A model generated the notes under the pieces. It did no database searches, was not told the origin of the DNA, and worked only from the letters and a program-made list of their open reading frames with translations. A DNA stretch of 64,000 nt from Lutibacter sp. (lineage in GTDB: Bacteria; Bacteroidota; Bacteroidia; Flavobacteriales; Flavobacteriaceae). The stretch lies in contig NZ_JAEINV010000001.1 in assembly GCF_016342705.1 (NCBI RefSeq), positions 124,001-188,000 of the forward strand. Direction: 5' to 3'. Below are positions 1 through 64,000 of the stretch, piece by piece; within the stretch, counting starts at the first letter, position 1, and every line of letters starts with the position of its first letter. A program made the translations under genes and the position numbers.

Positions 1-485
1 CCATCGTCTTTTAAATTGAACTGTGTTAACTCATCCATAATAAAAATACTGTCTTTTCCTTGTTCTGGATATATATATCTAAGCGCAATACCATCATCAA
101 AAGCTCTAAACTGAACTTCTAAATTTCTTTTACTTTCTGATTTTTCTTGTAATAAAACAGATAATTGATTGTAATTATTTCTGATTTGGTTTTTCTCACC
201 CCAAACAGGTTCCCAAGTTTCATTAAAAGAAGTTGTATCAATTTTAATTACTTCAAAGTTTGAACTTAGAGAGTCATTATTTTTAAATACAAACCCTAAT
301 TTTGAAGGAGAAAGAACAGTAATATCACTATGTGAAACACCATAAAATGGTTTGCCGTCAATCAGTTCAAAAGTGATCTTGTTTTTTTGATTTGGAGACT
401 TTAATTCTTGTGAAACATTTTTAGGTTGTTGGCTACAAGAGATTAAAAATAGCAGCAAAAATGCGGTTGAAAATTGTTTTAACAT
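1..485 (-). CDS. GH97 family glycoside hydrolase, N-terminal part (cut by window edge)
   Basis: The reverse strand opens at ATG 483-485 and stays open to the left edge, giving about 161 residues of an N-terminus. It starts with a short hydrophobic leader ending in LFLISC, a lipobox with Cys17 as the likely lipidated residue, so the enzyme is probably a membrane-anchored lipoprotein. The rest matches the N-terminal beta-sandwich of GH97 enzymes (SusB type), with the typical stretches SPNQKNKITFEL, ETWEPVWGEK and FRAFDDGIALRY. GH97 members are exo-acting alpha-glucosidases or alpha-galactosidases. The catalytic barrel lies outside the window, so inverting or retaining type and substrate cannot be judged. 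It sits 16 bp downstream of the GH31 gene on the same strand, so the two are probably co-transcribed and act on the same alpha-linked glycan. Confidence 0.88.
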   Translation of the reverse strand, partial: MLKQFSTAFLLLFLISCSQQPKNVSQELKSPNQKNKITFELIDGKPFYGVSHSDITVLSPSKLGFVFKNNDSLSSNFEVIKIDTTSFNETWEPVWGEKNQIRNNYNQLSVLLQEKSESKRNLEVQFRAFDDGIALRYIYPEQGKDSIFIMDELTQFNLKDD

Positions 486-501
486 TTTAATCAAAATAAA
501 A

Positions 502-2901
502 TTATTTAATTGTTGAAATTTTAAATTTAGTGTTGCCTTCAAGAGGATTATTTACCAATTCAAATGAATTCCCTTTTTTAACAACCTCTAAATTGTATAA
601 ATTAGTGTTATTAGGCACATACAATTTACAACTAGCTGTTGTTGCATCTGCAGCAAATACTTTTAATTCTAAAGAGCTCCAATCCATATCTTTTGTAGAT
701 TGAGCTAATTTAATATGAGGTAAAATTGTTCCATTTTTAACCAACATAATAATTGGAATATCACCAGCTTTAATTGAATGCCAGCCACCTTCATAAATTT
801 TATTAGTTTGGTAGTCTATCCATTTTCCTTTTGGTAAATACACATTTCTTTCAGTACCATTTTCAAATAATGGAGCAACTAAAATATCCGAACCAAATAA
901 GTATTGATCATCAACTAACCAAGAACCCGGATCGTTTGGAAATTCAACAAACATGGCTCTTAACATTGGTAAGCCTTTTTCAGATGCGTCTTTTGCCTGT
1001 CCATATATATAAGGCATTAACTGATAACGTAAATTATCAGCATTTCTAAAATCTACTAAGAATTCTTTGCTATATTCCCAAGGTTCAGTTGGTGGTTCAC
1101 CGTGACTACGAACGTGTGAAGTTAACATTCCAAATGGAGTCCATCTTCTATATAAATCTTCAGGCGATTTTGTAACAAAACCACCCACGTCATGACTCCA
1201 AAAAGTAAATCCAGACAAACCAAACGATAAGCCACCTCTTAAAGTTGCTGCCATTGCAGTATTTGTAGTTGCAGCATCTCCACCCCAATGTAAAGGATAT
1301 CTCTGACTTCCAGACCAAGCGCTTCTTGCCCAAATAATAGAGTTTCCTGTAACTTCTTTTGTGATTTCAGAAACAGCTTTGTTATATCTTAGTGGAAATA
1401 AATTGTGTTCGTAAAAACCAGTTTTTCCATTGTTGAATATTCCTGTGGCGGGAGCTGCTTCTCCAAAATCAACTTTTATAACGCCTACACCTTGTTTTAA
1501 AAGAGATGCTATTTTATTTTGATACCAAGTTACCGTTTCAGGATTTGTAAAATCTAAAGTAGCATCTTCATAAGGGATATTTCCTTTTCTATCTTTTACA
1601 GCTAACCCTTTTTCAATAATTTCATTAAACAACGTATTTCTTGGCGTAAAATAAGGTAATTGCCATAAACAAACATTAAATCCGTCTTCTTTCATATCAG
1701 CAATCATATCAATAGGATCGTTAAATCTGTTTTTAGAGAATTCGTAATTACATCTCCAATCTGTTTCAAACCAACCGGTATCAAAATGAATTACATCACT
1801 TGGAATTTTATATTTTCTTAAATTTTTTGCGATTTCTCGTCCTTCTGTTTCAGAAAAATAAGTGATTCTACTCATCCAAAAACCAAATGACCAAAGTGGT
1901 GGCATTTCAGCTTTTCCAGTTAAATCGGTATATTCATCTAAAATATCTTTTGGTTCACCAATAAATACAAATAAATCGGCCTCATCATCACCAATCATCA
2001 TAGAATTAGCGCCATTAAAATATTTTCCAAAATCAACAGTAATAGGAGTGGAGTGATGCATAAAAACACCGTAACCACGGCTACTCATATAAAAAGGAAT
2101 TGGTTTGTACATAGTTTCATTTTGCACACCATTTGCATCATCTGTCCATAAAATAACTTTTTGCCCACGTTTATTAAATTGCGTAAAAGATTCACCACAA
2201 CCAAATATTTTTTCTTCAGGAGACATAGAAAAAACAGCGTCCATACTTCTTGAATAATCATCGGCTCTACGAACAAATGAAAATGGCGTTACAGGCGTGT
2301 ATGTACTTTTAACATCATCTAAATGTAACGTGCTAGTTAATAGTTTTCCTTGAGCATTGTAAATAGAAACGTGCCAAGGTTTTTCTGTAATTACAACAGA
2401 ACCTTTGCTACTTGTATATTTGTGACCTTCGGTGATTTTGGAGTATTTCCATAAATTTCTAGCATTTTTTGCAACACCATTAACTAACATTAATGATGCT
2501 TCTTGTTTTTTAAATTGTGGACCAGATGAAGTTTTTATTCTAATAGTTCTATCAGAAATAAATTCAATTGAAAAAGGTAATTCAGGAGAAACTTCATATT
2601 CAGTAGTAGGAAATTCATTTGCAGGCGCAGGCACAAGTTTGCTTAACATGTTGTTAAAAGCCTGTCTGGTTGCAAAATTATGACGTAAATATTTAATTGT
2701 TCCTTCTCCAGTTTCTGGGTTAAATTTAACTAATTCATCAGCTAAATAATACGTGTTTCTAAAATCCTCAAAATCTTTACTAATATCTGGCGGCTCGTTC
2801 AACATATTTGTATTTTGAATTTGTGCATATGATTTAGCAAAAAACAGCAATAACCCAAATATAATTAAGGGTCTAAAAAAATATTTACAAGTGATGGACA
2901 T
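502..2901 (-). CDS. GH31 family alpha-glycosidase (alpha-glucosidase/alpha-xylosidase type), secreted
   Basis: This 799-residue protein hydrolyses alpha-linked non-reducing-end sugars by family assignment. Residues 1-26 form a signal peptide ending SYAQ, so it is exported. An N-terminal beta-sandwich (about 40-330) precedes the GH31 barrel (about 335-690) and C-terminal beta domains. The nucleophile motif IKVDFGE places the catalytic aspartate at D478, and the HWGGD motif places the acid/base at D542. The 64-residue spacing is close to that of YicI-like alpha-xylosidases, and the KxDFGE context also fits that subgroup. Substrate (maltooligosaccharide, isomaltoside or xyloside) is not decided by sequence alone. 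The length is normal for the family. The ATG at 2899-2901 begins directly at the signal peptide. The GH97 gene follows 16 bp downstream, forming a small saccharification operon. Confidence 0.93.
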   Translation of the reverse strand: MSITCKYFFRPLIIFGLLLFFAKSYAQIQNTNMLNEPPDISKDFEDFRNTYYLADELVKFNPETGEGTIKYLRHNFATRQAFNNMLSKLVPAPANEFPTTEYEVSPELPFSIEFISDRTIRIKTSSGPQFKKQEASLMLVNGVAKNARNLWKYSKITEGHKYTSSKGSVVITEKPWHVSIYNAQGKLLTSTLHLDDVKSTYTPVTPFSFVRRADDYSRSMDAVFSMSPEEKIFGCGESFTQFNKRGQKVILWTDDANGVQNETMYKPIPFYMSSRGYGVFMHHSTPITVDFGKYFNGANSMMIGDDEADLFVFIGEPKDILDEYTDLTGKAEMPPLWSFGFWMSRITYFSETEGREIAKNLRKYKIPSDVIHFDTGWFETDWRCNYEFSKNRFNDPIDMIADMKEDGFNVCLWQLPYFTPRNTLFNEIIEKGLAVKDRKGNIPYEDATLDFTNPETVTWYQNKIASLLKQGVGVIKVDFGEAAPATGIFNNGKTGFYEHNLFPLRYNKAVSEITKEVTGNSIIWARSAWSGSQRYPLHWGGDAATTNTAMAATLRGGLSFGLSGFTFWSHDVGGFVTKSPEDLYRRWTPFGMLTSHVRSHGEPPTEPWEYSKEFLVDFRNADNLRYQLMPYIYGQAKDASEKGLPMLRAMFVEFPNDPGSWLVDDQYLFGSDILVAPLFENGTERNVYLPKGKWIDYQTNKIYEGGWHSIKAGDIPIIMLVKNGTILPHIKLAQSTKDMDWSSLELKVFAADATTASCKLYVPNNTNLYNLEVVKKGNSFELVNNPLEGNTKFKISTIK

Positions 2902-3261
2902 GTTGTTTTTGTTTGGTTATTTTTAAATAAATAAGCGTTATTTTTACAATTAAAAATTGGTCAAAAAATTTAATGATAAATATAGCCTTTAACCTTTATT
3001 AAAAATTATACAATTTCTACTATTTCAAATACTTTTTTATATAATGTAAAATGAAAACTTAAAATGGCTGGATGTATAGTGCTAAAGAAGGATTACAGGG
3101 TAAAAAGGATTTTAAGCTGTTATTTGATATGCCATATTTGATATTTTTGAGTCTAAAGATAATTGTAATCTTATTCGGATATAAAATTTATTGCATTTTT
3201 TGTGGTTTTTTTTGCGTGTGCTGTATTAATAAATGTTTGATCTAAGTAGAATTCACAACAA
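2902..3261. other. Intergenic region upstream of GH31
   Basis: About 360 bp of very AT-rich DNA lies between the GH31 start and the decayed serine hydrolase. I see no open frame with a recognisable product, no RNA gene, and no clear TAnnTTTG box in the right orientation for GH31. The GH31 promoter should lie at the left end of this stretch. Confidence 0.5.
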
Positions 3262-3683
3262 TTAATCATTATTGGTTGTACTTGAACTATTCCGAGTTAA
3301 AATTGTCAACTTTAAATATTACAAAAATGAATTCAGGGAAATAATCTCCCAAATAATTTGTTGCTAAATCTGATACTTTTAATTTATTTTCCTGCTGAAG
3401 TAAAAGTATTGCAGTAGCTGTAAATTGTTTTGAAACGGATGCAATCTCTTGTGATGTGGTGGTTAAAAAAAGGTGTTTACTTATTTAAATTAGCCAATCG
3501 ATTTCCTTTTTTAAAGATAAGTTTACCCTTGCGTTTTATAGCGACAGCTCCATTAAACATTTTGGCAGTGCACAATGTAGAGAAATATTCATCTAAAGTA
3601 TCATTTTGTACTTCAATCATTTTTTCATCAGCTGCCTTTTTAAAAAATGGCTTACAATTGGTAAACATAAAAGTTAAAAACAA
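3262..3683 (-). pseudogene. Decayed serine hydrolase (class C beta-lactamase-like)
   Basis: The reverse strand encodes a 68-residue piece (3477-3683) that ends at TAA. It contains MFNGAVAIKRKGKLIFKKG, typical of the first strands of the beta-lactamase/penicillin-binding serine hydrolase fold. In a different frame just past that stop the similarity continues with TSQEIASVSKQFTATAILL, which carries the SxxK catalytic motif (SVSK), then QQENKLKVSDLATNYLGDYFPEF. A third frame holds a worn piece resembling the HLLTH-SG stretch, ending near 3262. At least two frameshifts are needed to join these pieces, and the rest of the roughly 350-400 residue family is absent. The 5' end overlaps the 3' end of the decayed epimerase by 10 bp, so the two were probably one translationally coupled operon. 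It is not expected to make a working enzyme. Confidence 0.8.
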
Positions 3684-4332
3684 TAGAAAAACGAGTTGAT
3701 ATTTTTAACATAACTTTCTATTTTATCCCAAGTTGGATTGATTAATCCAATACCGTTTGTATCATTTAAATGGATGGTTCCGTATAGAATTTGGTGACCT
3801 TGATAAGGATCTATAAATTGAGGTTTATCAGAAACATTTCGCATTGCTTTTATAATTTCAGCATCTTTATTACCTTCAAATTTAATCTTTAAATAATTAA
3901 AATCATCAGCTTCTAATACTCTTTGTTCTATGATTTCAGAGCTGTCAATTCCAATAGTTTTACTGGTTTTTAAATTTCTTTTTGCTAAATTGAAATATTT
4001 ATAAAAAGGAACATTTAGAATTTTTCCAATAAGATTATGAAGTGCAATATCAATTGCATCTTTTGCTGCGGTATTTCCAGAGTTAAGTCGATCTATGTAG
4101 TTTCCTATTTTTACTATTTCTAGTGGAGAATGGAATTGACTTAAATTTATTATTTTTATAAAAGCTTGAGCAGTTTCAATTGTTTCTCCATACAAGGGAG
4201 GCATTGATGCTTCCCCATACCCCTCAAAAATTTCATATTTTAATTTTACTAGAAGGACAGGGGTATTTGTTCTTGATCCACTAGCTATTCTAATACGAAT
4301 TATTTATTCAAATTATATGGTTTAATTTCTAT
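3674..4332 (-). pseudogene. Decayed dipeptide epimerase (enolase superfamily, L-Ala-D/L-Glu epimerase type)
   Basis: A 176-codon open frame (3674-4204) begins at an internal methionine in GYGEASMPPLYGETIE, which in intact relatives sits after the first strands of the capping domain. The same frame stays open upstream to about 4303 (RIRIASGSRTNTPVLLVKLK) with no start codon. The expected first strand, EIKPYNLN, lies in another frame near 4305-4329, so there is a frameshift. Downstream, TAAKDAIDIALHNLIGK and the catalytic KxK motif (YLKIKFE) are kept. The protein then jumps from FIDPYQG, the VDxNQ site, straight to a C-terminal-like GIGLINPTWDKI. This means roughly 100-150 residues with the metal-binding Asp/Glu/Asp and the second catalytic lysine are deleted. 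The family normally has about 340 residues. Intact homologues epimerise murein-derived dipeptides. This copy is dead or at most a fragment. Confidence 0.82.
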
Positions 4333-4719
4333 GGAGATTATTTAGTACAAAGTGTTTTTATTTAAATTGTTTTTTCAATATGGTTTCTTCTAAAAATTTT
4401 GTCAATGTTTATTGTTAAGAAATAATGCTGCTCAATGTGTTTACTTATAATTAAATGACTTAGTTAAACACCTAATTTAGCAAAGAAAATCGAATAGAAA
4501 ATAGACTGCACTCAATGAGACAAATTTAATTAATTTTGACAATAATGATCTTAAACCAAGCAATATACTAAATGCGATGTTGGCGGTAGTTTTTTATTCA
4601 TATTTTTTGCACCAACTCCATAAGTTTCCTTGTCAAGAATAATCATATTTTCCATAGTTTGCATTTTTCTAGTCATACACTCTAAACATTTTCATAGAAG
4701 GAAATGTGTTTAAAATTCC
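4333..4719. other. Intergenic region between decayed epimerase and aldehyde dehydrogenase
   Basis: This AT-rich stretch holds no gene I can support. One reverse-strand frame of 41 codons (4551-4676) has no recognisable product. The 3' end of the aldehyde dehydrogenase lies immediately to the right, and no convincing GC-containing hairpin followed by a T-run is visible. Confidence 0.45.
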
Positions 4720-6096
4720 TTAAATTAATTTTTTAATTAACTTAAAATATTTAAACGGCACGTATTTCATTGGTAAATCAATCCAAGTTGGAGTAGTAAC
4801 AACCGATCTTTTATTACTAAAAGCCAAAAAGCTATCTTTTCCATGATATTTTCCCATACCGCTATTTCCTACACCTCCAAAAGGTAATTTATGGTTGGTA
4901 ATATGCATTAGTGTGTCATTTACACAGGCACCTCCAGATGTGGTTTTTGCTAAAATACGCTTTGCATTCTTGTTACTACCAAAATAGTAAAAGGCTAATG
5001 GCTTTTCATTTTTGTTGATATAAGTAATAGTTTCATCAATATGATTAAACGGCATAACAGGTAAAATAGGCCCGAATATTTCGTCTTGCATTATTAAAAA
5101 ATCAGGATGAATATTATCTATAATAGTAGGTGCAATAAATTTTTCTTTTCTATCTATTTCACCTCCTGTATGTATTTCTCCTTCGTTTAATAAAGCTGCT
5201 AATCTATCCATTGCTGGCTCATTTATAATGCGAGGGTAAAAACGACTTTCTTTTATATTTTCGCCATACATTATTTTAAAGTTGAGGGCTATTTTATCTA
5301 ATAGCTCATCTTTAATAGATTTGTGGGCAAAAAGATAATCTGGGGCTATACAGGTTTGACCTGCGTTAATAAGTTTTCCCCAAGCAATTCGTTTTGCTGC
5401 AATATTAATATTTGCATCTGCATCAACAATACAAGGGCTTTTCCCACCTAACTCAAGAATTACGGGTGTTAAGTTTTCTGCGGCGGCTTTCATTACAACT
5501 TTTCCTACTGACGGACTTCCAGTAAAGAAAATAATATCAAAACGCTGCTTAAATAAAATTGTATTTGTTTCTCTTCCACCTTGAACCACAAAAATATATT
5601 CGGAAGCAAAATTTTCAGAAATCATTTCTTCCATAACTTTTGCAATGTTTGATGCATTAGGCGATGGTTTTAATACACAACAACAACCAGAGGATATAGC
5701 GCCAACTAATGAATTAATAAGCAATTGAAAAGGATAGTTCCAAGGAGCAACAATTAAAGCAATACCCAGCGGTTCATAAATTATTTTACTATATGAAGGT
5801 AGCAGATGGAAGGGTGTTGACACTCTTTTTGTTTTAGCCCACGCTTTCAAGTGTTTTATGTGATTATTAATTTCACCGGTTACAATACTTATTTCAGTTA
5901 AATATGCTTCTTCGGGCGATTTGTGCAAATCTATCCATAAGGCATCTTCAATCTTTGTTTGATACTTTACAATAGCTTGTTTTAGCTTTTTGAGCTGTTT
6001 TATTCTAAAATTAATATTCTTTGTTTGATTTGTAGAGAAAAAAACTCTTTGACTCTCAATATATCTGATGATTATGTGTTCTGCTGTATCTATCAT
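4720..6096 (-). CDS. NAD(P)-dependent aldehyde dehydrogenase (class 3 type)
   Basis: This 458-residue cytosolic enzyme should oxidise an aldehyde to its carboxylic acid. The signatures are complete: APWNYPFQL near 117-125 (cofactor pocket), FFTGSPSVGK around 190-199 (dinucleotide-binding loop), the general base E215 in ILELGGKSPC, and the catalytic thiol C249 in NAGQTCIAPDY. The compact length, C-terminal hydrophobic end and the PFGGVGNSGMGKYHGKDSF block fit the class 3/fatty-aldehyde-dehydrogenase branch (YwdH/ALDH3-like) rather than the 500-residue betaine or lactaldehyde branch. The start at 6094-6096 gives the normal N-terminus. It stands alone, with long intergenic stretches on both sides, so its physiological substrate is not indicated by neighbours. 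A 12-bp palindrome (AAACAATTGTTT, 6185-6196) lies about 90 bp upstream and could be an operator. Confidence 0.92.
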   Translation of the reverse strand: MIDTAEHIIIRYIESQRVFFSTNQTKNINFRIKQLKKLKQAIVKYQTKIEDALWIDLHKSPEEAYLTEISIVTGEINNHIKHLKAWAKTKRVSTPFHLLPSYSKIIYEPLGIALIVAPWNYPFQLLINSLVGAISSGCCCVLKPSPNASNIAKVMEEMISENFASEYIFVVQGGRETNTILFKQRFDIIFFTGSPSVGKVVMKAAAENLTPVILELGGKSPCIVDADANINIAAKRIAWGKLINAGQTCIAPDYLFAHKSIKDELLDKIALNFKIMYGENIKESRFYPRIINEPAMDRLAALLNEGEIHTGGEIDRKEKFIAPTIIDNIHPDFLIMQDEIFGPILPVMPFNHIDETITYINKNEKPLAFYYFGSNKNAKRILAKTTSGGACVNDTLMHITNHKLPFGGVGNSGMGKYHGKDSFLAFSNKRSVVTTPTWIDLPMKYVPFKYFKLIKKLI

Positions 6097-6477
6097 TGAA
6101 ATATACTTTTAAGAAATAATTATTTTTGCAACCAGTAAAAATGATCCTTGGTTTTATAAATACCTGACACCTTAATAAAAAACCAAACAATTGTTTTGAT
6201 TGATATAATTGTTTGTTCTAATTTAGTGAATCTGTATATATTTAATGGAGTTTTCTCTTCTTTTTTTATAATTTGATTATTATTCAAATACAAAAGTTAT
6301 ATGTATGTTTCTAAATGAACAAATGCTGCCTTTAATTAACCATACAAAATAATAATTATTCAAGGCTAGTTTTTGCAATTATTTTTATACCTGATTCGCC
6401 TTCCTTTAAACTATTGTCTTTTTATAGAAATTAAAGATAAATCTTTTTAAAAAGATTATTTAATCAATTATTTTAGG
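6097..6477. other. Intergenic region upstream of aldehyde dehydrogenase, with 12-bp palindrome
   Basis: No gene is visible in these 381 bp. The palindrome AAACAATTGTTT lies at 6185-6196, and a second half-site-like copy of AATTGTTT follows about 20 bp on, which could be a repressor site for the leftward aldehyde dehydrogenase gene. The region also has to hold the end of the thioredoxin-fold gene transcript; no clear terminator hairpin is seen. Confidence 0.35.
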
Positions 6478-7941
6478 TTAATTATCTTTTAGTTTTTCAG
6501 ATGAGATGGAATCAATATTTTTAATAATATCGATATATTTTTCAACAGCTACTTGTTTGGCAATTATTTTTTTATTAACATCTAGTAAATATAAGACGGG
6601 TGTTTGATGAACATTAAATAGTGTTTGAAAATCAACATCTTCTTGCGTGTAATTTCCGGTAACTGTATCGGAAGGGTATACATTTATCCAATCTTCCAAG
6701 TTTTCCTGTTTAATAATTTTTTTCCAATCTTCATTTAAATCTACATTTATATTTACTGCAAAAATTTTAATATTAATGGCTTTCCATAAATCATCATATA
6801 TTTTTTTTATTTTCGGAATTTCTTTTAAACAATGCCCACAACTTGGATCCCAAAAAATTAAAACAATATAAGGTGCTTTTACGTCATATAGATCAATTCT
6901 TTCATCATGAATTGTTTTCATAAAAAGATTTCGAGAAATATTTCCAATTAAATTATCTTTCAAATCTCTTTGTATGTTTTTTAATGATAGTTTTTGAATT
7001 GTACTCATCCATGAATATTCTTGTTGTTGAAAGTACTTATTATAAATATTTATAAATATTCTATCTAACCCCATTATTTTTGGGTTTGCATAGGTATTCA
7101 TAAAGTATAAACTTAAATAGGAAAACACATCATTTTCTCTAGAGCCTGTTTTATCTAAAATAGCAAAAATTTCTTTTGTTATTTCTTCATCAGTTTGAAT
7201 TACAAATGAATTAAAATAGGTGTTTATTTTAGTTTCGAAGAATGGATTTCTTAGCAATCTAGAATCGCTAAAATCAATTCCTTTAAAATAGCTGTTTTTC
7301 ACATAGTTCAAACTATCAATTCTATTTTTAAGAATACTTGGATTTTCAATGTTGTTAAAATAGGATTCTATAGGTTGTGACAGCTTAAATAAAAGTGAAA
7401 TTACATTTTTAGGATCACGCTTTATGTAGTTATGTTTATAACTATCAATAGTGTTGTTTAGTTCCCTAATTTTACTTTTAATACTTTTTATGTCTTTTTC
7501 TGAAGTTGTTTGTTCTAATTGCTTTAACAATTCTTGTATTTGTTGGTTGTTTTGTTTTAGCAGTGCATTAAATTCAAAAAAGTTAGTGTTAGTTTCTGAA
7601 TTGAGTATAATATTTTTTTCAGGATTAGTTAAGTTTAATGAAATTGAATATTGTTGATTTGTATCCATAATAAACTCTGTGACAATTTTTTTATCTTCAT
7701 CAACTAACATATATATACCTTCAATGTATTTTTTTGTATTTTGAAACAAGAGTTGTCCACTATTTGTGGCTTGAGCAGAATCGAGTAAAGTAGTATATTT
7801 ACCATAATAACCTGCTATATAATACATCTTATTTTTAAATGAAGGCGAGTTAAACCTTATAGAAACTTCAGGTTGTTTTTGTTGGGCAACTACGGACCAC
7901 TGTAAACAAAAAAGGAAAAATAATATTTTATAAGTATGCAT
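6478..7941 (-). CDS. Exported thiol-disulfide oxidoreductase, TlpA/thioredoxin-like C-terminal domain
   Basis: This 487-residue protein begins with a signal peptide (about 1-19, cleaved near VVAQ), so it acts in the periplasm. Residues about 25-110 resemble the DUF4369-type beta domain, and 110-340 the helical DUF5106-like region often found before a thioredoxin domain in Bacteroidota, with a predicted coiled stretch at about 125-170 rich in Gln, Glu and Lys. The C-terminal thioredoxin fold (about 350-487) carries the redox motif CGHC at C368-C371 in FWDPSCGHCLKEIP and the cis-proline region QTPVLYLLD. It should reduce or oxidise disulfides in exported proteins, and no partner gene is adjacent. 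Start ATG 7939-7941 lies about 60 bp downstream of a TATCTTTG box. The family assignment of the thioredoxin domain is firm; the names of the two N-terminal domains are less certain. Confidence 0.87.
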   Translation of the reverse strand: MHTYKILFFLFCLQWSVVAQQKQPEVSIRFNSPSFKNKMYYIAGYYGKYTTLLDSAQATNSGQLLFQNTKKYIEGIYMLVDEDKKIVTEFIMDTNQQYSISLNLTNPEKNIILNSETNTNFFEFNALLKQNNQQIQELLKQLEQTTSEKDIKSIKSKIRELNNTIDSYKHNYIKRDPKNVISLLFKLSQPIESYFNNIENPSILKNRIDSLNYVKNSYFKGIDFSDSRLLRNPFFETKINTYFNSFVIQTDEEITKEIFAILDKTGSRENDVFSYLSLYFMNTYANPKIMGLDRIFINIYNKYFQQQEYSWMSTIQKLSLKNIQRDLKDNLIGNISRNLFMKTIHDERIDLYDVKAPYIVLIFWDPSCGHCLKEIPKIKKIYDDLWKAINIKIFAVNINVDLNEDWKKIIKQENLEDWINVYPSDTVTGNYTQEDVDFQTLFNVHQTPVLYLLDVNKKIIAKQVAVEKYIDIIKNIDSISSEKLKDN

Positions 7942-8328
7942 ATTTTTAGGTATATATTCTTCTATATAATGGAGGCAAAACTTAAATTATAAGGCAACTA
8001 ATTTTTTACAAAGATAAAAAATTAGCTATTTAACCATTAGAAGAAATAAATTTATTAAAACTACTGATAACTTGAAATAAAAAGATTAAACAAATTTTTT
8101 AAGACGTATGGTACATATTTTAAATTGTTGAATTTTGAGTTTTACTTCCTTAGGAGTTTAATAATATAAAGAAGTATGTAGTCTTTTTTTAAGACAACAA
8201 ATATTTATAGATTCATCTATCTATAATTTAGTATCTTTTAATGTTCCAGAAATATAAAATTAATTCAGAATTTTTTTGTTTTAAATATTGACAATGCCTA
8301 CTTAAAATAGGTTCTTGTAAATCTAATA
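7942..8328. other. Intergenic region upstream of the thioredoxin-fold gene
   Basis: Besides the promoter-like element listed separately (7998-8025), nothing coding is visible. The stretch lies downstream of the porP-like gene (stop at 8329). A weak four-base-pair hairpin near 8299-8313 is too poor to call a terminator. Confidence 0.4.
7998..8025 (-). promoter_or_regulatory. TAnnTTTG-type -7 box inside an 11-6-11 inverted repeat
   Basis: On the reverse strand TATCTTTG (8009-8016) matches the Bacteroidota -7 consensus TAnnTTTG, about 68 bp before the thioredoxin-fold start codon. It sits exactly in the centre of a perfect inverted repeat: CTAATTTTTTA at 7998-8008 and its complement at 8015-8025, separated by 6 bp. 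A dimeric repressor bound here would cover the -7 element. No clear -33 TTG is seen at the right distance, so the promoter call is moderate. Confidence 0.5.
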
Positions 8329-9342
8329 TTAATAAAAATTATAAAATCTACTATTATTTCTATTTCTAGACAGTCTTAAATCGTAAAAATCGAATAATAT
8401 AAAAACTTCAAAATAATTATAAGGAACCCCTGTAAGTTGCTTACTATCAACTTCAAAGGAGTAGTTGCCGCCTATTTCAACTTGGTTCAAAAATATACTT
8501 GCAGATACGCCTAAAGTTGAAATACTTGCATTTTCATAATTATTAATATGCTGATTAATACCAATTGAAAAATTATCTATAACGGCCTCTTGGTAGAAAT
8601 CTACTCTCGATTTTTTGGCTTGTTTAGTAGCGGAACCATATAAAAACAGAAAAGAATCTGCTGGTAAAAAACTTCTCCTAAAAGGGTTTAAATCAATTTC
8701 TAAACCACCTTGAACTGAGATTAATATTTCTTTATTATCACCCAATTCATCATTCAAGGATATGTTTGGTTTATTTAAATGTTTTAAGTTTAATCCGAAA
8801 AACATATTGCGACTATTGTGTACATGTGCTCCGGCACCCAAATCGAAATAACTTACGGAACTATTAGCATTTACGGGATCAATGGAAAATCCAGAAATAT
8901 TGCCTGTTAACACATCTATTTGATCTTCAAATACAAGGGATGAAAAATCATATTTATTATTTCCATACCCTGCTGAAATTGAAGAATTTAATACCCAATC
9001 ATAAGATAAATTAGTACTGTAAATATAATGCGCATTTACCTGAGTAGATGAATATCCTAATGTTGAAATTTGAAAACGATTTACATCTAAAGCCAATGAG
9101 AAGCTATAGTCTTCAAAAAAATTTGAGCCAAAGGCAAAACTATTTTCAATACTACTATTATTATTTAAAACTTTTTGAGTTCCATAAACTACGCCCGTAT
9201 GAGGCTCCTTATCAAAACTATAAAAACTAGGGTTTACACTTCCTAATAATTTATTTTGATTTAAGGGTATATATTCCTGACCATACATTGTTATACTAAT
9301 GCAGCAGAAAGTTAAAAGACTTAATATATGTTTTTTTACCAT
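8329..9342 (-). CDS. PorP/SprF family type IX secretion outer-membrane protein
   Basis: This 337-residue protein has a signal peptide (about 1-21, MYGQ) and a repetitive beta-strand pattern typical of the PorP/SprF outer-membrane barrels. Diagnostic segments are QEYIPLNQNKLLGSVNPSF at the mature N-terminus, SYFDLGAGAHVHNSRNMFFG in the middle, and GVPYNYFEVFILFDF near the C-terminus. SprF-like proteins are dedicated partners that help one T9SS cargo, usually encoded just upstream, to reach or stay on the cell surface. Here the gene lies only 40 bp downstream of the giant adhesin on the same strand, which copies the sprB-sprF arrangement of gliding flavobacteria. It is therefore most likely the attachment partner of that adhesin. 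The core T9SS translocon is not in the window. Confidence 0.88.
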   Translation of the reverse strand: MVKKHILSLLTFCCISITMYGQEYIPLNQNKLLGSVNPSFYSFDKEPHTGVVYGTQKVLNNNSSIENSFAFGSNFFEDYSFSLALDVNRFQISTLGYSSTQVNAHYIYSTNLSYDWVLNSSISAGYGNNKYDFSSLVFEDQIDVLTGNISGFSIDPVNANSSVSYFDLGAGAHVHNSRNMFFGLNLKHLNKPNISLNDELGDNKEILISVQGGLEIDLNPFRRSFLPADSFLFLYGSATKQAKKSRVDFYQEAVIDNFSIGINQHINNYENASISTLGVSASIFLNQVEIGGNYSFEVDSKQLTGVPYNYFEVFILFDFYDLRLSRNRNNSRFYNFY

Positions 9343-9382
9343 TATTGACTATCTATATTTAATAACTAAAGTTAATTGATAA

Positions 9383-9690
9383 TTATTTTATGATTAAGAA
9401 TCTGATATTTTTTTCAATCACCTTTTTATCTAGAGTTTTTGCTAAAATATAACACCTATAACTATCATTTTTAGGCTCTGAATTAAGTGGTTCAATACCA
9501 TTCCAGCCCCATTCCTGGTCATTTTCAAGTGTTCTTGCATCATCAGACGTATATTCATAAACAAGGTTACCCCAATTATCATAAATGTACATTGAAATCT
9601 CACTTACACCTCTAAATATAGGTCTAAATAGATCATTTATACCATCATTATTTGGTGAAAAGGCCGTTGGTAATAATATGGAAGCTCCTT
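9383..9690 (-). other. Type B T9SS C-terminal sorting domain (gliding-motility type)
   Basis: The last hundred residues of the giant adhesin form the CHU_C-type sorting domain: LPTAFSPNNDGINDLFRPI, then ISMYIYDNWGNLVYEY, WGWNG, and a final strand ending RFLIIK. Proteins with this type B signal are exported by T9SS and usually need a PorP/SprF partner, which is present immediately downstream. Confidence 0.92.
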
Positions 9691-12600
9691 CACCAATTAG
9701 TACTGTTTTTGTTATTGATGTTGAACAACCTGAACTATTAAAAATAGTTAATGTTACGTCGTAAATACCATCATTTGTATAAGTATGGAAAACAGTTTCA
9801 ATATTTTCACCGTTTGAATTAAAAGCTAAATCTTCAGGATTATAAAATACTCTTGAAGGCGTATTATCCCCAAAATCCCATAAGGCATAACTATATACAA
9901 TTGGATTAGGGGTTCCTATAAAGGATAGGTTTGTAAATTCTATATTTTCTTTTACAGAATAATAACCATAAGCCTCAAAATCAAAGGACGTAAATTCAAA
10001 GTCAAGCATTTCTTCATCGACTGTTTTTGTGGAGATTATTTTCTCTACTGAGCAGTTTTGTGAATTGATAACTTTTAAGATACCATCCAATGTTTCAGTC
10101 TCATTAAAAGTAAGCTCATAAATATTATCACCTAAATACTCAGAGGAAATTATTTTGCTATTGTAATAGAAAGTTAAATTGGTATCTAAGGAGTTTATTT
10201 TTGCATAAACAATTCCAGATCCACTGCCACAAAGATTTTCATCAAAGCTTAAAGCCTCTATTGAAATTGATAGTTCACTGCTAATCGTAAATAAATAAGG
10301 TTCAGAAACACAACCACCACTGTCTGTAACAGATAATTGATATCTTCCAGCATTTAAGCCACAAATATTATAGTAATTATTGTAAGGAGGCGAAATTATT
10401 GACCATACCTGAGATTGTGGATTAAAAGATTCTAGCGTAAAACGAGTATAAATTCCTGTGCCTCCAGCAAAATCAAAGTTTGCACAAACATTATTACAGC
10501 TTGGAGCAGTCATACTTAATAAAGTAATTGACAAAGGAACTTTATTTTTAATAGTAAAAGTTTTTGTTGGCAATGGACAACCAATTGCATCTGTTCCGCT
10601 AAACGTATAGTCACCAGGGGCCAATCCTGTTATAGTGGCTTGGTTTTGTCTAAAAGTACCATCAGGTCCACCTGTCCAATTAATTGCATAAAAAGGAGTG
10701 CCGTTTGCATCAATAAATGGAATACCTCCAAAAATAGTGACACTTATTTCACCATCATTTCCAGTACAGCTAATTTGTTTAACTGTTCCATTTATAGTTG
10801 CTGGTGAAGAAATACTGATGGAGCCATTTTCAATAGCGCCACCACAACTATTATATTCAATGCCATACTCATAAATTCCAGACGCCGTTGGTGTACCACT
10901 TATGGTCAGTTTAAGACCCGTTGTTGTTGTAATTGAAGTGGCTGTGACTCCGCTTGGCAATCCAGTTACGCTTATAAGTGCAGGATTTGTGATATTTCCT
11001 ATTATGTCATACACTATATCAATAATTGGAGTTGATATCGAGCAGACTGTTTGATTATCCGTATCAGTTGCTGAAGCGAGTTCAATACTTACTGCGGCAT
11101 ACAAGTTTGTGATGTTCACATCCAATTCGGCGCTACAAGAAGCATTCCCGACTGTTTTTATCTTGAAATTAAATGTGCCTGTATAAATTGGTGCCCCAGA
11201 TAAGGTATATACTCCACTTGCATCTACCGTTGATGTGATAAACGCAGGCAATAAGCTTTCGTCTATTCCTGTTGCTGCACCACTTAATTTAAATTTAATA
11301 GCATCAATTGGGGCATTCTGACAAACACTTTGTGTAAGTGTTCCAGAATCTGCTTCAAGGGTAATTTCAGGCGTTGTTTCAACAGTTAATTTGAATGTTG
11401 TTTTTGCCAGGCCACAACCATTATTTACAGAAATCTCATAAACTGTTTCGTTTAAAATAGTTGTTGGCGTTCCTGAAATAATTAATTCACCATTTACTAC
11501 CACATAATTAATTCCAGTTGGTAGAGCAGGAGTGATTATATTATTAGTAGTAGTGACATTTATAGGAATAGCATATCTCAATGGTTCAATAGGAGAACCT
11601 ACACAATTCATTTGATTTATACTACCACTCACTAAATTAATAAAAGCATTCTTTTGAACAACAATACTTCCATCAAGTCTAACACTACAATTACTATCTG
11701 AAGTGATGCTATAATTATAAGTACCACTCAATGTTGGTTTACCATTTATAACAGCACTACCAGTTGCTGGATCTGCAATAAAAGTAACACCTGGAGGTAA
11801 TACTCCATTTAATTGAAGTGTTTGTCCTGCATTTCCTTGATATTGAATTGGGTTTGTCAAAACTGTATTTACGCAAACAATTTCATTTTGATTACCCTGA
11901 GTACGTGATAACGTTCCTAGCGCTGTAATTGTAATTGTCCCTGTTGCTGTTGCACTTGCACAAATACCTTGAGTGGCAATGGTGTAAGTATAAACTGCAG
12001 CTAGATCATTTACAGTTCCAGAAATTGTTAGTACATTTCCAACAAGGTTCCAAATAATGCCAGATGGAAGACCTGTTATTGTGGCACCTGAAGCACCATT
12101 TTCTAATTGATATGTAATAGGCGCAATACTGTTGTTGACACATATTTCCTGATTGTCATTTCCTGCAGACAATAATGTGATGCTGTCATTTGGATTGATG
12201 GTAATTGTGCCTTTAAATGACGCATTGCAACCAGTAGCTAAACCAGAGGTTGTCACCGTATATTCAAAAGTGCCTGTCACCGTTGGGATGCCTGAAATTT
12301 TTAATACATTTCCAGCAAAAGAACTTGCTACACCAGAAGGCAATCCTTGTACAAATGCATTCATAGCATTACCAAGAATATCAAATTGAATATCGGTGAT
12401 AGCACTACCTTCACAAACAGTTTGGAATATAGCTGCTCCCGGTTGAGGAGTAATGCCAGATTCAACCACTGTAACAGTAGCAGTTGTAGGTTCTAACAAT
12501 GTTGGAGGACTGCAATATGCATCATTAGCGCTATCTTCAACATTTGTTAATTCAATAATATAAGTATCTGCTACATTTGTTGGTACTTTAATAATAAAAC

Positions 12601-15600
12601 TATTACTATTGTTTCCAGTTACTACGGTATTTTCAATGCCGTTTATGGTATAGGTAAATGTATATGGTGCAGTACCATTAGTTGCTGTAAATGTAATTTC
12701 AGGTTCATCAGCATCTTTACATACGTCAAACACATTCACTCCTGTGATGCTTGCAGTAAGAGGTTGTTTTAAGATTACATTAAGTTCTGCAATATTTTCA
12801 CAGCCACCTGCTACACTTCCTACTACATAAATAATATGATTTTCAGAAGGGGTATATGTATAAGTTTCGTTAGTACTCAATGGCGTAGTTGAAGAACCTC
12901 CTAAAGGATCTGAATTATACCATTTATAAGTATCTGCACCTGTTGCAGTTAACGTTATTTCACTTCCTATACAAACTTCAATTTCGGTTAAGCTACCTTC
13001 AATTTCTACAGTTGGTAAGGTATCAATTACTTCAATTATTCCTGATAATGGTGTTGCACACCCTGTTGATGCTTCAATGCTATAAGAGAACGTTCCACCT
13101 TCAGTTGGTATTCCAGAAATTATTCCTGTAGTACTATCAAATGTAACACCTGTTGGTAATGTACCCACTAAGATTAGTTCCGCAGGTGTGTTAATTATTG
13201 GTGTTCCTGGAGTATTAGAAATACTATATTTAATAGCTTCTATAGCGTTATCTATGCAAATAGTTTGTTCAGGTTCTCCCGAAACTAAAGTTATTTCACT
13301 TTCACTAACAGTAATTGTGCCTTCTTCAGGAATTTGATCACAATTAGTAGTTGTTGAAAATGGGTTAATTGCATATTTAAATTCACCTGCTACGGAAGGT
13401 GTACCTGAAATAGTAACTGTAGTTGCTGTAGTACTATAAGTAACACCTGCAGGTAGGTTTAATACCTCTACATTTGTTGCACTACCCTCTAAATTATAGG
13501 TAATTGCAGTAATTGGTGTGTTTATACATATAGCTTGTTCGTCCGTACCGGCAACAGCTAAGCTTAGTGTTCCTTTAGCATTTACTTCAATAGTTCCTGA
13601 AAATTCAGAATTACAACCTATTATGGAACTAGAAGTTTTAACAGTATAGTCAAACGTTCCTGATTCATTAGGTTTTCCTGAAATTGTTAAGGTTCCCGCT
13701 GTTTCATCGTAAGTTCCAATAACATCTCCTGGAAGTCCTTCAACAAAAGCATCGTCTGGTGCCCCTGAAATATCAAATACAATAGCTGTTATAGCTTCTC
13801 CTTCACAAACTGTTTGATTAACATTTATTAAGTTATTAGCTGCTGGCACAATACCTGCATCTAAAACAGTGATAAATGCTTGAGAAGGTTCTAAAATTTC
13901 GCCATTGTTACAACTACCTGAATCTTCTATACTAATTAAAGTAACTGTAAAGTTACCTGGTATAGAGGTTGGTAAATCTGGCACTAAAGTGGCATCAGTT
14001 CCTATTGAAGTTACTGTGCCTGTAATTGGCGTTGCCAATAATGTAGAGGCTATTTCATAGGTAAATATATAAGGTGCTGTACCATTTGCTCCTTCAAAAG
14101 TAATGGTAAGCGGTATAGCATCTTTACAAACTGTAAAGTCGTACGGTGCTTGAATAGTACCTGTTAATGCTGGTTTAACGGTTACTAGTATTTCAGCAGT
14201 AGCATCACAACCGTTACTTGTACCTATAACCGTATAAGTACTTGATATTATAGGCGTAAATGTATAAGTAGCTCCAGTATCACCTGAACCCCAAACATAG
14301 GTGTTTGCTCCAGTGGCAGTTAAGGTAACTGATTGACCTGCACAAACTTCAATTTCAGGTAAACCACCTTCAATTTCTACTATAGGCAGCTCATTAACAG
14401 TAATAGGATAATTAGCCGAAACATTTCCATCGCCACAAACATTAGAACCATAAACACTTATATTTCCTGAAACAGCAGTTGTATCGTAATCTACTGTTAT
14501 ACTATTTGTATTTGTACCTGAAACAATTGTAGCACCTGCTGGTAGTGTCCAATTATAAGATGTTGCATTCGTAATTATAGCTACAGTATATACATTTCCT
14601 GTTGAGCCTGCACATACTGGTGTAGGACCTGAAATAGCTAAAGCATCATTAGGTAACGGATTTACTGTAACAGTTCCTGATGCAGTTGCACTTTCACAGA
14701 ACGGTGCATTTCGATCTGTAATAGAAACAGTATAAGTATACGTACCTGATGCTAGTGAGATAGGTGTGTCAAATGACGCTACATTCCCTGGTGTGAATGC
14801 GCCTGGAGTTACTGTCCAATTGTAATCATATACTCCTGTAGAGCCTAAGCCTGGTGAAGCCTTAATGGTGGCTATAGCTCCTTCACATATTGTTTCGTTA
14901 GTTACAGTTACTATTGGTAAGGCAACAGAGGTCACCACTACAGGTTTTATAATGAAACATCCGGTAGTAAGATCTTCGGCCTTGATATAATAGGTGCCTT
15001 CTGGCACATTGTTACTTGATAATTCGTTACTAGTAGTTGCATTAATACTTGTATGATATGTAAACGTTAAACCACTGTCTGATCCAGCTGTTACTGCAGG
15101 ATCTGTTAAATCAGCAGTAGTTCCTTCGCAAATATTAGTTGGATTTGTAATAACTAAATTTGGTGTTGGGTAAACCGTAATTGTTATTGGTGCAATAGAT
15201 AATACTTGTTCACAACCATTAAAATCAGTTACACCTATAAGTGTATAATTAAAGTTTCCTGCAGTATTTGTTGGCACTGAAACTGTTGCCGTATTTACAA
15301 TTGAAGTAGCAGTTTGAGTACTACCCATTGCGTCAATATATTCAAAAATATACGGAGCAGTTCCTAATGTACCTTTAAACGTAATTGTTGCAGGTTCATT
15401 TAAACAAACAGAAGTTGTACCTAAAATAGTTGCTTCAGGTAACGGATTCACAGTTACTACGGCTGTTGCTATACTACTTTCACATGTTGGTATTAAAGTA
15501 TTTGTTATTTTAACAGTGTAAATACCAGGTATATCAGTTGAAAAAGAAGCCACATTTCCTGGATTAGGTCCTGAAGGCCCTGTCCAAGTATAATTATAAC

Positions 15601-18600
15601 TACCTGGTACGCCAGGTGTTGCTGTAAGAGTAGCTAAAGTTCCATCTGCACAAATAGTAGGACTGTTAACCGAAACTGTTGGTACAGGTGCAGTAGTTAC
15701 AACCACCGGTTCAATAACTGTACAGCCATCAACGTTTTCAGCTTTTATATAATAGGTGCCTGCGGTTGCGGTATTGTAATTATAAAAAGGAAGTGTTCCT
15801 GCAGCATCTAGCCAATAGCTTAATTGTAATGGTTGAACTGTTGATCCAATTGTTATAGCAGGATTTTCTAAATCAGCGGTTTCATTTGCACAAATTGTAG
15901 GTGGATTCGTTATTACTAAAACAGGGAGATTTCTAACGTCAATTATTTTATCAATTATAGAAGTCGTTAAATCCGTACTGCATGCAGTTGGACTTGAATC
16001 TGTTATGCCAGTTAAAGTATATGTATGTGGTCCGACCACACTTGATGAGGTAACTAATTGAACACTATTGCCAGATGCACTTGTTGCGGTATAACCAGCT
16101 GTTCCATCAATTGCATATTCAAAAGTATATGGAGCAGTTCCATTTGAACCTGTAAACGTAATTAAATTATTAGTGCTATTTAAACACGTAGTGCCTCCAC
16201 CAGAAATAGTGGCCGTAAGCGATGGTTTTACATTTACAATTATGGTTGTTGTATTTAAACATCCATTAGGTGTAGAAGGTAATATAAGTTTATAACTAAC
16301 AGGAATTAATGTATTAGAACTGTTTGTTAATGTTTCACTTATTGGTGCAGGACTACCTGTGTTCCCAACTTCATTAATCCCTACAATTGAAGCTCTGCTC
16401 CAAGTAATTGCCCCGTTTGAAGGGTCATCACTAGTTGCTACATAAGAAAATGTGTCTCCTGAACAAATTGTAGTTATTGCTGTAGAACTTGTTAAGTGGT
16501 AGGTTGGGTTAACTATAACAGTAACAGTTTCTGTATTTGTACAACCATTAGGCGTAATTAAAGTATAAATATAGTCAACTGATACATCGCCGTTCGTTGT
16601 ATTAAATAATGTTTCATTGATATTGCCATTGCCTAATCCTACACCATTTGAAATACCGGCTTTTATAGCTCTTGTCCAACTATAACTTACATTTGGAGTA
16701 ACACTTGTAGGGACGTAAGTAAGTACAGTATTAGAACAAACATTAGTTGGTGTTAGAGTGCTAGATAATGTTGGTGGTGCAATAACTGTTATTGAAAGTG
16801 GAGGTGAAGCCAATCCAGTACCGCAAACATTTTTACCCTTAACGGTTAAAGTACCCGATGTTAAAGCAGTATAATTAATAGTTATTGAATTAGATAAAGT
16901 TGTACTTGTACTGCCATCAGGTAATGTCCATAAGTAAGAGGTAGCATTCGGTATTGAAGCAATGGAATACACATTTCCAGTGGAACCTTCACAAACAGTT
17001 TCAGGCCCTGTTATCACGGTTCCTGTAGATGGAGTTGGGTTTACAACAATATCAATTGTTTTCGTATCTGTACATCCAAACCCTGTTGTAGGTAACGTAA
17101 TATAATAAGTTACTGTTACGGGGCTTACCGTGTTATTCGTTAATATTCCATCACTTATAACATCTATACCAGCTGTACCACTACCATTAGCACCCGATTC
17201 ATTAATTGCGCCAATGGTATATCTTATCCAAGAATAGGTCCCTGCGGTATCGCTTGTTGGAATATAGGTGTTAAATATATCCCCCGAGCAAATTGCAGCT
17301 GGTTGAGTACTTGTTAACTGTGGTAATGGATTTGCAATAACAGTTACTGGTTCAATAGTGAAACAGCCAGTAATACTATTTGTAGCTTTTATATAATAGG
17401 TACCTGCAGTTACCGCAGTAAAATTAGTTACGGCAGCAGTATTCGCTGCAGCATCGTTCCAATAGGTTACCGTGTTTGTTACTGCCGTACTTACAGCAGC
17501 GGATAAATTAGCCGTTTGTCCTGCACAAATAACTAAAGGATTTGTGATTGCTACTGTAGGGGGTGCAACAATATTTATGGTTGCACTTCCAGTTTGCAGT
17601 TGAGAACACATGGTTGCACTTGATTCAGATACGCTGATTAATTGATAGTTAAATGATCCTGAAACAGTTGTAACCACAGGCAAAGTAACTGTATTACTTG
17701 TTGATGTTGTGCTTATGGTTTGTGTCGCTCCACCATTAATGTTATAATCAAAAGTATATGGCGGTATACCATTAACTCCTGTAAATGTAACAACGGCTGT
17801 TCCGTTTTCACAAACAGTTGCAGGCACAGCAATAGTTGCTGTTGGTAACGGATTAACGGTTACCGTACCTGTTGCAGGTAAGCTGGTACAATTAGGAGCT
17901 GTTGTATCTGTAATTTCAACAGTATAATTACCGGCAATTGCCGTTGAAAATGAAGCAACATTACCAGGATTTATAGCTGTCGCAGGTATGGATGTCCAAG
18001 TATAACTATAAGTACCTAATGAGGTAGGTGTAGCTGTAATAGTTGCTAAAGTTCCATCTGCACAAATGGTTGGTGGATTATTTACCGTAACAGTTGGCAA
18101 TGCTTGTTCTGTAACTACTACTGGTTTAATAGTGAAACAGCCAGTAATACTATTTGTAGCTTTTATATAATAGGTACCTGCAGTTACAGCAGTAAAATTG
18201 GTTAATGGTGTAACGTTAGCTGCAGCATCGTTCCAATAGGTTACCGTGTTTGTTACTGCCGTACTTACAGCAGCGGATAAATTAGCCGTTTGTCCTGCAC
18301 AAATAACTAAAGGATTTGTGATTGCTACTGTAGGGGGTGCAACAATATTTATGGTTGCACTTCCAGTTTGCAGTTGAGAACACATGGTTGCACTTGATTC
18401 AGATACGCTGATTAATTGATAGTTAAATGATCCTGAAACAGTTGTAACCACAGGCAAAGTAACTGTATTACTTGTTGATGTTGTGCTTATGGTTTGTGTC
18501 GCTCCACCATTAATGTTATAATCAAAAGTATATGGCGGTATACCATTAACTCCTGTAAATGTAACAACGGCTGTTCCGTTTTCACAAACAGTTGCAGGCA

Positions 18601-21600
18601 CAGCAATAGTTGCTGTTGGTAACGGATTTACAGTTACCGTACCTGTTGCAGGTAAGCTGGTACAATTTGGTGCGGCTGTATCAGTAATTTCAACCGTATA
18701 ATTTCCAGCAATAGCCGTTGTAAATGAAGCAACATTACCCGGATTTATAGCAGTCGCAGGTATGGATGTCCAATTATAGCTATAAGTACCTAATGAAGTA
18801 GGTGTTGCCATAATGTTAGTAATAGCACCTTCACAAATGGTTTCGCTATTTACCGTTACAATAGGTAAGGTTTGTGCCGTAACCACTACTGGTACAATAG
18901 TAAAACAACCAGTTGTATTTGTCGCTTTTATATAGTAAGTACCTGCTGAAACAGCTGTTGGATTGGTTAATGATGTGGTTGCCGCAGCATCAGTCCAATA
19001 GGTTACAGTATTTGTAACTGCTGTACTTACAGCAGCTGATAAATCAGCCGTTTGCCCTGCACAAATAACTAATGGATTTGTGATTGTTACTACTACTGGA
19101 GCAATTACAGTGATAGATAAAGTTACCGAAGGGCCATCGTCACAAGCGTTTCTTCCAAATACAGTTAAATTACCTGTAACATCTGTTAACAGATAATTTA
19201 TGCTTAGTGTATTTGTAGTAGTTGATTGTGAAGAACCATTAGGCAAGGTCCATTCATAACTAGTTGCATTGTCAATAGAATCTACTGTATAAACATTTCC
19301 TGTTGAACCTGCACAAACAGTTGTTGGTCCTGCTAAGTTTGCAGCAGCTGAAGGTGTAGGTGTAACATCTACAGAAACAGTTACGGTGTTTGTACAACCA
19401 TTGATGGTTGTAGGTAGGGTTAATTCGTAAGCAACTGTAATTACTGCATTGGTTGTATTTGTTAATATTTCATTAATAGGTGTAGCATTCCCTGTAGAGC
19501 CAGTTGGTGTAATACCAGAAGTTGTAATTCTACTCCAAGTAATGATACCTGTAGGGTTACTTGTTGGTGTATAATTAATGCTTGTTCCTGAACAAATGGT
19601 TGTTACAGCTGGTGTATTTGTAAGTAGGCCGGCTGGATATATAGCTACGGAAACATACTCTGTTGAAATACATCCTGTAGGAGAAGTTAAAGTAACGGTA
19701 TAGGTTGCTGTTTGTACCACATTAGTGGAATTAACAAGCGTTTCTGTAATAGTGCTGCCAGTTCCAGAAGCAGTATTATCTATGCCACTTTGTAAGTATC
19801 TGTCCCAAGTAAATGTAACTCCAGCACTGCTAGTTAGTGTATGAGTAAATAGATCTCCCGAACAAATTGGCGTAGTGGTCGTATTCGTAAGTGTTGGTGG
19901 TGCAATAACAGTAATAGGTAGTGAGGACACTACGCCATTACCACAAGAATTTACACCTTGTACCGTAATATTTCCTGAAACAGCAGAAAGTCCAAAATCA
20001 ACAGTGATTGTATTTGTAATACTGCTTCCTGTTGCACCCGTTGGTAATGTCCAAATATACGATGTAGCACCAGGTATTGGAGTTGCAGTATATACAATGC
20101 CTGTTGCTCCTGCACAAACAGGTGTTAATCCACTAATTGTAGTGGCTGCCGGTACAGGCAATACTGTAATTGCTAATGTTGAAAATGGACCATTACCACA
20201 AGAGTTGGTTGCATATACAGACACATTTCCAGATACTGAATTTGCTCCATAATCTACTGTAATTATGTTGGTATTTATTCCTGAAACAATGGTTGCACCT
20301 GTTGGCACTGTCCAATTATATGTTGTAACACTCGGATTGGTGGCAACTTGGTACATAACATTTGTAGTACCAGCACAAAGTGTTGTTCCAACGCTTGAAG
20401 TAATAGCTCCTAAGTTTGGCGCAGCACAATTGATGGTTAAGGTAACAATATCTGAAATTGTAGAGGTATTACAAGCACCAACACCTGTTGCAGTTAATGT
20501 TAAATCTTCAGTAGATGGACAGCTATTGCTTAAAGATTGGTAAGTAGGTGGTGTTCCATTGCCAAATGTTCCTGAACCACTTGTGCTCCATACTTTTGAG
20601 CTTGCATTGGTTACACTTGAATTATTAATGGTAAAAGCATTAATTGGGTTACCTGCAATGTAACAAACTTCACCGTTATCACCAGCTTCTACTGTTGGTA
20701 ATGGTTGAATAGTAATAGTGATATCTGCAGTAATAGCTGCTGAACAGCCATTAATTGGTGTTAGTAAAGCTCTAGCTACTGTGGTTTGTGTTGTTATAAT
20801 GGATGAAGGTAAACCTGTAGTAAAGGTTGGTGTTGCCGTAGAAGCACCACTTGTAATACTTCCAGGGCCACTAAAAATACTCCAGCTTATGGTATTATAA
20901 TTGGCTGCTACACTATTAAGAACCACACTAGGTGTATTTACACAAATATCAACGGTACTGGTTGTAATAGCAATTGAAGGATTACGTGTAATGTCTAACC
21001 TCATAACGCTTGTAGCAATAGCACAAGTTGAATCTCCTGTTCCTGTTAATGTAAGATATACGAAGCCTCTATTAATGTCATCTGCACTAGGTGTATAGGT
21101 GGCGTTTAAAGCACTTGTAGAAGTATTAAACGTACCTCCAATATAAGTAGGGTTGGAGGTTCCATTACTATTTTCTGAACTTGTCCAACTTACAGAAGTA
21201 CTATTAGTGGCTGTTGCATTTGATAACGTATACGTGCTTCCTTCACAAATTGTTGCTGGAACGCCTGCAAATACACCAACTCCTGGAGTGATGTTTAATC
21301 TCATTACATCAGTAAAACTACCGCAAGAATTTGTAGCGGTTACAAATAGATATACAAAACCTCTTGAAATATCATTTGTACTTGGAGTATATGTGGCTTT
21401 AGGATCATTAGGTATTATAGAAAAAACACCGTCAGAAGTAGCAATACCAGCACTAGAAATATAGCTTTCCCATGAAATACTGGAATAATGAGTTGCTGTT
21501 GCATTTACTAAATTATAAGGAGTTCCGGCACAAACCGTTGCATCTGCACCTGCATAAGCGGTTGGTTGTGGCGTTAGTGTGAGCGTTACCGTAGCAGTAG

Positions 21601-24600
21601 TTTCACCTAAGCATGGAGGCGGGTTTGCTGCACGCAATGTAAACGTAATAATTCCAGTTTCATTGGCGCCCGGTGTGTACGTTGGTGTTAAGGTATTTGC
21701 ACCTGCGGTAATAGTTCCTGCGCCGTCTTCTGTCCATGTAAATGTAGTTGAAGGACTTACAGAAGCTCCAAAATTTAAAAGAATAGGAGAGGCTGTTTCG
21801 CATTTAGTTATTGGATTTAAAGTGCCAATAGTAACTTTTGGTGCTAAATTTACTTTTATGGTTTCAATAGCATTTGTTGAACACTTATTTAATGGAAATG
21901 CGGTAACTTCTAAAAGCATAAATCCATTGGCTAGTTCAGCTATTGTTGGACTTAATGTTGGTGTTTCAGTGGTAGCATTTGCTGGTGATGAAACTGGTGA
22001 CACAGCGGTTACATTTACCCAAGAAATGCTACTTGCATTGTTTACTGTTATTACGTCTGGCAATGTAAATGATTCACCGCACAATGTAATTTCTGTAGTA
22101 CTAGCAACAATTGTTGGATTTTTTTCAACAGTTAATTGCATGGAGTCTTTAAATACAGATGCCGTAGGTAAGCAAGCGGTATTTGGCTCAACCGTCATTG
22201 TTATGGTAATAATCCCTGAATCTGCAGGGTTTAAAATGTATGTAGGGTTTAATAAACCACCTGAACCTGTATAATCAAATGTTCCGTTTGCTATTCCATC
22301 ATCCCAAGTTATTGAACTATAATTTGTTGCTGTAGCTCCTATTAAAGCATAGGTTGCTCCTTCACAAATGGACGCATTTGTCCCTGCAAATACTTTCGGA
22401 TTTGCAAACAGTGTAATTTCCATAAAATCTTGTACAGTTCCACAAGTCCCTGTTCCTGTAGCTTCCAAGGAAATTTGAACAACAGTACTACCTGAAGGAT
22501 TGATAAAATCTCCTGCGCCAGGAATATAATTTACCTTTAAAGGATCTGCAGTGGTTTGTATAGAACCAGCACCAGTGTGTGTCCAAGTATAGGTTCCACC
22601 ATTACTAGCAGTACCAGTTATTGGAATGGAAGTAACGCCTTCACAAGCGGTGATAGGTGCACCAGCATCCACTATTGGCAATGGATTTATAGTGATAGTA
22701 ACAGAATCAGTTTTTGGAGTTGGACAATTGCTTGTTCCGTTAGCAGTTAATGTTAAAGTAACCGTGCCAGATGCTCCGGCATTCGGAATGATTTCTGGGT
22801 TCCATGTATTTGCTGTTCCTGCTACAATAGTGGCAGGGCCCACAATAGACCAGCTAAACACACCATTTCCGTTCAAGATACTTGCTCCTAAAATGGTAAA
22901 TGTTTCATCTTCACAAATAGTGCCTCCAATTCCTGCTTCTACAATAAGTGCAGGTTCAATAGTAACGGAGATGCTTGATGAAGCATCTGAACAAGACGCA
23001 TCTGTGGCGTGCGCTGTTAGTATTAAATTTACAGTTCCTGTTTGTCCGGCTGCAGGAGTATACACTGTAGCCGCTGTGGTTGTTGAGGTTGCTGGAGAAA
23101 AAGTACCTAAGCCATTTGAAGAAGACCAAGAAACTGAACTGTAGTTTGTAGCGGTTACTTCTGAAGCTAAAATTGTTAATGGTGTTCCTTGACAAATAGT
23201 TTTTGTGGCTGGTACAGCAACAAACGGACTAGGAACAATGGTAATTATTTTTGTTGCAACTGCATTGTTTGAAGCTCCACAAGAAGTTTTTGCAAGGGCT
23301 GTTAGCGTTAATGTAACATCACCTGTTAGTCCCACACTTGGTGTAAATGTAGGTGTTAAGGTAGTTGCACCTGCTGTAATAGAACCACCGCCAGATACCG
23401 TCCATAATAAATTGGCATAATTTTGCGCTGTTGCTTCTGATGCCGCTAAGGTATATGGTAATCCTTCACAAATAGTCACAGGTCCTCCTGCATTTGCTGT
23501 AGGTTTTTTAACTATGGTTACTAAAATAGTATCCGTAATTTCAGGGCAATTGGTAGCACTTACCGCGTGTAAAGTAAGCGTAACAGTTCCTGTCGCTATG
23601 TCTAATGCACTAGGCGTATAGCTTGTAGTTGCTATAGTTGGTGTTGAAAATTGTGTGTCCGTTGCTGAAGAACTTGTGGTCCAATATACACTTGAGCTGT
23701 TAGTAGCTGAACCAACTAAATTCACAATTCCGTCTTCACAAATAGATTGAGGCAACCCTGCATCTACCACTTGCACTGGTGATAAAGTAAGGATAATTTC
23801 ATCAAAAACAGGACCTGTACATGGAGTTATTGGTTGCGCTGTAACTCTTAATACAATTGGCACATTTGCAGCAATTTCTGCAGCACTTGGCGTATAGACA
23901 GGATTTTGAATGCTGTTATTACTAAAAGTACCTGGTGTTCCACTTTGTGATGTCCATAAAAGGTTGCTATTATTAGTAGCAGTTACACCCGTAATTACAA
24001 AAGGTGCACTAGCACAGTTTGTTCTATTTACCACGCCTACAGCTACAGTTGGTAGCGGAATAATATTTACAGTTTGTTGTTTTACAGCAGTGCCACAAGA
24101 AGTAGCGCCTGTTGCAGTTACTTGTATTGTAAAAGAACCACTTAAAATATCATTAGCTCCTGGTGTATAAATTGCATTTAGAGAATTTGCATTTGTAAAT
24201 GCACCATCTGAAGCACCTACAGGTTCCCATAGATAGGTACTTGCATCAGTGGCAGTTGCAACGGCATTATACGTTGTTCCTTCACAAATAGGAGTTGTTA
24301 AACTTGTAATAGTAACCGTTGGTGCATCATCGATAGAGATTACAATTTCATCAAAATCAGTTAAAGCACATATTGCATCACTGGTGGCTGTTAAACGTAA
24401 AATCACAGAGCCATTTGCTATATCAGCACCCGTAAACGTATAGGTTGAAGTTGTACTTGTAGGATTACTAAATGTTGCAGAAGATGATGAACTTGTCCAC
24501 AAATAACTTATACTTGGCGAAGTATTTGTAACATTTGCGGATAAGTTATAGGAAGTTTGAGTACTACAAATAGTCGTCGCATTTAAAGGTAATTTAACTA

Positions 24601-27600
24601 TAGGAGTACTAATTTTGTTTAAGGTAAATTCTTCAAAAACTACTTGGTCACAAGGCGCATTTCCAGTAACACTCACTCTAATAACAACCACATCACTATC
24701 ACTAGCAGGGATATAACTAGGGTTTGCTATGTTTGCCACTGAAATTGTTCCTGTTCCTGAAATAATTGACCAATTATAGGTTGCCGGGTTATGGTTTGTA
24801 AAAATAGCAGTTAAAGCTTTGTTTGTTCCTTCACAGAAAGTATAATTTGCTTGGGTAGCATCAATAGTTGCTGCAGGAGCAATATTTACTCTAATGGTTT
24901 CGCTAACGGTATTTGCTGAACACGCTCCTTTTGGAGTCACTGTAATCGTTAAATCTGAATATCCATTTCCAATATCTGTAAGACTAGGCGTAAAGATAGG
25001 CTCTAAATCTAATGTACTTCCTTGTAAAATAGTTCCTGGAGAAGTAGCTGCCCAAACTACGTTAGCTACAGAACTCATATTTGTAATAACAATTTGTCCT
25101 GGCTGTACTCGATAAGTAGCATCTTCACAAATCTCCACAGTAGTTGGATTAACCGTTACTACAGGATTTTTTAGAATGGTATAGGTTACTGTACTTACTG
25201 CATTTGTAGCACATGGTGCTGTTGCAGTTCCTGTTAACGTTAAGGTAACAGATCCGTTTGCTATTTCTGTAGCTGTTGGTTGATAGGTTGTAACTAAATT
25301 TGTGGATGAAGTAATAAATGTACCACTACCAGTCCACTGTAGGTTTCCTAAAGCGGCAGCATTTGCAGTTGCACTTGAAGTTGTGATGGTTGAACCTTCA
25401 CAAATAGGTGTTCCTGTTCCTGCATTAACAATTGGATTATTTATAATTGGTATGATTACAGTTTCGGTAAAAGGGCCTTCTGTTGCACAATTTGTAGTTG
25501 GAGTTGCCTCAATAGTTAATTCAATATATCCATTAGTAATATCAGTAGCACTTGGTGTTACGGTTGGGTTTAACGATGTTGGATTGTTAATTGTGGTCCC
25601 TGTAGTTGATGTATAAACAAAACTAAGCGCATTGGTAACTGTTGTTCCTAATACCTGTACATTGGTGGCGTCTTCACAAATAGGGGCTTGGTTAGCCACA
25701 TTAATAACTGGTAATTTTGCAATATTAAAAGTCATTGTTTTTACAAAAGGTACTGCACAAGGGCTTGTAGGATTCACTGTCAATGTTAGGGCTACGATAC
25801 CAGTTGAAATATCAGAACCTAAAGGGATATATGTTGGGTTAACAACGTTATTTATACCACCTAAAAATGAACCAGCACCTGCCGTAGTCCATACAATATT
25901 ACTATATGTTCCTGGTGTAGCTGAAACATTATTAATTTGAAATGGTGTTTCGCATCTGTTTAAATCTGGTGTAGCAGTAACAATTGGTTCAGAGATAAAG
26001 TCTAAAATAATGGTTTCAGGTTGTGGAGCTAAACAAGGCGCTACAGGATTTACAGTTAAAGTTAAAGTAACTTGCCCCGAAGCAATATCGGCCGCCGTTG
26101 GCGTATATATTGGGTTTAAAGGATCCCCAGAAGACGTAAAAGTTCCTGTACCTGTAGATGTCCAATTAGCTAATGTTACAGCAGTATAACTATTAGTAAT
26201 ACTCGTTCCACTTATTGGATATGACGTGCTACTTTCACAAATAGCATCTGTACCAGTGGTTGTGATTACCGGTAATGCTTCTATGTTAAGAATAATCGTA
26301 TCTTCAGCTGTTTCACCACAAACAGGATCTCCCGTTGCTGTTAAGCGTAAGGTTACAAAACCTATAGCTATATCTGCAGTTGATGGCGTATAAGCCGCAT
26401 TGTTTAATGAATTCTGTGTCCCATTCCAACTACCACTACCATCAGATGTCCAAACAACTAGATTATTAAATTGTGCTGTGGCATCATTTGTTGGATAATA
26501 ACTATCTTCACAAATGGTTGCATTTGCAGGGCCAGCATCTACAATAGGCTCTTTTACAAAGTTAAGAATAACTGTATTAGTTGTGCTGGAATTACAATTT
26601 AGAGGGTTTCTAGCTGCTTCTAATGTTAAAATTACAGAGCCAGTAGCTACATCTGCTGTTGATGGATTGTAAAATAGTGCATCGACAGTATTAAGTGGTG
26701 TTGATGATGGACTAAATGTCCCAGAACCTGAGGTTGTCCATTGAAGTGTGTCATAGTCATTTGCAGATACTCCTATAATTTCAAAAGGTGTAGTTTCAGT
26801 GCATACTGGTAATGCCGTATTAATAACATTAATACTTGGTATTTTATTAATAGTTAATGTCATTTGGTCAACGGCATCATTAAAACAAGGTGCATTTACA
26901 TTACTTGCGGTAAGAGTTAATACAACTGAGCCATTGTTATTATCCGAAGTGCTTGGGGTATAAGTCGGTGTTAAGGTGTTACCTCCTGTAAAGCTACCAG
27001 AACCTGAAGTTGACCAAAGTAGACCCGTTGAACCTCCAGTACCTGCATAATCTGTTGCGGCGGCTGTATTAATAGTAAAGGGATCGCCTTCGCAAATATT
27101 AGCATTATTTCCTGCATCTGCAGTTGGGTTAGCAACAATAACTAATTGTGTAATATTGCTTACAGGAGTTGCGCAAGGACCAATTGGGTCAGCGGTTAAT
27201 ATAAAGGTTATTGTGCCGGTTTCTGAACTATTTGAAATATATTCCGGATTTAATGTTGTAGTTCCAATAAATGTTCCACTACCACTGCTTCTGGTCCATA
27301 GTACTGATGAAGAATTTGGTGCAGAACCATTTAAAATCTGTGACTGACCTTGGCAAATTTCATAAGGACCTCCAATATTTACTGTTGGATTTTTCTGAAT
27401 AGTTAATTTCATAGTATCAGAAACTGGTGTACAACCAGGTTGAGAGACTTCTACTGTAAAGGTTATTGAACCTAAATTTATATCGTTTGGGCTTAACGTA
27501 TATACAGGGTTTTGATCATTAATATTATCAAATGAACCTGTACCTGCTCCTTTATTCCAAGTAATTAGTGATGCATTTGTTACAAAAGATTGAAGTTGAT

Positions 27601-30600
27601 AAGAAGGTTGTGTTTCACAAATAGTTGCATCACCTCCTGCTATTACTGTTGGTGTTGCATTAATAGTATAAATTACACTATCACTAGCTGGTGTTCCACA
27701 AGGGTTTATTGGGGCTACAGTTACTGTAAACGTAACCGCTGTATTTAAATCGGTTGCAGCAGGAATATAAATAGGGCTAATAGCTGTAGGATTTACAAAA
27801 CTACCGTTCCCATTAGATGTCCACATTATAGTACCAGGGTTTAGAAGTGTTACAGGAACTATATTGAATGGATTTATAGGGCTTCCGCAAACTAAAACAT
27901 CTGCGCCTAAATTTACTACTGGGTTTTTTTCAATGTTTAAAACAATACTACTAGGTACACTTGCGCAAGGTGAGTTTCCTACTGCAGTTAATGTTAAAGT
28001 TACTGTGCCGTTTACTTTATCTTGAGGTCCTGGCGTGTATGTTGTGCTTAAATTGCTTGGATTTCCAAATGTTCCATCACCTCCATTATTGCTCCAGCTA
28101 ACTGATACTGTATTTACATCTTTAGTTGCTAAATTTGTTGTGTAAAACCCATCTTCACAAATTGTTGTTACTGAAGGCCCTGCACTAATAATAGGTGGTG
28201 GTACTATATCTACCTGCACGGTAGCTGGTGCGCTTGGAACACATGAACTCCCAGATGTTGTAATTAATGTAAAGGTTACTGGGCTTAATGTTGCAGCATT
28301 AAAAACATCAGCAGCACTTGGTGTATAAGTTGGAGTTGCAGTATTCGCGCCTGATAAAGTACCAGTAATACCAATTGGTTTGGTCCATGTATATGTTGTT
28401 GCAAATTGTGAAGCACTACCATTTAAAGGGATTGGATTGGTGCCACAAGTAGTTCCGCCTGTTCCAGCATCTGCAATAGATTGGCGATCAATATTTACTA
28501 CTATTTCTTTAAAATCATCAACTCCACAGGTATTGGTAACTGTAAGTCTAACCGTTGCAGAACCTGTTGCAATTCCTGTGGCACTTGGTGTAAAGTCCGC
28601 ACCATTAGCAGTTATATTTACAAGTGATCCAGCGTTAGCTGGTATTACTTCCCATTTAAAAGCATTATAATTATTTACAATAGAAGCACCGATAAAATGA
28701 TTTAATGCTGTTTCACAAATAGCTATGGACGGACTTCCAGCTATTGAAATAATTGGATTTGGCTCAACGGTAATGGTAACGCTATTGGATGCTGAGCAAC
28801 CTAAATTAGTTTCAGTAAGTGTATACGTTGTGGTTACCGTAGGTGATACCGTTGGGTTTGAATTGGGGAAACTAAACCCTGCAGGAATACTTGACCATCC
28901 ATAAGTTGAACCTGGTATAGCAGTTGCTCCTATAGCAATACTATTTCCTTCACAGATGCTGGTAGGTAAAATAACTGCAGCAGCAGGAAGTGGTATCATA
29001 TTAATATTAAATGAAGCTGTTGAGATACATCCAGTTGCGGTATCTGTTAATGTTAACGTATAAGTTTCATCATTATAAACGATGAATGTAAATTGTGAAG
29101 TTCCATTTAAAACGGTTCCAACTGAATTGCTCCATGAGTAGGCATAAGTAGTTGGTGAAGTACCTGGGGGCACACCAACAGTTACAGTTTCTCCAAAACA
29201 TTTATTATCAGACGTTAAATTTGTTGGTAATGCAGGTAATTGGTTTACAGTGACTGTAAAGTCAGGAGCCGAATATACAGTACTACATATACTGTTTTGT
29301 ACCGCAACTCTAAATAAGGTAGTTTGTGTTAAATTTGTTGCTGTATAATTAGGAGTAATAGCATTTGTAATTGGAGTCCAACTGCCACTTGGTATTTTAG
29401 ATTCCCATTGAAAAGATGTACCAGTGTATCCCGTAAGAGATAAGTTAATAGTTCCACCGGCACAAAAGGTCGTAGGATCTGCTGAAGTTATAGTACCACC
29501 AACACTCTGAGGAATAACTTCCATAAAAGCTGGAGCAGAATAATTTGTAGAAGTACCACTTACAACTACCGCTCTAAAATAAAGCGAACCTGTTAAATTT
29601 GTTACCGTTAGTGAAGGGCTAGCAGAAAGAGGAATATCAATAACTGAAGAAGAAAAATCACTAACAGGTGAAGATTGCCATTTTGAAACAATTCCTGTAT
29701 ATGAAGATAAAGTTAAGAGTGTAGAGTTTGTTCCAGAGCAAACAGTAGTTCCACTTGATACAGTTCCTCCAACTGAATTTGGAAAAACATTAACTAGAAC
29801 TGAAGCTCTTGCGCTTTCACAACCGTTTAATACTTGAGAAACATAGTAAGTGCCAGTTATTAAATTAGTTGCGTTTGTTAAAGGAATACCTCCAGTAGCA
29901 GAAGTATACCAATTAAATGTTGCTAAAACATCACCCGTTGCAACTAAATCTCCCACAGTTGGCGTACCACCTGTAAATGATTGTGCTGTTGCCGTTGGAA
30001 CAGCCGGTGTGGCTGGTTGAGGATCAATAGTTATAGTTGAAGAAGCTGCAGAAATACAGCCATTTATATCTTCTACAGTATACGTGTAAGTGCCTGTAAT
30101 TAAACCTGAAATTGTTATAGATGCAGCACTGCCAGTAGTAGTTACACCACCTGGAGATCTTGTTAATGTCCAAGGAGTGGCAGTAGGTAATCCATTTAAG
30201 GTAACGCTACCAGTTGCCAATGAACAGGTGGGTTGTACAGTTGTTCCAAGAATAGGTGCAGTAATTGTTGGTTGAGGAAATATAATAACATTTGTAGATT
30301 CCACCGAAGAACAATTCCCGTTTGAAACTGTAAATGTATAATTACCAGGTATTAAGCCAGATATTGGAAATGTACTCCCGCTATTTGTAGTTGTATTTTG
30401 AAGCACGCCACTTTTTAACACACTAATTGTCCAACCTCCTATAGAAGGTAAGCCACTTAAATCTACACTCCCAGTAGCTAGCGTACAAGTAGGTTGTGTT
30501 GTGTTATTAACAGTTGGCGCTGTTGGTATGATCGGCTGTGCATTTACGGTGGCATCTAATGTCGGTAATGATGTACAACCATTATGTGTTAATGTATAGT

Positions 30601-31510
30601 TATACGTTCCTGGAGCAACTCCTGTTAAGGTATAGGTTGCAGTATTGCCATTAATAGGAATAGGTAATGTGTTAATAGTCCAGTTACCACCCGTAGTAGG
30701 AAGTCCTGAAAAATTAATGCTCCCTGTTGCTACGCTGCACGTAGGTTGGATTACAGTTGTTGTAGGTGTAGTTGGTAAAGCATTAACCGTAATGGTTACT
30801 GCATCTGTGTTCTTACAACCATTAGCATCAGTACCAGTAACTGTGTATGTTGTTGTAGTTGTTGCTATAAAAGCAGTATTATCAAGAATACCATTATCCC
30901 ATAAGTAAGATGTTGCACCACTACCTGCTAATGTAATTGATGTACCCTCACATACAGTTTGAGGTGATCCTGCCAAAACAGTAGGTAATGCGTTTACAAT
31001 AATAGTTGCAGGATTTGAGAGTAAAGTAACCGAATCAGAAGTGTCTGTAACCAAACAAGTATAACTTCCAGCATCAGAACCTTGAGATGGATTTATAACC
31101 AAAGTTGGTAATGTGCTCCCTGTTATAAAAACGTTATCTGATAAATCAACTCCATTTTTTTTCCATTGATAAGTTAATGTTCCAATACCTGTTGCGCTTA
31201 TAGAAAGTGAAATTTGACTCCCTTCACAAACTGTTTGGCTTGCAATGGGTTGAATACTTATGGAAGGAGCGAACAGTGACCCATTTAAATTTCCTTTATC
31301 TACTTTAGTAGTTATAAAACCGCCACCAGTATCATTAATAATTGTAATTGTACCCGCATCACCTAGTATAGGATTCCCTATATGAGTAGCTCCGCTATGA
31401 AGTGTTGCTAAATTTTTACTGTATGTACCTGTAAACGAGGTAAAAGTAGTTAAAAGTACTATTAATAAATAGGTATAACTTCTTCTGGAGTGGTTAGGGG
31501 CTTTAGTCAT
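9383..31510 (-). CDS. Giant T9SS-secreted repeat adhesin (7375 residues) with type B sorting domain
   Basis: A single uninterrupted 22.1-kb frame encodes a surface protein of roughly 750 kDa. After an export signal (about 1-32) come an Ig-like domain (about 85-175, QPIASQTVCEGSQISL...DAGSYTC) and several Cys-bearing beta modules. An array of about thirty 85-95-residue units (about 930-3650) follows, each with TICEG near its start, a W-T-GSGTF core, YTPSxADI and VTLTLTA-PC near its end. Next come PKD-like units (VCAGSTGNVYTV...SYxWTLP), a 258-residue repeat present two and a fraction times (about 4140-4720), and putative Ig units (AITxIxFDISG...GLP). Near the C-terminus are one SprB-type repeat (about 6900-6970), a PKD domain (about 7150-7270, WDFGD) and a type B sorting domain from LPTAFSPNNDGINDLF to the end. 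The product should be exported by T9SS and held by the adjacent PorP/SprF protein, with roles in adhesion or gliding. It is visibly richer in G+C than its neighbours (near 38-40% in lines sampled, against about 30%), reflecting its Thr/Gly/Ala/Val content. Confidence 0.95.
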   Translation of the reverse strand: MTKAPNHSRRSYTYLLIVLLTTFTSFTGTYSKNLATLHSGATHIGNPILGDAGTITIINDTGGGFITTKVDKGNLNGSLFAPSISIQPIASQTVCEGSQISLSISATGIGTLTYQWKKNGVDLSDNVFITGSTLPTLVINPSQGSDAGSYTCLVTDTSDSVTLLSNPATIIVNALPTVLAGSPQTVCEGTSITLAGSGATSYLWDNGILDNTAFIATTTTTYTVTGTDANGCKNTDAVTITVNALPTTPTTTVIQPTCSVATGSINFSGLPTTGGNWTINTLPIPINGNTATYTLTGVAPGTYNYTLTHNGCTSLPTLDATVNAQPIIPTAPTVNNTTQPTCTLATGSVDLSGLPSIGGWTISVLKSGVLQNTTTNSGSTFPISGLIPGNYTFTVSNGNCSSVESTNVIIFPQPTITAPILGTTVQPTCSLATGSVTLNGLPTATPWTLTRSPGGVTTTGSAASITISGLITGTYTYTVEDINGCISAASSTITIDPQPATPAVPTATAQSFTGGTPTVGDLVATGDVLATFNWYTSATGGIPLTNATNLITGTYYVSQVLNGCESARASVLVNVFPNSVGGTVSSGTTVCSGTNSTLLTLSSYTGIVSKWQSSPVSDFSSSVIDIPLSASPSLTVTNLTGSLYFRAVVVSGTSTNYSAPAFMEVIPQSVGGTITSADPTTFCAGGTINLSLTGYTGTSFQWESKIPSGSWTPITNAITPNYTATNLTQTTLFRVAVQNSICSTVYSAPDFTVTVNQLPALPTNLTSDNKCFGETVTVGVPPGTSPTTYAYSWSNSVGTVLNGTSQFTFIVYNDETYTLTLTDTATGCISTASFNINMIPLPAAAVILPTSICEGNSIAIGATAIPGSTYGWSSIPAGFSFPNSNPTVSPTVTTTYTLTETNLGCSASNSVTITVEPNPIISIAGSPSIAICETALNHFIGASIVNNYNAFKWEVIPANAGSLVNITANGADFTPSATGIATGSATVRLTVTNTCGVDDFKEIVVNIDRQSIADAGTGGTTCGTNPIPLNGSASQFATTYTWTKPIGITGTLSGANTATPTYTPSAADVFNAATLSPVTFTLITTSGSSCVPSAPATVQVDIVPPPIISAGPSVTTICEDGFYTTNLATKDVNTVSVSWSNNGGDGTFGNPSNLSTTYTPGPQDKVNGTVTLTLTAVGNSPCASVPSSIVLNIEKNPVVNLGADVLVCGSPINPFNIVPVTLLNPGTIMWTSNGNGSFVNPTAISPIYIPAATDLNTAVTFTVTVAPINPCGTPASDSVIYTINATPTVIAGGDATICETQPSYQLQSFVTNASLITWNKGAGTGSFDNINDQNPVYTLSPNDINLGSITFTVEVSQPGCTPVSDTMKLTIQKNPTVNIGGPYEICQGQSQILNGSAPNSSSVLWTRSSGSGTFIGTTTLNPEYISNSSETGTITFILTADPIGPCATPVSNITQLVIVANPTADAGNNANICEGDPFTINTAAATDYAGTGGSTGLLWSTSGSGSFTGGNTLTPTYTPSTSDNNNGSVVLTLTASNVNAPCFNDAVDQMTLTINKIPSINVINTALPVCTETTPFEIIGVSANDYDTLQWTTSGSGTFSPSSTPLNTVDALFYNPSTADVATGSVILTLEAARNPLNCNSSTTNTVILNFVKEPIVDAGPANATICEDSYYPTNDATAQFNNLVVWTSDGSGSWNGTQNSLNNAAYTPSTADIAIGFVTLRLTATGDPVCGETAEDTIILNIEALPVITTTGTDAICESSTSYPISGTSITNSYTAVTLANWTSTGTGTFTSSGDPLNPIYTPTAADIASGQVTLTLTVNPVAPCLAPQPETIILDFISEPIVTATPDLNRCETPFQINNVSATPGTYSNIVWTTAGAGSFLGGINNVVNPTYIPLGSDISTGIVALTLTVNPTSPCAVPFVKTMTFNIAKLPVINVANQAPICEDATNVQVLGTTVTNALSFVYTSTTGTTINNPTSLNPTVTPSATDITNGYIELTIEATPTTNCATEGPFTETVIIPIINNPIVNAGTGTPICEGSTITTSSATANAAALGNLQWTGSGTFITSSTNLVTTYQPTATEIANGSVTLTLTGTATAPCATNAVSTVTYTILKNPVVTVNPTTVEICEDATYRVQPGQIVITNMSSVANVVWAATSPGTILQGSTLDLEPIFTPSLTDIGNGYSDLTITVTPKGACSANTVSETIRVNIAPAATIDATQANYTFCEGTNKALTAIFTNHNPATYNWSIISGTGTISVANIANPSYIPASDSDVVVIRVSVTGNAPCDQVVFEEFTLNKISTPIVKLPLNATTICSTQTSYNLSANVTNTSPSISYLWTSSSSSATFSNPTSTTSTYTFTGADIANGSVILRLTATSDAICALTDFDEIVISIDDAPTVTITSLTTPICEGTTYNAVATATDASTYLWEPVGASDGAFTNANSLNAIYTPGANDILSGSFTIQVTATGATSCGTAVKQQTVNIIPLPTVAVGVVNRTNCASAPFVITGVTATNNSNLLWTSQSGTPGTFSNNSIQNPVYTPSAAEIAANVPIVLRVTAQPITPCTGPVFDEIILTLSPVQVVDAGLPQSICEDGIVNLVGSATNSSSVYWTTSSSATDTQFSTPTIATTSYTPSALDIATGTVTLTLHAVSATNCPEITDTILVTIVKKPTANAGGPVTICEGLPYTLAASEATAQNYANLLWTVSGGGSITAGATTLTPTFTPSVGLTGDVTLTLTALAKTSCGASNNAVATKIITIVPSPFVAVPATKTICQGTPLTILASEVTATNYSSVSWSSSNGLGTFSPATSTTTAATVYTPAAGQTGTVNLILTAHATDASCSDASSSISVTIEPALIVEAGIGGTICEDETFTILGASILNGNGVFSWSIVGPATIVAGTANTWNPEIIPNAGASGTVTLTLTANGTSNCPTPKTDSVTITINPLPIVDAGAPITACEGVTSIPITGTASNGGTYTWTHTGAGSIQTTADPLKVNYIPGAGDFINPSGSTVVQISLEATGTGTCGTVQDFMEITLFANPKVFAGTNASICEGATYALIGATATNYSSITWDDGIANGTFDYTGSGGLLNPTYILNPADSGIITITMTVEPNTACLPTASVFKDSMQLTVEKNPTIVASTTEITLCGESFTLPDVITVNNASSISWVNVTAVSPVSSPANATTETPTLSPTIAELANGFMLLEVTAFPLNKCSTNAIETIKVNLAPKVTIGTLNPITKCETASPILLNFGASVSPSTTFTWTEDGAGTITAGANTLTPTYTPGANETGIITFTLRAANPPPCLGETTATVTLTLTPQPTAYAGADATVCAGTPYNLVNATATHYSSISWESYISSAGIATSDGVFSIIPNDPKATYTPSTNDISRGFVYLFVTATNSCGSFTDVMRLNITPGVGVFAGVPATICEGSTYTLSNATATNSTSVSWTSSENSNGTSNPTYIGGTFNTSTSALNATYTPSADDINRGFVYLTLTGTGDSTCAIATSVMRLDITRNPSIAITTSTVDICVNTPSVVLNSVAANYNTISWSIFSGPGSITSGASTATPTFTTGLPSSIITTQTTVARALLTPINGCSAAITADITITIQPLPTVEAGDNGEVCYIAGNPINAFTINNSSVTNASSKVWSTSGSGTFGNGTPPTYQSLSNSCPSTEDLTLTATGVGACNTSTISDIVTLTINCAAPNLGAITSSVGTTLCAGTTNVMYQVATNPSVTTYNWTVPTGATIVSGINTNIITVDYGANSVSGNVSVYATNSCGNGPFSTLAITVLPVPAATTISGLTPVCAGATGIVYTATPIPGATSYIWTLPTGATGSSITNTITVDFGLSAVSGNITVQGVNSCGNGVVSSLPITVIAPPTLTNTTTTPICSGDLFTHTLTSSAGVTFTWDRYLQSGIDNTASGTGSTITETLVNSTNVVQTATYTVTLTSPTGCISTEYVSVAIYPAGLLTNTPAVTTICSGTSINYTPTSNPTGIITWSRITTSGITPTGSTGNATPINEILTNTTNAVITVAYELTLPTTINGCTNTVTVSVDVTPTPSAAANLAGPTTVCAGSTGNVYTVDSIDNATSYEWTLPNGSSQSTTTNTLSINYLLTDVTGNLTVFGRNACDDGPSVTLSITVIAPVVVTITNPLVICAGQTADLSAAVSTAVTNTVTYWTDAAATTSLTNPTAVSAGTYYIKATNTTGCFTIVPVVVTAQTLPIVTVNSETICEGAITNIMATPTSLGTYSYNWTSIPATAINPGNVASFTTAIAGNYTVEITDTAAPNCTSLPATGTVTVNPLPTATIAVPATVCENGTAVVTFTGVNGIPPYTFDYNINGGATQTISTTSTSNTVTLPVVTTVSGSFNYQLISVSESSATMCSQLQTGSATINIVAPPTVAITNPLVICAGQTANLSAAVSTAVTNTVTYWNDAAANVTPLTNFTAVTAGTYYIKATNSITGCFTIKPVVVTEQALPTVTVNNPPTICADGTLATITATPTSLGTYSYTWTSIPATAINPGNVASFSTAIAGNYTVEITDTTAPNCTSLPATGTVTVNPLPTATIAVPATVCENGTAVVTFTGVNGIPPYTFDYNINGGATQTISTTSTSNTVTLPVVTTVSGSFNYQLISVSESSATMCSQLQTGSATINIVAPPTVAITNPLVICAGQTANLSAAVSTAVTNTVTYWNDAAANTAAVTNFTAVTAGTYYIKATNSITGCFTIEPVTVIANPLPQLTSTQPAAICSGDIFNTYIPTSDTAGTYSWIRYTIGAINESGANGSGTAGIDVISDGILTNNTVSPVTVTYYITLPTTGFGCTDTKTIDIVVNPTPSTGTVITGPETVCEGSTGNVYSIASIPNATSYLWTLPDGSTSTTLSNSITINYTALTSGTLTVKGKNVCGTGLASPPLSITVIAPPTLSSTLTPTNVCSNTVLTYVPTSVTPNVSYSWTRAIKAGISNGVGLGNGNINETLFNTTNGDVSVDYIYTLITPNGCTNTETVTVIVNPTYHLTSSTAITTICSGDTFSYVATSDDPSNGAITWSRASIVGINEVGNTGSPAPISETLTNSSNTLIPVSYKLILPSTPNGCLNTTTIIVNVKPSLTATISGGGTTCLNSTNNLITFTGSNGTAPYTFEYAIDGTAGYTATSASGNSVQLVTSSSVVGPHTYTLTGITDSSPTACSTDLTTSIIDKIIDVRNLPVLVITNPPTICANETADLENPAITIGSTVQPLQLSYWLDAAGTLPFYNYNTATAGTYYIKAENVDGCTVIEPVVVTTAPVPTVSVNSPTICADGTLATLTATPGVPGSYNYTWTGPSGPNPGNVASFSTDIPGIYTVKITNTLIPTCESSIATAVVTVNPLPEATILGTTSVCLNEPATITFKGTLGTAPYIFEYIDAMGSTQTATSIVNTATVSVPTNTAGNFNYTLIGVTDFNGCEQVLSIAPITITVYPTPNLVITNPTNICEGTTADLTDPAVTAGSDSGLTFTYHTSINATTSNELSSNNVPEGTYYIKAEDLTTGCFIIKPVVVTSVALPIVTVTNETICEGAIATIKASPGLGSTGVYDYNWTVTPGAFTPGNVASFDTPISLASGTYTYTVSITDRNAPFCESATASGTVTVNPLPNDALAISGPTPVCAGSTGNVYTVAIITNATSYNWTLPAGATIVSGTNTNSITVDYDTTAVSGNISVYGSNVCGDGNVSANYPITVNELPIVEIEGGLPEIEVCAGQSVTLTATGANTYVWGSGDTGATYTFTPIISSTYTVIGTSNGCDATAEILVTVKPALTGTIQAPYDFTVCKDAIPLTITFEGANGTAPYIFTYEIASTLLATPITGTVTSIGTDATLVPDLPTSIPGNFTVTLISIEDSGSCNNGEILEPSQAFITVLDAGIVPAANNLINVNQTVCEGEAITAIVFDISGAPDDAFVEGLPGDVIGTYDETAGTLTISGKPNESGTFDYTVKTSSSIIGCNSEFSGTIEVNAKGTLSLAVAGTDEQAICINTPITAITYNLEGSATNVEVLNLPAGVTYSTTATTVTISGTPSVAGEFKYAINPFSTTTNCDQIPEEGTITVSESEITLVSGEPEQTICIDNAIEAIKYSISNTPGTPIINTPAELILVGTLPTGVTFDSTTGIISGIPTEGGTFSYSIEASTGCATPLSGIIEVIDTLPTVEIEGSLTEIEVCIGSEITLTATGADTYKWYNSDPLGGSSTTPLSTNETYTYTPSENHIIYVVGSVAGGCENIAELNVILKQPLTASITGVNVFDVCKDADEPEITFTATNGTAPYTFTYTINGIENTVVTGNNSNSFIIKVPTNVADTYIIELTNVEDSANDAYCSPPTLLEPTTATVTVVESGITPQPGAAIFQTVCEGSAITDIQFDILGNAMNAFVQGLPSGVASSFAGNVLKISGIPTVTGTFEYTVTTSGLATGCNASFKGTITINPNDSITLLSAGNDNQEICVNNSIAPITYQLENGASGATITGLPSGIIWNLVGNVLTISGTVNDLAAVYTYTIATQGICASATATGTITITALGTLSRTQGNQNEIVCVNTVLTNPIQYQGNAGQTLQLNGVLPPGVTFIADPATGSAVINGKPTLSGTYNYSITSDSNCSVRLDGSIVVQKNAFINLVSGSINQMNCVGSPIEPLRYAIPINVTTTNNIITPALPTGINYVVVNGELIISGTPTTILNETVYEISVNNGCGLAKTTFKLTVETTPEITLEADSGTLTQSVCQNAPIDAIKFKLSGAATGIDESLLPAFITSTVDASGVYTLSGAPIYTGTFNFKIKTVGNASCSAELDVNITNLYAAVSIELASATDTDNQTVCSISTPIIDIVYDIIGNITNPALISVTGLPSGVTATSITTTTGLKLTISGTPTASGIYEYGIEYNSCGGAIENGSISISSPATINGTVKQISCTGNDGEISVTIFGGIPFIDANGTPFYAINWTGGPDGTFRQNQATITGLAPGDYTFSGTDAIGCPLPTKTFTIKNKVPLSITLLSMTAPSCNNVCANFDFAGGTGIYTRFTLESFNPQSQVWSIISPPYNNYYNICGLNAGRYQLSVTDSGGCVSEPYLFTISSELSISIEALSFDENLCGSGSGIVYAKINSLDTNLTFYYNSKIISSEYLGDNIYELTFNETETLDGILKVINSQNCSVEKIISTKTVDEEMLDFEFTSFDFEAYGYYSVKENIEFTNLSFIGTPNPIVYSYALWDFGDNTPSRVFYNPEDLAFNSNGENIETVFHTYTNDGIYDVTLTIFNSSGCSTSITKTVLIGEGASILLPTAFSPNNDGINDLFRPIFRGVSEISMYIYDNWGNLVYEYTSDDARTLENDQEWGWNGIEPLNSEPKNDSYRCYILAKTLDKKVIEKNIRFLIIK
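17445..17854 (-). repeat. 410-bp perfect direct repeat inside the giant adhesin gene, copy 1
   Basis: Read base by base, this stretch is identical to 18219-18628, with an offset of 774 bp, or exactly 258 codons. It encodes the end of one ITNPLVICAGQTANL unit and the preceding VCENGTAVVTFTGVNG unit. Similarity continues on both sides with scattered mismatches, so the identical core lies within a longer tandem unit. Confidence 0.97.
18219..18628 (-). repeat. 410-bp perfect direct repeat inside the giant adhesin gene, copy 2
   Basis: This is the partner of 17445-17854, identical across all 410 bases I compared. A third, diverged copy of part of the unit lies at about 18870-19090 (ITNPLVICAGQTADL). 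The reading frame is kept, so loss or gain of one 774-bp unit by recombination would leave the protein open. Confidence 0.97.
20700..28960 (-). repeat. Array of about thirty TICEG-type 85-95-residue repeats in the giant adhesin
   Basis: The protein encoded here is a run of related units of about 260-285 bp. Each keeps a T-I-C-E-(G/D) motif, a W-(T/S)-(S/T)-x-G-x-G-(T/S)-F core, LNPTYTPSxxDI and a closing V-T-L-T-L-T-A segment with a second cysteine. Units are diverged at base level, so this is an old domain array rather than a recent tandem expansion. The two conserved cysteines per unit could form one disulfide each. Confidence 0.85.
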
Positions 31511-31538
31511 GATGTTAATTTATTAACAATTTTTGTAA

Positions 31539-31546
31539 CAAAAATA
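31539..31546 (-). promoter_or_regulatory. Candidate -7 box (TATTTTTG) for the giant adhesin
   Basis: The reverse strand reads TATTTTTG, matching TAnnTTTG, 28 bp before the ATG at 31508-31510. The implied leader is very short. No TTG at the normal -33 distance is visible, and in DNA this AT-rich such a match can occur by chance. Confidence 0.35.
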
Positions 31547-32087
31547 GTTATTTATTTTTAAGATGGAGATGACATTTATCAGTTGCAAATTATTGATTAT
31601 GAGATATCCATTTGAAAAATAAATAAAAATGTCTAGCATAGATTTTAAAAAACTTATTAACTTTTTTGTGCAAGCCAAATAATTTATATTTCATTTTGAT
31701 GAAATAAAGAAAGAAACACAAAAAATGCAATTCTTAAAATACTTGTAATTTTAGCATAAACATAATTGCTACCTATGAAATCTAAAAGTACATAAAAGGC
31801 AAAATATTTTTTATATATAATAACTAAAAAATTAAAAATTAATTGTATTATAACAAGTTAGTTTCCATTGATAGTATTATCTGATAATATTTTTCAAAAT
31901 TTTAATTATAATTGACAAACCTACGTAATGTTGCATATAGTTTGTTACGGGTTTCCACATTTTTAAATAAGAAATAAGTAGCTTGTACTAAACTGGGGTA
32001 AACTGGTTGTTAAATTTATTTTTATAACCTATTAGTTATTTAAAACTGCTTAGGAGTTTTAGTAAAAATTATATAACTTTTATTCAG

Positions 32088-32122
32088 AAATTGTATAACT
32101 TTTTTTAAAACTTATACAATTT
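32088..32122. repeat. AT-only inverted repeat (11-bp arms)
   Basis: AAATTGTATAA at 32088-32098 and its exact complement at 32112-32122 flank a 13-base centre that can add four more T-A pairs after one C-C mismatch. It could fold as a hairpin in either transcript. It lies about 365 bp downstream of the PLP-enzyme stop and about 580 bp upstream of the adhesin start. Its role is unknown. Confidence 0.5.
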
Positions 32123-32487
32123 TTATTTAAAAAATGTATTATAAGATATAGGATTTTTTGGTGTATCTAAATTATTATATTTCAGTATAATAGCTTCACT
32201 AATATAAAGATACAACAATTTAGGATTCGCATTTCCACTTTTGAGTTTTTTTTTGAGTTTTTTTGGAGAACTCTTTTAAAGTAAAATTAGTAGTTAACAG
32301 AAGAGTGCTGATTGCAAAATTTGTTGGAGCTGTTTAAAATTCTTGATTTTAAATTATTGTAAATATCCGATGAAACAATTTTACATTTTCAACTATTATA
32401 ATTTTGATTATCATAAATAAAAACCATTTTTATTTTAATAAAACAACTAAGAGTTTACTACATTTTATTTTTTTTATTTAAACCTTT

Positions 32488-34560
32488 TTAATCTAACAAT
32501 CCAGGTTTGTTAAGAATTAATTCTATTTTTTTTATAATAACAGTAATCTGATTCATTTGCGTTTCAATATTTCTAAAATAAATACTGATATCTCTGTTAA
32601 CCCAACTTTCTGAAATAACCCTAGCACCCAAACTAATTCTTAAAATAGCACTTTCAATCTCATTACTATATTTTACATTAACTGCCTGACCCGTGTGACA
32701 TTTTTGGGCAGCAAGTCTAATAACTTCTAATGAGGCACCTTCAAATTGATTGGATAAGTCAGAATTTAACAAGATGTATAGTTTTTTCACATTATTAATT
32801 GATAATACTTCATTGTTTTTAAGGATAAAAAATGGGAAAATGGTGCGTATACTTCTAATTCCAAATTCTTTACTGTTATAGGCGTTTGTGTTTGTTTCAT
32901 CACCATAAAGTGGCTCTAAAAAAGTGGCGTCTTTTATAGAGTCTTCAACAAAATTACAAAACATTTCAATACCCATATTTCTATATAAAATAGGTGTTTT
33001 GTAATATCTGTCCATTTCAACTATGGAAGCATTCCAACGCATATAGGAACCATAATTAAATCCATCAGATAAATTATTTGAACAAAACCACGATTTTGGC
33101 CAATCAGAATGATTGTAATATTGGGTCAATCCTTCTGGAAGTGTGTTTTTTACAGAATGAATTAATTTACTAACACTTTTAGGCAGAATTAATGCTCCGG
33201 AATATGGAGGGCCTGTAAAGTATTTACTTCCTGTTATGGTAACAATATAGCCTTTATTTAAATAGTTTTGTATGTCCTTAGGGTCTAACCTAAGTTGAGA
33301 ACCATCAACAATAATTTGCATTGATAAATTATTGAGTGAATTCAAATTTTGCATCATTTTTTCACTAGGAGACTGATAACCTAGTTTTGATTGATCCATT
33401 ACGTGCAATACAATATGTCTTCCTAATTCATGAGTTTTTGAAATAGCAGTAAAAACTTCCTTATCTAATTGAACAGAAGATTTTAAATCTCCGTTTTCAT
33501 CTCTAAAAGGAATTTTAATTACTTCAACATCTCTAAATCCTTGAATTTTATCACCTTTTTTAACTGGATGATTAAGTGCAGTTGTATTTTCAAAATGACA
33601 CCCTTTTAATGCCGCTGGTACACCGCTTCCAGTTTCATCTGACGCAACTAAAACATGTGTAATGTCTTTTTCTGAAATAATTTGGGTAATAGCTGCAATT
33701 TGCAGTGAAGAATCTGTCCCAGATGGAGAAAAAATGATTTCACACTCATCATTTATTTTGAAGATTTTTTTCAGGTTATTTTTTAGTAATTCTGAAAACT
33801 CTAAGGTTGCATTTTTAAAACCAATTTTCAAGCTATTTCTTATTAAGATACTTCTAACTTTATCTGTTTTGTCATATGCAAAATTTGAAACACTTGTAGC
33901 CGTTGATGATGCAAAAGTAAATGCCTCGGGTCTTGGAAATGGTCGGCAACCATATTTGTTTAACAAATCAATTTCATCAATATTCAATCTAAGGTCACCA
34001 CCAGCCATTAATAAATACTCTGTTGGTTTTGCCAGATTTTCAATAATAGGTTTCCAAGAATCTTCAAATACGTTGTTGGTGTTATTTAATCCATGAAATT
34101 CTTGTAATACTTTATATTTCAACAAAGATTTGGTATTCAATTGCTCTGTGCTTTTAATTAAATTAAACAGCGAACAATCAAGGTGTTTTAATTTTTCTTT
34201 ATCATCTTTAGGTAAAAGATTATAGAATATTTTGGTTACTTCAAGAGCGGCAATATCACATAATGTAGTATTCTGTTTTTCTCCACTCAAAGCTTTATAC
34301 CAAAGTTGCCATTCAATGCCATACCTTAAATATACCAATGCTAATGCGGGTTGATTTAAAAATGATAGGCCAATTATAATTGATTTGTTTGGTACAATTT
34401 TAAATACAGTAGGTTGACTAGTTGAGGTTATAATATTTATGTTGTTTATTTTTGGCACCGTATTAAATCTCTTTAAAACCCTGACTAAATAATTCACATT
34501 TTCTTTTTCAAATAAACTAGTTCTTTTATATTGATTTTCAATAGGTATATTATTTGTCAT
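32488..34560 (-). CDS. PLP-dependent enzyme of the aminotransferase class V fold, unknown substrate
   Basis: This 690-residue protein has a PLP fold-type I core from about residue 210. It includes a phosphate-binding-like loop SPSGTDSS at 278-285, an Asp that would pair with the PLP ring nitrogen in IIVDGSQLR (D419), and the expected Schiff-base lysine K446 in TITGSKYFTGPPYSGAL. The arrangement resembles class V aminotransferases and cysteine desulfurases, but the protein is far longer than the usual 380-430 residues. Residues 1-200 form a helical N-terminal region I cannot assign, and there is a C-terminal extension of about 150 residues. No signal peptide is present, so it is cytosolic. It starts 5 bp after the end of the trmO-like pseudogene, which suggests an originally shared transcript. 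The reaction cannot be named from sequence. It may be an accessory enzyme of the adjoining polysaccharide operon or independent of it. Confidence 0.75.
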   Translation of the reverse strand: MTNNIPIENQYKRTSLFEKENVNYLVRVLKRFNTVPKINNINIITSTSQPTVFKIVPNKSIIIGLSFLNQPALALVYLRYGIEWQLWYKALSGEKQNTTLCDIAALEVTKIFYNLLPKDDKEKLKHLDCSLFNLIKSTEQLNTKSLLKYKVLQEFHGLNNTNNVFEDSWKPIIENLAKPTEYLLMAGGDLRLNIDEIDLLNKYGCRPFPRPEAFTFASSTATSVSNFAYDKTDKVRSILIRNSLKIGFKNATLEFSELLKNNLKKIFKINDECEIIFSPSGTDSSLQIAAITQIISEKDITHVLVASDETGSGVPAALKGCHFENTTALNHPVKKGDKIQGFRDVEVIKIPFRDENGDLKSSVQLDKEVFTAISKTHELGRHIVLHVMDQSKLGYQSPSEKMMQNLNSLNNLSMQIIVDGSQLRLDPKDIQNYLNKGYIVTITGSKYFTGPPYSGALILPKSVSKLIHSVKNTLPEGLTQYYNHSDWPKSWFCSNNLSDGFNYGSYMRWNASIVEMDRYYKTPILYRNMGIEMFCNFVEDSIKDATFLEPLYGDETNTNAYNSKEFGIRSIRTIFPFFILKNNEVLSINNVKKLYILLNSDLSNQFEGASLEVIRLAAQKCHTGQAVNVKYSNEIESAILRISLGARVISESWVNRDISIYFRNIETQMNQITVIIKKIELILNKPGLLD

Positions 34561-34565
34561 AGGTT

Positions 34566-35114
34566 TTATAATTTAAAACGCTCATCAGAACGTAGTTTAT
34601 CAATAGGAAAATTTCCCGGAATATCTAACCATCCGGATTTAGCTTTTTTTCTGTTGTCAAACTTAGGAAAAAAAGGCTTTATATCAATCAATAGTGATTG
34701 ATTTAGCATATCAACCATTTCTATATGAATAATATTGTTGTCAATTCCTAGAAGTTTAACGGTTGAAAGGCCAATTGCATCAGGTCGTTTGGGTGATTTT
34801 GTAGCAAATATTCCGTGTTCTTTAGTATCCATAAAAGGTTTTGTCATTTAGTCTTAGCCATTTACTTTATGCAAGTGATACAGCAGTGTAATTTAAGAAA
34901 ATACTACGAAATTAGTTAATTCTTCTAAATATTCTGAAAACAATTTAATAACGTCTGCGGGAGGAGGTTGAATGAGCGTACCATTCATATTATTAAATGA
35001 TATATGAATGACAGCATTAGAAGCAATAATTCCTTTAATGAAAACTATATGTTCATGTAAGTTTAATTTCTCTTGTAATGGAATACATTCAAAGTAAAAT
35101 AGTAATTGTAACAC
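34566..35114 (-). pseudogene. trmO: trmO/TsaA-like methyltransferase pseudogene with three in-frame TAA codons
   Basis: Two short open frames, 34893-35114 and 34566-34847, lie in the same reading frame, separated by exactly 15 codons. Read through, they give one TsaA-domain protein. The N-terminal part matches the family opening (ISFNNMNGTLIQPP, then EYLEELTNF). The bridge reads ITLLYHLHKVNG, followed by two stops flanking a single Asp. The C-terminal part has the signature KPFMDTKEHGIFATKSPKRP, IGLSTVKLLGI and LLIDIKPFFPKFD. TrmO methylates N6-threonylcarbamoyladenosine at tRNA position 37 using S-adenosylmethionine. The three TAA codons (TCT-TAA, then GGC-TAA-GAC-TAA) replace positions normally near SHI and the YxL region, with no frameshift. 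The only upstream start is GTG at 35112-35114, preceded by TGA. This is a pseudogene by point mutation; translation of the 93-residue C-terminal part from its own ATG is possible but would lack the N-terminal half. Confidence 0.78.
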
Positions 35115-35154
35115 TCACATTACCTTTATGTTTAAATTTTAAGTTTTAAAAATT

Positions 35155-36201
35155 CTACTCAATAAAAGCCAATCCTTTTGGAAGCTTTCCTGTTCCAATA
35201 TTGCTAACTAGTTCAAATGTTTTCATATCAATAACTTCAATTTTATTAGCATTGGAATTAGAAACAAAAGCATATAATCCATTTGAATGCATTAAAACAT
35301 TAACTGGATGAGGAGTATGGTAAAGTATTTTTTCAACAAGAGTCTTTTTACCAGGTATACTTATTTTTTTTATTTCTTTTCTAGAATGACGATTAAAAAC
35401 AGAAATATTTCCATCAATACCATTAGCAACTAAACAATTAACACCATCAATAGAAAACTTTAAAATTAAAGGTTCTTTACCTGAGTTTAGTGTATCTGTT
35501 ATTTCTAAAATATCTGTGTTAATTATATTTATAGAATTATCTTTTGTATTAGTAACCCAAACTTCGGAGCCATCTTTGGTTATGTCAATTCCATTTGTTC
35601 CTTTACCACAACGAATAATCTTAATTAATTTATCTAGTTCTAAGTCGATAATACTTAATGAACCAGCAGATGAATTGGTGACAAAAGCGATTGGTTTATT
35701 AGGATGAATTGCTAAATGATGACTTCCGCGTTGTTCAATTTTAATCTTTTTTTCTATAATGCCTGTTTCAATATTTATTACTAAAAAATAATTTCCACCG
35801 TCAGTTACTAGTGCAACCTTATTTGTTTCAGGAATAAATACAACTCCGTGGGGTCTAATACCTTCATCTAGATAAATTGTTTTTTCAACAGTATTAGACT
35901 TAGTGTTAATAACAGTAATGCTATTTCCTTTAATTTCTTGAGTGCCATAATTAGTTACAACGATTCTGTTTTGATCAGATAATGAAGCTATATCGTGCAT
36001 TCCAGCCTTAATAGGGTATTCTATTAATTCTTTGCCTTGCAGTAAATCAAACACTTTAATATCGCTACTAAGTTCATCTACAATGTACAGTTTGCCAGTT
36101 GTTTGAATGGTGTATGATGGAGCCCTTATTATAAAAACGATGATTACTCTAACCAATATTAAAAAGCAAATTATAAGTGCTATATATTTGATTTTTTTCA
36201 T
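35155..36201 (-). CDS. Membrane-anchored YncE/YVTN-type beta-propeller protein
   Basis: This protein of 348 residues is read from ATG 36199-36201 (MKKIKYIALIICFLILV). An alternative TTG start would add six residues upstream and is less likely, because the ATG sits directly before the charged start of a signal anchor. After a hydrophobic segment (about 5-25) the sequence is a run of about seven short repeats: GKLYIVDELSSDIKVFDL, RIVVTNYG...ITVINTKSN, AFVTNSSAGSLSIIDLE, VWVTNTKDNSINIINT, AFVSNSNANKIEVIDM. These define the YVTN/YncE seven-bladed propeller. It should lie on the periplasmic face. It closes the exopolysaccharide operon, 29 bp after the GT2 gene, so it may bind the glycan or a partner of the assembly machine. 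No catalytic residues can be named. Confidence 0.82.
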   Translation of the reverse strand: MKKIKYIALIICFLILVRVIIVFIIRAPSYTIQTTGKLYIVDELSSDIKVFDLLQGKELIEYPIKAGMHDIASLSDQNRIVVTNYGTQEIKGNSITVINTKSNTVEKTIYLDEGIRPHGVVFIPETNKVALVTDGGNYFLVINIETGIIEKKIKIEQRGSHHLAIHPNKPIAFVTNSSAGSLSIIDLELDKLIKIIRCGKGTNGIDITKDGSEVWVTNTKDNSINIINTDILEITDTLNSGKEPLILKFSIDGVNCLVANGIDGNISVFNRHSRKEIKKISIPGKKTLVEKILYHTPHPVNVLMHSNGLYAFVSNSNANKIEVIDMKTFELVSNIGTGKLPKGLAFIE

Positions 36202-36248
36202 ATTTAATCCAAGCAACAATTTATAACTTACTTATTCTAATTTAAAAC

Positions 36249-37439
36249 TTAAACAGCTCGTTTTGCACGTTCCCAGTTTACAGATTGCGATTTTTTCATA
36301 TATCTAAAAAATCCAAGAACAACAGATAGGTTCATAATAAAAAAGTAATATGGAACAAAAAGTGCTTTAATTCTAGTGGATCTGTTTTCAAGAAACCATC
36401 CAGTTAATGCAGCAATATAAAATAGCATCTGTAACCAAAATAAAATTGAATACAATCCAAAATCTAACATACCCTCGTTGTAAGCCAAAATAGTTGAAAC
36501 AGGAATTAATAGAACTAAACAAAGAGGCGTTAGGGTCCATCGTAAAACCCTATGTGAAATGTATTGAAACGAAAGTGTGCCGTATTTAAAAATATTAAGT
36601 AACGATCTCAATCTTACTACAGATTGTATTCCACCTGCTGAAATTCTTATTTTACGTTTTAATTCTTCTTTTACATTTGCGGATGCAGTTTCAATAGCAT
36701 AGGCTTCAGGATCATATTGAATTGTATATCCATCTTGAGCGACTCTTAATGAAATTATAAAATCATCGAGCAACGTATCTTTTTCAACATGGCGATATAA
36801 TTTTGTTCTAATGGCAAATAATTCTCCGGCAGCTCCAACTACAGAGTACAGTTCTGCATCCCATTTTTTTAAGGCAGATTCGTATTTCCAATACAAACCT
36901 TCGCCAGCGCCAGAAGCAACATCACTTTCTTTATTTATAATTCTTTTTTCACCTGAAACGCATCCAACTTTTTCATTTCCAAACAGGTTAACAATACGTC
37001 TAATAGATTCCTTTCCTAAATTGGTATTGGCATCACTAAAAATAACAATAGGTGTTTTTACAAACTCCATTCCACGATTCATCGCTCCAATTTTCCCATT
37101 TCTAGCGTTTAAATGATGAACCGTTGTATTTGGGTAGTCTTTTAATAAATTTTGCGTACCATCATCAGAGCCATCTGTAACCCAAACAATGTTTAATTTA
37201 TCTTTAGGATACTCTAATTCTAATGAATTTTTCATTTTTGCTGCTACATAATCTTTTTCATTATAAGCTGCAATAAACAAGGTAACTTCAGGCTCATAAT
37301 TAGGGTCAATGGCGGTTTTATTACCAATTTTAAATATCCTACGAATTTTTATAATTAAGTATAATAAAATTCCATAACCAACGTAGGTGTAAACAACTAC
37401 AAATAATAAGATCCAAAAAGTGATTTTTAATACTTCCAT
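36249..37439 (-). CDS. Membrane GT2 glycosyltransferase
   Basis: This 396-residue processive-type family 2 glycosyltransferase transfers a sugar from a nucleotide donor to a lipid-linked or growing glycan at the inner membrane. It has one N-terminal membrane segment (about 5-30), a cytosolic GT-A domain with VTLFIAAYNEKDYV at the start, the nucleotide-binding VTDGSDDGT, the metal-binding FSDANTN and the acceptor-side LLDDFIIS motif, then an Arg-rich KRKIRISAGG stretch. Three hydrophobic segments close the protein (about 300-385). The organisation resembles hyaluronan/cellulose-synthase-like GT2 enzymes, but the usual QxxRW is replaced by the KIRISAGG region, so processivity is uncertain. It lies 22 bp downstream of a GT4-like gene and upstream of the propeller gene. 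Confidence 0.87.
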   Translation of the reverse strand: MEVLKITFWILLFVVVYTYVGYGILLYLIIKIRRIFKIGNKTAIDPNYEPEVTLFIAAYNEKDYVAAKMKNSLELEYPKDKLNIVWVTDGSDDGTQNLLKDYPNTTVHHLNARNGKIGAMNRGMEFVKTPIVIFSDANTNLGKESIRRIVNLFGNEKVGCVSGEKRIINKESDVASGAGEGLYWKYESALKKWDAELYSVVGAAGELFAIRTKLYRHVEKDTLLDDFIISLRVAQDGYTIQYDPEAYAIETASANVKEELKRKIRISAGGIQSVVRLRSLLNIFKYGTLSFQYISHRVLRWTLTPLCLVLLIPVSTILAYNEGMLDFGLYSILFWLQMLFYIAALTGWFLENRSTRIKALFVPYYFFIMNLSVVLGFFRYMKKSQSVNWERAKRAV

Positions 37440-37461
37440 AAGGGGTGATTTTAGTTTTTCT

Positions 37462-38673
37462 TTATTTTAATGAAGACTCTTGAATTTTATCTGTATAAAA
37501 TTTATCTAGTATGTTACCAAACTCTACAGCTCGTCCTTCCCAAGAATTTTGTTTAGCAAAAGCAATCCTTTCTTCAATTAATGAATCATTATCATTAGCT
37601 AGTTCATTTATAATGTGTTCTTTAAATAACTCTTTAGTATTTGCAACTTTCACAGTGTCTTTAAAATCGGTTAAATTGGCAAAAGCAGTCATAACAACAG
37701 GAACTCCAACGGCTAAGTATTCATTAATTTTTAATGGATAAATATTTTTATTTACTTCATCCATAATGTATGGAATAATTCCAAGGTCATATTTGGCTAG
37801 TAATTCAGGAACTTTATTTGCTTTTATTGGGCCAAAAAATGAAACATTTGGGTATTTAGATAAACGTTCAACAATAGTATTATTTAGCAAATATCCAGTA
37901 AATTCAAAGAGTACTTCAGGTAATTCTTTCACTGAATGTTCAACCATGTCAATGTCAAATCGTTGATCTAACGTTCCTATATATCCTATCTTTTTAGTAC
38001 TTGTATTTTTTGAAACTGTTTTCTTGGCAAAAGGAACAAATAGATTAAAATCAACTCCGTTTTTTACTACAAAACTATTTTTATTAAATTTTTTCTTTTC
38101 AGAATTTAAAAAATCAGATGTTGTGATAATACCATCAACTTTGCTACAGAATTCTTTTTCAATATCAAATATTCTTGATTTATGTCTTCTAGTATCCATT
38201 CCATCATAACAATAATAAACATTCAGCAATTCATTAAGTTGTCCAATCATAGGAAGTCCATACATTGGGTTGTAAGCCGTCATGATAATTGGGTTCGACA
38301 TAGATTGCTTTTTAATAATTTTTAATAATTGACGCTTGTACAAATACGCATTAATTCCAAACAGAAATTTAAAAGCTGTTTTATTTTTAATAAAGTCTAC
38401 TGGAAGCACTGGAGGCATTACAAGGTGCTTTACAATAGCTCCATTTTCTGTTTTTTCATCTTTTATTCTGTTTTTTAGTCCTAACATTCTGGCAACTTGA
38501 GCTTTTTGTTTTCCTAATAAGCTCATAACCACATCTTTTAAAGTAAATGGGTACTCCACAAATACAATATTATTGTGTTCAGCTAAAAGTGATAACAGTT
38601 GCACTGTAGATTTAGTAAATTCTCCGTGCCAAGTTGTTTGTGATATGCAAATGATGTTTTTTCCTTTAAGCAT
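37462..38673 (-). CDS. GT1/GT4-type glycosyltransferase
   Basis: This 403-residue cytosolic enzyme has a GT-B fold. The N-terminal acceptor domain begins KNIICISQTTWHGEFTKST and contains YYCYDGMDTRR, a stretch also found in TuaH-like capsule glycosyltransferases. The linker VVKNGVDFNLF leads to the donor domain with GYIGTLDQRFD and the C-terminal site YPLKINEYLAVGVPVVMT, where the glutamate of NEYLA corresponds to the conserved donor-binding Glu. It should add one sugar to the repeat unit of the exopolysaccharide. Its specificity is not readable. It overlaps no neighbour and lies 6 bp from the preceding GT4 gene, consistent with tight co-translation. Confidence 0.86.
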   Translation of the reverse strand: MLKGKNIICISQTTWHGEFTKSTVQLLSLLAEHNNIVFVEYPFTLKDVVMSLLGKQKAQVARMLGLKNRIKDEKTENGAIVKHLVMPPVLPVDFIKNKTAFKFLFGINAYLYKRQLLKIIKKQSMSNPIIMTAYNPMYGLPMIGQLNELLNVYYCYDGMDTRRHKSRIFDIEKEFCSKVDGIITTSDFLNSEKKKFNKNSFVVKNGVDFNLFVPFAKKTVSKNTSTKKIGYIGTLDQRFDIDMVEHSVKELPEVLFEFTGYLLNNTIVERLSKYPNVSFFGPIKANKVPELLAKYDLGIIPYIMDEVNKNIYPLKINEYLAVGVPVVMTAFANLTDFKDTVKVANTKELFKEHIINELANDNDSLIEERIAFAKQNSWEGRAVEFGNILDKFYTDKIQESSLK

Positions 38674-38679
38674 AATAAA

Positions 38680-39840
38680 TTATTTTTTAGAATGTTCAAC
38701 ATGAATAAGTTCATAAAGTTTTAAATAATCTTTGGCCATATTTTCCCAAGAAAATAGTTTACTTCGTTCTATTCCTTTTTCACAAAGATTATTTTTGTAT
38801 TCATTATTATGAAGTATTTTAATAATTCCTTCTGTAATTTCTTCAGGTTTAAATGGATCAACAATATGTGCAGCATCTCCTGAAACTTCTGGCATTGATG
38901 AAGTATTTGAAGTAATTACTGGCACGCCACAAGCCATTGCTTCTAACATTGGAATACCAAAACTTTCTCTTAATGATGGGTATAGGAAAATTGAACTTAA
39001 TGAATAAATTGCTGGAAGATCTGTATTTATAACATATCCAGTTAATACAATTTGATTAATGAGTTCTTTGTCTCCAATTTCATCTAGTAATTTTTCCAAT
39101 TCATTAGTATCGTAATCTAACATCACCAATTTATAATCGGATTTACTTTGTTTTAAAAAATCTGAAAAGGCTTTTAAGGTTCCTTTGGTATTTTTTTTAG
39201 GATCTGTATTACCAAGAAAAAAGAAAAAATGATCAGGTAAATGGTATTTTTCTTTTACTCTTTTTAGTTCTTGTTCATTTGAAATAGGTTTAAAGTGAGT
39301 ACTAACACCATTGTAAATTGCTGTTAGACGTTTGTCGCCAGACATTCCAAAAAACTCAGCAATACGATTTTTTTCAAAATGAGAAACTGTAACTATTTTA
39401 TCACTGTTTTTTACAACCCGTGGTACAATTAATTTGCGATATACATTTCCGAATTTTTGGTAAGAAGAGGCACTTCCTGTAAGTATTTTAAAATAACTAC
39501 TTTCCATATAAATAATATCATGCAAGATAGTTACTAATGGAATTTTAGTAAAAATTGGAGCTGTATTACTTGTGCAATGCAGTATTTCACAACCGTATTT
39601 TTTTGCAGCCTTAGGCAATGCAAATTGTTCCCAAGTTGGATATGGACCACCTTCTAATTTAATAATTTTAAAATTAGAAGTTTCTTTTAAAACAGTATCA
39701 TCTTCATCTGGCTTAACAAATATAAAATACTCATTTTTCTTATCTATAATTTGGAGATTCTTAATCAACTCCAAAGCCACCATATCCATACCATGCTTTT
39801 TCTTACGAAAAAGTCGTTGTCCTTCTATTCCTATTTTCAT
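38680..39840 (-). CDS. GT4 family glycosyltransferase
   Basis: This 386-residue GT-B enzyme begins MKIGIEGQRLFRKKKHGMD, the usual first strand and acceptor loop of retaining GT4 enzymes. It contains IYNGVSTHFKP at the domain linker and HFFFFLGNTDPKKN, which opens the donor domain. The E-x7-E motif is ESFGIPMLEAMACGVPV, in which the two glutamates bind the nucleotide sugar. It acts on the cytosolic face and adds one residue to the lipid-linked repeat unit. Relatives are annotated as mannosyl- or rhamnosyltransferases, but the donor cannot be told here. It is part of the continuous reverse-strand EPS operon. Confidence 0.9.
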   Translation of the reverse strand: MKIGIEGQRLFRKKKHGMDMVALELIKNLQIIDKKNEYFIFVKPDEDDTVLKETSNFKIIKLEGGPYPTWEQFALPKAAKKYGCEILHCTSNTAPIFTKIPLVTILHDIIYMESSYFKILTGSASSYQKFGNVYRKLIVPRVVKNSDKIVTVSHFEKNRIAEFFGMSGDKRLTAIYNGVSTHFKPISNEQELKRVKEKYHLPDHFFFFLGNTDPKKNTKGTLKAFSDFLKQSKSDYKLVMLDYDTNELEKLLDEIGDKELINQIVLTGYVINTDLPAIYSLSSIFLYPSLRESFGIPMLEAMACGVPVITSNTSSMPEVSGDAAHIVDPFKPEEITEGIIKILHNNEYKNNLCEKGIERSKLFSWENMAKDYLKLYELIHVEHSKK

Positions 39841-39879
39841 ATTATTTTAGTTTTTTGTGGTGCATTGTTAATAATTATT

Positions 39880-40935
39880 TTATTTGATAACCAGTTTTCT
39901 AATTCGTTGATATACTATAACTTCTAATAAATATGAAAAAAGAATCATAAATATAATATAGAGTCCATATTCAATTATTTTATTACTGATAAAATCTAAA
40001 TAGGTTGCTTTTACTACTAAATAATGATGCGATATATAGATTACATAAGAGCAAGGCGCTAAATATTTAAAAACTCCAAAAATTGAATTGAAACCAATCC
40101 ATTTTAAATTTTTCCAAGCTATAGATATAAATAGAAGTATTATTGTGAAAACAAAATGTCTAAGTTCTATAAAAGGGTATGCTGCAAGTGGGTAGCTATA
40201 TATTTTTGTGTACGAGTAATTTAAATAAAAGTTTAAGCCCAAAATTGCCGCTATTGTAATTAACACATATGCATAGGACATCATAGATTTATAAGTAATA
40301 TTTTCTCCTTTTAAATAGATAGTTGCAAAGCGAGCGCCGGTCCACCATATAGCAAAATACATTCCTAATCTATTTAATATAAAAGGGTAAAAAAGATAGG
40401 AAATGGCGCTAACAATAACAATAGTATTAATCCATTTATTTAATTTTTCATTGCTTATATTTTTAATAACTAAGAAGAAAAACATATAAAACCACCATTC
40501 ATAGGATAAAGACCATAAAACACCATTACCCATATAGGTTGAAGAAATCACATTTGGTTTTTGTGAAATTACATCTTGAAGCATAAAAATATTTCCTAAT
40601 AAATTACTCCATTCTGGATCTGCAAGAGAGCCCTCACTATAACATTTAATTAGGTAGCCTAAAATAAATATAAAAATTAAAGGAGTGTAAAGCCGAATAA
40701 ATCGACGTTTAAAATAACGTTTGAAAGATTTGTCTTCAGATTTTTCAAAAGAATATTTAATTACAAATCCACTTAAAACAAAAAATACAATAACAGCTTC
40801 TGATCCAAAACGAAAAATAGTGCCCACATTAATACCCAACAAATAAATTTTTTGAGGTAATGTGTGAAATAATACCACATAAATAGCGGCAAATCCACGT
40901 ATTGCTTCTAATTTTTCTAGCTTGTTTTTATACAT
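39880..40935 (-). CDS. Acyltransferase family 3 (EPS O-acetylation)
   Basis: This 351-residue integral membrane protein has about ten hydrophobic segments. The AT3 signatures are the N-terminal KLEAIRGFAAIYVVLFHT with the catalytic-type histidine, followed by AVIVFFVLSGFVIKYSFEKS and the arginine-rich loop KRYFKRRFIRLYTPL. Such enzymes move acetyl or other acyl groups from the cytosol onto sugars of exported polysaccharides. It lies between two glycosyltransferase genes of the EPS operon, so O-acylation of the repeat unit is the likely role. The length is normal for the stand-alone form; there is no SGNH extension. The ATG at 40933-40935 opens the protein (MYKNKLEKLEAIRGF). Confidence 0.9.
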   Translation of the reverse strand: MYKNKLEKLEAIRGFAAIYVVLFHTLPQKIYLLGINVGTIFRFGSEAVIVFFVLSGFVIKYSFEKSEDKSFKRYFKRRFIRLYTPLIFIFILGYLIKCYSEGSLADPEWSNLLGNIFMLQDVISQKPNVISSTYMGNGVLWSLSYEWWFYMFFFLVIKNISNEKLNKWINTIVIVSAISYLFYPFILNRLGMYFAIWWTGARFATIYLKGENITYKSMMSYAYVLITIAAILGLNFYLNYSYTKIYSYPLAAYPFIELRHFVFTIILLFISIAWKNLKWIGFNSIFGVFKYLAPCSYVIYISHHYLVVKATYLDFISNKIIEYGLYIIFMILFSYLLEVIVYQRIRKLVIK

Positions 40936-40995
40936 TAATTATTGATTTTTAGAACTTTTAGTTCAGCCTTTTAAACGGCTTTCTTATGTTGTTTT

Positions 40996-42180
40996 TTAAT
41001 TATTTGAACCGTGTTTTGTATGAATAAATTTTTTGTTAGCTCCTTTTATTTTTAGTAATGATAATAACATCATAAACATTCCTTTTGGTAAACTAGACAC
41101 CGCTTTTAATGTTTTCATGGTGTAAAAACTTCTTGGTATTGAAAATAGAAAAGACAACACGCAAGCTATCGCAACAATAAGCCAACTTATTGAAAATAGG
41201 ATTCCATTATCTAATAAATAATTACTTACAATAAAAAGTCCGCCAAAAAGCATTACGCTGCCTAATAGTAATACTCTTGGTGGTTGAATAAATTGAATTG
41301 CTTTATCAAAATAATCAACATTTCCTTTTAAAAATAGGTCTTTTAAGGCGCTTAAAAAGTCTTTTCTAAAATAGTGTAATTGTGCAGATAGCCAACGTCT
41401 ACGTTGATTTCCAAAAACTTCCGCTTTTTGAATTTTTTCATCGTACACCATTGCATCATTAAGGTATGCAATCTTATGACCATCTTTTAGCATTTTTAAT
41501 TCAATTTCTTTATCAAAACCACCTACAGCTTTTACGTTTGACATTAATGATTTAAAAAAGTCGTATTGAAAAGCCATTCCAGAGCCAATTATTGCCGATG
41601 AAAGTCCTAAAACAATATGCCCTTTTCTAAAAATATGATTGTTTATTTCTTCACTAACAGCATCTAAAATTGCCCATGAATTATTTGTGTTTTTTGCGGT
41701 TCTATGTCCTTGAACTGCGATATGACCTTGTTCAAAAGAAGTATTGATTTTTTTTAAAAAATCAGTTTCCATTAAATTATCAGCATCTAAAATAACCGCA
41801 ATATCATATTTATCTGTTAATGCAGCCATTGCCTTGTTTAAAGCTTTGGATTTTGTACTTTTTTCAAAACTAACTTCAATTAGTTTTATAGGTAACTTTT
41901 TTAGTTCACTAAGCGTTTCTTCCAAAAAAGAATCTGCAATAATTACTACATCGTAAAGGTTTGAAGGGTAGTTTTGCTTTAAGGCTGAATTAGCCACTTC
42001 TATAATAACTTCATCTTCTTTATAACCAGGAATTAATACAGCAATTTTTTTTAAATCGCCACTTGATTTATAATTTCGTTGCTTGTAAAATAACCCTGCA
42101 ATTGAAAATACAAAAATATATAGCGTAGCTAATGCTATTAGAATTAGGATGATGATTTGAACTGTATTAAATATTAGCAT
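40996..42180 (-). CDS. Membrane GT2 glycosyltransferase with QRRRW-type motif
   Basis: This 394-residue family 2 enzyme of the inner membrane has an N-terminal membrane anchor (about 7-32), then a GT-A domain with KIAVLIPGYKEDEVI, VILDADNLMETDF (metal-binding DxD-type site), EIELKMLKDG (catalytic-base region) and NQRRRWLSAQ, the QxxRW-type acceptor motif of processive synthases. Hydrophobic segments at about 290-355 form the C-terminal membrane part. Compared with the second GT2 of the operon (36249-37439), this one keeps the full set of processive-GT2 motifs. It probably transfers several or one of the backbone sugars. It follows the PRTase-HAD gene by 41 bp. Confidence 0.89.
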   Translation of the reverse strand: MLIFNTVQIIILILIALATLYIFVFSIAGLFYKQRNYKSSGDLKKIAVLIPGYKEDEVIIEVANSALKQNYPSNLYDVVIIADSFLEETLSELKKLPIKLIEVSFEKSTKSKALNKAMAALTDKYDIAVILDADNLMETDFLKKINTSFEQGHIAVQGHRTAKNTNNSWAILDAVSEEINNHIFRKGHIVLGLSSAIIGSGMAFQYDFFKSLMSNVKAVGGFDKEIELKMLKDGHKIAYLNDAMVYDEKIQKAEVFGNQRRRWLSAQLHYFRKDFLSALKDLFLKGNVDYFDKAIQFIQPPRVLLLGSVMLFGGLFIVSNYLLDNGILFSISWLIVAIACVLSFLFSIPRSFYTMKTLKAVSSLPKGMFMMLLSLLKIKGANKKFIHTKHGSNN

Positions 42181-42221
42181 ACCAGTATGGTTTTATTATT
42201 GAATGAAATTTAGATGGCTAT

Positions 42222-43160
42222 TTATTTCATGGATCTTAATTTATCACGCACTTTTAAAGCATACTTTCTAAGGAAAGGGAAATGCTTACCACTTTTAAGG
42301 TTGTACATAAAAGATTCAGAATTATAAATCATTTCAAAGTTTTCTGTACATAAAACAGGTTTTTTTGAGAGTCTGTTTATTTCTATGGCTTGTGCAGGCT
42401 CACTTTCTACAAACAGTACATAAGGTTTGGACATATAAGCTTTCGCTTTATGATCACCATGGTTGTTTGCCTTTTGTCTTGCTTTCATGTCAGGTAAGTC
42501 CAGCATTACAAGATCATTGTATTTTATATTATTTGCCTTCAACCATGTTTCGGTTTCATTTCGGTATTTTTCTAAACGTGAAGTAACAATAGTGCCAATT
42601 TTACTTCCAGGAATAAATAATGGTGGCGCATTTAAAATAAAATTAATGTATTTTTCTCCGTCATCATTTTCTTCTGGTAAAGGATCTGGACATAAAACAC
42701 CGTCAATATCAAAACAAGCTTTTTCTAAAGTAGTATGATTTAAAATATTCCATTGGAAATATCTTGGTAAAGGCACTGTTTCAAAATGATAGTCCACCAT
42801 TTTTTCTTTCCCAGGAATTACATAAATAGCACAATATTTTATGTCGAATTTAGATTCTAAGTGTTTTAAACTTTCTTTACATTCTATCATTGCTGAACCA
42901 GAAGCAATACTGTCATCTACCACTAACACTTTTTTGAAGCCATCTCCATCAAAAAATTGACTTCGTGCTCCTGCCTTATAAATATGCCCATTTAAAAATG
43001 AATGTATATCTGTATATGGTTTATTAAGGTATAATGATAGTAAGTTTGCAGGTAACATACCACTTCTTGGAACTCCAACAATTAAATCGAAATCGCGCGG
43101 AATAATACTTAATCTTTTAAGTATTATATTGTTTAATTCTCTAATATTTCTATAATTCAT
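42222..43160 (-). CDS. Phosphoribosyltransferase-HAD domain fusion
   Basis: This 312-residue cytosolic protein joins two domains. Residues about 1-125 are a type I phosphoribosyltransferase fold with the PRPP loop KKVLVVDDSIASGSAM (77-91; the two acidic residues are D82 and D83) and an early DLIVGVPRSGMLPA phosphate loop. Residues about 145-290 look like a HAD-superfamily domain: motif I ACFDIDGVLCPDP (nucleophile D151, acid D153), a serine/threonine motif II in IGTIVTSRLEKY, and a later acidic stretch in YVLFVESEPAQA. The HAD part could act as a phosphatase on a sugar or nucleotide phosphate, and the PRTase part may bind rather than convert PRPP. It sits in the middle of the EPS operon, between Wzy and a GT2 gene, so a link to sugar activation or modification is likely. 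The precise reaction is unknown. Confidence 0.8.
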   Translation of the reverse strand: MNYRNIRELNNIILKRLSIIPRDFDLIVGVPRSGMLPANLLSLYLNKPYTDIHSFLNGHIYKAGARSQFFDGDGFKKVLVVDDSIASGSAMIECKESLKHLESKFDIKYCAIYVIPGKEKMVDYHFETVPLPRYFQWNILNHTTLEKACFDIDGVLCPDPLPEENDDGEKYINFILNAPPLFIPGSKIGTIVTSRLEKYRNETETWLKANNIKYNDLVMLDLPDMKARQKANNHGDHKAKAYMSKPYVLFVESEPAQAIEINRLSKKPVLCTENFEMIYNSESFMYNLKSGKHFPFLRKYALKVRDKLRSMK

Positions 43161-43243
43161 AAGGGTTAATTTAAAGATTTATAAACCTATTTATTTACTA
43201 TCTATTAAGTGTTTTTTATCGATTAACATTGATTTGAACACTA

Positions 43244-44722
43244 TTATTTTACTAATTGAACTTCATTATTCTCGATCTCTTTTTCAAAAACCTCAGTGTT
43301 TAAAATAATTGCCATTGTAGCATATATTAATAATGCTGTAGGCATTTGACCTAAAACTGCATTTCCGTATGATGCTACCATAATACCTGCCATTCCTGCT
43401 ATTAATGCTGATATTTTATATTTTAAAAAGGGGTCTTGAATTCTAAACATTACTATAAGACTTGCTTTGGCCATTACATAAAAAAGAATAGCTAAATGCA
43501 GTAATAAACCAACAATACCTTGCTCTACCCAAATTAAAACATACCAACTATCTGTTGCAACATTAGAAAGAAATGCGTGAGGTAAATAGCGTTGTGCTTT
43601 AGTACCCCCATGGCCAATACCTCCACCAAATGGTCTTGATGCTAAATAATTTTTAAGAATTTTTTGATTATCGAGTCTTACTTGTAATGAAGCGTCATTT
43701 GGGTCGAAGGCAGTTCGCATTCTCCTTATTTGTGCATTTCCTTGACCAATTGATGTGAATTTAAAGAAGATAAAAAGGATCACTAAAAATGCGATTCCTA
43801 CACTTAAAACTTTTATATTTTTACTTAATACAAAATAGGTCATAAAACCTACAATTGGAACAGCTAAAGCGCCTCTTGTGCCTGAGATTACCATACCGTA
43901 AATTCCTAAAAGACCAACGAAAATAAAAAATAATTTAGAGAGTAATTTGTTCTGAGACATGGCATAAATTAAAAATACAACGCCTGTATATCCCTGATTT
44001 GCTCCAAATTGGCCTGCATCACTATAAAAAGAGAACACCCTCAATTTACCAAAAAGAATGTGTGTTTTATAGCTTCCTTCGTTTAACCATTCTTGCTCAG
44101 CAAAGTCTACGCCCATAGTCATTTGCATAATTCCTTTTAAGGTTCCTAGGATTGAAAAAAATGCCCATATATAAAAGAAATAATTTAACTTTTTTTGAGT
44201 GTTTATAAAATAAAGAGTAAGCGGCACAAATAAGAATGGATAAAAGGCGATACCTCTGCCTGAAACCCAAGCGGCAATACTTCTAGCTTCTGGATTTGCC
44301 AATTGAAAGATGGAGTATCCAAACCATAAGGTTACTAACAAGGTAATATCTTTTTTAGCAGGAGTCCAATCTATACGAGTTTTAAACCTATTCATAAACA
44401 AAGCTAAATAAGTTAAAACGAGTATACCATCTATTCCAAAGCCTAATGGAAGCCCTTTTACATACCTTCCTAAACCAAGCAATACAAAGTTTAATGCAAT
44501 TGCGGTATAAAAACCAATGATTGGGTAACAAAATAAATAGTATAAATAAACTACGCCAAAGAAAAGAGCTAAGAATAATCCAATACCGATAACTCCTAAT
44601 TTAGCTATTATTATTGCAAAAAAAGCTATTACACCAAACAACAATGCCATATAGCCTGGCTTAGATAAATTCTCTGAGCCGGAATAGTTGTCAAAAGGGT
44701 TGATGTTAAAGTTTTTGGCCAT
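43244..44722 (-). CDS. Wzy-type polysaccharide polymerase / O-antigen ligase family protein
   Basis: This 492-residue polytopic inner-membrane protein has about eleven to twelve hydrophobic segments and a large periplasmic loop around 330-395. The Wzy_C/O-antigen-ligase signature is VISGTRGALAVPIVGFMTY, with the conserved arginine in the TRGA motif, and a second arginine-rich stretch (RRMRTAFDPNDASLQVR) lies in the loop. Such proteins join lipid-linked repeat units or transfer the chain to an acceptor. In this operon, directly beside Wzx and Wzc-type genes, polymerase is the better choice than ligase. The start codon lies 2 bp past the stop of the Wzx gene, so the pair is translationally coupled. 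Confidence 0.87.
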   Translation of the reverse strand: MAKNFNINPFDNYSGSENLSKPGYMALLFGVIAFFAIIIAKLGVIGIGLFLALFFGVVYLYYLFCYPIIGFYTAIALNFVLLGLGRYVKGLPLGFGIDGILVLTYLALFMNRFKTRIDWTPAKKDITLLVTLWFGYSIFQLANPEARSIAAWVSGRGIAFYPFLFVPLTLYFINTQKKLNYFFYIWAFFSILGTLKGIMQMTMGVDFAEQEWLNEGSYKTHILFGKLRVFSFYSDAGQFGANQGYTGVVFLIYAMSQNKLLSKLFFIFVGLLGIYGMVISGTRGALAVPIVGFMTYFVLSKNIKVLSVGIAFLVILFIFFKFTSIGQGNAQIRRMRTAFDPNDASLQVRLDNQKILKNYLASRPFGGGIGHGGTKAQRYLPHAFLSNVATDSWYVLIWVEQGIVGLLLHLAILFYVMAKASLIVMFRIQDPFLKYKISALIAGMAGIMVASYGNAVLGQMPTALLIYATMAIILNTEVFEKEIENNEVQLVK

Positions 44723-44724
44723 AA

Positions 44725-46110
44725 TTAATTATTCTCTTCAATTTTAACGAAGCGTTTATAGCGATTTCCAGTAGCTTTATTAAATAGTGAAATATAAAAT
44801 ATAATTCCACTTTTAAATATTTCTCTAAATGATAATGACAATTCTTTGTTTAGAAAATACATTCCCATCCAAATACCAATTATTGTAAATATAATTGAGG
44901 CAATGGCAACGAGAATTAAAGATTTAAAAATAAAAATGGCAATTAAATCTCCAATAATATTGGCAACTAACATTACAAATACTTTTATAGCATTTATATT
45001 TGGTTTATTTACACTATCCAAGCCAATACCTGTCATTCTATCTATTGGTAATAATAATCCGTAAATTGAAAATACACGCACAATGTTTACAACATTAAAT
45101 CCAGTTATAGGATCAGTTTCCAAATATTGATTTCCCGAAAGTAAAAACACAAAAAATTCTGCAAATACAAAGGTGAATATGCTAATGAAAACAAATAAGT
45201 AGGATAGTGCACCTGAATACACATAAAACAAACTTTTAACTTCTTCAATTTTGTGTTGTACACTTGCTTTAGACATTTTAGGAAATGCCGTTGCAACAAA
45301 GCTACGTAATGGAATTTGTTGTAATTCTGTAAGTTTTAATGGGATGCTGTAAAGGGCTACTGCTGCATTTCCTAACGGACTTAAACTTAGAATTAATGTA
45401 TCTACACTTCGCAATAAATTGGTGCCAATTAGTGTAAACGTGGTATATTTTCCAAAATGCAAGAGTGTTTTATTCGTTTCTTTACTTGCTTTTGTAATTA
45501 ATTGAATTCCGTCCCAGCCAAAAGCAACACTCATTACCGAAGTAATAGCATTAATAATTAGCAACGCAATAACTAATTGTGTCAATGTTAAATGTAACAT
45601 TATAAAATTTACAAGAATAACCAAAAAAAACAACCCGCTATTTATTGATTTCAGCGCTAAAATTTGGGCATATTTTCTGTCTGCTTGTAATACAACTAAA
45701 GCATTATTCCAAGGTAAGTTTAAAAATGCCAATAAAGGATACCAAGTAAAAAAAATACCATAACCAGAGTTTTGTATGGCATCATTAAAAAGGGTGTTAC
45801 AGCCAATTAAAATAATTGCTATTAGTATTGTGGCTCCTGAGCCAATTAAAGCATTTGAACCAATTAATTTAATTCTAGAAGCTTCGTCTGCACCAGACAA
45901 ATATCTTATTAACCCAGTATTTGTAATACCAAATCTAAACATCTCAACAAAAGATCCCGCAGTTACAAATAATACCCATTCACCAAAAATTTCTAAAGAC
46001 AAACTTCTAGCTAATAAGGCGAAACCCCCAATGCCTAAAATTGCAATAACAACATTCCCTGTCAGCGACAAGAAGTTATCTTCACGTACAATTTTTTTAA
46101 GTTTCTTCAT
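44725..46110 (-). CDS. Wzx-type polysaccharide flippase
   Basis: This 461-residue integral membrane protein has about twelve to fourteen hydrophobic helices and belongs to the polysaccharide-transport branch of the MOP/MATE superfamily. The N-terminus (NFLSLTGNVVIAILGIGGFALLARSL...GEWVLFVTAGSFVEMFRFG) is characteristic of flippases that move undecaprenyl-diphosphate-linked repeat units to the periplasmic face. The length is usual for Wzx. It lies 11 bp downstream of the Wzc-type gene and 2 bp upstream of the Wzy gene in a compact block. Its substrate is the repeat unit built by the glycosyltransferases downstream. Confidence 0.9.
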   Translation of the reverse strand: MKKLKKIVREDNFLSLTGNVVIAILGIGGFALLARSLSLEIFGEWVLFVTAGSFVEMFRFGITNTGLIRYLSGADEASRIKLIGSNALIGSGATILIAIILIGCNTLFNDAIQNSGYGIFFTWYPLLAFLNLPWNNALVVLQADRKYAQILALKSINSGLFFLVILVNFIMLHLTLTQLVIALLIINAITSVMSVAFGWDGIQLITKASKETNKTLLHFGKYTTFTLIGTNLLRSVDTLILSLSPLGNAAVALYSIPLKLTELQQIPLRSFVATAFPKMSKASVQHKIEEVKSLFYVYSGALSYLFVFISIFTFVFAEFFVFLLSGNQYLETDPITGFNVVNIVRVFSIYGLLLPIDRMTGIGLDSVNKPNINAIKVFVMLVANIIGDLIAIFIFKSLILVAIASIIFTIIGIWMGMYFLNKELSLSFREIFKSGIIFYISLFNKATGNRYKRFVKIEENN

Positions 46111-46121
46111 TTATTATAAAG

Positions 46122-48500
46122 TTATATCTGATTTTTACTGAAAAATTGAAACTTAAATATGGATTTAATTTTTTTTCTAAAAACACTTCTCTTTTTAGGT
46201 AAATCTCCTAATATAGCCTCAGCTTCATTAATGTTTACTCCATTTACAATAAAGTTAATTTTTGAAGGAGACGTTGTCAACAAATTGCTCACAGCAGTTT
46301 GATCTGCTTCCGTCCAAACTCTATTAGCTCTGCAAATAAGAATATCTAAGTCTGAATGAGACATTAAAGCAGCTGGATAATTATGAAAAATTAAAGCAGG
46401 TAATTCAATTATCACAAAATCTGGTGTAAAATCAAGTTTTATATTGTTTTGCTCAATAATGTCAGTATAATTTTTTGCTTGGTAAAAATTTTCGTTAATT
46501 GAAAGTGTGAAAAATTCTGAAGAAGTTAAATAACTAGATACCTCAGCTAGAAAAGGATTGTTATAGTCTATCCTTGGATCTGGATATCCTAAAATTTTAT
46601 TTATGAAAGAAAATTTTGCTTGTTGTTTTAGCGGCTCTTGTTTTTCTGAAAAATTTAGAAATAACACTTTTTTACCTTCTTTCTTTAAATTTTTGGCGAT
46701 GTTACCAGCTAATACAGTTTTTCCTTCTTTTTTTTGAGTACTAAAAACTATAATGGTTTTTCCTTTTTTTTCTATTGAATTTGTGCTGAAAAATTGAATT
46801 ATATTTTGAGTAATTATTTCAAGTAATCGATTTTGAATAAAGGGTAATTGAATGCTGCCAGGATCTAATATCATTTTTGGCATCATCCCTAAAGAAGTTA
46901 AGCCTAAAATTTCACTAGCCTTTTTTGTGTTTTTTAGAGTGTCGTCAAAAAATTCCATCACCAATATTATTGCCAAAATTAAAATACCTCCTAAAAATGC
47001 TGCTGCAATTATAAGAATAGCTCTTTTAGTTGGATTTGGAGATAATGGGTAATATGGAGGGTCAATTGTTTTTAAGTTAGATGATAATTCGTTGTCTTGT
47101 AATTTTAACTTGGCCAGATTTAACCCGTGAAGAATCTCAAGATATCCTTGTTCTGAAACTGAAATTTCTCGTTCAATGCGTTTAATATTGGCTCCAGCAG
47201 GCGCAAAGGTGGCATATTGCTTTTCAAACCGTTTGTTTTGTTGATCCATAACTTCAATCTTTGCTTTAAGGTTTTCAGTCTCCACAACATTGTTCATCCA
47301 GTCTGGAAGTAATTTACTTAATGGTACGCCATCTACAGAGTTTTGATAACTGTAAATTTTATCAACACTAGTTTTAATTTCTTTTGTTAAGGCGTCTTTT
47401 TGATTTTTTAATTCGGCTAACTTTGAAATGACAAGTTCATTACTCTTAGAATCTACTCGGGCCTCATTAAATGCTATTTCATAATTAATCTCTCCAAGTA
47501 TTTTCTTTTTTTCAAGAACATTATTGTTTTCGCTTTGTATGTTTTCTTGAATGTTTAATTTTTCTTCTAGTCTTTTGGTAGCGGCTTTTGTTCCTGCTAG
47601 TTGCGCTTTTTTATTATTATAATCAACCTCCATGTCCTCTTTTACTACAGCAACTGCTTTACTTTGTTCGTAGTAGTTTATAATATTGGAAGACTTATTA
47701 AATTCCAACAAATTATCTTCAGCCATTTTTAAACTTTTGTTGGCGAGAGCTAATTGTTCTTCAAAATATTTTACCACATCATCTGATCTGTTTTCTTTAA
47801 TGTGTTTATAGTTTTTTATACAGACTTCATTGTAAATCTCTAATGTTTGCTGGCAAATTCCGGGATCGTTAACAGTGTAATTCATTTTTATTAAATCACT
47901 ACTATTAATTCGAGTTGCTTTTACCTCTGATAATGCTTTAAGTGAATAATGCTTATCATTATCATAATTTAACAGTTCATAAATATAGTTATCATTACTG
48001 CTTCTCATTAAAGTCAATAAATTTTGAACTGATTTTTCATAGTTATAACGATTTATTTCTGGAGGTATTGGATTATTAACAACTTGCTCATTGGTTTTGA
48101 GAGTTGAATTTTTATCTCCTTTTTCAATATAGGAATAGATTTCTTCAGGCACCTTTAACTTTAATTCGTCATATAATTTCTTTGAAATATACTTTGGATT
48201 AGCTTCAGGTAACATAAGATGAAGTGTTAATAACCTAACAGCAACTTCTTCTTGTGTTTCTCTTGAATTAATGATATTTATTAAATTATCAAAAGCAATA
48301 TTGGTGGCGAAATAATTGAATGTTTTGTCCATTTCAATGGAAGAACCCGTTGCAAGTCCTGTATATAAAACTGTTTGAGATGAATACTCAAAACTCGGAT
48401 TCATAGTTAATAGTAAAACCATAATGGCAAGCAAAAATGGCACTAGTATTAATAGAGCTAAATGTCTTAATATAAGTCTTATAAATTCAATTATTTTCAT
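46122..48500 (-). CDS. Wzc/GumC-type chain-length and export protein with degenerate BY-kinase domain
   Basis: This 792-residue inner-membrane protein has transmembrane segments at about 14-34 and 494-515 enclosing a periplasmic Wzz-type region with long coiled stretches (about 240-330, 350-390, 420-470) and the proline-rich PPYYPLSPNPTKRA just before TM2. The cytosolic part keeps a P-loop, STQKKEGKT (587-595). The aspartate of Walker A', normally in a LLIDxDxR-like context, is replaced by N616 in VLFLNFSE, and the Walker B aspartate is replaced by E699 in FVIIELPAL. The C-terminus (KSIFKFQFFSKNQI) has no tyrosine cluster. It therefore looks like a chain-length/assembly protein that may bind nucleotide but is probably not an autophosphorylating tyrosine kinase. 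It follows the TolC-like gene by 4 bp. Confidence 0.87.
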   Translation of the reverse strand: MKIIEFIRLILRHLALLILVPFLLAIMVLLLTMNPSFEYSSQTVLYTGLATGSSIEMDKTFNYFATNIAFDNLINIINSRETQEEVAVRLLTLHLMLPEANPKYISKKLYDELKLKVPEEIYSYIEKGDKNSTLKTNEQVVNNPIPPEINRYNYEKSVQNLLTLMRSSNDNYIYELLNYDNDKHYSLKALSEVKATRINSSDLIKMNYTVNDPGICQQTLEIYNEVCIKNYKHIKENRSDDVVKYFEEQLALANKSLKMAEDNLLEFNKSSNIINYYEQSKAVAVVKEDMEVDYNNKKAQLAGTKAATKRLEEKLNIQENIQSENNNVLEKKKILGEINYEIAFNEARVDSKSNELVISKLAELKNQKDALTKEIKTSVDKIYSYQNSVDGVPLSKLLPDWMNNVVETENLKAKIEVMDQQNKRFEKQYATFAPAGANIKRIEREISVSEQGYLEILHGLNLAKLKLQDNELSSNLKTIDPPYYPLSPNPTKRAILIIAAAFLGGILILAIILVMEFFDDTLKNTKKASEILGLTSLGMMPKMILDPGSIQLPFIQNRLLEIITQNIIQFFSTNSIEKKGKTIIVFSTQKKEGKTVLAGNIAKNLKKEGKKVLFLNFSEKQEPLKQQAKFSFINKILGYPDPRIDYNNPFLAEVSSYLTSSEFFTLSINENFYQAKNYTDIIEQNNIKLDFTPDFVIIELPALIFHNYPAALMSHSDLDILICRANRVWTEADQTAVSNLLTTSPSKINFIVNGVNINEAEAILGDLPKKRSVFRKKIKSIFKFQFFSKNQI

Positions 48501-48504
48501 GGGC

Positions 48505-49272
48505 TTAATTTAAATTTTCTGAATCAAATGAAAAACCTGCTAAATCTTCTAAAAGTTTTTTTGCTAATAGAAAGTCTGATTTTGTCACTTCATATTCAGA
48601 TTCTATTCTAGAAGTAATATCAGAAATTCTTACATATTCTGAAACAGTGGTTACGCCATTTGTAAATTCTTTTTCAACCATTTCCATATTCACTTTTGCA
48701 TTCCCTAAAGTTTGAGATTTTATACTTAACAATTTTTGTTTTAAAATGAGCTCTTGATATTGTTTTATTACTAATTGCCTTATTTGATCTTCTTGAGATT
48801 TTGCTAAAGCAATTGCCTCGTCAAGTTGTAATTCGGCTATTTTTGTTTGGTTTTTTCTGTTCAACATATCAAATATTGGAAACTTAACATAAAAACCTAC
48901 AGTATATGTAAATTGTTTAGTTGTTGTTGTTGCAAATGCAGAATTACTAACTCCATCATCACTTGTAGAATTGTTATTTAAGGTCCCGTATCTAGATTCG
49001 CCTTGAAAGCCAAAATTTCTCGTCCAATAAATGCGTTCTGAATTTAATGTTGCGTCTTTAACCTCAATCCCTTTATTGTTAAAACGTATCATAGCATTGT
49101 TTTTTAAAACAGAATCTATAACTGCTTCAAGAGGCGGTAAGTTCATTTCATTTTTACGCTTTGACGTATTTTCTAATGAAGATGATTGGGCCAAAGAATA
49201 ATTAACACAAAAAATATTTATGTATAATAGAACTATAAATTTTAATATTAGTTTCATTTTACGTGTGTTCAA
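48505..49272 (-). CDS. Half-size TolC-like outer-membrane protein (OEP family)
   Basis: This 255-residue protein starts with a signal peptide (about 1-28, NYSLAQ). The mature part carries one outer-membrane-efflux repeat: helices around LPPLEAVIDSVLKNNAMIR and ATLNSERIYWTRNF, a strand region with FTYTVGFYVKFPIFD, then long helices (AELQLDEAIALAKSQEDQIR, NAKVNMEMVEKEFTNG, ISDITSRIESEYE). Typical TolC proteins have two such repeats and about 430-480 residues, so this is half length, and the full set of barrel strands would need a larger oligomer. It lies 4 bp upstream of the Wzc-type gene, and no Wza-type export gene is present in the operon. It could be the outer-membrane exit for the polysaccharide. 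That role is inferred from position. Confidence 0.83.
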   Translation of the reverse strand: MNTRKMKLILKFIVLLYINIFCVNYSLAQSSSLENTSKRKNEMNLPPLEAVIDSVLKNNAMIRFNNKGIEVKDATLNSERIYWTRNFGFQGESRYGTLNNNSTSDDGVSNSAFATTTTKQFTYTVGFYVKFPIFDMLNRKNQTKIAELQLDEAIALAKSQEDQIRQLVIKQYQELILKQKLLSIKSQTLGNAKVNMEMVEKEFTNGVTTVSEYVRISDITSRIESEYEVTKSDFLLAKKLLEDLAGFSFDSENLN

Positions 49273-49287
49273 ATTATAAGTGCTTAA

Positions 49288-50490
49288 TTATACGGAATCT
49301 TTTTGTAGCAATGCAGGGATAGTTCGCAAAATAAGTTTAATATCATACCAAAAGGAATAATTATCTCCTTTAAAATGTTCTGCATATTCATTATCTAAAC
49401 GCATTCTCTCTTCTTCAGACATGTTTCCTCCTTTACCTCTTAATTCTACTTGCCATAAGCCAGTAATACCTGCGGGTGCTAAAAAGCGCTGAGAAACAGC
49501 ATCTGCAGTAAGTAATTCCGCCTCATATACTGGTAAAGGGCGGTTACCTACAATTGACATATCGCCTTTTAGTACGTTAATAAGTTGAGGTAATTCATCA
49601 ATACTTGTGTTTCTAATAAATTTACCTACTCTTGTAACGCGCGGATCATTCACAATTTTAACAAATGTGGAATTGTTTTTAGTTGCTTCAATTTTTTGAA
49701 AATTATACCAGTAATCACAAATTTGATGGGTGTCAATATACATTATTGGGGAGCAAGTTTCATTTTCAGGTAATTTACTGCATCTTGGGCAATCTAAGTT
49801 TATTAAACTTTCTGTAGGTTGTTGTGCTGTATTATATTGATTTTTTTCTTTTGCTAATTTTTTCAATAGTTCATCTGAACCAGTTCTCATAGAACGTAGT
49901 TTATAAAAATCGAAAGTTTTTCTACCTACTCTTTTTGAAATGTAATACACCTTTCCTTTTGATTCTAATTTAATAGCAAGTAATATTAATAGCAAGAATG
50001 GTGAGGCAACCAAAAGGACAGATGATGCCACAAAAATGTCAAAAATTCTTTTTGAAACGGGCATTTTGTACATTTCATCATTCAACTTAGGAATAGCAGA
50101 AACGTTTGTAGTTTTTTTGTTGGCACAAAGAAATTCAACTCGTTTTAGAATGTATTCAGGTGGCGTTACAGAGGTGGCATAAAAGTCATTCACTCTTTTT
50201 TTGAATGAAAGTTTATATAAATCTACATTAAATTCTGTTGTAATTAGAATAAAGGGTGTTTCTTTATATTCATCATGCTCTTTTATCCAATCATACAAAA
50301 ATAAACCATTATTACCTGGTAAATTATAATGGCAAATTATAGCATCTGGAGTTTTATTGGATTTAAGGTAATTAGTTGCCTTAATACTATCTTCCAAAGT
50401 AATAAGAGATATGTTTTTATTCTCATTTATTATTTGAAAATACTCCGGAGATTTGCCAATGTATAGTACGTTAAGAATTGGATTGGTCAT
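49288..50490 (-). CDS. Pseudo-receiver fused to initiating sugar-phosphate transferase (PF02397-type)
   Basis: The 400-residue protein has three parts. Residues about 5-120 fold like a response-regulator receiver (LNVLYIGKSPEYF, then DAIICHYNLPGNNGLFLYDW), but the phospho-acceptor aspartate is H54 and the N-terminal acidic pair is missing, so it cannot be phosphorylated in the usual way. After one hydrophobic segment (about 150-173) comes the polyprenyl-phosphate sugar-1-phosphate transferase domain: SKRVGRKTFDFYKLRSM, then VTRVGKFIRNTSIDELPQL, NVLKGDMSIVGNRPLP and GITGLWQVELRGKG. An insert between these halves carries four cysteines (C234, C237, C246, C258; CPRC and two more) that could bind a metal. 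The enzyme starts repeat-unit assembly by moving a sugar-1-phosphate to undecaprenyl phosphate. It sits directly after the CheY-like and Hpt genes, which suggests post-translational control of EPS initiation. Confidence 0.87.
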   Translation of the reverse strand: MTNPILNVLYIGKSPEYFQIINENKNISLITLEDSIKATNYLKSNKTPDAIICHYNLPGNNGLFLYDWIKEHDEYKETPFILITTEFNVDLYKLSFKKRVNDFYATSVTPPEYILKRVEFLCANKKTTNVSAIPKLNDEMYKMPVSKRIFDIFVASSVLLVASPFLLLILLAIKLESKGKVYYISKRVGRKTFDFYKLRSMRTGSDELLKKLAKEKNQYNTAQQPTESLINLDCPRCSKLPENETCSPIMYIDTHQICDYWYNFQKIEATKNNSTFVKIVNDPRVTRVGKFIRNTSIDELPQLINVLKGDMSIVGNRPLPVYEAELLTADAVSQRFLAPAGITGLWQVELRGKGGNMSEEERMRLDNEYAEHFKGDNYSFWYDIKLILRTIPALLQKDSV

Positions 50491-50534
50491 TTTAAATCAG
50501 GTAAAGTTAGTTTTAAGTGTCAAGTTTCAATAAG

Positions 50535-50921
50535 TTACCATTCTATAGAATAGTGAATTGGAAAAATATTTTTTTTAACCAATTCTTCAAGTTCCTCAGG
50601 ATTAAAAGGTTTTGTAAGATAATCTTGGGCTCCAAGTCTATAGCATTTTATTCGTTCCTTACTTTCAGATCTTCCAGATAACATTATAACAGGCGTGTGC
50701 TTAGTAAAGCCTCTTTGACGAACATTTGTTAAAAACTCATATCCATCCATTTCAGGCATTTGAATATCACTTATTATTAAATCCGGTAGGTTTTCTTCAA
50801 GCCATTCTACAGCTTTAAGACCGTCATTAAATGAAACAACATCATAGTCTTCTGAAAGAAAATTTTCTAATAAAAGACATATGCTTTTTTCGTCATCAAC
50901 AATTAGTATTTTTTTCTTCAT
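50535..50921 (-). CDS. Single-domain response regulator (CheY-like)
   Basis: This 128-residue protein consists only of a receiver domain. All phosphotransfer residues are present: the acidic pocket VDDE (D9, D10), phospho-acceptor D52 in LIISDIQMPEMDG, the switch serine in VIMLSGRSE, and the conserved lysine in DYLTKPFNPEEL. There is no output domain, so it acts by binding a partner or as a phosphate sink. It lies 44 bp upstream of the pseudo-receiver sugar transferase and 4 bp downstream of the Hpt gene. This makes the Hpt protein its probable phosphodonor and the sugar transferase a plausible target. The first is supported by family logic, the second is inference. Confidence 0.9.
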   Translation of the reverse strand: MKKKILIVDDEKSICLLLENFLSEDYDVVSFNDGLKAVEWLEENLPDLIISDIQMPEMDGYEFLTNVRQRGFTKHTPVIMLSGRSESKERIKCYRLGAQDYLTKPFNPEELEELVKKNIFPIHYSIEW

Positions 50922-50925
50922 AATT

Positions 50926-51309
50926 TTATGGGTTAGTTATATTAAAATCATTTTTCATTTTATCAACAACTTCTTTTGTAAGGTTACTAGCGCTTATTAA
51001 TTTTAACCTTAATTCTGATGTTACAATTTCATTTGTAAACAATGCTTCAATCTGTAATATTTCTTTTTCTAACGTTTCTGTTCCAAAATACTTTAGTGTA
51101 GGCTTTATTTTATGAACCAATTTTTTTATTTCTAAAAAATCATTTTCAGAATAGGCGCTATTAATTTCTTCAATAGATTGTGAAATTTCATTTGTAAAAA
51201 CCTCAACCATTTTTTTAACCTGTTCTTGGTTACCACGACACATTTTATCAATTAAATGGAGGTCATATAATTTTACGGGAACCTGTTTTGAGTTTTCGGG
51301 TAACTGCAT
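50926..51309 (-). CDS. Histidine phosphotransfer (Hpt) domain protein
   Basis: This small helical protein of 127 residues has the Hpt signature: LIDKMCRGNQEQVKKMVEVF in the first helices, and the phospho-histidine H66 in IKKLVHKIKPTLKYFG followed by the acidic helix ETLEKEILQIEAL. Hpt proteins carry phosphate between the receiver of a hybrid kinase and a final response regulator. It is encoded just before the CheY-like protein in the EPS operon. The only hybrid kinase in the window (57288-60794) has no Hpt domain of its own, so this protein could be its missing relay partner. It begins the post-IR segment of the operon, 42 bp after the inner arm of a 14-bp inverted repeat. Confidence 0.88.
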   Translation of the reverse strand: MQLPENSKQVPVKLYDLHLIDKMCRGNQEQVKKMVEVFTNEISQSIEEINSAYSENDFLEIKKLVHKIKPTLKYFGTETLEKEILQIEALFTNEIVTSELRLKLISASNLTKEVVDKMKNDFNITNP

Positions 51310-51353
51310 AATTTTTTTAAATATATTATTATATTATATACTTTTTTAAGTGT

Positions 51354-51443
51354 AATATAACCTTAGCAAAATAATAAAATTTATTACTACAGCTATTGAA
51401 TAGATTGAAGATTTACAACAATATTTTAAGCTAAGGTTATATT
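51354..51443. repeat. 14-bp perfect inverted repeat around a 62-bp spacer
   Basis: AATATAACCTTAGC at 51354-51367 and its exact reverse complement at 51430-51443 enclose 62 AT-rich bases between the end of uxs and the start of the Hpt gene. The arms contain the only G+C-containing block of this spacer. On the plus strand the right arm is followed by a T-rich run, on the minus strand neither arm is, so it is not a normal terminator for the operon. It could form a long-loop RNA structure in the leader of the Hpt gene, or be a pair of protein-binding sites. Confidence 0.8.
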
Positions 51444-51455
51444 TTATTTTTCAAA

Positions 51456-52394
51456 TTAAATGATTGACTTAAAAAAGTCAATTGTTTTTATTAAGCCTTC
51501 ATTCAATTCAATTTTAGGAGACCAATTAAGTTCTTTTTTTGCTAAAGAAATATCTGGTTGCCTCATCATTGGATCATCAGAAGGTAAAGGTTGGTATATT
51601 ATCTTTGATTTTGATCCAGTAAGTTCTATGACTTTTTGAGCCAATTCAAGAATAGTAAACTCATTTGGGTTTCCCATATTTACTGGGCCAATAAACTGAT
51701 CTGGTGAAGCCATCATTTTTATCATTCCTTCTACAAGGTCATCAACATATTGAAAACTTCGTGTTTGCTTTCCTTCTCCATAAATAGTAATATCTTGGTT
51801 TTGTAAAGCTTGAACAATAAAGTTAGAAACTACACGTCCATCATTAGGATCCATTCTTGGTCCGTAGGTGTTGAATATTCGAATAATTTTAATTTTAACA
51901 TTATTCTGTTTATGGTAATCAATAAACAATGTTTCAGCACAGCGTTTTCCTTCATCATAACAAGAGCGTTCACCAATTGGATTTACGTGACCCCAATATG
52001 TTTCTGGTTGAGGATGTACAAGTGGATCGCCATAAACTTCACTTGTTGAGGCTTGTAATATTTTTGCATTTATTCTTTTTGCAAGGCCTAACATGTTAAT
52101 TGCACCCATAACTGAAGTTTTAACAGTTTTAATAGGGTTGTGTTGGTAATGTATTGGTGAAGCTGGGCATGCTAAGTTGTAAATTTCATCGGCTTCAATA
52201 AAATAAGGAGCAGTAACATCATGTCTAATCAACTCAAAATATGGATTGTCTAACAAGTGCACAATATTTTGTTTTTGTCCAGTAAAAAAATTATCAAGAC
52301 AATAAACTTCGTTTCCTTCATTTAATAAGCGTTCGCATAAGTGAGAGCCAACAAAACCAGCACCTCCAGTGATAAGAATTTTTTTATGTGTCAT
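51456..52394 (-). CDS. uxs: UDP-glucuronate decarboxylase (UDP-xylose synthase)
   Basis: This 312-residue extended SDR enzyme converts UDP-glucuronate to UDP-xylose with bound NAD. Key features are the Rossmann motif GGAGFVG (10-16), the UXS-specific [14 protein letters not shown], the active-site TSEVYGDP with T117/E120-type residues, and Y146-x3-K150 in [11 protein letters not shown]. Further UXS blocks are [18 protein letters not shown] and [18 protein letters not shown]. Full length and all motifs fit UXS rather than UDP-glucose 4-epimerase. It follows ugd by 48 bp, so the pair supplies UDP-GlcA and UDP-Xyl for the EPS built by the rest of the operon. Confidence 0.93.
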
Positions 52395-52442
52395 AAGTTA
52401 TTTAATAAAAGTTGAATTAATTGTTTTTAAGATTACCCATCA

Positions 52443-53795
52443 TTAATTTATTGATGATGGAGTTGTGACATTCTTAGTTGTGTTAACCCCAATGCAGAAA
52501 TATTCGAATCCTTGTTCTTTCATTTCATCTTTATCATAAATATTTCTTCCATCAAAAATTGCAGGTTTATTTAATAATTTATGTACTATTTTTAAGTTAG
52601 GAATTTTAAATTCTGGCCATTCCGTAAGTATAGCTAGGCAATCAGCATCAATTAATGCTTCATACTGATCGTCGTAATAAGAAACGCTATCAGCAAAATG
52701 GTGTTTAGCTTCTTTCATAGCAACTGGATCGTACACTTTTACTATAGCGCCGGCTTCTAATAGTTTTTCAACAATTATTAAAGATGGAGCTTCGCGCATG
52801 TCATCTGTTTGAGGTTTAAATGAAAGACCCCATAGTGCAATTGTTTTACCTGCTAAATCACCTTTAAAATATTTATTAATTTTATTGAAAATCACCATTT
52901 TTTGATCTTTGTTAACTTCTTCAACAGCCTTTAGTACGCGAAGATTATAATTAAATTCACCACCGGTTCTTATAAGTGCTTGTACATCTTTTGGAAAACA
53001 AGATCCGCCATAACCTATTCCTGGGTAAATAAATTTATGTCCAATTCTAGAGTCAGAGCCAATACCTCTTCTCACTAAATTAATATCTGCTCCAACTATT
53101 TCGCATAAATTGGCTATATCATTTATAAAACTAATTTTGGTAGCAAGCATTGCGTTTGCGGCATATTTTGTCATTTCAGCAGAAACAATGTCCATAAAAA
53201 TTGTTGGATGACCATTTAATGTAAATGGTTTGTATAAACTTTTCATAAGATCTTCTGCTTTTGGGCTATCTAATCCAATTACAATTCTATCCGGCTTTAA
53301 AAAATCAGCAATAGCAGCTCCTTCTTTTAGAAACTCTGGGTTTGAAGCAACATCAAATTTAATATCTACTTTTCTTTTATTTAATTCATCTTGAATAGCG
53401 TATTTAACCTTTTCAGAAGTTCCAACTGGTACAGTACTTTTTGTAACTACTAATAAATAGTCGTTCATATTTTTACCGCAATCACGAGCAACTGATAGTA
53501 CATATTTTAAATCAGCACTTCCATCTTCATCAGGAGGTGTTCCAACGGATATAAATAGAACTTCACACTCTTTTACTGCCTCAGCAATATTTGTTGTAAA
53601 ACTCAAACGACCTTTTTTCATGTTTCGGCTTAACATATCCTCTAAACCAGGTTCGTATATTGGTATGATTCCATTATTTAGATTCTCAATTTTTTTACTA
53701 TCGATGTCAACACAAACAACATTAATACCTACTTCAGAAAAGCAAGCGCCAGTTACAAGTCCAACATATCCACTTCCAACAATTGCGATTTTCAT
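52443..53795 (-). CDS. ugd: UDP-glucose 6-dehydrogenase
   Basis: This 450-residue enzyme oxidises UDP-glucose twice to UDP-glucuronate with NAD. It has the N-terminal NAD fold ([19 protein letters not shown]), the segments [14 protein letters not shown] and [12 protein letters not shown], the central helix with [19 protein letters not shown], the catalytic cysteine C266 in [16 protein letters not shown], and the C-terminal UDP-binding domain from about 320 ([18 protein letters not shown]). It is the first gene of the long reverse-strand EPS operon and is divergent from the NtrC-type regulator gene across 322 bp. The start ATG 53793-53795 gives the normal N-terminus. Confidence 0.95.
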
Positions 53796-54117
53796 AATTT
53801 TTATTTTTTAAGATTATTTTTTATTCCAATAAATGTACAAATATTGTAGTGAAAAAACAACAATTTTAAAACACTGATAAACAGCACTTTAAATATTTTT
53901 ATTTTTTCATCAGCTCTGTGAAATGTCGTATTTTACAGAATATGGAATTTTAAAATGTAAAAAAACTAGCTAAATGTTTATATTTTCATACCGTTTATTG
54001 TTAAAATGAACAATTATTGCATTTTTGTCTATATTTGGGAAATATTTTATATATTGCATTAAAATATTTACTTAGTAATGATTTTAAAATCAATTAAGTC
54101 TCTTTTAAAGTTTTTTT
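53796..54117. promoter_or_regulatory. Divergent control region between EPS operon and NtrC-type regulator
   Basis: These 322 AT-rich bases must hold the promoters of ugd (leftward) and of the sigma-54-type regulator (rightward). For the regulator, TATATTTG at 54030-54037 matches the TAnnTTTG -7 box. For ugd, AATATTTG about 45 bp before the start is a poorer match, with a TTG about 20 bp upstream. I looked for a GG-N10-GC sigma-54 element facing ugd and did not find a convincing one. Confidence 0.5.
54030..54037 (+). promoter_or_regulatory. Candidate -7 box (TATATTTG) of the NtrC-type regulator
   Basis: TATATTTG fits the Bacteroidota TAnnTTTG consensus, about 80 bp before the ATG at 54118. 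The same octamer precedes kduI in this window. No TTG at a standard -33 spacing is seen. Confidence 0.4.
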
Positions 54118-55464
54118 ATGATTGAGTATAATATATTTATTGTTGAAGATGACCCATGGTTTGGAAAAGTATTACACCACCATCTTAGTTTAAATCCAGA
54201 TTATAAAGTTACGCTGTTTACCATGGGAAAGGAGTGTCTTTCCACAATGTGGACTCAACCAGATTTGATAGTAATGGATTTTTCTTTGCCCGATATTTCA
54301 GGGGATAAACTTTTTCAGAAAATTAAAGAGATAAATCCGGAGGTTCCTGTTGTTATAATTAGTGAGAAGAAAGACATTTCTATTATTGGCAACTTATTTA
54401 AAATGGGGGTGAAAGATTACCTTATAAAAGATGAGTCAATAAAAGAGTTGTTATGTAATAGTATTTTAAGAATTTGTGAAGCTCAAAAATTAAAGAAAAA
54501 AGTTGAGGTTTTACAGGAAGAATTAGGTGAAAAATATTCATTTAAGAAGTCTATCATTGGTCAAAGTGATGAAATGCGTAAGGTTTTTAAAATGATTGAA
54601 AAGGCCATTAAAACCAATATTAATATTTCTATTACAGGAGAAACTGGAACAGGAAAGGGGTTAATAGCCAAGGCTATTCACTATAACAGTGTTAGAATTA
54701 AAAACAATTATGTAGCTGTAAATATGGCCGCAATACCAGAAGGATTAATTGAAAGTGACCTTTTTGGACATGAAAAGGGAACTTTTACAGGAGCAATTTC
54801 ACAGAAAATTGGCAAGTTTGAAGAAGCGAATGGAGGAACTATTTTTTTAGATGAAATTTCAGGTTTAGATATAAATCTTCAATCTAAGTTGCTTCGTGTA
54901 TTGCAAGAAAGAGAATTAGTAAGACTTGGAGGTAATGAAACAATAAAATTAGATGTTCGACTTATTGTTGCAACTCAAAAAAACCTTTTAGAAGAAGTAG
55001 GAAAAGGCGCTTTTAGAGAAGATTTGTTTTTTAGAATAATGGGTTTACCTATAAAATTGCCCTCTTTACGAGAAAGAGTTAGTGATATTTTAATTCTTTC
55101 AAAACATTTTTTAGAAGAATTTATAAAAGAAAATAATATGGAGAATATCCGTTTTACAAAAGAGGCTAAAGAAAAATTATTGCAATATAGCTTTCCGGGA
55201 AATGTTAGAGAGTTAAAAGCTATCATTGAACTTGCCGCAGTTATTTGTGAAAATAATGAAATTGGAATAGATGATATTATGTATACCCATATTAAAAGTA
55301 ATGACGGTTTTATAACGGAGCATAAAACTTTGAGAGGACATACTTGTGATATTATTAAATATTATTTGAAAAAAAATAATGGCGATGTACTTGCAACAGC
55401 AAAATTTTTGGATATTGGGAAGAGTACAATTTATAAGATGAAAAAGGAAGGGGAGTTGTTTTAA
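54118..55464 (+). CDS. NtrC-family sigma-54-dependent response regulator
   Basis: This 448-residue regulator has three domains. The receiver (1-120) has D10/D11 in VEDDPWFG, phospho-acceptor D54 in LIVMDFSLPD and lysine in KDYLIKDES. The AAA+ domain (about 145-380) carries Walker A GETGTGKG (174-181), the sigma-54 contact loop GTFTGA (221-226, with Thr where most have Ala) and Walker B GGTIFLDE. The C-terminal Fis-type helix-turn-helix is NNGDVLATAKFLDIGKSTIYKM. It should activate sigma-54 promoters after phosphorylation. It is transcribed away from the EPS operon and 119 bp ahead of the FIST/H-NOX/kinase genes, so the hybrid kinase, through the Hpt protein, is its likely input and the divergent EPS operon a likely target. 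Confidence 0.93.
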   Translation: MIEYNIFIVEDDPWFGKVLHHHLSLNPDYKVTLFTMGKECLSTMWTQPDLIVMDFSLPDISGDKLFQKIKEINPEVPVVIISEKKDISIIGNLFKMGVKDYLIKDESIKELLCNSILRICEAQKLKKKVEVLQEELGEKYSFKKSIIGQSDEMRKVFKMIEKAIKTNINISITGETGTGKGLIAKAIHYNSVRIKNNYVAVNMAAIPEGLIESDLFGHEKGTFTGAISQKIGKFEEANGGTIFLDEISGLDINLQSKLLRVLQERELVRLGGNETIKLDVRLIVATQKNLLEEVGKGAFREDLFFRIMGLPIKLPSLRERVSDILILSKHFLEEFIKENNMENIRFTKEAKEKLLQYSFPGNVRELKAIIELAAVICENNEIGIDDIMYTHIKSNDGFITEHKTLRGHTCDIIKYYLKKNNGDVLATAKFLDIGKSTIYKMKKEGELF

Positions 55465-55583
55465 AAATATTATTTTTCAAAAAAAGAAAAATAGTCTATA
55501 TTTAGTACTAGTTAAAAAGAAGTGTTTTGTGCAAATATGGAGTTTCTTTAAATACAGGTAATTTCATAAAATAAATTATAAAA

Positions 55584-56723
55584 ATGAATACATCGCTTTA
55601 CCAATTTAAAGATAATACATGGTTTAAAAATCCTAAAAGCCAATCTATTGATGAGAATAAAGAAAATCTCATATTATGTTTTGGTTCAAAAGAAATACTT
55701 GAGGATGATACTATTTATATAAATATTAAATCTAAATTTCCAACATCGCAAATAGCCTTATGCAGCACTTCTGGTGAAATTTATCAAGAAAATGTGCTGA
55801 ATAACTCATTAATAGTTGTTGCATTGCAGTTTGAAAAATCAACAATAGAAGCAACTAGAGTTAATATTAAAGACTACAATAATAGTTATAGTGCAGCTAT
55901 TGGCTTATTCAAAAAATTACCAAAGGAAAATTTAGCTTATGTAATGGTGTTTTCAGACGGTAGTTTGGTTAATGGAAGTGAACTTGTAAAAGGATTATCT
56001 ACTCAGATAGATAAAAATATATTGGTAACAGGAGGGCTTGCAGGTGATGGCTCTAACTTTCAGTCTACACTTTTAGGATTGAATGAGCAACCAAAAGAAG
56101 GTGAAATTATTGCTATTGGGTTCTATGGTAAAAACTTAACGGTTACACATGGATCACAAGGAGGTTGGGATATTTTTGGCTTAGAAAAAAGAATTACCAA
56201 TTCTTCTGGAAATGTATTGTTTGAATTAGAAGGTCAAAATGCTTTAGATCTTTATAAAAAATATTTAGGACCTGAATCAAAAAATTTACCTGGATCTGCT
56301 CTTTTATATCCATTATCAGTCATAATTCCAGGAGCTACAAAACCAATTGTACGCACCATTCTTTCTATAAATGAAGAGGATAAAAGTATGACTTTTGCAG
56401 GAGATGTTCCTGTTGGTTCAGAGGTAAGATTTATGAAGGCTAATTTTAAAAGAATTACGCAAGCTGCCTCAGAAGCGGCAAATCAAACCACAGTAGGGCA
56501 TAAGAATCATCCAGATTTTTCATTATTGATAAGTTGCGTCGGAAGAAAGCTTATTTTAGGTTCTCAGACAGATGAAGAAGTTAAAGCAGTCAGCGAAACA
56601 TTTAATAATGAAACACTTTTAGCTGGGTTTTATTCTTATGGGGAAATTTCTCCGTTTAATGAAGGTGGGAATTGTCAACTACATAATCAAACAATGACTA
56701 TTACTTCATTTTATGAAGATTAA
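55584..56723 (+). CDS. FIST-domain sensory protein (NosP-like)
   Basis: This 379-residue soluble protein consists of FIST_N (about 25-220) and FIST_C (about 225-365) domains. Typical stretches are AYVMVFSDGSLVNGSELVKG, ILVTGGLAGDGSNF, VTHGSQGGWDIFG (a candidate ligand histidine), NVLFELEGQNALDLYKKYLG, and FSLLISCVGRK with LLAGFYSYGEISPF at the end. FIST domains bind small ligands, and the NosP subgroup is a haem-based nitric-oxide sensor that regulates a histidine kinase encoded next to it. Here it is the first gene of a three-gene set: H-NOX follows after 18 bp and the kinase 3 bp later. The family call is firm; haem binding is inferred from the subgroup-like motif and context. Confidence 0.87.
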   Translation: MNTSLYQFKDNTWFKNPKSQSIDENKENLILCFGSKEILEDDTIYINIKSKFPTSQIALCSTSGEIYQENVLNNSLIVVALQFEKSTIEATRVNIKDYNNSYSAAIGLFKKLPKENLAYVMVFSDGSLVNGSELVKGLSTQIDKNILVTGGLAGDGSNFQSTLLGLNEQPKEGEIIAIGFYGKNLTVTHGSQGGWDIFGLEKRITNSSGNVLFELEGQNALDLYKKYLGPESKNLPGSALLYPLSVIIPGATKPIVRTILSINEEDKSMTFAGDVPVGSEVRFMKANFKRITQAASEAANQTTVGHKNHPDFSLLISCVGRKLILGSQTDEEVKAVSETFNNETLLAGFYSYGEISPFNEGGNCQLHNQTMTITSFYED

Positions 56724-56741
56724 TTTATAAATTAAAAGCTT

Positions 56742-57284
56742 ATGTATGGAATTGTTAATAAAGCTATCCAAGATTTAATTATTGATAATTTTGGAGAAGA
56801 TAAATGGGAAGCAGTTAAAGAGAAAAGCGGAGTTGATATTGATTTTTTTCTAAGTAATGAGCCCTATGATGATGATATAACTTATAAACTTGCCGGAGCT
56901 GCTGCTGAAGTACTAGGTATTTCAGTTGGTGAGGTATTAAATGCTTTTGGTGAATGGTGGGTATTAAAAACAGGGAAAGAAAAATATGGAGGGTTAATGG
57001 AAGCCGGTGGAAATAATTTGAAAGAATTTTTAGTAAACCTGCCGTTATTTCATAATAGAATTATGTTAATGTATCCAAAATTAACACCTCCAGAATTTAA
57101 AGTGAGTAATTTAGAAGAAAATTCAATTCATATACATTATCATTCCAAACGTTTAGGGTTACAGGAATTTGTGAGAGGATTGCTTTCGGGTTTGTCTAAA
57201 ATGTATAGTGTTGACTCCAAGATAGAATTATTGGAAAGCCGTGATGATGGAAAATCACACGAAATATTTAAAGTAAGTTGGTAA
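56742..57284 (+). CDS. H-NOX haem nitric-oxide/oxygen-binding protein
   Basis: This 180-residue stand-alone haem-based gas sensor has the proximal haem ligand H104 in LPLFHNRIMLMYPKLTPP, with the conserved proline after it, and the haem-propionate motif YxSxR at Y133-S135-R137 (YHSKR). The N-terminus MYGIVNKAIQDLI and GEVLNAFGEWWV are typical. Members from facultative aerobes bind NO and not O2 when the distal tyrosine is absent. I see no obvious distal tyrosine at the usual place, but alignment is needed. H-NOX proteins normally inhibit or tune a kinase or cyclase encoded next door. The HNOBA-type kinase begins 3 bp after this stop, so the two are co-translated and should interact. Confidence 0.94.
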   Translation: MYGIVNKAIQDLIIDNFGEDKWEAVKEKSGVDIDFFLSNEPYDDDITYKLAGAAAEVLGISVGEVLNAFGEWWVLKTGKEKYGGLMEAGGNNLKEFLVNLPLFHNRIMLMYPKLTPPEFKVSNLEENSIHIHYHSKRLGLQEFVRGLLSGLSKMYSVDSKIELLESRDDGKSHEIFKVSW

Positions 57285-57287
57285 ACT

Positions 57288-60200
57288 ATGGCAAATCATT
57301 TTTCTTTTAGTGAAGCCCAATTTAATGGACTATTCCCTTTTTATATATTAATAAATAGAGATTTGAATGTTGTTTCTATTGGTAAATCTTTAGGTAAATT
57401 ATGCGATTTACAAAAGGGTAAGAATTTTAATGAATTCTTTTCAATTCCAAGGCCATTAACAATCATAAATTCATTGGATGATTTGATTGTTTTACAAAAT
57501 CAAATGGTACTGATAGAATTAAATTCACCTAAAAAATTGATGTTACGAGGTCAGTTTGAATTTATGGAGGGAACAAAAGAAATTCTTTTTTTAGGTTCTC
57601 CTTGGTTTGGTTCTATGGAACAATTGAGAGAAAATAACCTTCAGATTAATGACTTTGCAAAGAATGATCCGCTTATTGATTTACTTCATGTACTAAAAAC
57701 AGTTGAAATTACAAATGATGACTTAAAAGAATTAATTGCCACTGTTAATAAGCAAAAAAACGATTTAAAAAAAGCAAATAAAGAGGTTTATGATATTGCT
57801 TTATTTCCTAAACAAAATCCAGATCCAAATATTAGGATAAATTATGAAGGAGATTTAATGCAAAATAATCCCGCAGCTTCTAATCTTGACTTTATTGAAT
57901 ATGAGGGAAGCACCTACAGGAATGATATGTTTTTTAAATTGATTTCATCTAAAATTGATAAAACCTTAAAAAGATGGAATTTTGAAGCTAGATCAAATGA
58001 AATTGATTACTCTTTTGATTGTGTTGCAATGCCAGAAGAAGGCTATATAAATATATATGGTAGAGATATAACTGAACAAAAAATAAATCAACAGGAATTA
58101 GAAAAATTATCACTTATTGTTCAAGAAACAACAAGCTCAGTAGTTATTACTGATTCTTTTGGGAAAATAGAATGGGTTAATAAAGCTTTTGAAAAAATAA
58201 CAGGGTACAATTTATTAGATGCAAAAGGTAATTCTCCTGGAAAATTATTACAAGGAGAAAAAACAGATAAAAAAAGGGCTGATTATATGAGGCAAAAGGT
58301 TAAGAATCTTGAACCTTTTACGTGTGAAGTATATAATTATAAAAAATCGGGGGAAGGTTATTGGGGAAGAATTAATGCGCAACCAATTTTTGATAAAAAG
58401 GGAGAAGTAATAAATTTTTTCGCTTTAAAGGAGGATATTACTGGAGAAAAACTTGCAAAAGAAAAATTAAGAAAAGCAGCAAGTCGCATGTCCTCATTAA
58501 TTACCAATCTTCAAGATGCAATTTTGTTGGAAAATGAGAATCAAACAATAGAATTAGTTAATGAACGTTTTTGTAATTTGTTTAAAATCCCTGTTAGCCC
58601 TAACCAATTAATAGGTGCAGATTGTTCTAAAGCCGCTGAGCAATCCAAACATCTTTTTGCAAACCCAGAGTTATTTGTTTCAGGTATTAATGAAATCTTA
58701 AAAAATAAAAAACTTGTTATTGGCAATCAATTAGAACTTGCTAATGGAAGAATATTGGAACGAAATTTTATTCCAATTTGGAATGGAGGTAAATATGACG
58801 GTCATTTATGGGTGTATTCTGATATAACTGAAAAAATAACAGCAAACAAAAAATTAGAAGAACTTCGTGTTTTTTATGAAAAAATTCTTGATAATATTCC
58901 GTCAGATATTGCTGTATTTGATAAGGACCATCATTATTTATATGTAAATCCAAAAGGTATTAGGGATGTAGAATTGAGAAAATGGATTATTGGCAAAACA
59001 GATGAAGATTATATTAAAAAAAGAAATAAACATGTTTCAATTATTGAAGAAAGGAAAAATGCATTTAGAGAAGTTTTAGAAAGTAAACAGCTGAAAAGCT
59101 GGGAAGAAGAAATGAATGGAGTAGATGGCACGAGCACTTATATAATGCGAAATATGTACCCGGTAGTTAATAGTGATAATGAAGTAGATTTAGTAATTGG
59201 TTATGGTGTTGATATTACTTCTATTAAATTATATCAACAGCAATTAGAGGAAAGTAAAATAAAGTATAAGGAAATAGTAGATAACAGTTTGGCAATGATA
59301 TCAACCCATGATATACATGGTTTTTTCCTAACAATGAATCCAATTGTAGAAAAATTATTAGGTTACCATCCAGATGATGTGATTGGACATCATTTAACGG
59401 AATTCATGCATATTGATGATAGAGAAAAATTTGAGGATCTTTATTTAAATCTTATTTTATCAAATAAAGAATTTACAGGTACATTTAGGGTTATAAATAA
59501 AGAAGGAAAAATTGTTTATTGTTTATTAAACAATTACCTTAAAGAAATGCCTAATAAAGAGCCTTACGTTATTGCTTTTGCTATAGATATTACAAAACGT
59601 ATTGAAGCTGAAAGAGAGCTAAAGAAAGCCAAAGAAATTACAGAAAGATTAGCACTTTCTAAACAAAACTTTTTAGCAAATATGAGTCATGAAATTAGAA
59701 CTCCTATGAATGCTATTATGGGAATGAGTCGCCAATTATTAAAATCAAATATAAATACTGAACAAAAAAATTATCTTGATATTATAACAAATTCTTCTGA
59801 AAACCTTTTGGTAATAATTAATGATGTTCTAGATCTTGCAAAACTAGAAGCAGGAAAATTATCCATTGAAAACATCCCATTTTCTCCTAAACTTGTGATG
59901 GAAAATGTATTGAAATCTATGATGCATAAAGCAGAAGAAAAAGGGCTTACACTTTCAAATACTTTTTGCGATTCAGATTTAGCTCCAATACTTATGGGTG
60001 ACCCATTTCGTTTGAATCAAATACTGTTAAATCTTATTTCAAATGCTTTAAAATTTACAACAATTGGAGGAGTGGATGTTTCTTGTAGAGTTTTGAAAGA
60101 TGAGGAAATTTTTCAAGAGATTGAAATTATAATAACTGATACAGGAATAGGAATGGATGGAGCTTATTTAAAGAATTTATTTCAAAAATTTAGTCAAGAA

Positions 60201-60794
60201 TATGCATCTACAGCAAGAAAATTTGGTGGAACTGGATTAGGAATGAGTATTACCAAAACCTTAATAGACAATATGGGAGGAGAGATTTGGGTAAAAAGTA
60301 CAAAGGGTAAAGGAACTGCCATTGGTTTTAAATTAACTATGAATAAAGGGGTACTTGAAGAAGAACTAAAAATTAGTAATAAAGATGAAATCTTAAAAAT
60401 TATTAAAGGAAAGAAAATACTTGTTGTTGATGATAATGTTATGAACAGAATGGTGGCTACACTTATTTTAAAAGAATATGAGGCTGTTATTTCCGAAGTA
60501 GAAAATGGTAAAGAAGCCATAAATCATTTAATAAATAATGATTGCGATTTGGTGTTGTTAGATTTGCAAATGCCTATATTAAATGGTTATAGTACCTCAA
60601 AAATAATTAGAAAAAAATTAAAAATGAATCTTCCCATTGTTGCATTAACTGCAAATGTAATTAAAGGGGAACGAGAAAAGTGCCTTAAATTAGGAATGGA
60701 TGATTATTTGTCGAAACCATTTGAGGAAGATGAATTTGTTGACAAGGTTGCCTTTTGGATTGAGAAGTCTAAAAATATTAATTCTGCTAGTTAA
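57288..60794 (+). CDS. HNOBA-PAS hybrid histidine kinase (NO-responsive)
   Basis: The 1168-residue protein begins with an HNOBA domain (about 8-170): FPFYILINRDLNVVSIG, RGQFEFMEGTKEILFLGSPW, NDFAKNDPLIDLLHVLKT and a coiled end (KQKNDLKKANKEV). HNOBA is the haem-NO-binding-associated domain that couples H-NOX to enzymes. Five PAS-like domains follow (about 175-265, 270-395, 398-520, 523-650, 652-780), then HisKA with phospho-acceptor H801 in FLANMSHEIRTPMNAIMG and HATPase (DTGIGM at 951-956, GGTGLG at 980-985). A receiver ends the protein, with D1049/D1050-type acids in ILVVDDN, phospho-acceptor D1092 in LLDLQMPILNG and lysine in DYLSKPFEED. It has no transmembrane segment or Hpt domain. It should sense NO through H-NOX and relay phosphate to a separate Hpt protein. 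Confidence 0.93.
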   Translation: MANHFSFSEAQFNGLFPFYILINRDLNVVSIGKSLGKLCDLQKGKNFNEFFSIPRPLTIINSLDDLIVLQNQMVLIELNSPKKLMLRGQFEFMEGTKEILFLGSPWFGSMEQLRENNLQINDFAKNDPLIDLLHVLKTVEITNDDLKELIATVNKQKNDLKKANKEVYDIALFPKQNPDPNIRINYEGDLMQNNPAASNLDFIEYEGSTYRNDMFFKLISSKIDKTLKRWNFEARSNEIDYSFDCVAMPEEGYINIYGRDITEQKINQQELEKLSLIVQETTSSVVITDSFGKIEWVNKAFEKITGYNLLDAKGNSPGKLLQGEKTDKKRADYMRQKVKNLEPFTCEVYNYKKSGEGYWGRINAQPIFDKKGEVINFFALKEDITGEKLAKEKLRKAASRMSSLITNLQDAILLENENQTIELVNERFCNLFKIPVSPNQLIGADCSKAAEQSKHLFANPELFVSGINEILKNKKLVIGNQLELANGRILERNFIPIWNGGKYDGHLWVYSDITEKITANKKLEELRVFYEKILDNIPSDIAVFDKDHHYLYVNPKGIRDVELRKWIIGKTDEDYIKKRNKHVSIIEERKNAFREVLESKQLKSWEEEMNGVDGTSTYIMRNMYPVVNSDNEVDLVIGYGVDITSIKLYQQQLEESKIKYKEIVDNSLAMISTHDIHGFFLTMNPIVEKLLGYHPDDVIGHHLTEFMHIDDREKFEDLYLNLILSNKEFTGTFRVINKEGKIVYCLLNNYLKEMPNKEPYVIAFAIDITKRIEAERELKKAKEITERLALSKQNFLANMSHEIRTPMNAIMGMSRQLLKSNINTEQKNYLDIITNSSENLLVIINDVLDLAKLEAGKLSIENIPFSPKLVMENVLKSMMHKAEEKGLTLSNTFCDSDLAPILMGDPFRLNQILLNLISNALKFTTIGGVDVSCRVLKDEEIFQEIEIIITDTGIGMDGAYLKNLFQKFSQEYASTARKFGGTGLGMSITKTLIDNMGGEIWVKSTKGKGTAIGFKLTMNKGVLEEELKISNKDEILKIIKGKKILVVDDNVMNRMVATLILKEYEAVISEVENGKEAINHLINNDCDLVLLDLQMPILNGYSTSKIIRKKLKMNLPIVALTANVIKGEREKCLKLGMDDYLSKPFEEDEFVDKVAFWIEKSKNINSAS

Positions 60795-60881
60795 AATGCT
60801 ATGTCAATTCCATTATTTGATTTTATGGAACTTTATAAAATTACAAAACAAAATTAGTAATTTTTCAATATAATTATTTAA

Positions 60882-60983
60882 TTGGTTTTTGTTGAAATAA
60901 CTAAATGTGTTGCTGAAAGAATAAAATCTATTATTGAAAATTTGGACACTGATATCTTTTTTGATGTAATTTCAGGTTTTTAA
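60882..60983 (+). pseudogene. Possible receiver-domain fragment (34 codons)
   Basis: In the 265 bp between the kinase and kduI, one frame starting at TTG 60882 and ending at TAA 60983 reads like the first strand and helix of a response-regulator receiver: FVEITKCVAERIKSIIENL resembles the usual I(V/I)EDSK-VAERIKSIIE opening. The acidic pair is lost (E-I-T for E-D-S) and nothing follows. It could be the remains of a regulator gene that once followed the kinase. With only about 30 residues, chance similarity is possible. Confidence 0.25.
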
Positions 60984-61026
60984 ATGGCATAAAACTAAAA
61001 AAAATAGGATTTAAAATAATTTATAG

Positions 61027-61048
61027 TATATTTGTGTAATCGATTACA
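61027..61048 (+). promoter_or_regulatory. kduI promoter: TAnnTTTG box abutting LacI-type palindromic operator
   Basis: TATATTTG (61027-61034) is a perfect TAnnTTTG -7 element. It is followed without a gap by the 14-bp perfect palindrome TGTAATCGATTACA (61035-61048), whose central CG is typical of LacI/GalR-family operators. The operator would cover the transcription start, about 12 bp before the kduI ATG at 61060, so a LacI-type repressor bound here would block initiation. No LacI-family gene is in the window. Control of uronate genes by such a repressor is common in Bacteroidota and is inferred here. Confidence 0.75.
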
Positions 61049-61059
61049 TAAAATATAAT

Positions 61060-61902
61060 ATGATGTCAACAAATTACGAATCACGATACGCCTCAAGTCC
61101 GAACGCAGTTAAACAATATGATACAGCGCAATTAAGGGAAGAATTTTTAATAGATAATTTAATGCAGGAGGGTAAAATTAACCTTACCTACTCACATTAC
61201 GACCGTTATATTGCAGGATCAGCGGTTCCATTAAAGCCGTTGACTTTAGAAACAATCGATCCATTAAAGGCTGAATATTTTTTAGAAAGAAGAGAAATTG
61301 GGATTATCAACGTAGGAGGAAACGGAACTGTAGAAGTTGACGGAACGGTTTATGATTTAGGTTTAAAAGATGCGTTATATATTGGTAGTGGAAATAAAGA
61401 AGTGATCTTTAAAAGTAATGATGTTAAAGATCCAGCGAAGTATTATTTAAATGCTGCTCCCGCACATAAAAGTTATCCAACAAAAAAAGTAAGTAAAGCT
61501 GAGGCTAATAAATTAGAATTAGGCTCGCTAGAAACAGCTAATCATAGAACAGTAAACCAATTAATTATTGGAGGTATTGTAACCACGTGCCAATTACAAA
61601 TGGGAATGACAGAATTAAGAACCGGAAGTGTTTGGAATACCATGCCGGCCCACGTCCACGATCGCAGAATGGAAGTTTATTTTTACTTAGATATTCCAGA
61701 AAATCAAGCGGTTTGTCATTTTATGGGACAACCACAAGAAACACGTCATATTTGGATGAATAATCATCAAGCAGTCATTTCACCACCTTGGTCAATTCAC
61801 TGTGGTTCGGGAACATCAAACTACACCTTTATTTGGGGAATGGCTGGTGAAAACTTGGATTATGGAGATATGGATGTAGCGAAAATAACAGACTTAAGAT
61901 AA
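61060..61902 (+). CDS. kduI: 5-keto-4-deoxyuronate isomerase
   Basis: This 280-residue cupin-type zinc enzyme converts 5-keto-4-deoxyuronate (4-deoxy-L-threo-5-hexosulose uronate), made from unsaturated uronates after polysaccharide lyase action, to 3-deoxy-D-glycero-2,5-hexodiulosonate. The metal ligands are visible: H198, H200 and E205 in MPAHVHDRRMEVY and H247 in SPPWSIHCGSG, matching the known ligands of the E. coli enzyme with a two-residue offset. The length is standard. Either of two adjacent ATG codons (61060 or 61063) could start it; the difference is one methionine. It is first in a kduI-kduD-uxaC operon behind a LacI-type operator and works in pectin or other uronate catabolism. 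Confidence 0.96.
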   Translation: MMSTNYESRYASSPNAVKQYDTAQLREEFLIDNLMQEGKINLTYSHYDRYIAGSAVPLKPLTLETIDPLKAEYFLERREIGIINVGGNGTVEVDGTVYDLGLKDALYIGSGNKEVIFKSNDVKDPAKYYLNAAPAHKSYPTKKVSKAEANKLELGSLETANHRTVNQLIIGGIVTTCQLQMGMTELRTGSVWNTMPAHVHDRRMEVYFYLDIPENQAVCHFMGQPQETRHIWMNNHQAVISPPWSIHCGSGTSNYTFIWGMAGENLDYGDMDVAKITDLR

Positions 61903-61917
61903 AAAGCAATATATATA

Positions 61918-62706
61918 ATGAAAAACTTATTTGATTTAACGGGTAAAAGAGCCCTAATTACTGGTGGAGTTCACGGTTTAGGAATGGCCATGGCCAAAGC
62001 TTTAGGTCATGCAGGAGCCGAACTAATTGTCAATAATTATTCGCCAGATATGTTGGATGTAGCAAAAAAGGAATATGAAAGAGAAGGGTTAAAGGTACAT
62101 ACCTATGTTTTTGATGTTACCAATGATAAAGAAGTAGAAAAATATATAGATATTATAGAAAATGAAGTAGGTCCAATTGATATTCTAATTAACAATGCAG
62201 GTATCATCAAAAGAGTTCCAATGGAAGATATGGAAACGGAAGATTACCGCGCAGTACTTGATGTGAATTTAACAGGGCCATTTATTGTTTCTAAATATGT
62301 TGGTAGAAAAATGATTGCTAGAAGAGCAGGAAAAATCATCAACATCAACTCTATGATGAGTGAATTAGGTAGAAACACAGTTTCTGCTTATGCAGCCTCC
62401 AAAGGAGGATTAAAAATGTTAACGAAGAATATGGCAACCGAATGGGCAAAATACAATATTCAAACCAATGGTATTGGCCCAGGATATTTTGCTACTTCGC
62501 AAACAGCACCAATAAGAGTTGATGGCCATCCTTTTAATGAGTTTATAATTAGCCGAACACCAGCAGGAAGATGGGGAGATCCAGAAGATTTGGCAGGAAC
62601 AGCAGTATTTTTAGCATCCAAAGCAAGTGATTTTGTAAACGGACAAATAATATATGTTGATGGTGGAATACTAGCCACTATTGGGAAACCTTCAAACGAA
62701 GATTAA
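61918..62706 (+). CDS. kduD: 2-dehydro-3-deoxy-D-gluconate 5-dehydrogenase (SDR)
   Basis: This 262-residue short-chain dehydrogenase reduces 3-deoxy-D-glycero-2,5-hexodiulosonate to 2-keto-3-deoxygluconate with NAD(P)H. The NAD motif is TGGVHGLGMAMA (residues about 15-26). The structural NNAG (about 92-95) and the catalytic Ser-Tyr-Lys are in INSMMSELGRNTVSAYAASKGG. The C-terminal GRWGDPEDLAGTAVFLAS and VNGQIIYVDGG are typical of the KduD/gluconate-5-dehydrogenase branch. It starts 15 bp after kduI, whose product is its substrate, which makes KduD a much better call than gluconate 5-dehydrogenase. Confidence 0.93.
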   Translation: MKNLFDLTGKRALITGGVHGLGMAMAKALGHAGAELIVNNYSPDMLDVAKKEYEREGLKVHTYVFDVTNDKEVEKYIDIIENEVGPIDILINNAGIIKRVPMEDMETEDYRAVLDVNLTGPFIVSKYVGRKMIARRAGKIININSMMSELGRNTVSAYAASKGGLKMLTKNMATEWAKYNIQTNGIGPGYFATSQTAPIRVDGHPFNEFIISRTPAGRWGDPEDLAGTAVFLASKASDFVNGQIIYVDGGILATIGKPSNED

Positions 62707-62726
62707 TTTAAAGAAATTAGAATAAA

Positions 62727-64000
62727 ATGAGCGCTAAATTTATACATGATAATTTTTTACTGGAGAATAAATTTGCAGAAGAATTGTATCATAATTATGC
62801 TAAAAATCAGCCAATAATTGATTATCACAATCATTTGCCTCCTCAGCAAATTGCTGATAACAAAATTTTTAATAATATAACAAATGTTTGGATTAATGGT
62901 GACCATTATAAGTGGCGCGCCATGAGAACATTGGGAGTTAATGAAAATTTTATTACCGGAGGCGCTTCAGATAAAGATAAATTTATGAGTTGGGCCAAAA
63001 CCGTTCCTTATACAATGAGAAATCCTTTGTATCATTGGACGCATTTGGAATTGGCTCGCTATTTTGATATTTATGATTTATTGAATGAAAATTCAGCTGA
63101 AAAAATTTATGAAGAAACTAAAGAAAAATTAAATACAGAAGCATATAGTTGTCAAAATTTACTACATAAAGTAAATGTGGAATTGGTTTGTACAACTGAA
63201 GATCCAATTGATAATTTAGAGCATCATAAAAAAATTGCAAAAAGCGATTTAACTGTAAAAGTAAGTACCGCTTTTAGACCAGATAAGGCAATATTAATAA
63301 ATGAGCCTGGATATAATTCTTATATAGATTCACTTGGTCATGCGGCTGATACTTCAATAAATTCTTACCAAGATTTATGTGATGCTTTAAAAAGTAGAAT
63401 AGCATATTTCAATAAAAACGGCTGTAAACTTTGTGATCACGGTTTAAATGAAATTTACTTTGAAAACTTTACGGAAAGTGAAATTAAATCAATTTTTGAA
63501 AAGAAGAGAAATAATCAACAAGTTAGTAATGAAGAAGCGCTTAAATTTCAAAGTGCACTTTTATTATTTTTAGCTGAAACGTATCACGAATTTGGTTGGG
63601 TTCAACAATTTCATTTAGGAGCTTTAAGAAATAATAATGCAAGAATGCTTCGAGTTTTAGGTCCAGATACAGGATGGGATTCTATAGGTGATTATTCTCA
63701 AGCTGCAAAATTATCTGCATTTTTAAATGCATTGGATAGTAAAAATAAATTAACAAAAACAATTCTGTATAACTTAAACCCTGCGGACAATGAAGTGATG
63801 GCAACCATGATTGGCAACTTTAACGACGGAAGTGTAAAAGGAAAAGTTCAATATGGATCAGGTTGGTGGTTTTTAGATCAAAAAGATGGAATGACAAAAC
63901 AATTAAATGCACTCTCAAATATGGGGTTAATTAGTTGTTTTATTGGAATGTTGACGGATTCAAGAAGCTTTTTGTCTTTTCCAAGACATGAGTATTTTAG
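62727..64000 (+). CDS. uxaC: Uronate isomerase, cut by window edge
   Basis: The forward frame from ATG 62727 is open to the right edge (424 codons plus two bases), about 90% of the roughly 466-residue family. It starts MSAKFIHDNFLLENKFAEEL and has the metal-binding HxH in IIDYHNHLPPQQIADN, WINGDHYKWRAMRT, and the later VCTTEDPIDNLEHH and EFGWVQQFHLGALRNNN blocks. Near the edge it reads SFLSFPRHEYF, the conserved C-terminal part. Uronate isomerase (amidohydrolase superfamily) interconverts D-glucuronate with D-fructuronate and D-galacturonate with D-tagaturonate. It starts 20 bp after kduD. The operon therefore covers both saturated and unsaturated uronates, as expected for pectin-like or glucuronate-containing substrates. 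Confidence 0.95.
   Translation, partial: MSAKFIHDNFLLENKFAEELYHNYAKNQPIIDYHNHLPPQQIADNKIFNNITNVWINGDHYKWRAMRTLGVNENFITGGASDKDKFMSWAKTVPYTMRNPLYHWTHLELARYFDIYDLLNENSAEKIYEETKEKLNTEAYSCQNLLHKVNVELVCTTEDPIDNLEHHKKIAKSDLTVKVSTAFRPDKAILINEPGYNSYIDSLGHAADTSINSYQDLCDALKSRIAYFNKNGCKLCDHGLNEIYFENFTESEIKSIFEKKRNNQQVSNEEALKFQSALLLFLAETYHEFGWVQQFHLGALRNNNARMLRVLGPDTGWDSIGDYSQAAKLSAFLNALDSKNKLTKTILYNLNPADNEVMATMIGNFNDGSVKGKVQYGSGWWFLDQKDGMTKQLNALSNMGLISCFIGMLTDSRSFLSFPRHEYF

Follow-up and report, generated by a model that had tools for sequence, protein, structure and literature searches.

Organization of the locus

The window, a stretch of 64,000 nucleotides from a Lutibacter sp. genome, contains two divergent operons. 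One, on the forward strand, encodes an NtrC-type regulator, a FIST-domain protein, an H-NOX protein and a hybrid kinase; the other, on the reverse strand, is an exopolysaccharide (EPS) operon that includes genes for an Hpt protein, a CheY-like regulator and a sugar transferase (Table 1). The original prediction read these genes as a phosphorelay from NO to EPS, and its inventory of parts is borne out. The kinase has the Pfam architecture HNOBA-PAS-HisKA-HATPase-REC, ending in a receiver without an Hpt; the stand-alone Hpt, the CheY-like protein (CheY hereafter) and the pseudo-receiver transferase are Pfam-recognized open reading frames of the EPS operon, and the NtrC-type regulator lies between that operon and the kinase. 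The FIST and H-NOX genes between NtrC and the kinase had not entered its reasoning. The epimerase/dehydratase-family gene is presumed to be UXS and is labelled so below. The position of the Wzc-type gene is the same in relatives.

Table 1. Features of the divergent locus (positions within the window)
Feature	Position	Strand	Basis
Wzc-type EPS chain-length protein	46122..48500	-	named by resemblance to NCBIfam EPS chain-length families, below their cut-offs
OEP (outer-membrane efflux-type) protein, EPS operon member	48505..49272	-	Pfam PF02321
Phosphoglycosyl transferase, PglC-like small catalytic part with N-terminal pseudo-receiver	49288..50490	-	Pfam Bac_transf, alignment, AlphaFold/Foldseek
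CheY-like single-domain response regulator, D9/D10/D52/K104	50535..50921	-	Pfam
Hpt-E, stand-alone EPS-operon Hpt, H66	50926..51309	-	Pfam; Hpt tree; AlphaFold, Foldseek
Inverted repeat, hairpin-forming, between UXS and Hpt-E	51354..51443	-	sequence and fold
NDP-sugar epimerase/dehydratase-family protein (presumed UXS)	51456..52394	-	Pfam
UDP-glucose/GDP-mannose dehydrogenase family (label UGD)	52443..53795	-	Pfam
Divergent promoter region	53796..54117	.	conserved block 54027-54059
NtrC-type sigma-54 activator, receiver D54, GTFTGA loop	54118..55464	+	Pfam; orthologs
FIST-domain protein, NosP-like	55584..56723	+	Pfam
H-NOX, H104, Y133-S135-R137	56742..57284	+	Pfam; closest solved structure
Hybrid kinase HNOBA-PAS(n)-HisKA(H801)-HATPase-REC(D1092)	57288..60794	+	Pfam
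Hpt-K remnant (decayed kinase-side Hpt)	60801..60947	+	comparison with intact G650 gene

The sensor module and the decayed kinase-side Hpt

The closest solved structure to the H-NOX protein is Nostoc Alr2278 (176 bits), with whose conserved His H104 aligns; Y133, S135 and R137 form YxSxR (positions counted by hand). A heme-ligand His together with YxSxR is what we take to be the H-NOX motif, and a protein carrying both adjoins the kinase, as in a Vibrio-type relay. The FIST protein reaches 59.2 bits against the NosP model NF041558, far below its equivalog cut-off of 450, and is not classed as NosP. In the kinase, H801 is the HisKA phospho-His and D1092 the receiver Asp; the core of the receiver's first helix, MNRMVATLIL, is identical in the window and in two congeners, G636 and G650.

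Directly after the kinase stop codon lies the remnant of a kinase-side Hpt (Hpt-K), interrupted by three in-frame stops and lacking its phospho-His part, which the original prediction had likewise not considered. It shares 22 of 49 positions with the intact gene of G650, and its alignment score of 81 was matched by none of 1000 shuffles. The divergent locus is conserved in G636 and G650, each of which has a kinase-side Hpt as well as Hpt-E; the kinase-side Hpt is fused to the kinase in one and encoded directly after the kinase gene in the other. By this comparison, the kinase seems to have lost an Hpt of its own, which leaves it with that of the EPS operon. The split between kinase and Hpt that had been predicted is thus seen in the window but is not the original design: the decayed copy 3′ of the kinase marks it as derived, and since the congeners have both Hpts, such a kinase need not normally use Hpt-E. 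The divergent locus occurs in at least three of the 38 genomes of the genus set, a minimum because neighbourhoods were fetched from seven genomes besides the window's (G636, G650, G670, G637, G643, G638 and G654).

The free-standing Hpt

Hpt-E scores 28.0 bits against Pfam PF01627 (cut-off 24.6), carries its His within HxxK and is modeled by AlphaFold as a helical bundle, for which the top Foldseek matches are Hpt proteins, with a best E of only 1.2e-3 (TM 0.72). The claim that it is the only stand-alone Hpt holds genome-wide at the sensitivity used, since the one other match lies inside a 770-aa HK-REC-Hpt frame; a search for Hpt copies on plasmids gave no match. A kinase that ends in a receiver, with the Hpt encoded elsewhere, is the arrangement of a Vibrio-type relay.

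In the Hpt tree, Hpt-E falls within a clade of EPS-operon Hpts, where that of the window pairs with the protein of genome G082 and not with those of its congeners (96/84, with the bootstrap not settled). This grouping fits neither simple descent nor the identities, which are 46% to the G082 protein versus 59 and 52% to those of the congeners. Two other families were rejected as orthologs of Hpt-E: the Flavobacteriaceae Hpt of about 112 aa, which is 28-33% identical in the better matches and whose four representatives in the tree occupy a different clade (deep forks open, bootstrap not settled), and the 105-aa Hpt of LytTR-type NO operons, at 14-21% identity and also in a different clade. Among the 30 Hpt loci examined, 28 are outside the Hpt-E type, and most of these share a constant neighbourhood, in which one neighbour belongs to the FAA-hydrolase family (one locus scanned).

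Hpt-E could instead be a hub for several other hybrid kinases, with the NO kinase one input or none and its adjacency a matter of shared inheritance. The genome encodes twelve or more further hybrid kinases in which no Hpt was detected, all of them possible donors to what is the only free Hpt found; the number is a minimum because they were read from 17 chosen stretches. NO input may also be dispensable for Hpt-E, since G082 (a genome 89% complete) encodes Hpt-E, CheY and the receiver-transferase but gave no H-NOX match. Against this, ten of the twelve kinases are matched (48-65%, 5 different ORFs) among 30 of the 37 receiver loci of G047, a genome of the same genus in which a stand-alone Hpt was not detected, and the EPS operon is the place of Hpt-E in all four genomes where it was seen. 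On balance we regard the hub as unlikely.

CheY and the pseudo-receiver transferase

CheY is a clear single-domain receiver (Pfam, 113.6 bits), with D9, D10, D52 and K104 invariant in all 13 aligned sequences. The N-terminal receiver of the transferase is more divergent: it scores 28.6 bits, just below the Pfam cut-off of 30.2, the alignment places H54 at the acceptor position, and in the AlphaFold model of the transferase (pTM 0.44) this part has a receiver fold; Foldseek matches of the model include PglC and receivers. Of 49 N-terminal extensions aligned, 45 come from named loci, and a custom profile recognized only 22 of these 45 as receiver-like. Of 80 transferase loci, four without a transferase ORF (L199, L200, L208 and L210) were dropped. 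In 45 of the 51 Bacteroidota loci that remained, the gene immediately upstream of the transferase encodes a single-domain regulator, an arrangement seen in none of the 25 others, which are not a matched control because they are also the weakest transferase matches. CheY adjoining the transferase is thus common in Bacteroidota. As in the EpsW-EpsZ pair, a phosphorylatable single-domain regulator sits beside the transferase; the enzyme is not a large monoPGT without a beta-hairpin but combines a PglC-like small catalytic part with a receiver-like domain. The small switch protein CheY probably controls the first EPS enzyme.

NtrC and the divergent promoter

NtrC consists of a receiver (D54, counted by hand) and a sigma-54 AAA+ domain by Pfam, and rpoN is encoded in the genome; against the NCBIfam sigma-54 LuxO model it reaches 311 bits, under the 800-bit cut-off. 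NtrC-driven transcription of the EPS genes, as originally predicted, finds no support, because a scan of the divergent intergenic region with a matrix approximated from the sigma-54 consensus revealed no sigma-54-like site (best score 2.7, versus 12.6 for the tenth-best site of the window). The promoter expected before the EPS genes of a Vibrio fischeri-type system was not found with this matrix. A site at 55380 scores 13.3, probably by chance since it is inside the NtrC coding region.

A total of 22 loci with NtrC orthologs were read, comprising the best 19 of at least 95 other matching genomes together with G112, G082 and L142; for the last two such genes were known beforehand, and their Hpts were in the search panel. 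An Hpt is present in 19 of the 22, fused to the kinase in 13, as HNOBA-REC-Hpt in one and stand-alone in five, and most of the loci have one Hpt only.

These data bear on a second alternative, in which the NO branch is broken here: with Hpt-K gone, the link between kinase and NtrC would be lost, and Hpt-E and CheY would answer to something else. The Hpt-K remnant fits such a loss, as does the NtrC loop, GTFTGA in the window versus GAFTGA in G636, G650, G082 and L142, and a recent decay could mean a dying NtrC branch, too recent for omega to register. The kinase, H-NOX, FIST and NtrC genes are nevertheless all open, with omega of 0.06-0.20 versus the congeners (synonymous sites near saturation), and the single Hpt of most NtrC loci also speaks against it. 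Relaxed selection on NtrC is not supported, as omega is hardly raised (0.12-0.14 between window and congeners, 0.10 between congeners); branch rates are inseparable because the window is the outgroup of both. We consider a broken branch improbable.

Recurrence of NO modules beside EPS operons

The receiver-transferase is found in at least 12 of 249 genomes of the family. H-NOX occurs in 11 of those 12 versus 82 of the 237 others (Fisher p = 1.1e-4, without correction for kinship). The two genes are at most 10 kb apart in at least eight of the 12, a proximity that is more than chance. In seven other genera, a LytTR-type NO operon (REC-H-NOX-HK-(FIST-HK)-Hpt-REC.LytTR) adjoins a related EPS operon, unlike the NtrC-FIST-H-NOX-HNOBA kinase module of the window's genus. 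At the seven other linked loci, no Hpt gene lies between those for UXS and CheY. In a genome of another family (G523, locus L263), NtrC, a window-type H-NOX, an HNOBA-kinase-REC-Hpt, CheY, transferase, OEP and Wzc are encoded consecutively. Among the 51 named Bacteroidota transferase loci, an Hpt is present in 12, an NtrC-like gene in six and H-NOX in two; with H-NOX near the CheY-transferase pair in only these two, the NO input is lineage-specific. Taken together, the recurrent pairing of NO module and EPS operon and the Hpt-carrying kinases favor the predicted link from NO to EPS, but not its NtrC transcription branch.

A putative NO-to-EPS phosphorelay

The reading we prefer, and think reasonably likely, is that an NO-input phosphorelay feeds the EPS operon through Hpt-E, CheY and the transferase, and probably NtrC. 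Judging from their families, H-NOX, probably with the FIST protein, would set the activity of the hybrid kinase, and phosphate would pass from H801 to D1092. With Hpt-K decayed in this genome, the kinase receiver is predicted to hand its phosphate to H66 of Hpt-E, which would pass it on to D52 of CheY. Phospho-CheY may then dock on the pseudo-receiver of the transferase and alter its activity, for which the EpsW-EpsZ pair of Myxococcus is a precedent. D54 of NtrC is probably also served by Hpt-E, and the EPS promoter need not be an NtrC target. Two branches would most simply account for the congeners that have both Hpts: Hpt-K would serve NtrC, and Hpt-E would serve CheY.

A broader proposal, to which we give slightly less than an even chance, is that docking of phosphorylated CheY on the transferase pseudo-receiver is a widespread control of the first committed EPS step in Bacteroidota, that NO kinases have been coupled to it more than once and that in this genome the loss of Hpt-K leaves Hpt-E to serve both CheY and NtrC. 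If true, NO signals in some Bacteroidota would reach EPS production directly, at the first enzyme and not by transcription alone; the EpsW-EpsZ principle described in 2025 would extend to a second phylum, and the window would offer a natural example of a phosphorelay that has lost one of two Hpts.

Comparison with known systems

The H-NOX circuits used for comparison come from Proteobacteria. A search of the literature on H-NOX in phosphorelays of Bacteroidetes/Flavobacteria and on Bacteroidetes EPS response regulators yielded no title, among those listed, describing such a system. In Vibrio fischeri, HnoX-HahK acts through SypF/LuxU on SypG and SypE to control the syp polysaccharide, with HahK reported to signal via both SypF and LuxU (PMC12369376, PMC8738867). 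The systems share an NO-controlled kinase, an Hpt in a separate protein, an EPS output and a division between one regulator for transcription and another acting post-transcriptionally, all of which are predicted from genes in the window. The window differs in phylum, in having CheY and a pseudo-receiver transferase in place of SypE/SypA, in its stand-alone Hpt within the EPS operon, in a kinase with HNOBA and in the FIST gene of the operon. Another example is the H-NOX/HqsK-LuxU-LuxO circuit of Vibrio harveyi, where an H-NOX kinase similarly signals through a stand-alone phosphorelay protein to a LuxO-type regulator; its output is quorum sensing, its relay protein is common to quorum-sensing kinases, and the available part of the report describes no enzyme-control branch (PMC3759921).

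A precedent for enzyme control is Myxococcus xanthus EpsW, which is reported to activate EpsZ, the initiating sugar transferase of Wzx/Wzy EPS, after translation (PMC12802240). Both systems pair a single-domain regulator with an initiating sugar transferase; however, EpsZ is a large monoPGT and the window enzyme a small PglC-like protein with a fused pseudo-receiver, and the input is the Dif chemosensory kinase in Myxococcus versus a putative phosphorelay in the window. Within the Flavobacteriaceae, the REC-H-NOX-HK-FIST-HK-Hpt-REC.LytTR operons likewise place NO-type sensors and an Hpt beside a related EPS operon, but they have another type of H-NOX, no recognized HNOBA hybrid kinase, and a LytTR output where the window has NtrC.

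Organization of the two operons

The window covers bases 124001-188000 of contig 3 in a genome of 3.63 Mb. The original prediction described an exopolysaccharide (EPS) operon divergent from a nitric oxide (NO)-type sensor operon. This layout is correct, and every residue named in it is found in the window sequences and alignments.

Features of the two divergent operons and of neighbouring sequence, in reading order; the EPS operon runs leftwards from 53795
Feature	Position	Strand	Remark
UGD	52443-53795	-	EPS operon
UXS	51456-52394	-	EPS operon
Predicted hairpin	51354-51443		between UXS and Hpt-E, -22.8 kcal/mol; unrelated predicted hairpin in the same gap of congener G650, -21.5 kcal/mol
Hpt-E	50926-51309	-	EPS operon, stand-alone Hpt, H66
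CheY	50535-50921	-	EPS operon, D52
Sugar transferase	49288-50490	-	EPS operon
OEP protein		-	EPS operon
Wzc		-	EPS operon
Last gene		-	EPS operon, presumably flippase-like protein
Conserved block	54027-54059		33 bp, upstream of ntrC
NtrC	54118-55464	+	rightward operon
FIST	55584-56723	+	rightward operon
H-NOX	56742-57284	+	rightward operon
Hybrid kinase	57288-60794	+	rightward operon, 1168 aa, receiver D1092
Two genes	61060-62706		directly downstream; taken to be KduI- and KduD-like
Open reading frame	9383-31510	-	7375 aa

Control of EPS transcription by NtrC, also proposed, is unsupported: sigma-54-type sites score at most 2.7 in the 322 bp between the two operons, whereas the tenth-best site across the window scores 12.6. 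The genome does encode rpoN. The block upstream of ntrC is conserved across three species (the window's and congeners G650 and G636), lacks sigma-54 spacing, and is perhaps the ntrC promoter or operator. The NtrC loop reads GTFTGA in the window and GAFTGA in G636, G650, G082 and the Bacteroidales locus L142.

Linkage of NO-type modules to EPS operons

Comparison with relatives supports the proposed functional link between the two operons. A search of 249 family genomes with the N-terminal 273 residues of the transferase (E 1e-30) gave matches in 12. H-NOX occurs in 93 of the 249 and in 11 of these 12 (Fisher p = 1.1e-4, uncorrected for kinship). The two genes lie 5.7 to 8.9 kb apart in eight genomes (the window's own, G000, and G140, G051, G034, G246, G109, G229 and G102), on separate contigs in G153 and G117, and far apart in G205; G082 has the transferase and no H-NOX match. 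The seven linked relatives represent one genus each, none shared. Their EPS operons all keep CheY, transferase, OEP, Wzc and flippase, with UGD and UXS adjacent in four. Their NO operons encode REC, H-NOX and a kinase, then in five of them FIST and a second kinase, followed by a protein of 105 to 125 aa that has an Hpt-like motif and by REC-LytTR. Among solved structures, Nostoc Alr2278 is the nearest to the window H-NOX (176 bits), which gives 13-31 bits or no match against those of the seven. Given this other H-NOX type and operon make, two different NO modules adjoin related EPS operons. The LytTR-type arrangement recurs at two named Allomuricauda/Muricauda loci (L148 and L151), which may be non-independent of G229 and G102. 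The short Hpt-like proteins (~105 aa) that separate the kinase from REC-LytTR in these H-NOX operons of the Flavobacteriaceae type are found at L094:4741-5058 and equivalents. The one scanned scores 17.8 bits in Pfam, under the cut-off; His, Lys and Gly are invariant across the 12 rows of the Hpt alignment.

Orthologs of the window NtrC are found in at least 96 of 395 class genomes (E 1e-130) and at least three of the 249 family genomes (E 1e-125). Among 22 such loci examined, 13 have a hybrid kinase with a fused C-terminal Hpt, five a stand-alone Hpt (7.4 kb distant in L271) and three no Hpt, one of these being cut by a contig end. NtrC is adjoined by H-NOX in four and by FIST in four (one weak). 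One of the 22, L142 (a Bacteroidales MAG, NtrC 53% identical to the window's), encodes HNOBA-REC-Hpt divergently from a CheY-REC-transferase operon. Another example is L263 (genome G523, another family of the class): one strand carries, in succession, NtrC, an H-NOX of the window type (267 bits), HNOBA-kinase-REC-Hpt, CheY, transferase, OEP and Wzc; these are the parts that the window splits over two operons.

Probable loss of a kinase-side Hpt

Congener G636 keeps the divergent locus (L331) without UGD and UXS between; its EPS operon includes the Hpt, and its kinase of 1291 aa has another Hpt fused at the end. G650 (L332) has UGD, UXS and the EPS-operon Hpt, and its 1170-aa kinase is directly followed by a 113-aa Hpt. 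In the window, a frame beginning 6 bases past the kinase stop matches this kinase-side Hpt (22 identities over 49 positions) but is interrupted by three stops, and the part with the phospho-His is missing. Its score of 81 was reached by none of 1000 dinucleotide shuffles (maximum 48); the only higher-scoring matches in the window are pieces of the intact Hpt-E. In the Hpt tree, whose bootstrap is unsettled and whose deeper forks are unresolved, the four Hpts from EPS operons group together (96/89), the G636/G650 kinase-side pair stands separate (99/88), and Hpt-E unexpectedly pairs with that of G082. The likely history starts with two Hpts, the kinase-side copy then being lost in the window lineage. 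Omega values against the congeners are 0.06-0.20 for NtrC, FIST, H-NOX and kinase, rough figures since synonymous sites are near saturation. The first helix of a receiver is the usual Hpt-docking face, and its core in the kinase receiver is identical in the window, G636 and G650. In the five other genus members whose neighbourhoods were covered, the NO-type operon is of the LytTR type (with H-NOX seen in four), and the 20 kb contain no transferase.

The window's genome has two Hpt domains by Pfam, and the same two by an 11-row profile (E up to 10): Hpt-E, and one inside a 770-aa HK-REC-Hpt frame. At least 12 other hybrid kinases have no detected Hpt. No stand-alone Hpt was detected in congener G047, where 10 of those 12 kinases find matches by similarity (48-65% identity) in five ORFs, one taking six. 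The G047 sequence most similar to the window kinase (40%) is in the locus of a 774-aa frame with an Hpt-like domain. Elsewhere in the window's genome, a second FIST-like gene adjoins another receiver-ending hybrid kinase (L279:2866-5936). The path in this genome would likely lead from the kinase receiver through Hpt-E to CheY and to NtrC.

CheY and the initiating transferase

A readable transferase ORF is present at 76 named loci, 51 from Bacteroidota and 25 from elsewhere. The gene immediately upstream encodes a single-domain regulator at 45 of the 51 and at none of the 25; where the Bacteroidota transferase has a 120-190-aa N-terminal extension, this is so in 42 of 44. The extension is receiver-like in 23 of the 76 by a profile made for this analysis. 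Hpt genes or domains occur at 12 of the 51 versus 0 of the 25, NtrC-like genes at six and H-NOX at two of the 51. The neighbours of the CheY-transferase pair include HK-REC-Hpt kinases in Hymenobacter (L152) and in Mucilaginibacter (L153). At L147:7253-9734 an IS66 transposase ORF sits between a CheY-like ORF and REC-transferase.

A predicted structure of low overall confidence (pTM only 0.44) gives the window transferase a receiver fold in its N-terminal 125 residues and a PglC-like catalytic half. The pseudo-receiver has H54 at the acceptor position and neither the acidic pair nor the lysine; in G636 and G650 that position is Asp, yet the pair and the lysine are absent there as well. Among 49 aligned extensions, some not receiver-like, five have the acceptor Asp and none combines acceptor, first acidic residue and lysine. 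A four-Cys insert in the transferase domain (C234, C237, C246, C258), present in 10 of 13 aligned rows including the window, is a possible metal site.

In Myxococcus, EpsW in its phosphorylated form activates EpsZ, the initiating transferase, according to the available part of a report that also mentions small monoPGTs with receiver fusions and, in that part, has no word beginning "Bacteroid" (Schwabe et al., 2025, PMC12802240). On the strength of this report and of the regulator-transferase adjacency in Bacteroidota, enzyme control by CheY is the better-supported output in the window, compared with NtrC control of EPS transcription.

Comparison with known systems

The relay topology is known in kind from two circuits, as described in the accessible portions of the reports. 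In Vibrio fischeri, syp polysaccharide is controlled by HahK, itself under NO/HnoX control, which signals via SypF and LuxU to SypG at the level of transcription and to SypE post-transcriptionally (PMC12369376). The V. harveyi circuit runs from H-NOX/HqsK to LuxU and LuxO (PMC3759921). New in the window are the components, the proposed transferase switch and the probable Hpt loss.
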